Positions 1-29,637 of a DNA stretch of 29,637 bases are shown here, piece after piece. Below the pieces are notes generated by a model. It had not been told where the DNA came from, made no database searches, and saw only the letters and a program-made list of their open reading frames with translations. The stretch is from the NCBI GenBank assembly GCA_019136325.1, contig JAGVUJ010000339.1, positions 1 through 29,637 of the forward strand, in the 5' to 3' direction. Each line of letters starts with the position of its first letter. The first letter of the stretch is position 1. Made by a program: the position numbers and the translations under genes. This DNA comes from Deltaproteobacteria bacterium (GTDB taxonomy: Bacteria > Desulfobacterota > Syntrophia > Syntrophales > Smithellaceae).

Positions 1-705
1 AACATTTTCCGCCGAATCATTGATCCCCGGAATGACCGGCATACGCGCCTGTATATTGTTCCCGCGCTCCGAGAGTCTTGTGAAATTCTCCAGAATGAGC
101 GTGTTCCCTTTCCCGGTGTATTCTTGATGCAGTGTTTGATCCATGACCTTCAGATCAAAATACACACCATCAATCAGATCCATGAGGGGCTCAGCGGAAG
201 GCCACCGGAAATATCCGCAGGTCTCGATCATGACATTTACCCCCGCTTCCCTGAGCATGGTTACAAATGGATAAAGAAAGGAGCTGTGCAACAGGGGTTC
301 ACCTCCCGAAAGGGTCACCCCGCCCCCTGATTCATCAAAAAACTCACGGTCTTTGAGCACTCCCCCGACAAGGTCTTCAACGTTCCACTCCTTCCCGATG
401 ATTCGAAGCGCCCCGGTACTGCACTGCTCAGCACACCTGCCGCACGCACTGCACCGTGAAAAATCAATGTTGACCTCTCCGGTCCATGATAATGCATTCT
501 CGTTACAATGGGACACGCATTCGCCGCAGCCCATGCACCGCCCCCTGAAGAATGCGAGTTCCGAATGGTTCCTCCGGGACTCGGGATTCTGGCACCACCG
601 GCATCGCAGGGGGCATCCTTTAAAGAACACCGTCGTCCTGATCCCCGGACCATCATGGAGACAAAACCGCTGAATATCAAAGATTAATGCCGTGTGCTTA
701 TCCAT
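1..705 (-). CDS. Glycyl-radical-enzyme activating protein (radical SAM), 3' end cut by window edge
   Basis: Enzymes of this family use S-adenosylmethionine and a [4Fe-4S] cluster to place the glycyl radical on a partner enzyme. The visible 235 residues begin MDKHTALIFD. They carry the radical-SAM signature Cx3Cx2C (C31, C35, C38, within GCPLRCRWCQNPE) and two ferredoxin-type Cx2Cx2Cx3C motifs (C57/60/63/67 and C85/88/91/95). An SGGEP motif follows at 133-137, then the ETCGY and DLK strands of the TIM barrel. The two extra clusters mark the subfamily serving enzymes such as benzylsuccinate or alkylsuccinate synthase, hydroxyphenylacetate decarboxylase and glycerol or choline lyases, rather than the short pyruvate formate-lyase activase. 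The start is the ATG at 705-703 behind a weak GGTGG. The partner enzyme is not visible and probably lies left of the window. The gene diverges from a FadR-like regulator and has an operator-like palindrome just upstream. The family is certain; the substrate is unknown. Confidence 0.93.
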   Translation of the reverse strand, partial: MDKHTALIFDIQRFCLHDGPGIRTTVFFKGCPLRCRWCQNPESRRNHSELAFFRGRCMGCGECVSHCNENALSWTGEVNIDFSRCSACGRCAEQCSTGALRIIGKEWNVEDLVGGVLKDREFFDESGGGVTLSGGEPLLHSSFLYPFVTMLREAGVNVMIETCGYFRWPSAEPLMDLIDGVYFDLKVMDQTLHQEYTGKGNTLILENFTRLSERGNNIQARMPVIPGINDSAENV

Positions 706-718
706 GATCCACCATAAA

Positions 719-731
719 TTGGTATTACCAA
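719..731. promoter_or_regulatory. Operator-like palindrome, FadR/GntR type (site 1)
   Basis: TTGGTATTACCAA is a perfect inverted repeat with 6-bp arms around a central T, and it extends to ATTGGTA/TACCAAT. It matches the TGG-N5-CCA layout of FadR-subfamily operators. It lies 14 bp upstream of the activase start, where a bound regulator would block that gene. That the neighbouring FadR-like protein binds it is inference. Confidence 0.6.
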
Positions 732-812
732 TAAATGCAATATAGTTTACTTAATATAATATTACCACATAATTTAAATAAATGCTTGCATTTTTTTAAA
801 TTAATTGGCATT

Positions 813-825
813 TTGGACTTACCAA
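813..825. promoter_or_regulatory. Operator-like palindrome, FadR/GntR type (site 2)
   Basis: TTGGACTTACCAA shares the TTGG-N5-CCAA frame and the whole right half TTACCAA with site 1 and has the same length. It ends 24 bp before the regulator's ATG, a suitable place for autoregulation. The two centres are 94 bp apart, close to nine helical turns. A further TTACCA half-site lies at 762-767 in the AT-rich stretch between them. Confidence 0.5.
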
Positions 826-849
826 ATTGTTTTAAAAAGGAATTTCATC

Positions 850-1596
850 ATGGGTAACAAGACATCATCCCTCGTGGAACGTGTAGTCAGTAAGATAAAG
901 CACGATATCATGGCCGGTACGCTCCCGCCGGGCAGCAAGCTGCCCCCGGAAAGGGATCTTGCAGCAAGATTCAGCGTCAGCCGGATTACCATCCGCACGG
1001 CAATCTCCAAGCTGGCCAACCTCGGATTTGTCCAGACCATGCCACAAAGCGGAACGATCATCAGGGACTTCTGGAACGACGGAAGCCTCGACCTGCTGAT
1101 TGACGTGGTTTCGAGCAGTGAGCCGGTTGACCGGAACATACTCGTATCGCTCCTTGACCTGAGGAAGATTGCTGAAGTCTATGCTGCGGGACGCGCCGCC
1201 CAGGCCATGAACGAGGAGGATATAACAAACCTGTCCGGAATCATCGACGCGATGGAAGCGGCAGGAAATTCAGTGACGGCAATCATTGAACTCGACTATG
1301 CCCTGCACGCTTACTTCATTCGTAAAGCAGGGAACCGCGTTATTCAGCTGATCTTCAACTCATGCAAGCCCGTGTACATGTTTTACCTGGAGTTCTTCTA
1401 CCGGATACCTGACAGCAAAGCGTTGATGCTCCCCTATTACAAAAAGCTCATCGAAGCAGCCAGGACGAAAGACGGGGCCTATGCCTCATTCATCATGGAA
1501 CAGCTTTTGCTGGCCGCGGAAAACGCTGTAAAAATGAAACTTGATCCGGAACAATCAGCAATAATACTGCGGTCGCTGCTCCCGGCATCTGAATAA
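850..1596 (+). CDS. FadR-like GntR-family transcriptional regulator
   Basis: This 248-residue regulator has an N-terminal winged helix-turn-helix at about residues 8-72, with the GntR signature LPPGSKLPPERDLAARF followed by VSRITIRTAISKL. The C-terminal part resembles the acyl-CoA-binding domain of E. coli FadR rather than a generic FCD domain. Shared landmarks recalled from FadR are DFW near residue 73, an ELDY block followed by GN and an LI.N pattern, and a downstream YxKL. That suggests a fatty-acyl-CoA or similar CoA-thioester effector (inference). The ATG at 850 was chosen because AAAAAGG lies 9 nt upstream. An in-frame TTG at 805 would put operator site 2 inside the coding region and lacks a ribosome site. 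The gene is divergent from the activase and converges on the kinase gene at 1620. Confidence 0.88.
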   Translation: MGNKTSSLVERVVSKIKHDIMAGTLPPGSKLPPERDLAARFSVSRITIRTAISKLANLGFVQTMPQSGTIIRDFWNDGSLDLLIDVVSSSEPVDRNILVSLLDLRKIAEVYAAGRAAQAMNEEDITNLSGIIDAMEAAGNSVTAIIELDYALHAYFIRKAGNRVIQLIFNSCKPVYMFYLEFFYRIPDSKALMLPYYKKLIEAARTKDGAYASFIMEQLLLAAENAVKMKLDPEQSAIILRSLLPASE

Positions 1597-1619
1597 AAAG
1601 CCCATGAACAATTTTGTTG

Positions 1620-2612
1620 TTAATAACTTTTGCGGGCAAGGATGGTTTCGCATTCGGTTGCCAGATCGCTGAGTTGATCAAGTCCGCCTGCGTTGTCTAT
1701 CGCAATCAATAAATTCTCCAGACCGTTGGGAATATGATGGAGAAATGCGGTTTTGTGTTTTTTGAGACCGAGAAATCCGTATGCTCCCAGCGCCTGTAAA
1801 AGACGCTGCACCGAGCCCATCCAGAAATTATGAACAAACTCATCGCGGTTGTAAGAAGGCTTCATAAGTTCATAATAAAAGTCCAGCAACTCGTTTCTTT
1901 CTCCATCTTCAAAAGTGACGTAAGGATCACAGATGAGCGATCCGAGATCGTAAAACAGACAGCCCTGGCGCATGCCTTGAAAGTCAATCAAAACCGGCCG
2001 GTCGTTTTTAATCATAATGTTTTGCGACTGGAAATCGCGATGAATCAGGGATAGTTCTGTTTTCTGCAGACGTTCGGAAAGCGCATCCAGTTCTTTATTC
2101 AATTTCCCGGCATCCGCAGGTGTTAGTTTTATTTTGCAGACTTCCCAGACAAGATTCTCCAGAAAATAATCGTGCTCCCATTTATAGAGCCTTGGACCGT
2201 AACTTTCAGAGAGTTGCACATCTTCGGGAAGTGATTTCGGATCAAAGGAATGCAGGCGGTAAATCTGCGTGAGCGCCTGAAAATAATAATCACGTCGTTC
2301 TTCCCATGGTTCAAATCTGAGCGACCACAAATCAGTATCGCCCAGATCCTCAATTAAAATAAAATGCCGAGAGACATCCTGGATAATAATACGAGGCACA
2401 TTCATTTTTAATGATACCATGAATTTGCTGATGCCGATCCAATGAGCGTTTTCCGCGACTTCATCACCGTAATGCATAAAAACAAAACTGTCTCCATGAG
2501 GCAGCGTTACTCTGAAAAATTGACGGTCGGAACCACCCTTCTTGATCGGCTCAAGCTTAAAATCGGTTTTCCCCAGATGTTCAGTCAAAAATTTTTGTAT
2601 TTCTTTCTGCAT
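1620..2612 (-). CDS. amgK: APH-fold sugar kinase, probable MurNAc/GlcNAc anomeric kinase AmgK
   Basis: This is a 330-residue protein of the aminoglycoside/choline kinase fold. Its catalytic loop is HRDFQSQN (H191, D193, N198) followed by the metal-binding IDFQ (D210), and the N lobe includes GGSDRQFFRV. In Pseudomonas and relatives, AmgK of similar length phosphorylates N-acetylmuramic acid (and GlcNAc) at C1. MurU then makes UDP-MurNAc, bypassing de novo synthesis. The next gene in the same direction is MurU-like and an AmpG-like permease follows, which supports this reading over antibiotic resistance or choline metabolism. A 247-bp repeat-filled gap separates it from murU, so the two may not share a tight operon. 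It converges with the FadR-like gene, 23 bp between stops. The fold is sure and the substrate is inferred from context. Confidence 0.75.
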   Translation of the reverse strand: MQKEIQKFLTEHLGKTDFKLEPIKKGGSDRQFFRVTLPHGDSFVFMHYGDEVAENAHWIGISKFMVSLKMNVPRIIIQDVSRHFILIEDLGDTDLWSLRFEPWEERRDYYFQALTQIYRLHSFDPKSLPEDVQLSESYGPRLYKWEHDYFLENLVWEVCKIKLTPADAGKLNKELDALSERLQKTELSLIHRDFQSQNIMIKNDRPVLIDFQGMRQGCLFYDLGSLICDPYVTFEDGERNELLDFYYELMKPSYNRDEFVHNFWMGSVQRLLQALGAYGFLGLKKHKTAFLHHIPNGLENLLIAIDNAGGLDQLSDLATECETILARKSY

Positions 2613-2644
2613 ATTTTCCTTAAACGCTTTTCAATAATCAAGCT

Positions 2645-2859
2645 TTATTAGGCTTTTCAAAAATGCCCAGATGCAAGGCGCGCCAGAAATGAGTCGTGAA
2701 GCGTATATTTTAATACGTTGAGCGACGCGCTTTGCAGCGCAACGCCGCAGACCATGGTGCCCTTCAGGGTATAGGCGTTTTTCATCCCACGGCACCATGT
2801 GCCGGGGATAGTTCAACTTGCGCTTCGAACTTCGCTAGGCTCGTTCTTAGCGAGTTTCA
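2645..2859. repeat. Composite dispersed intergenic repeat between amgK and murU
   Basis: No convincing gene is present. On the minus strand the element starts at the murU stop codon as TTTTAGTGAAACTCGCTAAG, close to the sequence at the gspE stop (23566 onward). It goes on with AAGTTGAACTATC, also found after gspE as AAGTCGAACTATC. On the plus strand, GTGCCCTTCAGGGTATAGGC at 2757-2776 resembles GTGTCCTTTAGGGTATAC after dapF. It also holds imperfect inverted repeats such as GGCACCATGTGCC and a pair around GCGCTTTGCAGCGC. These shared pieces identify a repeat family rather than unique sequence. Confidence 0.65.
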
Positions 2860-3573
2860 CTAAAAGACTATCTCGCGAAGCCTGTTATATTCTTCAACCG
2901 TGCCCACATCATACCATGAACCATCGTCAATCACTACAGCGCCGACCGAACGCGGATTTTCTTTAATCATCTCCACCAGCGGCAAGACGATCGATTCTAT
3001 TTTGCCCGCCGTCAATCGTTTCAGAAAAGATTTTTCTACAATATAGATTCCGGCAAACAGGCATTTCTTTACACCGTCATTTTTCAAGATGTGCCGCATG
3101 TCGCAGACGAAACCTTCCTGGTCAACATTGACATTGAGTAGCGGCCCTTTTGAGCGCAGTGCCAGCGTGACGGACGTTTTCAGTTCGAAATGTTTTCGAA
3201 TCAGCAGTTCAATCGGCATGTTGGTGATGATGTCGCCGTTGTAAACGATGATACGTTCGTCCTCGGCGATCAGGTCTTCGATGTTTTTGATGCCGCCCGC
3301 CGTATCCAGCAGAACCGGTTCATGACGAAACGTAATTGGAATCCCTTTCCAGTTATTTTCAGGAAATACCTCGGCGTATTTTCCCGCGCAGTGATGCGTG
3401 TTAACGATAAAGCGTTTCACACCGACAGCGCGCAGATGCCCCATCGCGTAAGTTATAATCGGATAGCCGTCGATTTCCAGAAGCGGCTTGGGCGTATTTT
3501 CAGTGAACGGCCTGAGCCGTGTTCCCAACCCCGCTCCTAAAATAAATGCCGTATTGATTTGTTTTAGTTGCAT
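2860..3573 (-). CDS. murU: Nucleotidyltransferase, probable MurNAc-1-phosphate uridylyltransferase MurU
   Basis: This 237-residue sugar-1-phosphate nucleotidyltransferase carries the nucleotide-binding loop GAGLGTRLRP at 13-22 followed by TPKPLL. A metal-binding NGD (D114) and a C-terminal WYDVGT complete the set. Its length fits MurU (about 225 residues) and is shorter than typical RmlA or GlmU enzymes, with no left-handed beta-helix domain. MurU turns MurNAc-alpha-1-phosphate plus UTP into UDP-MurNAc in cell-wall recycling. An AGAGG ribosome site lies upstream and only 6 bp separate it from the AmpG-like gene, so the two are almost surely cotranscribed. The stop codon coincides with the edge of a dispersed repeat. 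A mannose- or glucose-1-phosphate enzyme is the main alternative. Confidence 0.78.
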   Translation of the reverse strand: MQLKQINTAFILGAGLGTRLRPFTENTPKPLLEIDGYPIITYAMGHLRAVGVKRFIVNTHHCAGKYAEVFPENNWKGIPITFRHEPVLLDTAGGIKNIEDLIAEDERIIVYNGDIITNMPIELLIRKHFELKTSVTLALRSKGPLLNVNVDQEGFVCDMRHILKNDGVKKCLFAGIYIVEKSFLKRLTAGKIESIVLPLVEMIKENPRSVGAVVIDDGSWYDVGTVEEYNRLREIVF

Positions 3574-3579
3574 GCTTTT

Positions 3580-4887
3580 TCAACCTCTTGATTCTTTACC
3601 CATTTTTTTGCCATATCCCGGGTCAATTTTTACTAATGCCGCCACGATAAAGCCTGGAATCGTTGTAATTAAAATCCAGATGAAGAAATTCTGATAGCCC
3701 AGCATATCCTGTATCCAGCCGCTGCTCATTGCCGGAATCATCATGCCCAGCGCCATGATGCCCGTGCCAATGGCATAAAAAACCGTCTTATAACTTCCCT
3801 GCGAAACCATGATCATATACATCGTGTAGGCGGTGAAGCCGAATCCGTAACCGAATTTTTCCACCGCCACGGCGGAACCGATCAACCACAGATTCTGAGG
3901 CAGGGCATGGGAAAGATAGACAAAAATCAAATCCGGCAGATGCATGATAAATACCATCGGCCAGAGCCAGAACCTCAGGCCGTTGCGGTAAATAACGTAG
4001 CCGCCCAGAAGCCCGCCCAGCATCAGCGCGATCACACCGACCGTGCCGTAAATAATGCCGACATCAGCCGTCGTTAAACCCAGACCGCCTTTGCCCGGCG
4101 CATCCAGCAGAAACGGCACGACCATTTTGGTGAGTTGCGCCTCGGCAAAACGGTAGAACAGAAAAAAGAATATGATGACGAGAATATCTTTACGCCGGAA
4201 AAACAAGGTCAGCACGCGGAAATATTCCGCCAGAAAGTTTTTGGATTTATCCCACGGCGCGCTGACATCCCCGGCAGGTTTCGGAAGCGCAAAAACATGA
4301 TAGATGAAAAACGCCAGAAAAAGAGCGCCCACACCAATAAAGGCCAGCGACCAGGCCCGAGCCGCCGGAAAGCCGTATTTTTCCAGCATGCCCACCAGAA
4401 ACACCAGCCCGCCTTCGGCGGCAATCGTGGCAATCCGGTAAAAAATAACGCGCACACCGACAAACGCAGCCTGCTGCGGCGTGTCCAGCCCCAGCATATA
4501 GAAACCGTCGGCGGCGATATCGTGCGTGGCGGAACTGAAAGCCATGATCCAGAAAATCGCCAATGAGTAGCGCACAAAATTTGTCGCGGGCAATGTCAGG
4601 GCAACACAGGCGAGCGAAGCGCCGATCGCCAGTTGCATGGCCAGTATCCAGAAACGCTTGGTGCGGAAGATATCAACAAACGGGCTCCACAGCGGCTTGA
4701 TCACCCAGGGAAGATAAAGCCAGCTCGTATAAAAAGCGATTTCGGTATTGGAAAGCCCCATATCCTTGTACAGCACGACGCTGACCGTCATGGCAATCAC
4801 GTAGGGAATGCCTTCGGCAAGGTAGAGAGTCGGCACCCAGAACCATGGAATCCGGCTCGTATTATTGATTGTTTTTGTCTCGGACAT
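3580..4887 (-). CDS. ampG: AmpG-like MFS permease (muropeptide uptake)
   Basis: This 435-residue integral membrane protein shows about 12 hydrophobic segments. Near the N terminus it has YLAEGIPYVIAMTVSVVLYK, then WVIKPLWSPFVD, the MFS loop equivalent to KFLWSPLMD of E. coli AmpG. FSSATHDIAADGFY corresponds to the FCSASQDIVFDAW region of AmpG. AmpG imports anhydromuropeptides released by lytic transglycosylases. It lacks the extra C-terminal helices of the 491-residue E. coli protein. It is transcribed with murU (6-bp gap) and lies downstream of a SpoIID-like gene, so the context fits peptidoglycan recycling. The start ATG has AAGAGAA upstream. Transport of another solute cannot be excluded, because AmpG-like MFS proteins are broad. 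Confidence 0.78.
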   Translation of the reverse strand: MSETKTINNTSRIPWFWVPTLYLAEGIPYVIAMTVSVVLYKDMGLSNTEIAFYTSWLYLPWVIKPLWSPFVDIFRTKRFWILAMQLAIGASLACVALTLPATNFVRYSLAIFWIMAFSSATHDIAADGFYMLGLDTPQQAAFVGVRVIFYRIATIAAEGGLVFLVGMLEKYGFPAARAWSLAFIGVGALFLAFFIYHVFALPKPAGDVSAPWDKSKNFLAEYFRVLTLFFRRKDILVIIFFFLFYRFAEAQLTKMVVPFLLDAPGKGGLGLTTADVGIIYGTVGVIALMLGGLLGGYVIYRNGLRFWLWPMVFIMHLPDLIFVYLSHALPQNLWLIGSAVAVEKFGYGFGFTAYTMYMIMVSQGSYKTVFYAIGTGIMALGMMIPAMSSGWIQDMLGYQNFFIWILITTIPGFIVAALVKIDPGYGKKMGKESRG

Positions 4888-4908
4888 AGATTTTCTCTTT
4901 TATATTTT

Positions 4909-5041
4909 TTGTCACTTCGACCGATAAGGAGAAGTCTTAATATTAGATTGCCATAACCTAGTCAGGTCACTTCGCGCCATCTGAGAGATGGTTCACATTG
5001 ACATCGTTTTAAGATTCCTCACATACGTTCGGAATGACAAG
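4909..5041. repeat. Dispersed intergenic repeat (GATTCCTCAC...GGAATGACAAG type)
   Basis: The 192-bp gap between the SpoIID-like and AmpG-like genes holds no gene. At 5012-5041 it contains AGATTCCTCAC, a short variable spacer, then TTCGGAATGACAAG, the same frame as 23807-23843 after gspE. GTCACTTCG occurs twice nearby (from 4910 and from 4975). This is the family of short intergenic repeats common in many environmental bacteria, and its function is unknown. Confidence 0.6.
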
Positions 5042-5079
5042 ACAGTCTCTACTTTGCTATAATAAAAGCTAAATAATAA

Positions 5080-6399
5080 TTAATAAAGTTTTTGTACTTT
5101 CGCGCCTATGAAATAGTGCGCCAGGATGTCTTCCGCCTTGAATCCTTTGGAGGCCATCACCGCCGCGCCGATCTGGCACAGGCCTACGCCGTGCCCCCAG
5201 CCGCCGCCTGTCAAAATAAAACGGTTGATTTCTCCATCGGTGTTTCGCTCTGCCTCAACAACAAAAGCGCTGCTCAACAAATGGCTTGTGGACAGCCAGC
5301 GTCGGATTTCCAGTTCCTTGCCGACCATTACTGTTTTTTTCGAGCCTTGTATTTTCAACCGGGAAATTCTGCCGGATGGTCCGCGCTCCAGAGGTTCGAT
5401 ATTTAACAGATGGCCGAAATCAATCCCTGATTTTTTCAGGAGGATACCTTCCAGTTCTTTTCGCTCATATCTGACCCGCCAGCGATAGAAGTCAGGCGTT
5501 TTCTGATCAAAAGCCGGCAGGATTTGTTTCAATAATTTTTCATCGGTTGTATTGCAATAAGCCCCCGGTCTGCCGGTCAGCCAGCGCACCGCGTCGCTCT
5601 CTGAGCAAACAGGCGAATGCGGCTTCTCATCGTCGCTCACATTGCCCAGATAATCATAATTTTTGTCTTCCCACGCCGTAGCAAAATTTTCCGTCTGCCC
5701 GCCGCAGCATTTATAATAGCGGGCATCGCAGATTTCTCCATTGTAAACCAGAAAATATCCGCGTGTCTGTTTTATCGCTTCGTGAACGTTTTCGGATATG
5801 ATCCTGGTGATTCCCTGATAGCGCTGACAGTGGTCGTCTGCGCAGACATCGAACCCTTCGTGATCGTTGACATCCTGCCAGACAATGATCTCATTTTCGG
5901 TTTTGTGCGGTGTTGAGGTCCGGACCACTTTCTTTTTTGCCAGCATACTCACCAGCCAGCTGCGCGCGGTAATGGCCTGAACCTTTAAAAATTGCAGCGG
6001 CGCTTCGGCGGACATCTCCGAGGAAATAACGCTTTCCAGATAGTTCTCCAGAAGAATCTTATTGACGAGAGTAAAAGAAGAACCCGAATCTGGCGACAAA
6101 AGCAGATCGCCGCGAAATGTCTGTTCCTGAGTTTGCTGCCAGTGGAAATCAATGCCGATTTTTACGTCGGACACGGTAAAATTGGTATCCCTTGTGCCTG
6201 AAAGCAAAAGTTCTTTTTGCCGGATTATCTCCTGGCCTGCCGAATCACCAAGGGAAACCCTGCCCTCATCGGCACGAGCCACATACCGTCCTGATAATTT
6301 CCGACCGTCCTGCAATGAAAAACTCCCGTTCAACACAATGTGAGCCTCATTATCGTTTTGCATCAGGGCGACTTGAATTTCAGGTTCCTTATCAATCAT
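5080..6399 (-). CDS. SpoIID/LytB-domain protein (lytic transglycosylase-like), no visible signal peptide
   Basis: This 439-residue protein carries the SpoIID domain from about residue 105 to the C terminus. The active-site block is ENYLESVISSEMSAEAP with E128 at the catalytic glutamate position, followed by LKVQAITARSW. A Cys/His cluster C186-x3-H190-C191-Q-x-Y-x-G resembles the metal site described in some SpoIID proteins. The classic C-terminal GWGHGVGLCQIGAA motif is present. SpoIID enzymes cleave glycan strands and leave anhydroMurNAc ends, the substrates AmpG imports. The N-terminal 100 residues are beta-rich and unassigned. The start MIDKEPEIQV is followed by no hydrophobic segment, and an in-frame stop lies 10 bp upstream of the ATG, so an export signal is not hidden by a wrong start. 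No clear ribosome site is seen. Repeats lie on both sides. Confidence 0.85.
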   Translation of the reverse strand: MIDKEPEIQVALMQNDNEAHIVLNGSFSLQDGRKLSGRYVARADEGRVSLGDSAGQEIIRQKELLLSGTRDTNFTVSDVKIGIDFHWQQTQEQTFRGDLLLSPDSGSSFTLVNKILLENYLESVISSEMSAEAPLQFLKVQAITARSWLVSMLAKKKVVRTSTPHKTENEIIVWQDVNDHEGFDVCADDHCQRYQGITRIISENVHEAIKQTRGYFLVYNGEICDARYYKCCGGQTENFATAWEDKNYDYLGNVSDDEKPHSPVCSESDAVRWLTGRPGAYCNTTDEKLLKQILPAFDQKTPDFYRWRVRYERKELEGILLKKSGIDFGHLLNIEPLERGPSGRISRLKIQGSKKTVMVGKELEIRRWLSTSHLLSSAFVVEAERNTDGEINRFILTGGGWGHGVGLCQIGAAVMASKGFKAEDILAHYFIGAKVQKLY

Positions 6400-6529
6400 G
6401 GTTAGTTTTTATGGGCAAAAGCTGAAGAAGTCAATACCGTAATCCCTCCCGGAAAGCACTTTAATGTTTTTTGTTTCTACAAATCTCAAATCCCGCTTCC
6501 GCTCCGAACGTCGTTTCTCTTTCTCTCAG

Positions 6530-6598
6530 TGAGTATTGCTGCGACTAACGCTTCAAACTTCATCCCGGCTTATCAGGATGCGTTTTTAGTGCGTCTCA
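6530..6598. repeat. Copy of the dispersed repeat found after gspE
   Basis: This 69-bp stretch matches the reverse complement of 23571-23639: 38 of 51 positions agree in the core, plus most of a 21-bp flank. The shared core is AACTTCATCCCG. The rest of the 266-bp gap (6400-6665) between divergent genes is featureless by eye and should hold promoters for both sides, but no convincing -35/-10 pair was found. Confidence 0.6.
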
Positions 6599-6665
6599 TT
6601 ATTTTCCGCTTGAATATCACTATTTTATCGTGTATGACTTTCATAAATCACTCACGGGATGGTTT

Positions 6666-7586
6666 ATGGCGCATATCTGGCCGATTGGAGGAGGCAAGGG
6701 AGGATCCGGCAAGAGTTTTCTGGCCAGTTCCATGGGGCGTCTTCTGGCTAAATCCGGCAAGAAAACGCTGCTGATTGATCTTGATCTGGGCGCGGCAAAT
6801 CTGCACACCATGGTGGACGTTCCCTATCCGGAAAAGTGTTTCTCCGATTTTATCTCTAAAAAAATTTCTGCTCTGGAAGATACGGTTCTTCCAACACCCT
6901 TCCCTAATCTTTTTCTAATCAGCGGCGCTCACGATAGCCTGGATATTGCCAACCTTCCCTATGAAAAGAAGATAAAAACGCTCAAGGCCATTGCCAGGCT
7001 CCCTTACGAATATATCATTCTTGATCTGGGTGCGGGCACGGCCTTTAACACCCTGGATTTTTTCCTCGCCTCTCGGCATGGAATATTCATCACCACGCCG
7101 GAACCCACGTCCATCGAAAATGTTTACCGTCTGATGCGCGCCATCTATCTGCGCCGTATCCGCCATTATTTTTCGGCTGCCGATTTCAGGACGCTTGAAA
7201 AAAAGGTCCGGGAGCATCTCGGCGACGATTCTCTCAACAAACCGGAAAATATCGTTTCGATCATCAAGAAAGAATTTCCGGAAAAATACGCGCTGATCAA
7301 AAAGGACTTCAGCTCTTTCCGATTCAAGCTGATTCTCAATCAACTGCGCAAGCAGGACAATACCGTCCTCGGTGAACAGATTTGTAAAATTATCAAGAAG
7401 CATCTGGGCATCAATGTGGAATTCGCAGGCAACATCGCTTATGATGAACATGTTCATGACGCCATCTGCCAGCGGGTGTGTTTTCTGGACCGTTATCCTC
7501 ACACGCGCGCCGCTAATGATTTGCGCGTGGTTAATAAAAAAATGGGCAGCGCTTTCGGCGAACAGTTGATGCTCAATTATCTCTAG
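6666..7586 (+). CDS. MinD/ParA-family ATPase (FlhG/MinD-like)
   Basis: This 306-residue P-loop ATPase begins MAHIWPIGGGKGGSGKS, which holds the deviant Walker A of the MinD/ParA/FlhG group (signature lysine K11, P-loop K16). The switch region is LLIDLDLGAANLH and the Walker B-like strand is YEYIILDLGAGTAF. These ATPases dimerise on the membrane or another scaffold and position or count structures. A C-terminal MinD-type amphipathic membrane-targeting helix is not obvious. I chose the ATG at 6666 because the fold begins there; an in-frame GTG at 6630 would add 12 residues with no better ribosome site. The next gene, 19 bp on, is a J-like/HTH protein, and the two look like a functional pair. 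FlhG-like, MinD-like and secretion-related roles all remain open. Confidence 0.82.
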   Translation: MAHIWPIGGGKGGSGKSFLASSMGRLLAKSGKKTLLIDLDLGAANLHTMVDVPYPEKCFSDFISKKISALEDTVLPTPFPNLFLISGAHDSLDIANLPYEKKIKTLKAIARLPYEYIILDLGAGTAFNTLDFFLASRHGIFITTPEPTSIENVYRLMRAIYLRRIRHYFSAADFRTLEKKVREHLGDDSLNKPENIVSIIKKEFPEKYALIKKDFSSFRFKLILNQLRKQDNTVLGEQICKIIKKHLGINVEFAGNIAYDEHVHDAICQRVCFLDRYPHTRAANDLRVVNKKMGSAFGEQLMLNYL

Positions 7587-7605
7587 ACATGGAATCAGGC
7601 CGCAG

Positions 7606-8259
7606 ATGGAAAAAGACTTTGACCAGATGAATTATTACGAAATGCTGGACATCGGCACGAAGGCGACCGCGGCGGAAATCCGCAGCGCCTACAATGTCGC
7701 GCTGCAGATGTATCAGTCCGATTCCCTGGTCAGCTATTCTTTTTTCTCGAAAGAAGAGCGTGATAAAATCCTCTCGCTGATCGACAAGGCTTATTTCACG
7801 CTGATCAATGAAGCGCAACGAACCAAATATGACGATGAAATGAATTTGTCCGGAACGTCCGTTTCCGCAGATCAAAGCAAAGCCGGCATCCAACCGGTCA
7901 ATATTTTTGAATTTAACCGTCAGGACATGGCTTTTCTGGCGCGAAAAAATAATAAATCGGAATTAAAAACAAAAATATCCCAAAGCCAGTCGATCAGGGA
8001 GATTCTTTCCCGGCAAAAGATAACCGGCGCCGACCTCAAAACCATCAGAGAAGAACTGGGGGTGGCTGTCGAAACCATTCATCAGGAAACAAAAATCCGT
8101 CTGGATTACTTAAATGACATTGAAGAAGACAAAACGGGAAAACTGCCTGCGCCCGTTTTTCTCAAGGGTTTTATCAAGGCTTATTTAAAAAGCATCTGCA
8201 TCGAGAAAGCCGATGAAATCAGCGCTGTTTACATGAGCGGTTTGCCCGGCAAAAATTAA
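7606..8259 (+). CDS. Degenerate J-domain protein with RodZ-like HTH domain
   Basis: This protein has 217 residues and two modules. Residues 9-77 follow a DnaJ J-domain pattern: NYYEMLDIGTKATAAEIRSA, then a helix with DKAYFTLINEAQRTKYDDE. The catalytic HPD is replaced by Q37-S38-D39, so stimulation of DnaK is unlikely. Residues 142-213 match the cytoplasmic HTH of RodZ/HTH_25 proteins: LKTIREELGVAVETIHQETK, then YLNDIEED, LPAPVFLKGFIKAY. No transmembrane helix follows, unlike RodZ. It sits 19 bp after the MinD-like ATPase gene and is probably cotranscribed with it. The linker (about 80-125) is polar. The domains are clear but the biological role is unknown; an adaptor for the ATPase is an inference. 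Confidence 0.8.
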   Translation: MEKDFDQMNYYEMLDIGTKATAAEIRSAYNVALQMYQSDSLVSYSFFSKEERDKILSLIDKAYFTLINEAQRTKYDDEMNLSGTSVSADQSKAGIQPVNIFEFNRQDMAFLARKNNKSELKTKISQSQSIREILSRQKITGADLKTIREELGVAVETIHQETKIRLDYLNDIEEDKTGKLPAPVFLKGFIKAYLKSICIEKADEISAVYMSGLPGKN

Positions 8260-8260
8260 C

Positions 8261-8290
8261 TTGACAGGGTTAATCTTTAGTGTTCATTAT
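8261..8290 (+). promoter_or_regulatory. Candidate sigma-70 promoter for the FnIII lipoprotein
   Basis: A perfect -35 box TTGACA (8261-8266) is followed after 18 bp by CATTAT (8285-8290, four of six matches to TATAAT). It starts one base after the upstream stop codon and would give a leader of about 125 nt before the lipoprotein ATG. The prediction is by eye only. Confidence 0.4.
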
Positions 8291-8422
8291 TCGTCAAAAT
8301 CACGACATGAAAAATTCCAGAAGCGCCGGCAATTCAAGTCCGCATTCATCCGACAATGCACAGGTTTTAAGAGGCTCTTTCCGGCTTTTTTCATACAAGG
8401 CAATGGATCCAAAGGAGTATAA

Positions 8423-9421
8423 ATGAGAAAAAAAATATTATATTTATTGCTGATAAGTCTGGCGGTAATTTTTATCGGCGCGTGCTCTGACGATGATGTC
8501 AGTATCGATGACGATCCTTCCGATTCCGATTATTTGACCGTGCAAATGAGGGCCGATGCCGGCGACGGCGAAGTGACCCTTGACTGGCAAATGCTTCCCC
8601 GGGCTGAAACGTACAGCATTTATTATCTGGAAGACGATGATGAAGGTCAACCCGGTTCGCAAAAAATGAAATCTCAGGGCACAAAAATAGATGGAGAAAC
8701 AAACAATATCATTAGCGCCCCTTATGCTGTAACCGGCCTGGAAAACGGAAAGACATACTGGTTCGCCCTTTCCGCTAAAAATTCCGAGAATGTGGAAAGC
8801 GAATTGTCGCAGGCAATTTACGCGACGCCCGAAGATGATCCGCCGTTACCGGCGCCCAAAAATGTGCGCGCCAATGCCGGGAATAAAGAGGTCACGGTAA
8901 CGTGGGATGCCGTAACCGGCGCGAACGGATATAAAGTCTATTACTACACGTCTTTCGCAAATTACAAGGAGAGCCCCCAAATCACAAGCAACGCCTATAC
9001 CTTCACGGGACTTAACAATGACCAGGCCTATGTTTTCTTCGTCGCGGCGGAGGACAATGATGATGATAGCGATAGCGGGGACAGCAGCGCTTCTTTTGCA
9101 TACACAACGAAACCCAGCGCAACTCCGCCCCCTTCCGCTCCTCAAAATCTTCATGTCGTCAATCGCGGAGAGGGGTTTGTCGACCTGGCGTGGAATCCCC
9201 CGACATTTTACACAGGAACATTAACCTATAATGTTTATTTCTTTACAGCCAGCAATATCACGAAATCCACCGCTCAGAAAGGCGCTTCAAACTGGACGGG
9301 TACCAGCACCAGAGCGGCAGGCCTGGATAAAGAAAAAACATACTATTTTGTCGTAACGGCTCTGGATAACAACGGGGAAAGCGCGGAATCAAGGGAAGTT
9401 TTCGCAGTGCCTGATTTATAG
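8423..9421 (+). CDS. Lipoprotein with three fibronectin type III domains
   Basis: This 332-residue protein starts with a lipoprotein signal, MRKKILYLLLISLAV then FIGAC, with C21 as the lipidated residue. An acidic Asp/Ser-rich spacer (22-36) follows. Three FnIII-like repeats then occupy about 38-137, 143-231 and 238-332. Each shows the E-V-T-L-x-W / V-x-V-x-W strand, a Y-x-[VI]-Y-Y strand and a GL-x-N-x-x-x-Y-x-F-x-V-x-A strand. There is no catalytic domain, so a binding or spacer function at the cell surface or in the periplasm is likely. AAAGGAG lies 5 nt before the ATG. It stands alone between its own promoter candidate and a strong terminator. Its place next to the T2SS operon makes it a possible export client, but nothing in the sequence proves that. 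Confidence 0.85.
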   Translation: MRKKILYLLLISLAVIFIGACSDDDVSIDDDPSDSDYLTVQMRADAGDGEVTLDWQMLPRAETYSIYYLEDDDEGQPGSQKMKSQGTKIDGETNNIISAPYAVTGLENGKTYWFALSAKNSENVESELSQAIYATPEDDPPLPAPKNVRANAGNKEVTVTWDAVTGANGYKVYYYTSFANYKESPQITSNAYTFTGLNNDQAYVFFVAAEDNDDDSDSGDSSASFAYTTKPSATPPPSAPQNLHVVNRGEGFVDLAWNPPTFYTGTLTYNVYFFTASNITKSTAQKGASNWTGTSTRAAGLDKEKTYYFVVTALDNNGESAESREVFAVPDL

Positions 9422-9450
9422 AAGGCCGGAAATCCCTATCAATAAACTTG

Positions 9451-9484
9451 CAATAAAAAAGGGCTGAAGAGCCCTTTTTTATTG
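9451..9484 (+). terminator. Strong symmetrical rho-independent terminator
   Basis: Perfect 15-bp arms CAATAAAAAAGGGCT and AGCCCTTTTTTATTG enclose a GAAG tetraloop, with U tracts on both strands because the arms include A6/T6. It ends the lipoprotein transcript 30 bp after its stop and could work in both directions. It separates that gene from the T2SS operon. Confidence 0.9.
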
Positions 9485-9529
9485 CATCGGAGAAAAAGGC
9501 CGGACAGGGAGCCTGTCCAAGGCGCGGGA

Positions 9530-9557
9530 TTGAATCAAAATGAAATTTATGTTAAAT
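9530..9557 (+). promoter_or_regulatory. Candidate promoter of the T2SS operon
   Basis: TTGAAT (9530-9535), a 16-bp spacer and TTAAAT (9552-9557) lie about 40 bp upstream of gspF and after the terminator. A promoter is expected here, but the match is modest. A short hairpin GGACAGG-GAG-CCTGTCC at 9502-9518 lies just upstream. Confidence 0.3.
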
Positions 9558-9593
9558 GCACGGATAAGCTAACAGCACAAGCAGAAAAAATTT

Positions 9594-10820
9594 ATGAGTG
9601 TTTTTGAATACATCGCTTTAGATGCAACAGGCCGGCAGCTGAAGGGTTTCGTCGATGCGCCGGGCATGGCCGCGGCGCGTCAGAAATTGCGGGAAGAAAA
9701 TATCTATCCCGTGGAAATCAATCAGGCGGAAGTAAAAAAAGATTCCGCCGTTTCAGCGGCTATGAAAATCAATCTCTGGGAAAGGGTATCCGCCGGTCAG
9801 GTCGCCGTTTTCACCCGCCAGCTATCCACTTTATTGGGAGCGGGAATGCCGCTGGTGCCTTCTCTTTCCATTCTGATGCAGCAGGAAAAAAATCCCCTGT
9901 TAAAAAAGTCGCTGGCGCAAATCCGCGAACAGGTCACCGAAGGAAAAAGTCTGACGGAAGCCATGTCGGAATTTCCCCGCATCTTTCCTCCTTTTTATCT
10001 GAACATGGTCAGAGCCGGTGAGGCTTCGGGAACCATTAATCTGGTTTTGGAGCGGCTGGCCGATTTCAGTGAAAATCAGCAGGCGTTGATGAGCAAAATT
10101 CGTTCCGCTCTTGCCTATCCTATTATCATGTTCATTATGGGCAGCGCCGTCATATTTCTTTTAATGACCTTTGTCGTTCCCAAAATCACGACTATTTTTA
10201 CCGACATGAACCAGACGCTGCCTCTGGTAACCGTTGTTTTAATCAAGGTCAGCAATTTTCTGAAAGCGTTCTGGTGGCTTATTCTGATTCTGCTTTTTGC
10301 CGGAATCGCTGCTTTTAAATACACGACGGCGGGAACCGACACGGGCAAACGCTCCTGGGACAATATGAAGCTGAAACTTCCGGTCATGGGACAGATCAGC
10401 CGCAAAATCGCCATAGCCCGGTTTTGCCGTACGCTGGCCACCCTGCTGCAAAGCGGCGTGCCGCTCCTGGCAGCGATGGAAATTGTGCGTAATATCGTCA
10501 ACAACGTTGTCATCGGCGACGCCATTCATCAGGCCGCCAGAGACCTGGAGGAAGGCAAGGGGCTTTCCGGTCCGCTGAACAAAAGCGGGTTGTTTCCCCC
10601 GCTGGTTACGGAAATGATTGCCGTGGGAGAACAAAGCGGTACGCTGGAGGCGATGCTCAATCGGATTGCCGTCGCTTACGAAAATGAATCGCAGGCGAGT
10701 ATCATGATCATGACATCGCTTCTGGAACCGGTGATGATACTGGTAATGGGTCTGGTGGTCGGTTTTATTGTTGTGTCCATTTTACTGCCGATATTTGAAA
10801 TGAACCAACTTGTCCGATGA
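9594..10820 (+). CDS. gspF: T2SS inner-membrane platform protein GspF
   Basis: GspF is the polytopic core of the type II secretion platform that contacts the GspE ATPase. The 408-residue length is standard. It opens with the family start MSVFEYIALDATGRQLKGFV and has two GspF domains. Each carries the FTRQLSTLLGAGMPL-type signature (about residues 73-90) or its second copy FCRTLATLLQSGVPLL (about 278-293). It has three hydrophobic segments near 170-195, 225-245 and 375-400. There is no strong Shine-Dalgarno before the ATG. It is the first gene of the operon here, 110 bp after the terminator, and 169 bp separate it from gspG, the longest gap inside the cluster. Confidence 0.95.
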   Translation: MSVFEYIALDATGRQLKGFVDAPGMAAARQKLREENIYPVEINQAEVKKDSAVSAAMKINLWERVSAGQVAVFTRQLSTLLGAGMPLVPSLSILMQQEKNPLLKKSLAQIREQVTEGKSLTEAMSEFPRIFPPFYLNMVRAGEASGTINLVLERLADFSENQQALMSKIRSALAYPIIMFIMGSAVIFLLMTFVVPKITTIFTDMNQTLPLVTVVLIKVSNFLKAFWWLILILLFAGIAAFKYTTAGTDTGKRSWDNMKLKLPVMGQISRKIAIARFCRTLATLLQSGVPLLAAMEIVRNIVNNVVIGDAIHQAARDLEEGKGLSGPLNKSGLFPPLVTEMIAVGEQSGTLEAMLNRIAVAYENESQASIMIMTSLLEPVMILVMGLVVGFIVVSILLPIFEMNQLVR

Positions 10821-10882
10821 TGATTATGTCAAGAAACCGTGTGCTGCATTGCGCGTCGTTCTTTGTTACGGAAACCGGCATA

Positions 10883-10920
10883 AAAGAAGGCCTCACTCCT
10901 GCCTTGACTGTGGCCTCTTT
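10883..10920 (+). other. Hairpin in the gspF-gspG gap
   Basis: AAAGAAGGCC (10883-10892) can pair with GGCCTCTTT (10912-10920) with one bulged A and a 19-nt loop. It is not followed by a U run, so it is not a standard terminator. It could be an mRNA processing or stability element that lets the abundant major pseudopilin gene gspG be expressed differently from gspF (inference). Confidence 0.3.
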
Positions 10921-10989
10921 ACAAAACCACGCAAAATATGGCACATGTTATATAAAGATGAGTTATATTGAATAAAAAAAGGGGGCATT

Positions 10990-11442
10990 ATGAAACTTTT
11001 CCGACATCATAAAAACTCTCAGGCGGGTTTTACCCTGATCGAATTGATGGTTGTCATCGTCATTTTGGGCGTACTTGCCGGTATGATTATTCCTCGTATC
11101 ATGGGACGTCCCGACGAAGCCAGGCAGGCCAAAGCAAAAATACAAATGGAAGCCATGGAATCGGCATTGAAGCTTTACAAGCTGGATAACGGCGGTTACC
11201 CGACGACAGAGCAGGGATTAAAAGCTCTCGTGGAGGCGCCGACCGTGGGAAACATCCCCAAGAACTGGCGTCAGGAAGGTTATCTCGAAAAAGGCAAAGT
11301 GCCCAAAGATCCATGGGGAAATGAATTTGTCTATTTAAGTCCCGGCAGCCATGGCGATTTCGATTTATCATGTCTGGGTAAGGACGGTGAAGCCGGAGGC
11401 GAAGGTGTGGATCAGGACATCAACAACTGGGAAATGGAGTAA
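10990..11442 (+). CDS. gspG: T2SS major pseudopilin GspG
   Basis: This 150-residue major pseudopilin forms the pseudopilus shaft. The type IV prepilin leader is cut at G13^F14 (SQAG^FTLIELMVVIVILGVL), with Glu at mature position 5. The globular part shows GspG hallmarks: LDNGGYPTTEQGLKALVEAP, then KDPWGNEFVYLSPG and a C-terminal DLSCLGKDG, the region of the calcium site in known GspG structures. AGGGGGC precedes the ATG by a few bases. The gene end overlaps the start of gspH by about 38 bp. A prepilin peptidase (GspO) is needed for maturation and is not in the window. Confidence 0.96.
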   Translation: MKLFRHHKNSQAGFTLIELMVVIVILGVLAGMIIPRIMGRPDEARQAKAKIQMEAMESALKLYKLDNGGYPTTEQGLKALVEAPTVGNIPKNWRQEGYLEKGKVPKDPWGNEFVYLSPGSHGDFDLSCLGKDGEAGGEGVDQDINNWEME

Positions 11443-11956
11443 ACGCGGATTTACTCTGGTGGAATTGCTGCTGGTCATCGCGCTGATCGGCGTGATACTG
11501 GTACTGGCCGTTCCTTCCACACGGGATGTTCTGACCGGCGACACACTCAAGAAAACATCGCGCCAGTTGATCGGTCTGGAGAGAGATTTACGGACACAGG
11601 CCGTTCGCGATCAACTGGACTATATTCTTTCGCTGGATTTATCGGAATCCGCCTACTGGGTCACCGCTTCCGATATGACGGCGGAAAAGCAGGATGAGAT
11701 AAAAAAACGCGCCCTGTCTCTGCCGGCGGATGTTGTCATTACCGATGTTGTGGATGAAAACAACAAAAAGAAAACCGCGGGCGAAGCCAAAATCATCTTC
11801 AAAAAAAATAATATTTGTTCACCGAGGATCATTCATCTGGCCTACAAAGAAGACAAAATGACCATCGTCATCAATCCTTTTCTGGGGGTGACCGATATTT
11901 ACGACAAATATGTTGATATTCCCATCAACGCGTCCGGAGAACAGGTGCCCCGGTGA
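11405..11956 (+). CDS. gspH: T2SS minor pseudopilin GspH
   Basis: GspH is a minor pseudopilin near the pseudopilus tip. I chose the GTG at 11405: GGAGG (11395-11399, inside gspG) lies 5 nt upstream. This gives a 15-residue leader ending in SKRG^FTLVELLLVIALIGVIL with the required G, F and E5. An in-frame ATG at 11351 would give a 33-residue leader and lie deeper in gspG. The product is then 183 residues, normal for GspH, with GDTLKKTSRQLIGLERDLR typical of the N-terminal helix. The 38-bp overlap with gspG suggests translational coupling. It ends 11 bp before the preferred gspI ATG. Confidence 0.9.
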   Translation: MWIRTSTTGKWSKRGFTLVELLLVIALIGVILVLAVPSTRDVLTGDTLKKTSRQLIGLERDLRTQAVRDQLDYILSLDLSESAYWVTASDMTAEKQDEIKKRALSLPADVVITDVVDENNKKKTAGEAKIIFKKNNICSPRIIHLAYKEDKMTIVINPFLGVTDIYDKYVDIPINASGEQVPR

Positions 11957-11967
11957 AGGATATCGTC

Positions 11968-12339
11968 ATGAAGCAGGCGGGGAAAAAAGGATTTACGCTG
12001 ATGGAGGTGATGGTGGCCATGGCGATTCTGGCCATTGCTCTCGTTTCCATTTTCCAGCTTCAGTCGCAAAGCATTTCCATGGCGACGGATTCACGTTTTC
12101 TGACCACGGCCGCGCTTTTAGCCCAGAGCAAGATGGTCGAGATTGAAACACAATCCACGTTATCCAACAAAACGGAAAGCGGGGATTTCGGTCCCGATTA
12201 CCCTCAATATGCCTGGCAGCTGGTGATAGACGATACCCAGTTGCTCCAATTCAAAAAAATCGAGGTCACGGTAACCAACAAATTGTTTCTGACCCGCGGG
12301 ATCTACAAGCTTGTTCTTTATAAAAAGCCGGGAACGTAA
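11968..12339 (+). CDS. gspI: T2SS minor pseudopilin GspI
   Basis: This minor pseudopilin has 123 residues, with a leader MKQAGKKG^FTLMEVMVAMAI cut after G8. The helix AIALVSIFQLQSQS leads to the GspI-like LAQSKMVEIE segment, and YAWQLVIDDTQ follows. I chose the ATG at 11968 because AAGGA lies 7 nt upstream and the leader has typical length. A GTG at 11953 overlapping the gspH stop (GTGA) is the alternative. Only 3 nt separate its stop from gspJ. Confidence 0.92.
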   Translation: MKQAGKKGFTLMEVMVAMAILAIALVSIFQLQSQSISMATDSRFLTTAALLAQSKMVEIETQSTLSNKTESGDFGPDYPQYAWQLVIDDTQLLQFKKIEVTVTNKLFLTRGIYKLVLYKKPGT

Positions 12340-12342
12340 AAC

Positions 12343-13011
12343 ATGAACCATCGACGTTTAAAAAATAATATCGGTCGCGGCGGATTTACGCTCGTGGAAA
12401 TTCTTATTGCAATTTTCATCCTTTCGCTGGTTATGGCTACAGTTTATGTTTCTTACACCGGCACCCTGAAAACATCACGCCAGCTGGAGGAAGAAGGCGA
12501 CATTTATAAAATGGCGCGCACGGTGTTGGAACGGATGACCCGGGATTTGTCTTCCCTGCAGATGTCCGAAGGCGCTTACACTCTGATCGCCGAAAAAAAC
12601 AAAACAGGCAACCGGCAATTCCACGCCGTTTATTTCTGGTCGGCATCCCATCTCGCTTTTAGTGAGACGGAAAGCGAAGGACGTCCGGCCGCCGTCGGTT
12701 ATTTCGTCCGGGAAGATGATGGAGGACAAAGCTATGCGCTGTGGAGATCGGATGTCCCCGGCATCAAACCGGATGAAATCAAACAACAGGAGAAAGGTTT
12801 TATCATTTGTAAAAATATTGAAGCCTTCGGATTGACGTTTTACGATGCCGCCGGAGAAGAAAATGACACATGGGATACGTCCCTAAGCGGAGGAATCCAT
12901 CAGGACAAGGCGCCGGCCGCCGTCAGGATAGAACTCGTTCTGATCAATCCGAATGATCGGGAAAAGCCGTATAAATTTATGACAAAAGTATTTCTACCGG
13001 CCAGCAGGTAA
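12343..13011 (+). CDS. gspJ: T2SS minor pseudopilin GspJ
   Basis: This 222-residue minor pseudopilin is cleaved at G14^F15 (RGG^FTLVEILIAIFILSL). The helix goes on with ATVYVSYTGTLKTSRQLE and RTVLERMTRDLSSLQM, the RM..DL pattern typical of GspJ. With GspI and GspK it forms the tip complex in studied systems. The start lies 3 nt after the gspI stop, and the gene ends 2 nt before gspK, so the three are translationally linked. Confidence 0.93.
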   Translation: MNHRRLKNNIGRGGFTLVEILIAIFILSLVMATVYVSYTGTLKTSRQLEEEGDIYKMARTVLERMTRDLSSLQMSEGAYTLIAEKNKTGNRQFHAVYFWSASHLAFSETESEGRPAAVGYFVREDDGGQSYALWRSDVPGIKPDEIKQQEKGFIICKNIEAFGLTFYDAAGEENDTWDTSLSGGIHQDKAPAAVRIELVLINPNDREKPYKFMTKVFLPASR

Positions 13012-13013
13012 GA

Positions 13014-13988
13014 ATGATGAAAAACAAAATTCTAAACAACAAGGGCATCGCCCTGATTACAGTCATCCTCATCATTGTCATTCTGGTCGCCGTCGTCATT
13101 GAATTGAACAGGTCGTCCCGCGCCGACATTTACGCCGCCGCCAATCTCAGTGACGGCATTAAATTAACCTACATCGCCAAGTCGGGCTTTTATGGCGCGG
13201 CGGCCTTGTTGACCAATTCCACCAGCAATCACACGACTCTGCGAGACGACTGGGCGAATATGGAAACAGTATCCCTAAGGTCCAACACGCTTTTCCCGGA
13301 AGGATACTTTATCGCCAAGATCGAGGATGAAGCGGGGAAAATCCCGCTGAACAAACTGGTCAATGGCGAAGAATACAATGCGGACGTCAAGGCCATGCTC
13401 GGCAGACTGCTGGCGCAGCCGGAATTCGCTCTGGAGGCCAGGAAAATTGATGAAATTATTGATTCCATCAAAGACTGGATCGACGGAGACGATAATACCA
13501 CCGGCTTCGGAGCGGAAAGCGGTTATTACGAATCCCTCGATCTGCCCTACAAAGCGAAAAACGCTCCGTTTGATTGCATTGAAGAATTGCTTATGGTAAA
13601 GGGGATAACCAAAGAAATATTTTACGGAACAAAGGACAGACCCTCATTGGCCAGATACATTACCACAGACAGCGAAGGATTGATTAACATCAATACGGCG
13701 CCGAAAATAATTTTGCGTTCTTTGAGCGACGAAATCAGCGTCGATCTGGCCGACAGAATTGACGAATATCGTACGGAAGAAAGCACTGATCTGTCGGGAA
13801 ATCAATGGTATAAGCAGGTTCCCGGCATGGAAACGATAACGATTAACCAGGATCTGATTACAGTGAAAAGCAATTATTTCAAAATCACATCCACCGGTAA
13901 AATCAATAATATGACCAAAACAATCACCGGAATTGTTCTGAAACAGGATCCCAACCAGGTCAAAATCATTAAATGGAGACAGGATTAA
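13014..13988 (+). CDS. gspK: T2SS minor pseudopilin GspK
   Basis: GspK, 324 residues, is the large tip pseudopilin. The leader MMKNKILNNKG^IALITVILI is cut after G11 and, as is normal for GspK, the mature helix lacks Glu5. The body shows the family segments EDEAGKIPLNKLV, DEIIDSIKDWIDGDD and LININTAPKIILRSL, the last being a helix-hairpin-helix-like SAM element. A second ATG at 13017 would remove one residue. The TAA stop shares its last base with the gspL ATG. Confidence 0.94.
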   Translation: MMKNKILNNKGIALITVILIIVILVAVVIELNRSSRADIYAAANLSDGIKLTYIAKSGFYGAAALLTNSTSNHTTLRDDWANMETVSLRSNTLFPEGYFIAKIEDEAGKIPLNKLVNGEEYNADVKAMLGRLLAQPEFALEARKIDEIIDSIKDWIDGDDNTTGFGAESGYYESLDLPYKAKNAPFDCIEELLMVKGITKEIFYGTKDRPSLARYITTDSEGLININTAPKIILRSLSDEISVDLADRIDEYRTEESTDLSGNQWYKQVPGMETITINQDLITVKSNYFKITSTGKINNMTKTITGIVLKQDPNQVKIIKWRQD

Positions 13989-15511
13989 TGCCGCAGAACG
14001 TTCTGGGACTGGAAATCGGTCAAAGCACCATCAAAGCCGTATTGCTGGCCAAAAGAGGTCTGACCGGCGGCCGCATCCTCGACGTCCGTGTTCTGGACAT
14101 AGACACCTGCGGAGGCGTTGAACCGGCGCTGAAGAAACTGGCTGATGATAAAAGTTTCGCCGGATTTCCCTGCAGTGTTTCCGTGTCTCCCCGGGACATG
14201 CTGTTCCGCCATGTTCAACTTCCTTTCCGCGACGACAATAGAATCAGAAAAACCCTGCTTTTCGAATTGGAGCCTCTCATTCCCCTGCCCATTGAAGACG
14301 TGATCGCCGATTACCTGATCATGCCCCGCGGCGGATTGCTGGTCGGAATCCTGAACAAAAAAAACGTTCGCGACATCACGGAACTCGTGGAAAATAATCT
14401 GGGGAACGTTGTATCCGTCATCGACGCATCTCCGACGGCGCTGGCGGCTCAGATAACAGACAACAAAAAGGTGGCCGGAAGTAAAATCATTCTGGACATC
14501 GGCCGCATGTCGACATCCGCGACATTTTATGAAGATGACGCAATGATTCACGTTCGTTCGCTGGCCTTTGGCGGTGAACAGATAACCCGGGCCATGGCCG
14601 CGGATCTCTCCGTGGACAGAGACGGTGCGGAGAAATTGAAAATCAGCGGCGGCTATTCCGAAACGATCATGAACACGAATGAGGCGTGCCGCCGGTTTTG
14701 TGCAGAGCTCAAAAACACCGTCGAGTACATGAAGATCAACGGCGTCATGCAAAACGAACCGGGACAAATCCTCTTAACCGGCGGAGGGGCTTTGTTCGCC
14801 CCGCTGTGCAGAGAGCTGGGCAATCATTTTTTCTGCCCGCTGGAAACGCTTGATCTCATCAAGAGCAAATCCCTGGAAGTGGAAAAAAATATTGCCGGCC
14901 GCATGCAGCCGGCAATCATGAACACGGCCGTTGCCGCAGCGTTGAGAATTTCCGCCGGGAAAAAATCGTTCAACTTTCGCCAGGAAGAATTTGCAGCAAG
15001 ACGGTCGCGTTTTAATTTTAAAAATCAATTACGATGGGCGTCTGTCCTGGCTGGAATCATTATTCTGCTGGCGGCGGCCAATCAGATTCTCGACTACAGT
15101 TTAAAAACGCGACAGCTTAACGGCGTCAAAAAAGAAATTTCCCGGATTTTCAAAAGCAGTTTCCCGGACGCGCAAGCCATGGTGGATCCCGTGCAGCAAT
15201 TGGAGACAAAAATTGCCGAAGACAAAAAAACATTCGGGTTCGGCGAAGGCTTGTCCGAAACAACGGCCATTGAAATTCTGAAAGACATCTCCCGCCTGAT
15301 TGTCCCCTCGCTGGATGTCGTCTTAACCGGATTGAATTACGAGAACAGGGTTATTTCCATCAAAGGCGAAGCCAAAACGATCGATGAGGTTACCTCGATT
15401 AAAAACGAACTTATGAAATCTAAATATTTTCAGGACGTGACCATGGGATCAACCAGTCTGACCAAAGACGGCGGCAAGGTTGATTTCAGTTTAAGGATTG
15501 AAGTCAAATGA
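13988..15511 (+). CDS. gspL: T2SS platform protein GspL (PilM-like, with PilN-like C terminus)
   Basis: GspL couples the cytoplasmic ATPase GspE to GspM and the pseudopilus. The 507-residue protein has an actin-like cytoplasmic domain with GLEIGQSTIKAVLL, ILDIGRMSTSATFY and ILLTGGGALFAPL. A single transmembrane segment lies near 350-370 (WASVLAGIIILLAAA) and a periplasmic ferredoxin-like domain follows. It is longer than typical 400-residue GspL, and the full-size PilM-like part followed by a PilN-like part recalls a fusion of the two type IV pilus proteins. The ATG at 13988 overlaps the gspK stop (TAATG) and has GGAGACAGGA upstream; an in-frame ATG at 13973 is less likely. It overlaps gspM by 4 bp (ATGA). 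Confidence 0.88.
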   Translation: MPQNVLGLEIGQSTIKAVLLAKRGLTGGRILDVRVLDIDTCGGVEPALKKLADDKSFAGFPCSVSVSPRDMLFRHVQLPFRDDNRIRKTLLFELEPLIPLPIEDVIADYLIMPRGGLLVGILNKKNVRDITELVENNLGNVVSVIDASPTALAAQITDNKKVAGSKIILDIGRMSTSATFYEDDAMIHVRSLAFGGEQITRAMAADLSVDRDGAEKLKISGGYSETIMNTNEACRRFCAELKNTVEYMKINGVMQNEPGQILLTGGGALFAPLCRELGNHFFCPLETLDLIKSKSLEVEKNIAGRMQPAIMNTAVAAALRISAGKKSFNFRQEEFAARRSRFNFKNQLRWASVLAGIIILLAAANQILDYSLKTRQLNGVKKEISRIFKSSFPDAQAMVDPVQQLETKIAEDKKTFGFGEGLSETTAIEILKDISRLIVPSLDVVLTGLNYENRVISIKGEAKTIDEVTSIKNELMKSKYFQDVTMGSTSLTKDGGKVDFSLRIEVK

Positions 15512-16077
15512 TCAAAGAGCTCTGGAATAAACTGGATGCCAGACAGCGCAAACTTGTCGCCGGTGCGGCCCTGTTTGTCCTTTTCGCGCTGGTGATGGAG
15601 TTAGCCGTTTTTCCCTTCTGGGAAGCAAAAAAGAAACTGGACAGATCCATCGACGTCAATCAGAAGAAACTGACCGCGATCAAGAAACTTTCCGAAGAAT
15701 CTAATCGGCTGGAATCAAAAATTTCAGCGATACGGAGAGCCTCTTCCCTGCGCGGCCCCAACTTTACGCTGTTTTCCTATCTGGAAAAAAAGGCGACGCA
15801 GGCCAATGTCAGAGGAAGAATCAAATACATGAATTCGTCCAGAGGAACGCAATCAGGCGCTTTTGAGGAATCCCTGATTGACATGAAACTGGACAAGATT
15901 ACCGTCAAACAACTGACCGATTTTCTTTACTACGCCGAATCGCCCGCCGATCTGGTGAGAATAAAGAAAATCAGCATCAATAAGATGAAGGAAAATCCGG
16001 AATATTTAAGCGTACAGGTGCAGATATCGTCCATTCAACCGTCGGATCAATCTCTACAGGATACAAGGTCGCGATGA
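15508..16077 (+). CDS. gspM: T2SS platform protein GspM
   Basis: This 189-residue bitopic inner-membrane protein has a short cytoplasmic start (MIKELWNKLDARQRKL), one transmembrane helix at about 17-38, a coiled-coil segment (about 40-78, rich in Lys/Glu/Leu) and a ferredoxin-like periplasmic domain. This is the GspM/PilO layout, although sequence identity in this family is low. It overlaps gspL (ATGA) and gspN (ATGA), so all three are translationally coupled. The assignment rests on architecture plus position between gspL and gspN. Confidence 0.85.
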   Translation: MIKELWNKLDARQRKLVAGAALFVLFALVMELAVFPFWEAKKKLDRSIDVNQKKLTAIKKLSEESNRLESKISAIRRASSLRGPNFTLFSYLEKKATQANVRGRIKYMNSSRGTQSGAFEESLIDMKLDKITVKQLTDFLYYAESPADLVRIKKISINKMKENPEYLSVQVQISSIQPSDQSLQDTRSR

Positions 16078-16892
16078 AAATACTGAAAAAAAAGGCATTA
16101 TGGCTCACGCTTTACGCAATAGGCATCACGCTGGTCTTTCTGTACCTGCTGTTTCCCTCGGATATCGTCAAAAACAAACTGGAGGAATCCGTCAGTTCCT
16201 CCGATTTCATTCTGAAGACCGGATCATTAAATCCGTCTCTGCCCTTCGGTTTGAAAATAAAACATGTAAACCTGAGTTCGGGGTCTTCGTCGAACGTTTT
16301 TTTCCAGGGAGAAACGCTGGATGTGCAGTTCCATCCGTTCAATGTGTTCCGGAAGAAAAAACAAATCGGCCTCAGCGGAAAAGCATACGGAGGCAATTTT
16401 TCCGGACATTTCCAAACGGCGACTTCCGGTTTTTATCCGCCGCGGGAAGGATCGTTGAAATTTAAAGATATTGATCTGGGCGAATACGCCTTCTTAAAAA
16501 CACTGACCGGCAAACATATAACCGGGAAGGCAAGCGGCAACTGGACGCATTCGTCCGGCGGCAACGGCGGCGGAAATCTTTCCGGAACCATGGCGCTTTT
16601 TCTGAACAAAGGCTCTTATCCGCTGGCGGAACCTTTTTTAGGGCTGAGCCGGATTGATTTCGACCGGGGAGAAATTCAGGCCAAACTGGAGAACCGGGTG
16701 ATCAAAATCGAAAAACTGCAAATCTTCAGCCCGCAGATGGATTGCGTTCTGAGCGGCGAAATTGCGCTGGCGGACGACTTCAAAAACAGCTCGATCAATC
16801 TGAGCGGTGAAATGATCCTATCCGGCAGAAAGGTTAAAATGAATATTCATATTGAAGGAACGATAGCCAATCCTTCTCTGCGCTATATGTAG
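16074..16892 (+). CDS. gspN: T2SS protein GspN (AsmA-like)
   Basis: This 272-residue protein has one N-terminal transmembrane helix (about 8-27) and then a long repetitive beta-rich region with the pattern typical of GspN and the wider AsmA/bridge-like group, for example NPSLPFGLKIKHVNLSSG and GEIALADDFKNSSINLSG. GspN is an accessory T2SS component absent from many systems; its exact task is not settled. It overlaps gspM by 4 bp and precedes gspC by 8 bp. The last gene of the window (DUF748) has a related general architecture. Confidence 0.85.
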   Translation: MKILKKKALWLTLYAIGITLVFLYLLFPSDIVKNKLEESVSSSDFILKTGSLNPSLPFGLKIKHVNLSSGSSSNVFFQGETLDVQFHPFNVFRKKKQIGLSGKAYGGNFSGHFQTATSGFYPPREGSLKFKDIDLGEYAFLKTLTGKHITGKASGNWTHSSGGNGGGNLSGTMALFLNKGSYPLAEPFLGLSRIDFDRGEIQAKLENRVIKIEKLQIFSPQMDCVLSGEIALADDFKNSSINLSGEMILSGRKVKMNIHIEGTIANPSLRYM

Positions 16893-16900
16893 GTAAGTGT

Positions 16901-17824
16901 ATGTTTTCTGAAATCACGGCAAAAACAAAAGAGCTCTTCGAAAAAATGAAGGCGATCCAGTCCCTTCAATCCGTGGATACCGATGCGCTGATGTCTCTTG
17001 CCGTCGTGCTGGTGATTACAATTCTTTCTTACGAAGCAACGGATCTTTTTTACAAAGCCGTCAGTTTCCCGTTAACAAGCCAAACCGCCGTTACAAAGAA
17101 TCGCGGCGGCGCGTCGTTACCCTATGACCGGCAGCAGCATTACCTTCAGGAATATGACATCATTACCGAACGCAATTTGTTTTTGACCACCATGAAAACG
17201 GCGGGCGGTGACGCATCGGCGGAGGGGCTCTTCGCTGCGGACGCCAAAAGCATCGACTTCGATCTGAAAGGAACCGTTGCCTGCAATTCCTCCTTTGGTT
17301 TTATTATTGTTGAGGAACGAGGAAGCCGCAAACAGAAATTATACCGGCTGGGGGACAAGATCGGCTCGCGCAAGCTTTCCAGGATAACCAGAAACACGGC
17401 TGTTTTAAAAGGTGCGGAAGGAGACGTCACTTTAAAAATAAAAGAAACGCTGGAAGATTCTCTGGTTTCGAACCCGTCCGGCGTTCCGAGAAGTCCGCAA
17501 TCTTTCGGCACGGCGAATTTTATCAAAAACAATGTTGACGGAAAATCAAATTATCTGGACTCCATCATGAAACAGGCTGTCGTGCGACCTTTCATGCACA
17601 GAGGCGTGCGGGAGGGATATATCATTTCCAATATCAAGCCCGACAGTCTTTATGAGAAGGCCGGCCTCCAGAACGGTGATATCATCACAGAAGTGAACAA
17701 CAACCAGATGCAAAATGCCAATGATTTAGTGCAGCTGTTCAATTCGATGCAGTCCGGAAGTCGTATGACATTCGGCATCAAGAGAAGAGGCAAGGCGGAA
17801 ACCCTTAACTATACGTTGGAATGA
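16901..17824 (+). CDS. gspC: T2SS inner-membrane protein GspC with PDZ domain
   Basis: GspC, 307 residues, links the inner-membrane platform to the secretin and helps choose substrates. One transmembrane helix lies near 27-50 (LMSLAVVLVITILSYEA). A homology region at about 115-190 begins with IDFDLKGTVACNSSFGFII, and a C-terminal PDZ domain at about 225-305 contains EGYIISNIKPDSLYEKAGL and NGDIITEVNN. In many bacteria gspC is the first operon gene; here it follows gspN and precedes an ExeA-like ATPase. The ribosome site is poor (TAGGTAAGTGT before ATG). Confidence 0.92.
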   Translation: MFSEITAKTKELFEKMKAIQSLQSVDTDALMSLAVVLVITILSYEATDLFYKAVSFPLTSQTAVTKNRGGASLPYDRQQHYLQEYDIITERNLFLTTMKTAGGDASAEGLFAADAKSIDFDLKGTVACNSSFGFIIVEERGSRKQKLYRLGDKIGSRKLSRITRNTAVLKGAEGDVTLKIKETLEDSLVSNPSGVPRSPQSFGTANFIKNNVDGKSNYLDSIMKQAVVRPFMHRGVREGYIISNIKPDSLYEKAGLQNGDIITEVNNNQMQNANDLVQLFNSMQSGSRMTFGIKRRGKAETLNYTLE

Positions 17825-17846
17825 CGGATCCGAGAGAGCAATCAAT

Positions 17847-18713
17847 ATGTATGCCGCTTATTTTGGATTAAATGAGAATCCTTTCAGTTTATCGCCGGAA
17901 CCGCGGTATCTTTTTCTGAGCGAGCAGCACCGCGATGCGCTGAACTGTCTCATTTACGGAATAAAAGAAAAAAAAGGCTTTGTCCTGCTGTCCGGTGATA
18001 TCGGCATGGGCAAGACCACCATCTGCCGAAGCCTGCTTGCTTCTTTGGACGATTCAATGGAAACGGCGCTGATCTTCAACACGGCCGTTTCCGACCTTGA
18101 TCTGCTTGAGACCATTCTTGGAGAGTACGGTGTTGATATCCGAGAGACGCCCCGAACCAGAAAAAATTATATCGATGTCCTGAACGACTTTCTATTGAAA
18201 AATTTTTCAGCCGGCAAAACGGCCGTTCTTCTGATCGACGAGGCGCAGAATCTTTCGCACGGCGTCCTGGAACAAATCCGGATGCTTTCCAACCTGGAAA
18301 CAGAAACCGAAAAACTGATTCAGATTATTTTAATCGGGCAGCCGGAGATCAATAACAATCTGATGCTCCCCGCGCTCCGTCAGTTAAATGAACGGATCAC
18401 CGTACGATATGCCTTGAAGCCGTTGTCTTTGGCGGAAGTGCGTGAATACATCCATCACCGCCTGCGGGTGGCGAACGGCCCCGGCTCGCTGACATTTACC
18501 AGAGGAGCTTACAGCCTGATCTATCATTTTTCGGAAGGCATCCCGCGGCGCATTAACGCCCTTTGCGACCGGGCGCTGTTGATTGCCTATACAAAAAATT
18601 CGGCAAAAATTGACCGCAAAACAGTCAGGCTGGCGGTTCACGATATCGGAGTAAATTATTTTCAAAAAACGATGAGCCTGGGCAGGAAAATCCTGGCGCG
18701 TCTGACAACCTGA
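17847..18713 (+). CDS. gspA: ExeA/GspA-family AAA+ ATPase
   Basis: This 288-residue AAA+ ATPase starts MYAAYFGLNENPFSLSPEPR, the usual ExeA opening. Walker A is GDIGMGKT at 50-57 (K56) and Walker B is VLLIDEAQNL (D131, E132). A sensor-1 region ILIGQPE and an arginine region LNERITVRY follow. ExeA with ExeB in Aeromonas helps the secretin pass through or attach to peptidoglycan. Here the C-terminal peptidoglycan-binding domain of full-length ExeA (about 550 residues) is absent, so only the ATPase half is encoded. GAGAG precedes the ATG. The location directly before a GspB-like protein and the secretin gene supports a role in secretin assembly. Confidence 0.88.
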   Translation: MYAAYFGLNENPFSLSPEPRYLFLSEQHRDALNCLIYGIKEKKGFVLLSGDIGMGKTTICRSLLASLDDSMETALIFNTAVSDLDLLETILGEYGVDIRETPRTRKNYIDVLNDFLLKNFSAGKTAVLLIDEAQNLSHGVLEQIRMLSNLETETEKLIQIILIGQPEINNNLMLPALRQLNERITVRYALKPLSLAEVREYIHHRLRVANGPGSLTFTRGAYSLIYHFSEGIPRRINALCDRALLIAYTKNSAKIDRKTVRLAVHDIGVNYFQKTMSLGRKILARLTT

Positions 18714-18746
18714 CGGGAGTCGGAAATTCTTGACCAAAGGGATATT

Positions 18747-19532
18747 ATGAGCTACATAAACGACGCATTACGAAAGGCGCAACAAGACAAGAAATCGCCT
18801 TATGCGGTCTATGAACCGATCGTTTCGGCGGCGGGAAGTCAGAAAACAAGATCCCGCAAATGGATTCCCGCGGGGACCATACTGATACTGCTTGTTTGTG
18901 CCGTCGGAATGATTGTTTTGTTTTCGGGATCTGACGAAAAAAAGAGTCCGGCCAAAGCGCCTTTAAGAGCTGCGGAAACGCCGATCGTTGTTTCTTCCGC
19001 CGAGCCGGTTGTCGATGATGTCCCGCCGGCCGTTAAAGAAGCCCGGCCGGTTGTTGCAGAAGCAACCATTGAAAACAAACCCGTTCCCGTATTAAAAACA
19101 AAAAAAGCCGACGACATAACCAGTGTAAAAAAAGATTCCGCCAATGCAAATAAGCTTTATGCCGAAGCCCTGCGGAAACATCAGGAAGGCAAACTGGAAG
19201 AAGCCAAAGATTTATACAAAAAGGTCATCGCGATTGACCCGGCCAACGCACAGGCCCTGAATAATCTGGGTGTGATTTATATGAAGAAAAAAGTGTACAA
19301 ATGGGCGATTATCCGCCTTAATGACGCGCTCAGGATAAAATATGAATATCCCGATGCTCATTACAATCTGGCTTGTATTTACGCGCAGAATAACGACCTG
19401 AGCCGCAGCATTTCTTATTTGAAAAACGCCGTCGGATTCAATCCCCAGGTCCGACAATGGGCTTTAAAAGACAAAGATCTGTCGGTGCTGGCCGATTTAC
19501 CGGAATTTAAAAAATTATTGGAGACAAAATAA
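18747..19532 (+). CDS. GspB-like membrane protein with TPR repeats
   Basis: The 261-residue protein begins MSYINDALRKAQQDK, the short amphipathic helix typical of GspB/ExeB. A transmembrane segment at about 40-59 follows, then a Pro/Ala/Val-rich linker (60-130) and two to three TPR motifs from about 134 (LYAEALRKHQEGKLEEAKDL, then NNLGVIYMKKKVYKWAI, then HYNLACIYAQNNDLSRSISY). The C terminus ends with LADLPEFKKLLETK, as in many TPR proteins. ExeB normally carries a different periplasmic domain. Here TPRs take its place, which suggests a secretin partner of another kind, closer to pilotin or TPR lipoproteins of pilus systems (inference). It lies between the gspA-like ATPase and gspD. Confidence 0.8.
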   Translation: MSYINDALRKAQQDKKSPYAVYEPIVSAAGSQKTRSRKWIPAGTILILLVCAVGMIVLFSGSDEKKSPAKAPLRAAETPIVVSSAEPVVDDVPPAVKEARPVVAEATIENKPVPVLKTKKADDITSVKKDSANANKLYAEALRKHQEGKLEEAKDLYKKVIAIDPANAQALNNLGVIYMKKKVYKWAIIRLNDALRIKYEYPDAHYNLACIYAQNNDLSRSISYLKNAVGFNPQVRQWALKDKDLSVLADLPEFKKLLETK

Positions 19533-19539
19533 CGTCAAG

Positions 19540-21756
19540 ATGAAAAAACCACAATTACCTGCTTTAAAAACCGGATTCTTTTTATGCATAATCTTCGCCC
19601 TGATTATGACATTCTGTTTTGCCGGTCCGGCATTTTCCGCCCGGATTTCCGGCGCAGACGAGAATATCGATACGTCATCCATGCCGGATGCCCCGGATGA
19701 AGCAGCGGGTGAAGAACAGGTGGAAACAACGCCTGAACCTCCCGGCCGGGAACCGGCTATGGAAGCACAAGCTGGTTCGCCCGGACAAGCTCTGCCAGAA
19801 ACGAAGGCGGCTTCCAAACCGATCAAAGTAGATAAATCCCAGAAATACGTAACCCTGGATTTTGATAACGTTGAAATAGGCGTGCTGGTAAAATTTGTCA
19901 GTGAACTGACCGGCAAGAATTTCCTTATTGACGACAAGGTGAAGGGCAAGGTGACTATCGTTTCTCCCAAAAAGATTCCCGTGGAAGACGTCTATAAAGT
20001 TTTTCTCTCCGTTTTGGAGATAAACGGATTCACCGTCGTTCCTTCGGGAAACATGGTGAAAATTATTCCCTCCGCCGCGGCACGGGAAAAGGGTCTGGAA
20101 ACGAGAACGAAACAGGACCCGACATTGCAGGAAGACCGCATGGTGACCCAGATCATGCCGCTGGAGAGAGCCAATCCTGATGAAGTAAAAAGAATTCTCG
20201 ATCCGATTACTCCCAAAACGGGATCCGTGCTTTCTTATCCGCCGGCGGGTATGCTCATCATTACGGATTATCTGTCCAACATCAAAAGGATTCAGGAAAT
20301 CGTTACGGCTCTCGATGTGGAAGGCGCCGGGGATCAGATATCCTATATTCCCCTGCAGAACGCCTCCGCTTCGGAAGTGGTCAAATCCCTCAACACCATA
20401 TTTGCGCAAAGTCCGACCCGCGGCAAGGCCGCGTCATCCCTGAAGGCGGTTGCCGATTCCCGGACCAATTCGATCATCATTCTGGCCAGCGGCGCGGATA
20501 CGGAAAACGTGCGCAAACTTGTCGCTTTCATGGATAAAGATGTGCCGCGCGGCGAATCCAATATTCAGGTTTACCGCCTGCAAAACAGCGTTGCCGAGGA
20601 TTTGGCCAAAGTGCTTACCAGCATCCTCAAGGAAGGAAGCACCGCCAGCGGAACAGCCGCAGCCGCCGGCGCGAAAACAGCTCCCACCACCGTAGTTTCC
20701 AAGAATGTCCAGATCGTTCCGGACAAGGCCACCAATACGCTGGTGGTTATGGCGGAAAGAGAAGATTATAAAATTATCGAAAATATTATCAGACAGCTCG
20801 ATGTGCCGCGCCCCATGGTTTACATTGAAGCGTTGATCATGGAAGTCAACGCCAACAAGGACTTCAAACTGGGTGTGGAGTGGCGCGGAATCACCGAGCA
20901 CGGCTCTATTGACGGAAATCCGACGGCGGCCTTCGCCGGATCAGGCGGCACCGGTTCGACGGGCACCGGTTCCTACAACATTCTTGACGGCTTGCTGACG
21001 ACTACGGGGGGCGTAACCACCGGTGTTTTCCCCAGCGGATTTTCCATGGGCCTGGTCGGCGCCGGCATTAAGATCGGCGGCGTCACTTTCCCCAGCATCG
21101 GTGCGGTCGTGCAGGCCTACAAAACCGATTCGGAAGTTTCCATCTTATCCACCCCGCAGATCATGACGCTGGACAATGAGGAAGCGGAAATTAACGTGGG
21201 ATCGAATGTTCCCTATCTGACACGGCAGGACACGACCAGTTCGACCACCTCCATTAATTATAACAGCTACGAATACCGGGACGTCGGCGTCATTTTAAAA
21301 ATCACGCCCAACATCAATCAGGAAAATTTTATCCGTCTGAAGATCAATCAGGAAGTGACAAAAGTGCAGTCCGGCGCGGATGAAGCAAGACCGACCACGC
21401 TGAAGAGATCGGCAAAGACGACGGTCATCGTCAAAGATAATGAAACCGTTGTTATCGGCGGTCTGGTCGGCGACAGCACGGATGAAAGCACGTATAAATT
21501 CCCTCTGCTGGGAGATATTCCCCTCCTCGGCTGGCTTTTCAAAACAAAAACCTCATCGCGGGAAAAAACCAATCTGTATGTCTTCCTGACGCCGCATATT
21601 GTCCGCACTCAGGCCGACGCCGCAAAACTTTATCAGGAGAAGAGAGAGACCATGGGAGAAGTGGTGGGCGGTGTGATCAAGCTCAATGAGAAAGCGGACG
21701 TCAAGGCTCCCGGGATTGGGACCCCTGCCGACAATACAACAACGGCTCATCCGTAA
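19540..21756 (+). CDS. gspD: T2SS outer-membrane secretin GspD
   Basis: The 738-residue secretin has a signal peptide over about 1-34 (hydrophobic core FFLCIIFALIMTFCFAG). An acidic Pro/Glu/Ala-rich linker occupies about 36-100 before the N0 domain (VTLDFDNVEIGVLVKFVSEL at about 103-122). N1-N3 domains follow, then the secretin core with VGSNVPYL, YRDVGVILKITPNI (near 577), VVIGGLVGD and PLLGDIPLLGWLFK (near 657). It forms the multimeric outer-membrane channel. The low-complexity linker ahead of N0 is unusual in length and might span a wider periplasm or bind a partner. The C-terminal tail is short, and no clear S-domain for a classic pilotin is visible. The gene is 7 bp after the TPR gene. 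Confidence 0.95.
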   Translation: MKKPQLPALKTGFFLCIIFALIMTFCFAGPAFSARISGADENIDTSSMPDAPDEAAGEEQVETTPEPPGREPAMEAQAGSPGQALPETKAASKPIKVDKSQKYVTLDFDNVEIGVLVKFVSELTGKNFLIDDKVKGKVTIVSPKKIPVEDVYKVFLSVLEINGFTVVPSGNMVKIIPSAAAREKGLETRTKQDPTLQEDRMVTQIMPLERANPDEVKRILDPITPKTGSVLSYPPAGMLIITDYLSNIKRIQEIVTALDVEGAGDQISYIPLQNASASEVVKSLNTIFAQSPTRGKAASSLKAVADSRTNSIIILASGADTENVRKLVAFMDKDVPRGESNIQVYRLQNSVAEDLAKVLTSILKEGSTASGTAAAAGAKTAPTTVVSKNVQIVPDKATNTLVVMAEREDYKIIENIIRQLDVPRPMVYIEALIMEVNANKDFKLGVEWRGITEHGSIDGNPTAAFAGSGGTGSTGTGSYNILDGLLTTTGGVTTGVFPSGFSMGLVGAGIKIGGVTFPSIGAVVQAYKTDSEVSILSTPQIMTLDNEEAEINVGSNVPYLTRQDTTSSTTSINYNSYEYRDVGVILKITPNINQENFIRLKINQEVTKVQSGADEARPTTLKRSAKTTVIVKDNETVVIGGLVGDSTDESTYKFPLLGDIPLLGWLFKTKTSSREKTNLYVFLTPHIVRTQADAAKLYQEKRETMGEVVGGVIKLNEKADVKAPGIGTPADNTTTAHP

Positions 21757-21776
21757 TTTTGAAGGTCTGATACGAT

Positions 21777-23570
21777 ATGTCCAAAATTCATACAGCCCTG
21801 AAAGAATCGGCAGCCTCCGCCCGTGGCGATGCAACTTCCGCCAAGTCTGTGTTTTCTTCCCTGGATGAAAAACTCATCGCCGCCGGAGTGGCGCCGGATA
21901 TTCTTGCCGAGGCGCACAACGCCGGAATGAACAACGGCGGTGGATTCTTTGATCAGTTGATCAGGAAAAAAACGATCCCTGAAGCTCAGTTGCTGAAAAT
22001 TGTTTCCGAACATTTCGGACTTTCCTTCTGGCCGGATCTGCCGATGGAAAGCATCAATATCGACTTTACGCAGAACCTATCCATTCACTATCTGAAGAAA
22101 CACCGGATTATCCCGCTCATCACACCCGAAAATCCGGTGATTGCGATCAATGATCCGTCCAACTTTCAGCCGGTGGATGACCTGAGGCAACTCCTCAAAA
22201 ATCCCGACCTGCCGGTCGTTCTTTCTTCACAGGACGCAATTACAGCCGCCATCAACATGGCTTACGACATGAGCCGCTCTTCGGCCAAGGACTACTTCGA
22301 GGAAATGGATCAGTCTTCCACCGACGATCTGATTTCGAAAATCGATGAAACAGCCGACCTGCTGGATGAAACAAGCGATGCGCCGATCATCAAGCTGGTC
22401 AATCTGCTTTTATCGGGAGCGATCAAAGACCGGGCCAGTGATATCCATGTCGAACCCTATTCCGGTAGTCTAAAAATCCGCTACCGCATCGACGGTATTC
22501 TATACGACATCCTCAGCCTGCCCCGACGCATTCAATCTCCGCTTATTTCACGCATTAAAATAATGGCCAAGCTGAATATTGCGGAAAAACGTCTGCCTCA
22601 GGACGGACGTATCGAAATCAAAATCGCCGACCGCCTCGTCGATATCCGCGTGTCGATCATCCCCACGGCTTTCGGCGAAAGAGTCGTTCTGCGTTTGCTG
22701 GATAAAACCTCCAGCATTCTGAAGCTTTCCGATCTGGGTATGCATGACGAACGCATCAAGCTCCTCAACAAGCTGATCAAATCTCCTTACGGCATCATTC
22801 TGGTCACGGGCCCCACCGGCAGCGGCAAGACGACAACGCTGTATGCGGCGCTTTCCACCATCAATCGTCCGGAAATCAATATCATCACCATTGAAGACCC
22901 CATCGAATATCAAATGGACGGCGTGGGACAGATTCAGGTTAATCCTAAAATCGATCTGACCTTTGCTGCGGGGCTGCGATCCATTGTGCGTCAGGATCCG
23001 GATGTCATTCTCATCGGGGAAATCCGCGACCGGGAAACCGCCGAAATTGCCATTCAGTCGTCACTGACCGGCCATCTGGTCTTCTCCACGCTGCATACCA
23101 ACGATGCCGCCAGCGCCGTGACCCGTTTGATCGATATGGGCATCGAACCTTTTCTGGTCACGTCATCCATTGTCGCGATCATCGCCCAGCGTCTTGTTCG
23201 CGTTCTCTGTCCCCATTGCAAAGAGGTTTACACCCCGGATGAGGAATCTCTGGCCAATCTCGGACTGAACCGATCGGTCTTGAAAAATAATACCTTTTAC
23301 CGGAAAAAGGGATGTAACTTATGTATGCAGACAGGTTTCCGGGGAAGGTCCGCCATTTTTGAAATACTGACGGTTGATGATGAAATTAAAAGGCTCGTGT
23401 TAAAAACATCGGATGCCAATCAGATTAACGAACTGGCCATCAAGCAGGGAATGATCACGCTGCAAAAGGACGGCATCGACAAGGTTCTCTCCGGGACAAC
23501 CACCATTGAAGAAGTGCTGAGGGTTACCCGTTCTCTGAACCGGACCGATGACATTGTCATCGAAGTTTAG
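21777..23570 (+). CDS. gspE: T2SS assembly ATPase GspE
   Basis: GspE, 597 residues, powers pseudopilus assembly. It has an N-terminal MshEN-like domain (about 35-170) and the N2 region ASDIHVEPYSGSLKIRYRID. Walker A is GPTGSGKT at 345-352, the Asp and His boxes follow, and Walker B is DPDVILIGEIRD (407-418). The zinc-binding tetracysteine is C478/C481 and C513/C516. The extreme N terminus MSKIHTALKESAA resembles the MSYINDALRKAQ start of the GspB-like protein. The start has no strong ribosome site and lies 20 bp after gspD. It is the last T2SS gene, whereas gspE usually precedes gspF. Its TAG stop is immediately followed by a dispersed repeat. Confidence 0.95.
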   Translation: MSKIHTALKESAASARGDATSAKSVFSSLDEKLIAAGVAPDILAEAHNAGMNNGGGFFDQLIRKKTIPEAQLLKIVSEHFGLSFWPDLPMESINIDFTQNLSIHYLKKHRIIPLITPENPVIAINDPSNFQPVDDLRQLLKNPDLPVVLSSQDAITAAINMAYDMSRSSAKDYFEEMDQSSTDDLISKIDETADLLDETSDAPIIKLVNLLLSGAIKDRASDIHVEPYSGSLKIRYRIDGILYDILSLPRRIQSPLISRIKIMAKLNIAEKRLPQDGRIEIKIADRLVDIRVSIIPTAFGERVVLRLLDKTSSILKLSDLGMHDERIKLLNKLIKSPYGIILVTGPTGSGKTTTLYAALSTINRPEINIITIEDPIEYQMDGVGQIQVNPKIDLTFAAGLRSIVRQDPDVILIGEIRDRETAEIAIQSSLTGHLVFSTLHTNDAASAVTRLIDMGIEPFLVTSSIVAIIAQRLVRVLCPHCKEVYTPDEESLANLGLNRSVLKNNTFYRKKGCNLCMQTGFRGRSAIFEILTVDDEIKRLVLKTSDANQINELAIKQGMITLQKDGIDKVLSGTTTIEEVLRVTRSLNRTDDIVIEV

Positions 23571-23843
23571 TGACACTCGTTGAGAACGAATCCCGACATG
23601 TCGGGATGAAGTTCGAAACGTAAGGCGTAGTGAGACTCAAATTTTATAAGTGTAACGCAATGAAATTTGTAAGTCGAACTATCTAATCCCCGTGAGTCGG
23701 GATTGGAAACTATCCCCACAGTGAAACCGACAGGGGCGACGCGAGATCGTGACACAAATAGCTTTGCTTCAATGCCATTTCGAGGAGCAAAGCGACGAGA
23801 AATCCAAGATTCCTCACCCACACGTGGGATTCGGAATGACAAG
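23571..23843. repeat. Composite dispersed repeat filling the gspE-dapF gap
   Basis: The 324-bp gap holds no gene. It starts at the gspE stop with TGACACTCGTTGAGAACGA, then a perfect 18-bp palindrome ATCCCGACATGTCGGGAT at 23590-23607, and AAGTTCGAAACG. A second block AAGTCGAACTATC is shared with the repeat next to murU. The end of the region contains CATTTCGAGGAGCAAAGCGA and AGATTCCTCACCCACACGTG, then GGATTCGGAATGACAAG (23807-23843), related to 5012-5041. CCCACACGTGGG can form a hairpin. The palindromes could act as a transcription end or RNA stability element, but no U tract is present. Confidence 0.7.
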
Positions 23844-23894
23844 TTGGTAGTTAATCAAACCAAGGTGGAATAAAATTCAGTACAGGTTTGAAAT

Positions 23895-24713
23895 ATGATC
23901 GAATTTTACAAAATGAGCGGCAGCGGCAATGATTTTATCATCATTGACAATATGGATTTGTCACTGGATGTCGGTGATTTATCCGAGTTCACCCGCAAGA
24001 TTTGCCAGCGAAAAATATCCGTGGGCGCAGACGGGCTGGTGGTTATTGAGCCTTCCGACATCGCCGATTTCAAATGGCGTTTTTTCAATTCCGACGGTTC
24101 CATGGCGGAAATGTGCGGTAATGCCTCCCGCTGCGTGGCGCGTATCGCCTACATGAAAGGAATCGCCGGGCAAGAGATGTCGTGGGAAACCATTGCCGGC
24201 ATTATCAGTGCGGAAGTGCGTGACGAAATCGTTAAAGTGAAACTTACCGATCCTTCACCGGTGGAAGCGTTAATCAAAATAGAAGCGGAAGGACAAAAGT
24301 TCACCCTGGACAGCATTGACACCGGTGTGCCTCATGCGGTCGTTTTCGTCAACGATCTTGAAAATTACGATGTTTATAATAACGGCCGTAAAATTCGCCA
24401 TCACGAGCATTTCTCGCCGAAGGGAACCAATGCCAACTTTGCTCTGATTGTTGACCGGCATAACATCACCGTGCGCACCTTTGAGCGCGGCGTCGAAGAT
24501 GAAACGCTGGCCTGCGGCACCGGCATGGTGGCGGCAACGATTACCGCGGCGCAACGAGGGCTGGTGGAATCTCCGGTAAATGTCCTGGCAAGAAGCGGCG
24601 AAACATTGGGTGTTTATTTCGAAAACCAAAACGGTCTGTGGCGGAAAATTTACCTTGAAGGCCGCGTCAGAATGGTCTATCAGGGTATGCTTCTTGAAGA
24701 AGCATACCAATGA
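23895..24713 (+). CDS. dapF: Diaminopimelate epimerase
   Basis: DapF interconverts LL- and meso-diaminopimelate, the step before lysine and peptidoglycan precursor synthesis. The 272-residue product has the family start EFYKMSGSGNDFIIIDN. The two active-site cysteines are C74 in AEMCGNASRC and C207 in ETLACGTGM. The substrate-contact segment GTNANFA and DTGVPHAVVF are present. No good Shine-Dalgarno is seen before the ATG (GGTTTGAAAT). It is followed after 188 bp of repeat-rich DNA by dapL, whose product makes the substrate of DapF. Confidence 0.96.
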   Translation: MIEFYKMSGSGNDFIIIDNMDLSLDVGDLSEFTRKICQRKISVGADGLVVIEPSDIADFKWRFFNSDGSMAEMCGNASRCVARIAYMKGIAGQEMSWETIAGIISAEVRDEIVKVKLTDPSPVEALIKIEAEGQKFTLDSIDTGVPHAVVFVNDLENYDVYNNGRKIRHHEHFSPKGTNANFALIVDRHNITVRTFERGVEDETLACGTGMVAATITAAQRGLVESPVNVLARSGETLGVYFENQNGLWRKIYLEGRVRMVYQGMLLEEAYQ

Positions 24714-24763
24714 TAACAGAACAGTATATAGACCTTTGCATCATCATTAATTTGTCACTTCGC

Positions 24764-24852
24764 GGAGTGCCCCAATAGTGTCCTTTAGGGTATACGTTTC
24801 TGAAGCTTGGGACTCATGAGATTTCTCGTCGCTTCCCTCCCCGAAATGACAA
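24764..24852. repeat. Dispersed intergenic repeat between dapF and dapL
   Basis: GTGTCCTTTAGGGTATACG (24777-24795) resembles 2757-2776 near murU. GAGATTTCTCGTCGCTTCCC followed by TCCCCGAAATGACAA (24818-24852) is the reverse complement form of the TGTCATTTCG...AGCGACGAGAAATC repeat seen after gspE. No gene is present in the gap. Confidence 0.6.
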
Positions 24853-24901
24853 TGAGCCGTTTTGCAGAGATCGTTTATAAATAATTTGGAGGATATGGAT
24901 T

Positions 24902-26068
24902 TTGAAAACTGCGGACAAACTAGCGAAAATACCGCCTTACCTGTTCATGGAACTGAGAAAAAAAATAAACAAGGCCAAGGCCGAAGGCATTGATGTCATT
25001 TCACTGGCCATCGGCGACCCGGTGGAAGCCACGCCGGATTCAATTATTGACGAACTTTGCGCCACGTCGCGTGATCCTCTGAATCACCGTTACCCGACCG
25101 ATGAAGAAAAGGGCATGCTGGCGTACCGCCGCGAGATTGCCAAATGGTACGAAACACGCTTCGGTGTTACGCTGAATCCCGAAAATGAAATTCTGGGGCT
25201 GATTGGTTCCAAGGAAGGCTGTCATCATTTTATCATCGCGCGCGTCAATCCCGATGACATCGTTTTGATGACCGACCCCGGTTATCCGGCTTATCGTTCC
25301 AGTATCCTGCTGGGCGGCGGCGTTCCGTATAATGTGCCCATTCTGCCGCAAAATAATTACCTGCCGGTCTTTGAAGATATCCCGACAGATATCGCCAAAA
25401 AAGCCACCGCCATGTTTTTAAATTACCCCAACAATCCGACCGGCGCCTGCGCGACCCTGGAATTTTTAGACAAACTGGTTGAATTTGCCAGAAGCTACGA
25501 TATCGCTGTTTGCTACGATAATCCCTATAGCGAAATAGTTTTTAGCGGACAAAAACGCATCAGTTTTCTGATGGCGAAAGGCGCGAAGGATGTCGGCATC
25601 GAACTGAACTCTTTATCGAAGCCCTTCAACATGTGCGGCTGGCGCCTGGGCATGGCCTGCGGCAATCCCGAATTAATCGCCGCCATTAGCAAGGTGAAGG
25701 AAAATACGGATTCGGGTATTTTCAACCCGATTCAGTTCGCCGGCATCAAAGCCCTGCAGAATGAAGCACCTTTTGTTGACAAGATGATTGAATTGTATGG
25801 AAAGCGCCGCGAACTTGTTCTCAAGACATTAAAAAAAATCGGCATTGAATTCAACCCGCCCAAGGGAACCTTTTATCTATGGGTGCCGGTGCCCAAGGGT
25901 ATGACGTCGCTGGAATTCACCAACCGCCTGTTCGATAAGACCGCTGTGGTCGTTGCTGCCGGTACAGCCTACGGCCAGTATGGCGAAGGCTTTGTGCGCA
26001 TATCGCTGACGGTTCCGGATAAAAGATTAAAAGAAGCGATGGCTCGTATTGAGACAGAGTTCAAATAA
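24902..26068 (+). CDS. dapL: LL-diaminopimelate aminotransferase
   Basis: DapL converts tetrahydrodipicolinate plus glutamate to LL-diaminopimelate in one step, replacing the succinylase or acetylase branches. The 388-residue PLP enzyme of fold type I opens KLAKIPPYLFMELRKKINKA. It shows AIGDPVEATPD, the cofactor region YPNNPTGA, CYDNPYSEI, the Schiff-base lysine K240 in NSLSKPFNMCGWRLG and a C-terminal RISLTVPDKRLKEAM. The start is TTG at 24902 with GGAGGA 8 nt upstream; the nearby ATG at 24895 is out of frame. The pairing with dapF supports DapL over other aminotransferases of the family, such as alanine or aspartate enzymes. Confidence 0.9.
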   Translation: MKTADKLAKIPPYLFMELRKKINKAKAEGIDVISLAIGDPVEATPDSIIDELCATSRDPLNHRYPTDEEKGMLAYRREIAKWYETRFGVTLNPENEILGLIGSKEGCHHFIIARVNPDDIVLMTDPGYPAYRSSILLGGGVPYNVPILPQNNYLPVFEDIPTDIAKKATAMFLNYPNNPTGACATLEFLDKLVEFARSYDIAVCYDNPYSEIVFSGQKRISFLMAKGAKDVGIELNSLSKPFNMCGWRLGMACGNPELIAAISKVKENTDSGIFNPIQFAGIKALQNEAPFVDKMIELYGKRRELVLKTLKKIGIEFNPPKGTFYLWVPVPKGMTSLEFTNRLFDKTAVVVAAGTAYGQYGEGFVRISLTVPDKRLKEAMARIETEFK

Positions 26069-26078
26069 ATTATTCTTC

Positions 26079-26113
26079 TGTCATTGCGATGAGCGAAGCG
26101 ACGTGGCAATCTC
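26079..26113. repeat. Short interspersed repeat TGTCATTGCGA...GGCAATCTC
   Basis: TGTCATTGCGATGAGCGAAG followed by CGACGTGGCAATCTC lies just after dapL. It is the widespread TGTCATTGCGA-type intergenic repeat, related to the copies at 23771 and 24818. The rest of 26069-26257 is AT-rich and shows nothing else. Confidence 0.6.
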
Positions 26114-26257
26114 TTGCTGCTGCCTTGTTCTACTTTGAATACGAAACAACTGAACAAAAACCTTCTTATAACATTATTAGAAAACGACTATGCGATATCT
26201 AGGTTTCACCGCACTTTATTTTTATTAAGATAAAATAATTACTGATAGTACGTTTTC

Positions 26258-26905
26258 TTACTTTGTATACCAAGACTTGTCCTCAATCCAGAAACTAACA
26301 ACAGTTTCTAAGAAAGTTTGATAGAATCGGTCATATGTTTCTATGGGAGCAGAACATCCGACATTGAATAGCTTCCCGTCTAGTATGGTTTCAATAGTGA
26401 ATTGTTTCAAAGTTGCTGAACCCCTGATGCTATTTACAGGAGTAATAAATATAGTCATAGCAGCTCTATGATTGCTAAGATATGTTATCTTTGACTCTAC
26501 AATTTGCATGCCGGGAAATGTATTCTGGTATTGGATGGAAATATTCTTGATGTATTGTTGAATATCGGCATCAGACATGCGATCAAAGTTTATTCTCTTA
26601 AATTCTTTAGAAAGAGTCTTCGCTATAACAACGATTGATTCTCCATTGTTAGTAACTGCATTTACTTTTACATTCGGTCCACGTCCTTGCTTTACATGGA
26701 AACCTTGCGGGATATTAATGCGAAAAGCATAGTCTTTGTTCCGAATAAGAGAACCATTGCTCGCATAGCAAAAACATGGAAAGGAAAAAGATAGTGTCAG
26801 CAAAAACAGAAGAAACAAAATACAGTTTTCATTGCCAACTTTTGGAACAAATATTTGGAGACAATGGTTACCGTGCAAGCGAAATGCTTTGGATTTATAG
26901 TTCAT
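26258..26905 (-). CDS. Secreted protein of unknown function
   Basis: This 215-residue protein is not recognised. A hydrophobic core (CILFLLFLLTLSFSFPCF, about 28-45) after a long polar N region and a possible cut after CYA suggest Sec export. The mature part has NKDYAFRINIPQGFHVKQG near its start and YQNTFPGMQIVESKI in the middle, and it ends DRFYQTFLETVVSFW. This is the general pattern of PsbP/DUF1795-like small exported proteins (tentative). AGAGGAT precedes the ATG. It lies 9 bp after the lipoprotein gene in the same direction, so they likely form a two-gene operon. The base composition is clearly more AT-rich than the T2SS and dap genes, which suggests horizontal acquisition. Confidence 0.7.
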   Translation of the reverse strand: MNYKSKAFRLHGNHCLQIFVPKVGNENCILFLLFLLTLSFSFPCFCYASNGSLIRNKDYAFRINIPQGFHVKQGRGPNVKVNAVTNNGESIVVIAKTLSKEFKRINFDRMSDADIQQYIKNISIQYQNTFPGMQIVESKITYLSNHRAAMTIFITPVNSIRGSATLKQFTIETILDGKLFNVGCSAPIETYDRFYQTFLETVVSFWIEDKSWYTK

Positions 26906-26914
26906 ATCATCCTC

Positions 26915-27334
26915 TTATGGACATATATTATTGAGTAGACTTTCGTACTTAGAGCCAGGCTGTATAGGTTTTGAGTTTCCAGATATTTCATTCCCCGTCG
27001 TCATTGATTCAACCATTGAATCAATTGATGAATGATTTGGTTCGCACCCATCACACGTTCTTTCTTCACAGTAAACCTTTACTAATTGTGGACTTCCATT
27101 ATTTACCTTTATCCATACATTGACAATTTCTTTATCCTTTACAAATTTTCCAAAGAAATTTTTTCTAAGATGAGTATAGTGGATACTATTTTGATCATAA
27201 TAATAACTATATTCATTATCTTCAAAATAGCGTTTCCAATTTGGCCTGCTATTTGAACAACCAATAAGTAAGAAAATTTCTAAAACAGTCAGCAGTGCGA
27301 CAACATAGGTTTTTGTTAGAAATCTTGACTTCAT
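26915..27334 (-). CDS. Small lipoprotein, possibly surface-adhesin-E-like
   Basis: The start is taken at the ATG 27334 because GGAGG lies 4 nt upstream. The longer reading frame from 27382 adds 16 residues without a ribosome site. The 139-residue product has a lipoprotein signal ending LLIGC with C26 lipidated. The mature part, WKRYFEDNEYSYYYDQNSIH followed by IVNVWIKVNNG, recalls the pattern of surface-adhesin protein E-like domains (W...Y.YD..SI....V.VW.K), a tentative match. Later cysteines in CEERTCDGC may form disulfides. It is AT-rich and probably cotranscribed with the downstream secreted protein. Function unknown. Confidence 0.72.
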   Translation of the reverse strand: MKSRFLTKTYVVALLTVLEIFLLIGCSNSRPNWKRYFEDNEYSYYYDQNSIHYTHLRKNFFGKFVKDKEIVNVWIKVNNGSPQLVKVYCEERTCDGCEPNHSSIDSMVESMTTGNEISGNSKPIQPGSKYESLLNNICP

Positions 27335-27607
27335 AATGCCTCCGAATACATTAATATGAAAGTAACTCACAAAGACAAACACAGCACGTTTTTTTCAACA
27401 AAGATTCCAGTCAACAATTAATCTATAGCCTCTCGAATAAAGTTAACTGGTTAAGGTTCTTAATTTTTAATGATATTGGTATTTACTATCACGATTCGTA
27501 ATAAAAATCTATAATGCATATTAAAGCGATTTTTAGGAGAGAATTATTCGCCTTGCATGCAATCGCAAAATTAAAGGAACACAACACTTAATTCATTAAA
27601 ATCTTCC

Positions 27608-27641
27608 GGCGATTGATTTTATCTTCAGTCGCCAATTTTTT
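27608..27641 (+). terminator. Rho-independent terminator-like hairpin
   Basis: GGCGATTGA (27608-27616) pairs with TCAGTCGCC (27625-27633), including one G-U pair, around an 8-nt loop. The stem is followed by AATTTTTT (27634-27641). No annotated plus-strand gene lies upstream, so it may end an unrecognised short transcript. Confidence 0.45.
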
Positions 27642-27685
27642 ATGACAACTACAAATAATGAAAAAACTTCTAGTTAAAAATATTC

Positions 27686-27714
27686 TTGACTTTTATTTAA
27701 CCATTAGTTAACAT
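27686..27714 (+). promoter_or_regulatory. Promoter and overlapping operator of the toxin-antitoxin pair
   Basis: TTGACT (27686-27691), a 17-bp spacer and TAACAT (27709-27714) form a credible sigma-70 promoter. The -10 ends 5 bp before the toxin ATG, so the message would be leaderless or nearly so. TTAAC-CATTA-GTTAA (27697-27711) is a perfect inverted repeat over the spacer and -10, well placed for binding by the XRE antitoxin. Confidence 0.5.
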
Positions 27715-27719
27715 CACCC

Positions 27720-27977
27720 ATGTTCGCAATCAGATACAGCAAGCAGGCTCTCAAGATTAAAGCGAGAATGCCTCAGAATATTTCTAAAAGAATTGACGCC
27801 GAGCTTGAATCCATTGCTGTAAATCCCGCAAAATACAAGGGGGATTGGAAACGATTGCAAGGATCACCTTTTTGGCGGTTGCGTATAGGAGACTGGCGGG
27901 CAATTTGTAAAATCGTAAAAAATGAACTTATAATCTATGTCCTAAAAATCGGAGCGAGAGGAGACATTTACAAATGA
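27720..27977 (+). CDS. RelE/HigB-type toxin
   Basis: This 85-residue protein has the RelE/ParE superfamily pattern: FAIRYSKQALKIKARMPQNI, then WKRLQGSPFWRLRIGDWRAI and the closing VLKIGARGDIYK. RelE-type toxins cleave mRNA on the ribosome; basic residues R (in RLRIGDWR) and the C-terminal R/Y match usual catalytic positions. There is no Shine-Dalgarno and the promoter abuts the start. The stop overlaps the antitoxin ATG by 4 bp (ATGA). The toxin-first order is like higBA. The exact subfamily is not fixed. Confidence 0.88.
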   Translation: MFAIRYSKQALKIKARMPQNISKRIDAELESIAVNPAKYKGDWKRLQGSPFWRLRIGDWRAICKIVKNELIIYVLKIGARGDIYK

Positions 27978-28342
27978 ACATTCAAATAATAAAACATCAT
28001 GGAGAGCCGGAATATGCGATAATTCCGTTCGATAAATGGAAGAAAATCATCAGCCGCCTGGAGGAGATGGAAGATATTCATGATGCGCGTAAAATTGCCG
28101 CCTCCATCGCCGCCGGAGAGGAAACTTTCCCCGCTGATTTTATAAAGCGATTATCTTCAGGCAAAAGTCGTTTTAAGGTGTGGCGTGAATACAGGAAACT
28201 GACTCTGGCGCAACTGGCAAAAGCTTGTGAGGTATCAATTCCGGCAATCTCGCAGGTCGAAAACGGCAAACGTACCCCCAGCGTTGACTTGCTGGTTAAA
28301 CTCTCGAAGACGTTGCGTTGTGAAATGGAAGATCTTGTTTAG
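27974..28342 (+). CDS. XRE-family antitoxin with N-terminal extension
   Basis: This 122-residue protein partners the RelE-type toxin. The C-terminal half is a Cro/C1-type HTH (about 68-120: WREYRKLTLAQLAKACEVS, then AISQVENGKRTPSVDLLVKL). The N-terminal half, with EPEYAIIPFDKWKKIISRLE, resembles Phd/YefM-like or toxin-binding segments seen in this antitoxin group. It overlaps the toxin stop by 4 bp, so the two are coupled. It is expected to bind the palindrome at 27697-27711 and repress the operon. Confidence 0.87.
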   Translation: MNIQIIKHHGEPEYAIIPFDKWKKIISRLEEMEDIHDARKIAASIAAGEETFPADFIKRLSSGKSRFKVWREYRKLTLAQLAKACEVSIPAISQVENGKRTPSVDLLVKLSKTLRCEMEDLV

Positions 28343-28416
28343 TGTAACTTCGGCACATGACCGCTAAAAAGATTTATGATTTGTCATAAAAACCAGAAAA
28401 CACATAAGGAGACATT

Positions 28417-29637
28417 ATGCGTATCCTGAAAAAAATCGTGATAGGTCTCGTTATTTTTCTGGTTGTTCTGGGAATTGCCGGGTTTTTGATTGCGCCGCCG
28501 CTGATGAAGCCGTACATCATGAAGAAGATGTCCGAGGCGCTGCACCGCAAAGCGTCCATTGAAAAAATCAGCATCAATCCTTACGCTGTTTCCATAACCT
28601 TAAAGAAATTTTCACTGGAAGATCCGGGCAAGCCTAAACCTTTTGTCGCGTTTGACGAACTTTACGTCAATGCCGATTTGATGTCCTCCCTTTTCCGCCG
28701 GGCGCTGATCCTGAAGCAAATAACCCTGACGAATCCTTACGTCGGAATTTCCCGCAAACCGGACGGTTCCTATAATTTTTCAGACCTGCTTCCCAAAGAT
28801 GAGGCAAAACCAAAAGCGGAAAGGGAAGAGAAACCTTTTCTCTTCTCCTTAAACAATATTCAAATTATTAACGGCAATATTGATTTTGACGATGCCCCGA
28901 AAAAAACCAATCATACCGTGCGGGAACTCAATGTCTCCGTTCCCTTCATATCCAATATCGAGTATCATCTGGAAAAATATGTGGAACCGAAATTTTCAGC
29001 CAAAATCAACGACAATAAATTCGAGCTTATCGGCAAGACCCGGCCTTTCCTGACGTCACGCGCCACGAGCTTCGACATCAATATTCAGGATCTGGATGTT
29101 CCCTATTACCTGAATTACGTCCCGGCAAAAATGAACTGCCGGCTCAAATCCGCGCGGCTGGACACGAGAATGAAAATCAATTTCATCATGAACCAGGATA
29201 AATCTCCCGCGCTGACGCTTACCGGAGGGGTTACTCTGAGAAAAATAGTTCTCGATGACATGCAAAACAATAAGATTCTGCAACTGCCGTCCCTGAATGT
29301 GGATATGGCCTCGGTGGAACCCTTTGTGTCGAACATTCATCTTGCGAGTATCGCCATCGATTCTCCGGAACTGGTCATCCGCCGGGATAAACAGGGCGAC
29401 ATCAACCTTCTCAATCTGACAAAAAAACAAACTAAAAAACCGGAGCCTGAAAAAGAAAAACCGGCTGCTCAATCTAAAAAGAAATCCGGGTTTAAATTCC
29501 GCGTGGATGATGTATCGCTGGATAAAGCCGATATTATTTACATGGATTTCCAACCCTCCGATCCGGTCAAACTTCATTTTTCGCCGCTGAGTTTCAAAGC
29601 CGCCAATCTTTCCACGGAAAAAGGAGCAACAGGAAAA
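28417..29637 (+). CDS. DUF748/AsmA-like membrane-anchored protein, 3' end cut by window edge
   Basis: The reading frame is open for 407 codons to the window end. AAGGAG lies 5 nt before the ATG. The protein starts MRILKKIVIGLVIFLVVLGI with one transmembrane helix (about 6-27). Long beta-rich periplasmic stretches typical of DUF748/AsmA-like proteins follow, for example SINPYAVSITLKKFSLEDPG, DELYVNADLMSSLFRRALIL and LTNPYVGISRKPDGSYNFSD. A Lys/Pro/Glu-rich charged linker lies at about 335-355, and a further repeat block begins VDDVSLDKADIIYMDF. Related proteins are thought to bridge the periplasm or affect outer-membrane lipid. Full members usually exceed 800 residues, so over half may be missing. 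It is not obviously linked to the upstream toxin pair. Confidence 0.85.
   Translation, partial: MRILKKIVIGLVIFLVVLGIAGFLIAPPLMKPYIMKKMSEALHRKASIEKISINPYAVSITLKKFSLEDPGKPKPFVAFDELYVNADLMSSLFRRALILKQITLTNPYVGISRKPDGSYNFSDLLPKDEAKPKAEREEKPFLFSLNNIQIINGNIDFDDAPKKTNHTVRELNVSVPFISNIEYHLEKYVEPKFSAKINDNKFELIGKTRPFLTSRATSFDINIQDLDVPYYLNYVPAKMNCRLKSARLDTRMKINFIMNQDKSPALTLTGGVTLRKIVLDDMQNNKILQLPSLNVDMASVEPFVSNIHLASIAIDSPELVIRRDKQGDINLLNLTKKQTKKPEPEKEKPAAQSKKKSGFKFRVDDVSLDKADIIYMDFQPSDPVKLHFSPLSFKAANLSTEKGATGK

Follow-up and report, generated by a model that had tools for sequence, protein, structure and literature searches.

A FadR-family regulator paired with a glycyl radical enzyme activase and a conserved predicted operator

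Introduction

Regulators of the FadR subfamily have a characteristic operator form, the TGGTNNNACCA-type palindrome, and the site of Escherichia coli FadR has the core CNG. Among the glycyl radical enzymes (GREs), pyruvate formate-lyase is recognized by two adjacent catalytic cysteines. To our knowledge, many GRE subfamilies lack an assigned substrate and little has been learned about how GREs are controlled. For FadR itself, the part of the published account used here lists R35, R45, T47 and R49 as DNA-contact residues and G216, S219 and W223 as acyl-CoA residues (PMC4259882).

The stretch of DNA analysed here (29,637 nucleotides, hereafter the window) begins with a regulator of this kind and the activase of a GRE. 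The original prediction read the pair as an acyl-CoA-sensing circuit for n-alkane activation by fumarate addition. Other anaerobes show the same pairing with the same short DNA target, which points to a possible on/off switch reserved for an oxygen-sensitive radical enzyme.

Results

The activase gene (1..705, minus strand) encodes the N-terminal 235 aa of a radical-SAM protein whose C-terminal end lies beyond the window edge. Although cut by that edge, the protein matches TIGR02494 ('glycyl-radical enzyme activating protein'; subfamily cut-off 174.35) at 283.2 bits, in agreement with the earlier identification of the divergent gene as a GRE activase. It is 53% identical to the activase of locus L002 and 50% to that of L058 (50–51% across L058, L098 and L099); the L002 and L058 activases both precede a GRE, and a GRE gene is expected behind the window activase, to the left of the window. 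The neighbouring gene (850..1596, plus strand, ATG start) encodes a GntR-superfamily regulator of 248 aa, with a winged helix-turn-helix (wHTH) and an FCD/FadR_C ligand domain; an in-frame TTG at 805 would lengthen the protein. The two genes are divergent, back to back, and the pair of a FadR-like regulator and a GRE activase is confirmed at this place. The host can fairly be called Smithella-like, as had been proposed: among the 120 matches listed for the window's GspD, the first named ones are from Syntrophaceae (71%) and Smithella sp. (70%).

Elsewhere in the window, genes for an APH-type kinase, a nucleotidyltransferase and an MFS-like transporter follow one another at 1620-4887, a trio that we take to be reminiscent of the AmgK-MurU cell-wall recycling set. 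Type II secretion genes (GspF, G, H-like, K, L-like, N, C, D and E) occupy 9594-23570, with an XrtA/PEP-CTERM-type ATPase (below its cut-off) in their midst at 17847-18713. An open-ended 407-aa ORF at 28417-29637 has no NCBIfam match at E 0.001.

Three Pfam domains of the regulator exceed their gathering scores, namely GntR (70.2 bits, E 1e-19), FCD (55.8 bits, E 8e-15) and FadR_C (52.3 bits, E 8e-14), and E-values of this size exclude chance. With an N-terminal GntR wHTH and a C-terminal FCD/FadR_C domain, the protein belongs to the FadR subfamily of the GntR superfamily. Its two top NCBIfam models are FadR equivalogs, at 82.5 and 81.6 bits, and both cut-offs are missed by a wide margin (189 for NF003444 and 249.2 for TIGR02812). 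The description as FadR-like is sound on the domain scores and the top models. The landmarks on which a FadR_C-like C-terminal half had been proposed are all present in the window protein, at DFW 73-75 (N-F-W in FadR), ELDY 147-150, GN 161-162 and YxKL 197-200, but they hold only partly across 18 group-A rows (group A is defined below): W75 in 4, E147 in 9, D149 in 16, Y150 in 14, G161 in 12, N162 in 18, Y197 in 16 and L200 in 13.

A true FadR would sense long-chain acyl-CoA and couple an alkylsuccinate synthase GRE to fatty-acyl-CoA levels, as first proposed. In favour of this reading, FadR supplies the best NCBIfam models and the best PDB sequence matches (headed by an E. coli FadR chimera), a Foldseek search with the predicted model (pLDDT 86.3, seven helices from 95 to 231) gives FadR the best E-value, Arg105 is conserved in 18/18 rows, and the host is Smithella-like. 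The profile comparison puts FCD slightly ahead of FadR_C (55.8 vs 52.3 bits), the outcome that the original prediction had itself named as telling against its reading, and the predicted fold is a tie between FadR and small-acid sensors. The DNA-contact residues listed in the part of the FadR account used here (R35, R45, T47, R49) are conserved in all 18 rows (PMC4259882). Of the acyl-CoA residues given in the same part, the G216 column holds Ala in 14 rows, Gly in 3 and a gap in 1, and S219 and W223 fall in gaps in 18/18 rows at a gappy alignment end that makes this a weak test. The acyl-CoA and alkane reading is not supported, and we regard a true FadR as very improbable.

In the pocket, Arg105 is conserved and the FCD metal site is half preserved. 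With the ligand columns (Asp and three His) defined from E. coli LldR, D149 is present in 16/18 and H153 in 18/18 group-A rows; the third His is replaced by Tyr197 in 16/18, a feature shared with FadR, and none of the 17 rows with a residue at the fourth position has His there, so the canonical metal-FCD site is absent. An FCD-like pocket might nevertheless take a short hydroxy-acid, a dicarboxylate or a short-chain CoA ester from the GRE product, much as PdhR, LldR and DhdR bind their ligands and perhaps without metal. Set against that lost metal site, we hold the chances of such a small-acid sensor to be evenly balanced; it is compatible with the explanation that we prefer below.

A protein search placed the regulator in a tight clade with P0002-P0005 (87, 80, 68 and 50% identical), the next match being at 29%. 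Four loci emerged from a scan of GTDB contigs, with full relatives in a Desulfobacterium MAG (L001) and a Spirochaetes MAG (L002); in both the GRE is divergent from the regulator, and L002 has the order regulator, activase, GRE. Profile searches gave matches in 55/395 genomes of the G001 phylum (E 1e-25), in 47/392 of the G002 phylum (E 1e-30), and in 12/155 and 14/24 genomes of two orders (E 1e-40). The 83 loci compared consist of 80 of the better-scoring profile regions, the window, L001 and L002. Group A comprises the window, L001, L002, L055-L058, L095, L096, L098, L099 and L115-L118.

A GRE lies within 1.5 kb of the regulator at 47/83 loci. Where the regulator scores at least 240 bits (the 15 group-A loci and L097 of group G), a GRE is adjacent in 14 of 16; the two exceptions, the window and L095, retain 804 and 156 bases 5' of the regulator before the contig ends, and the window shows its activase on that side. 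Mapped onto the regulator tree, the GRE label takes 2 changes, a figure reached by 0/500 shuffles, although the tree is a quick one, near-copies help the result and five rows are labelled without a GRE in view. The regulators P0003 and P0004 (80% and 68% identical to the window's) lie on single contigs of 16,193 and 35,177 bases. The GREs P0124 and P0127, which share 69% and 68% identity with the GRE of L002, have the same source and again single contigs of 16,193 and 35,177 bases; judging by equal contig sizes and source, they seem to be the GRE neighbours of these nearest relatives of the window's regulator. The recurrent regulator-GRE module is real, and the 14/16 adjacency bears out the idea of a dedicated control circuit for a GRE. 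The same count, with both exceptions cut by a contig end, speaks against an incidental adjacency in which the regulator controls only itself and distant genes, as does the position within an ORF of every exact operator site away from such loci in 11 genomes (below). That alternative could appeal to the GRE lying beyond the window, to the 36/83 loci without a GRE within 1.5 kb and to FadR-family relatives in groups C and D that adjoin other genes; we give it hardly any credence.

Group-B regulators are 27–34% identical to the query regulators and typically stand in one direction with an 838-aa GRE (motif GCLEN), an activase and a PNPOx-like protein, in the order regulator, GRE, activase, PNPOx-like protein; 2/4 of the PNPOx-like proteins scanned were above the Pfam cut-off. 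Group G (L097, L100, L101, L107, L109, L110) has the group-B GRE type and a regulator nearer to that of group A. No GRE was found within 1.5 kb at the 13 loci of group C, which lie beside one gene cluster, represented in the scan by an MR_MLE enzyme, or at the 8 loci of group D, whose neighbours are GlpD-like and FAD_binding_4 genes.

Several of these loci have features of their own. At six group-B loci (L035, L067, L068, L126, L127, L129) the 838-aa GRE is accompanied by another from the GCVE clade, which puts two GRE types at one locus. In group C, the regulator is divergent from an MR_MLE-like gene at L059, L103-L106 and L119, and the same 6/13 loci carry two perfect TGGTNNNACCA sites 21–22 bp apart. 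The FadR-family regulators of L044-L051 sit beside genes whose representatives in L049 and L046 are GlpD-like and alkyl-DHAP-synthase-like (FAD_binding_4/FAD-oxidase_C), and they have operators such as TGGTCGGACCA, which look similar to the site of E. coli FadR.

Two operators are predicted between the window's divergent genes. Operator 1, TTGGTATTACCAA (719..731, no strand assigned), is an exact TGGTNNNACCA 14 bp before the activase start codon. Operator 2, TTGGACTTACCAA (813..825, likewise unstranded), lies 94 bp from the first and 25 bp before the regulator ATG, with one arm base off TTGGTNNNACCAA. Both predicted sites are of the form expected of the FadR subfamily. Two TTGGNNNNNCCAA sites in the window alone are not rare, as at least 2 occurred in 15/100 shuffles. 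Across loci, a perfect TGGTNNNACCA lies upstream of the regulator in 12/15 of group A (window included), with 21 in 7,155 bp upstream vs 1 in 210,640 bp elsewhere. Perfect upstream sites also occur in group G (6/6), B (22/26), C (9/13) and D (7/8), with differing central triplets. With a tolerance of up to 3 arm mismatches, 12/14 divergent group-A loci have two sites; the operators of L001 and L055 are degenerate, L099 has one weak site only, and at L116 and L117 both sites are at least 94 bp from either start codon.

An exact-site scan covered 11 of the 14 genomes with a group-A locus. It returned 24 exact TGGTATTACCA sites, of which 12 (spread over 8/11 genomes) are at group-A loci, 5 at group-B loci (two of these assignments resting on coordinates) and 7 elsewhere. 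A reversed control pattern occurred 19 times in the same genomes; the number of sites is thus near chance, and it is their placing that counts, with 17/24 at group-A or group-B loci. All 7 outlying sites fall within ORFs of at least 100 aa, and the surrounding 3.5–6 kb gave no match to a GRE, an activase or a regulator. In five genomes that hold both groups (G133, G335, G369, G467, G558), A and B have TGGTATTACCA as a common operator.

The GREs adjoining orthologous regulators are eliminase-type. Their nearest folds are those of glycerol and propanediol (diol) dehydratases, and they have the Cys-x-Glu motif and a conserved Asp. An alkylsuccinate or benzylsuccinate synthase (MasD/AssA/BssA) was rejected as the adjacent GRE in the relatives, which stand well apart from (1-methylalkyl)succinate synthase (224 bits to MasD vs 488 bits to the best solved GRE). 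With the window's own GRE outside the window, these relatives tell against the proposed n-alkane activation by fumarate addition. Pyruvate formate-lyase, which the original prediction had named as a neighbour that would count against it, was likewise rejected: a single Cys, in the motif GCVE, is present in 17/17 group-A GRE rows, whereas the PDB title of 1cm5 (pyruvate formate-lyase) names C418 and C419. The window GRE, lying to the left, would by its relatives' class belong to the GCVE eliminase-type clade. The controlled enzyme is thus probably an uncharacterised eliminase-type GRE and not an alkylsuccinate synthase, a class computed on the relatives' GREs.

Seven GCVE-clade GREs were compared with NCBIfam models (L001, L002, L055-L058 and the second GRE of L067). 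All were far below the cut-off of the known-function GRE equivalogs, and TIGR01774 gave 612–658, just below its cut-off of 678. The regulators of L055 and L001 share 79% identity, yet the L055 GRE falls in a different subclade and the L056 GRE in a further one; the GRE thus cannot be read off from regulator identity.

Extra genes lie beside some group-A GREs (L001 5865-7267; L055 8803-9192; L057 4941-6506). They encode, in turn, a 331-aa protein that resembles 2-hydroxyacyl-CoA dehydratases, a hydrophobic protein of 129 aa that is conserved, and a Cys-rich protein of 318 aa with no Pfam match, after which comes a DUF2878-like protein just below the Pfam cut-off. Moraxella osloensis is an aerobe. 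Two of its plasmids, pYHS2 and pSKB0120-5, carry a GRE and activase (L139 7911-11286; L140 7911-11286); this GRE is 47% identical to that of L002 and falls within the L057/L115-L118 subclade of the GRE tree, with no FadR-family gene annotated beside it.

Discussion

The computational analysis establishes the regulator's family, its gene pairing, the conservation of the operator and the class of the relatives' GREs. The best explanation of these as a whole, to which we assign a probability of about 0.74, is a FadR-family repressor that acts locally, controls its own gene and serves a single activase-GRE unit. A regulator dimer would bind TTGGTATTACCAA-type palindromes between the divergent genes and so block both transcripts; in the window, one such palindrome immediately precedes the start of the activase and the other that of the regulator. 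The GRE substrate, or a compound made from the GRE product, would then release the regulator from DNA. We infer the repressor role and a ligand derived from the GRE pathway; repression of both transcripts suits the window because the predicted sites lie just before both start codons, and a simple block fits L116 and L117 less well because their sites are farther from both starts.

What is new here is a conserved operator common to two FadR-family lineages at two GRE clades. Lineages A and B are about 30% identical, adjoin different GRE clades and have TGGTATTACCA in common. It is conceivable, though we put it slightly short of an even chance, that several FadR-family lineages have specialised on GREs in anaerobes, and that A and B could cross-act as one small GRE regulon in the five genomes holding both. 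If this shared specialisation is true, the regulator's ligand would name GRE substrates. The conserved operator at two GRE clades makes the ligand, and hence the GRE substrate, testable. A conserved regulator and operator at an orphan GRE offer a simple route, since the releasing ligand should lead to the substrate or product. Public records name several of these GREs 'formate acetyltransferase'; they look unlike pyruvate formate-lyases and unlike alkane-activating enzymes, a point of importance when Smithella-type metagenomes are read.

In comparison with E. coli FadR, the window regulator is of the same subfamily and domain order, with a FadR_C score of 52.3 bits and the ELDY, GN and YxKL landmarks, and it shares the DNA contacts R35, R45, T47 and R49 given in the part of the FadR account used here. 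Unlike FadR, it has no aligned counterpart of S219 and W223 from the ligand residues listed there. It also has His at 153 (Phe in FadR) and Pro in place of FadR H65, the window operator has an ATT core, and the target is a GRE rather than fad/fab genes. The FCD regulators DhdR, PdhR, LldR, CitO and TM0439 are similar in the FCD score (55.8 bits), the tied predicted fold, Arg105, D149/H153 and the TGGTNNNACCA-type operator; they differ in the metal site, in which the window group has Tyr for the third His in 16/18 rows and lacks the fourth. On the enzyme side, the relatives' GREs are unlike (1-methylalkyl)succinate synthase MasD/AssA and benzylsuccinate synthase (224 bits for MasD vs 488 for the best solved GRE), and the closest known GREs are glycerol and 1,2-propanediol dehydratases (1r8w, 5i2g, 9rco) and A. 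fulgidus PFL2 (2f3o).
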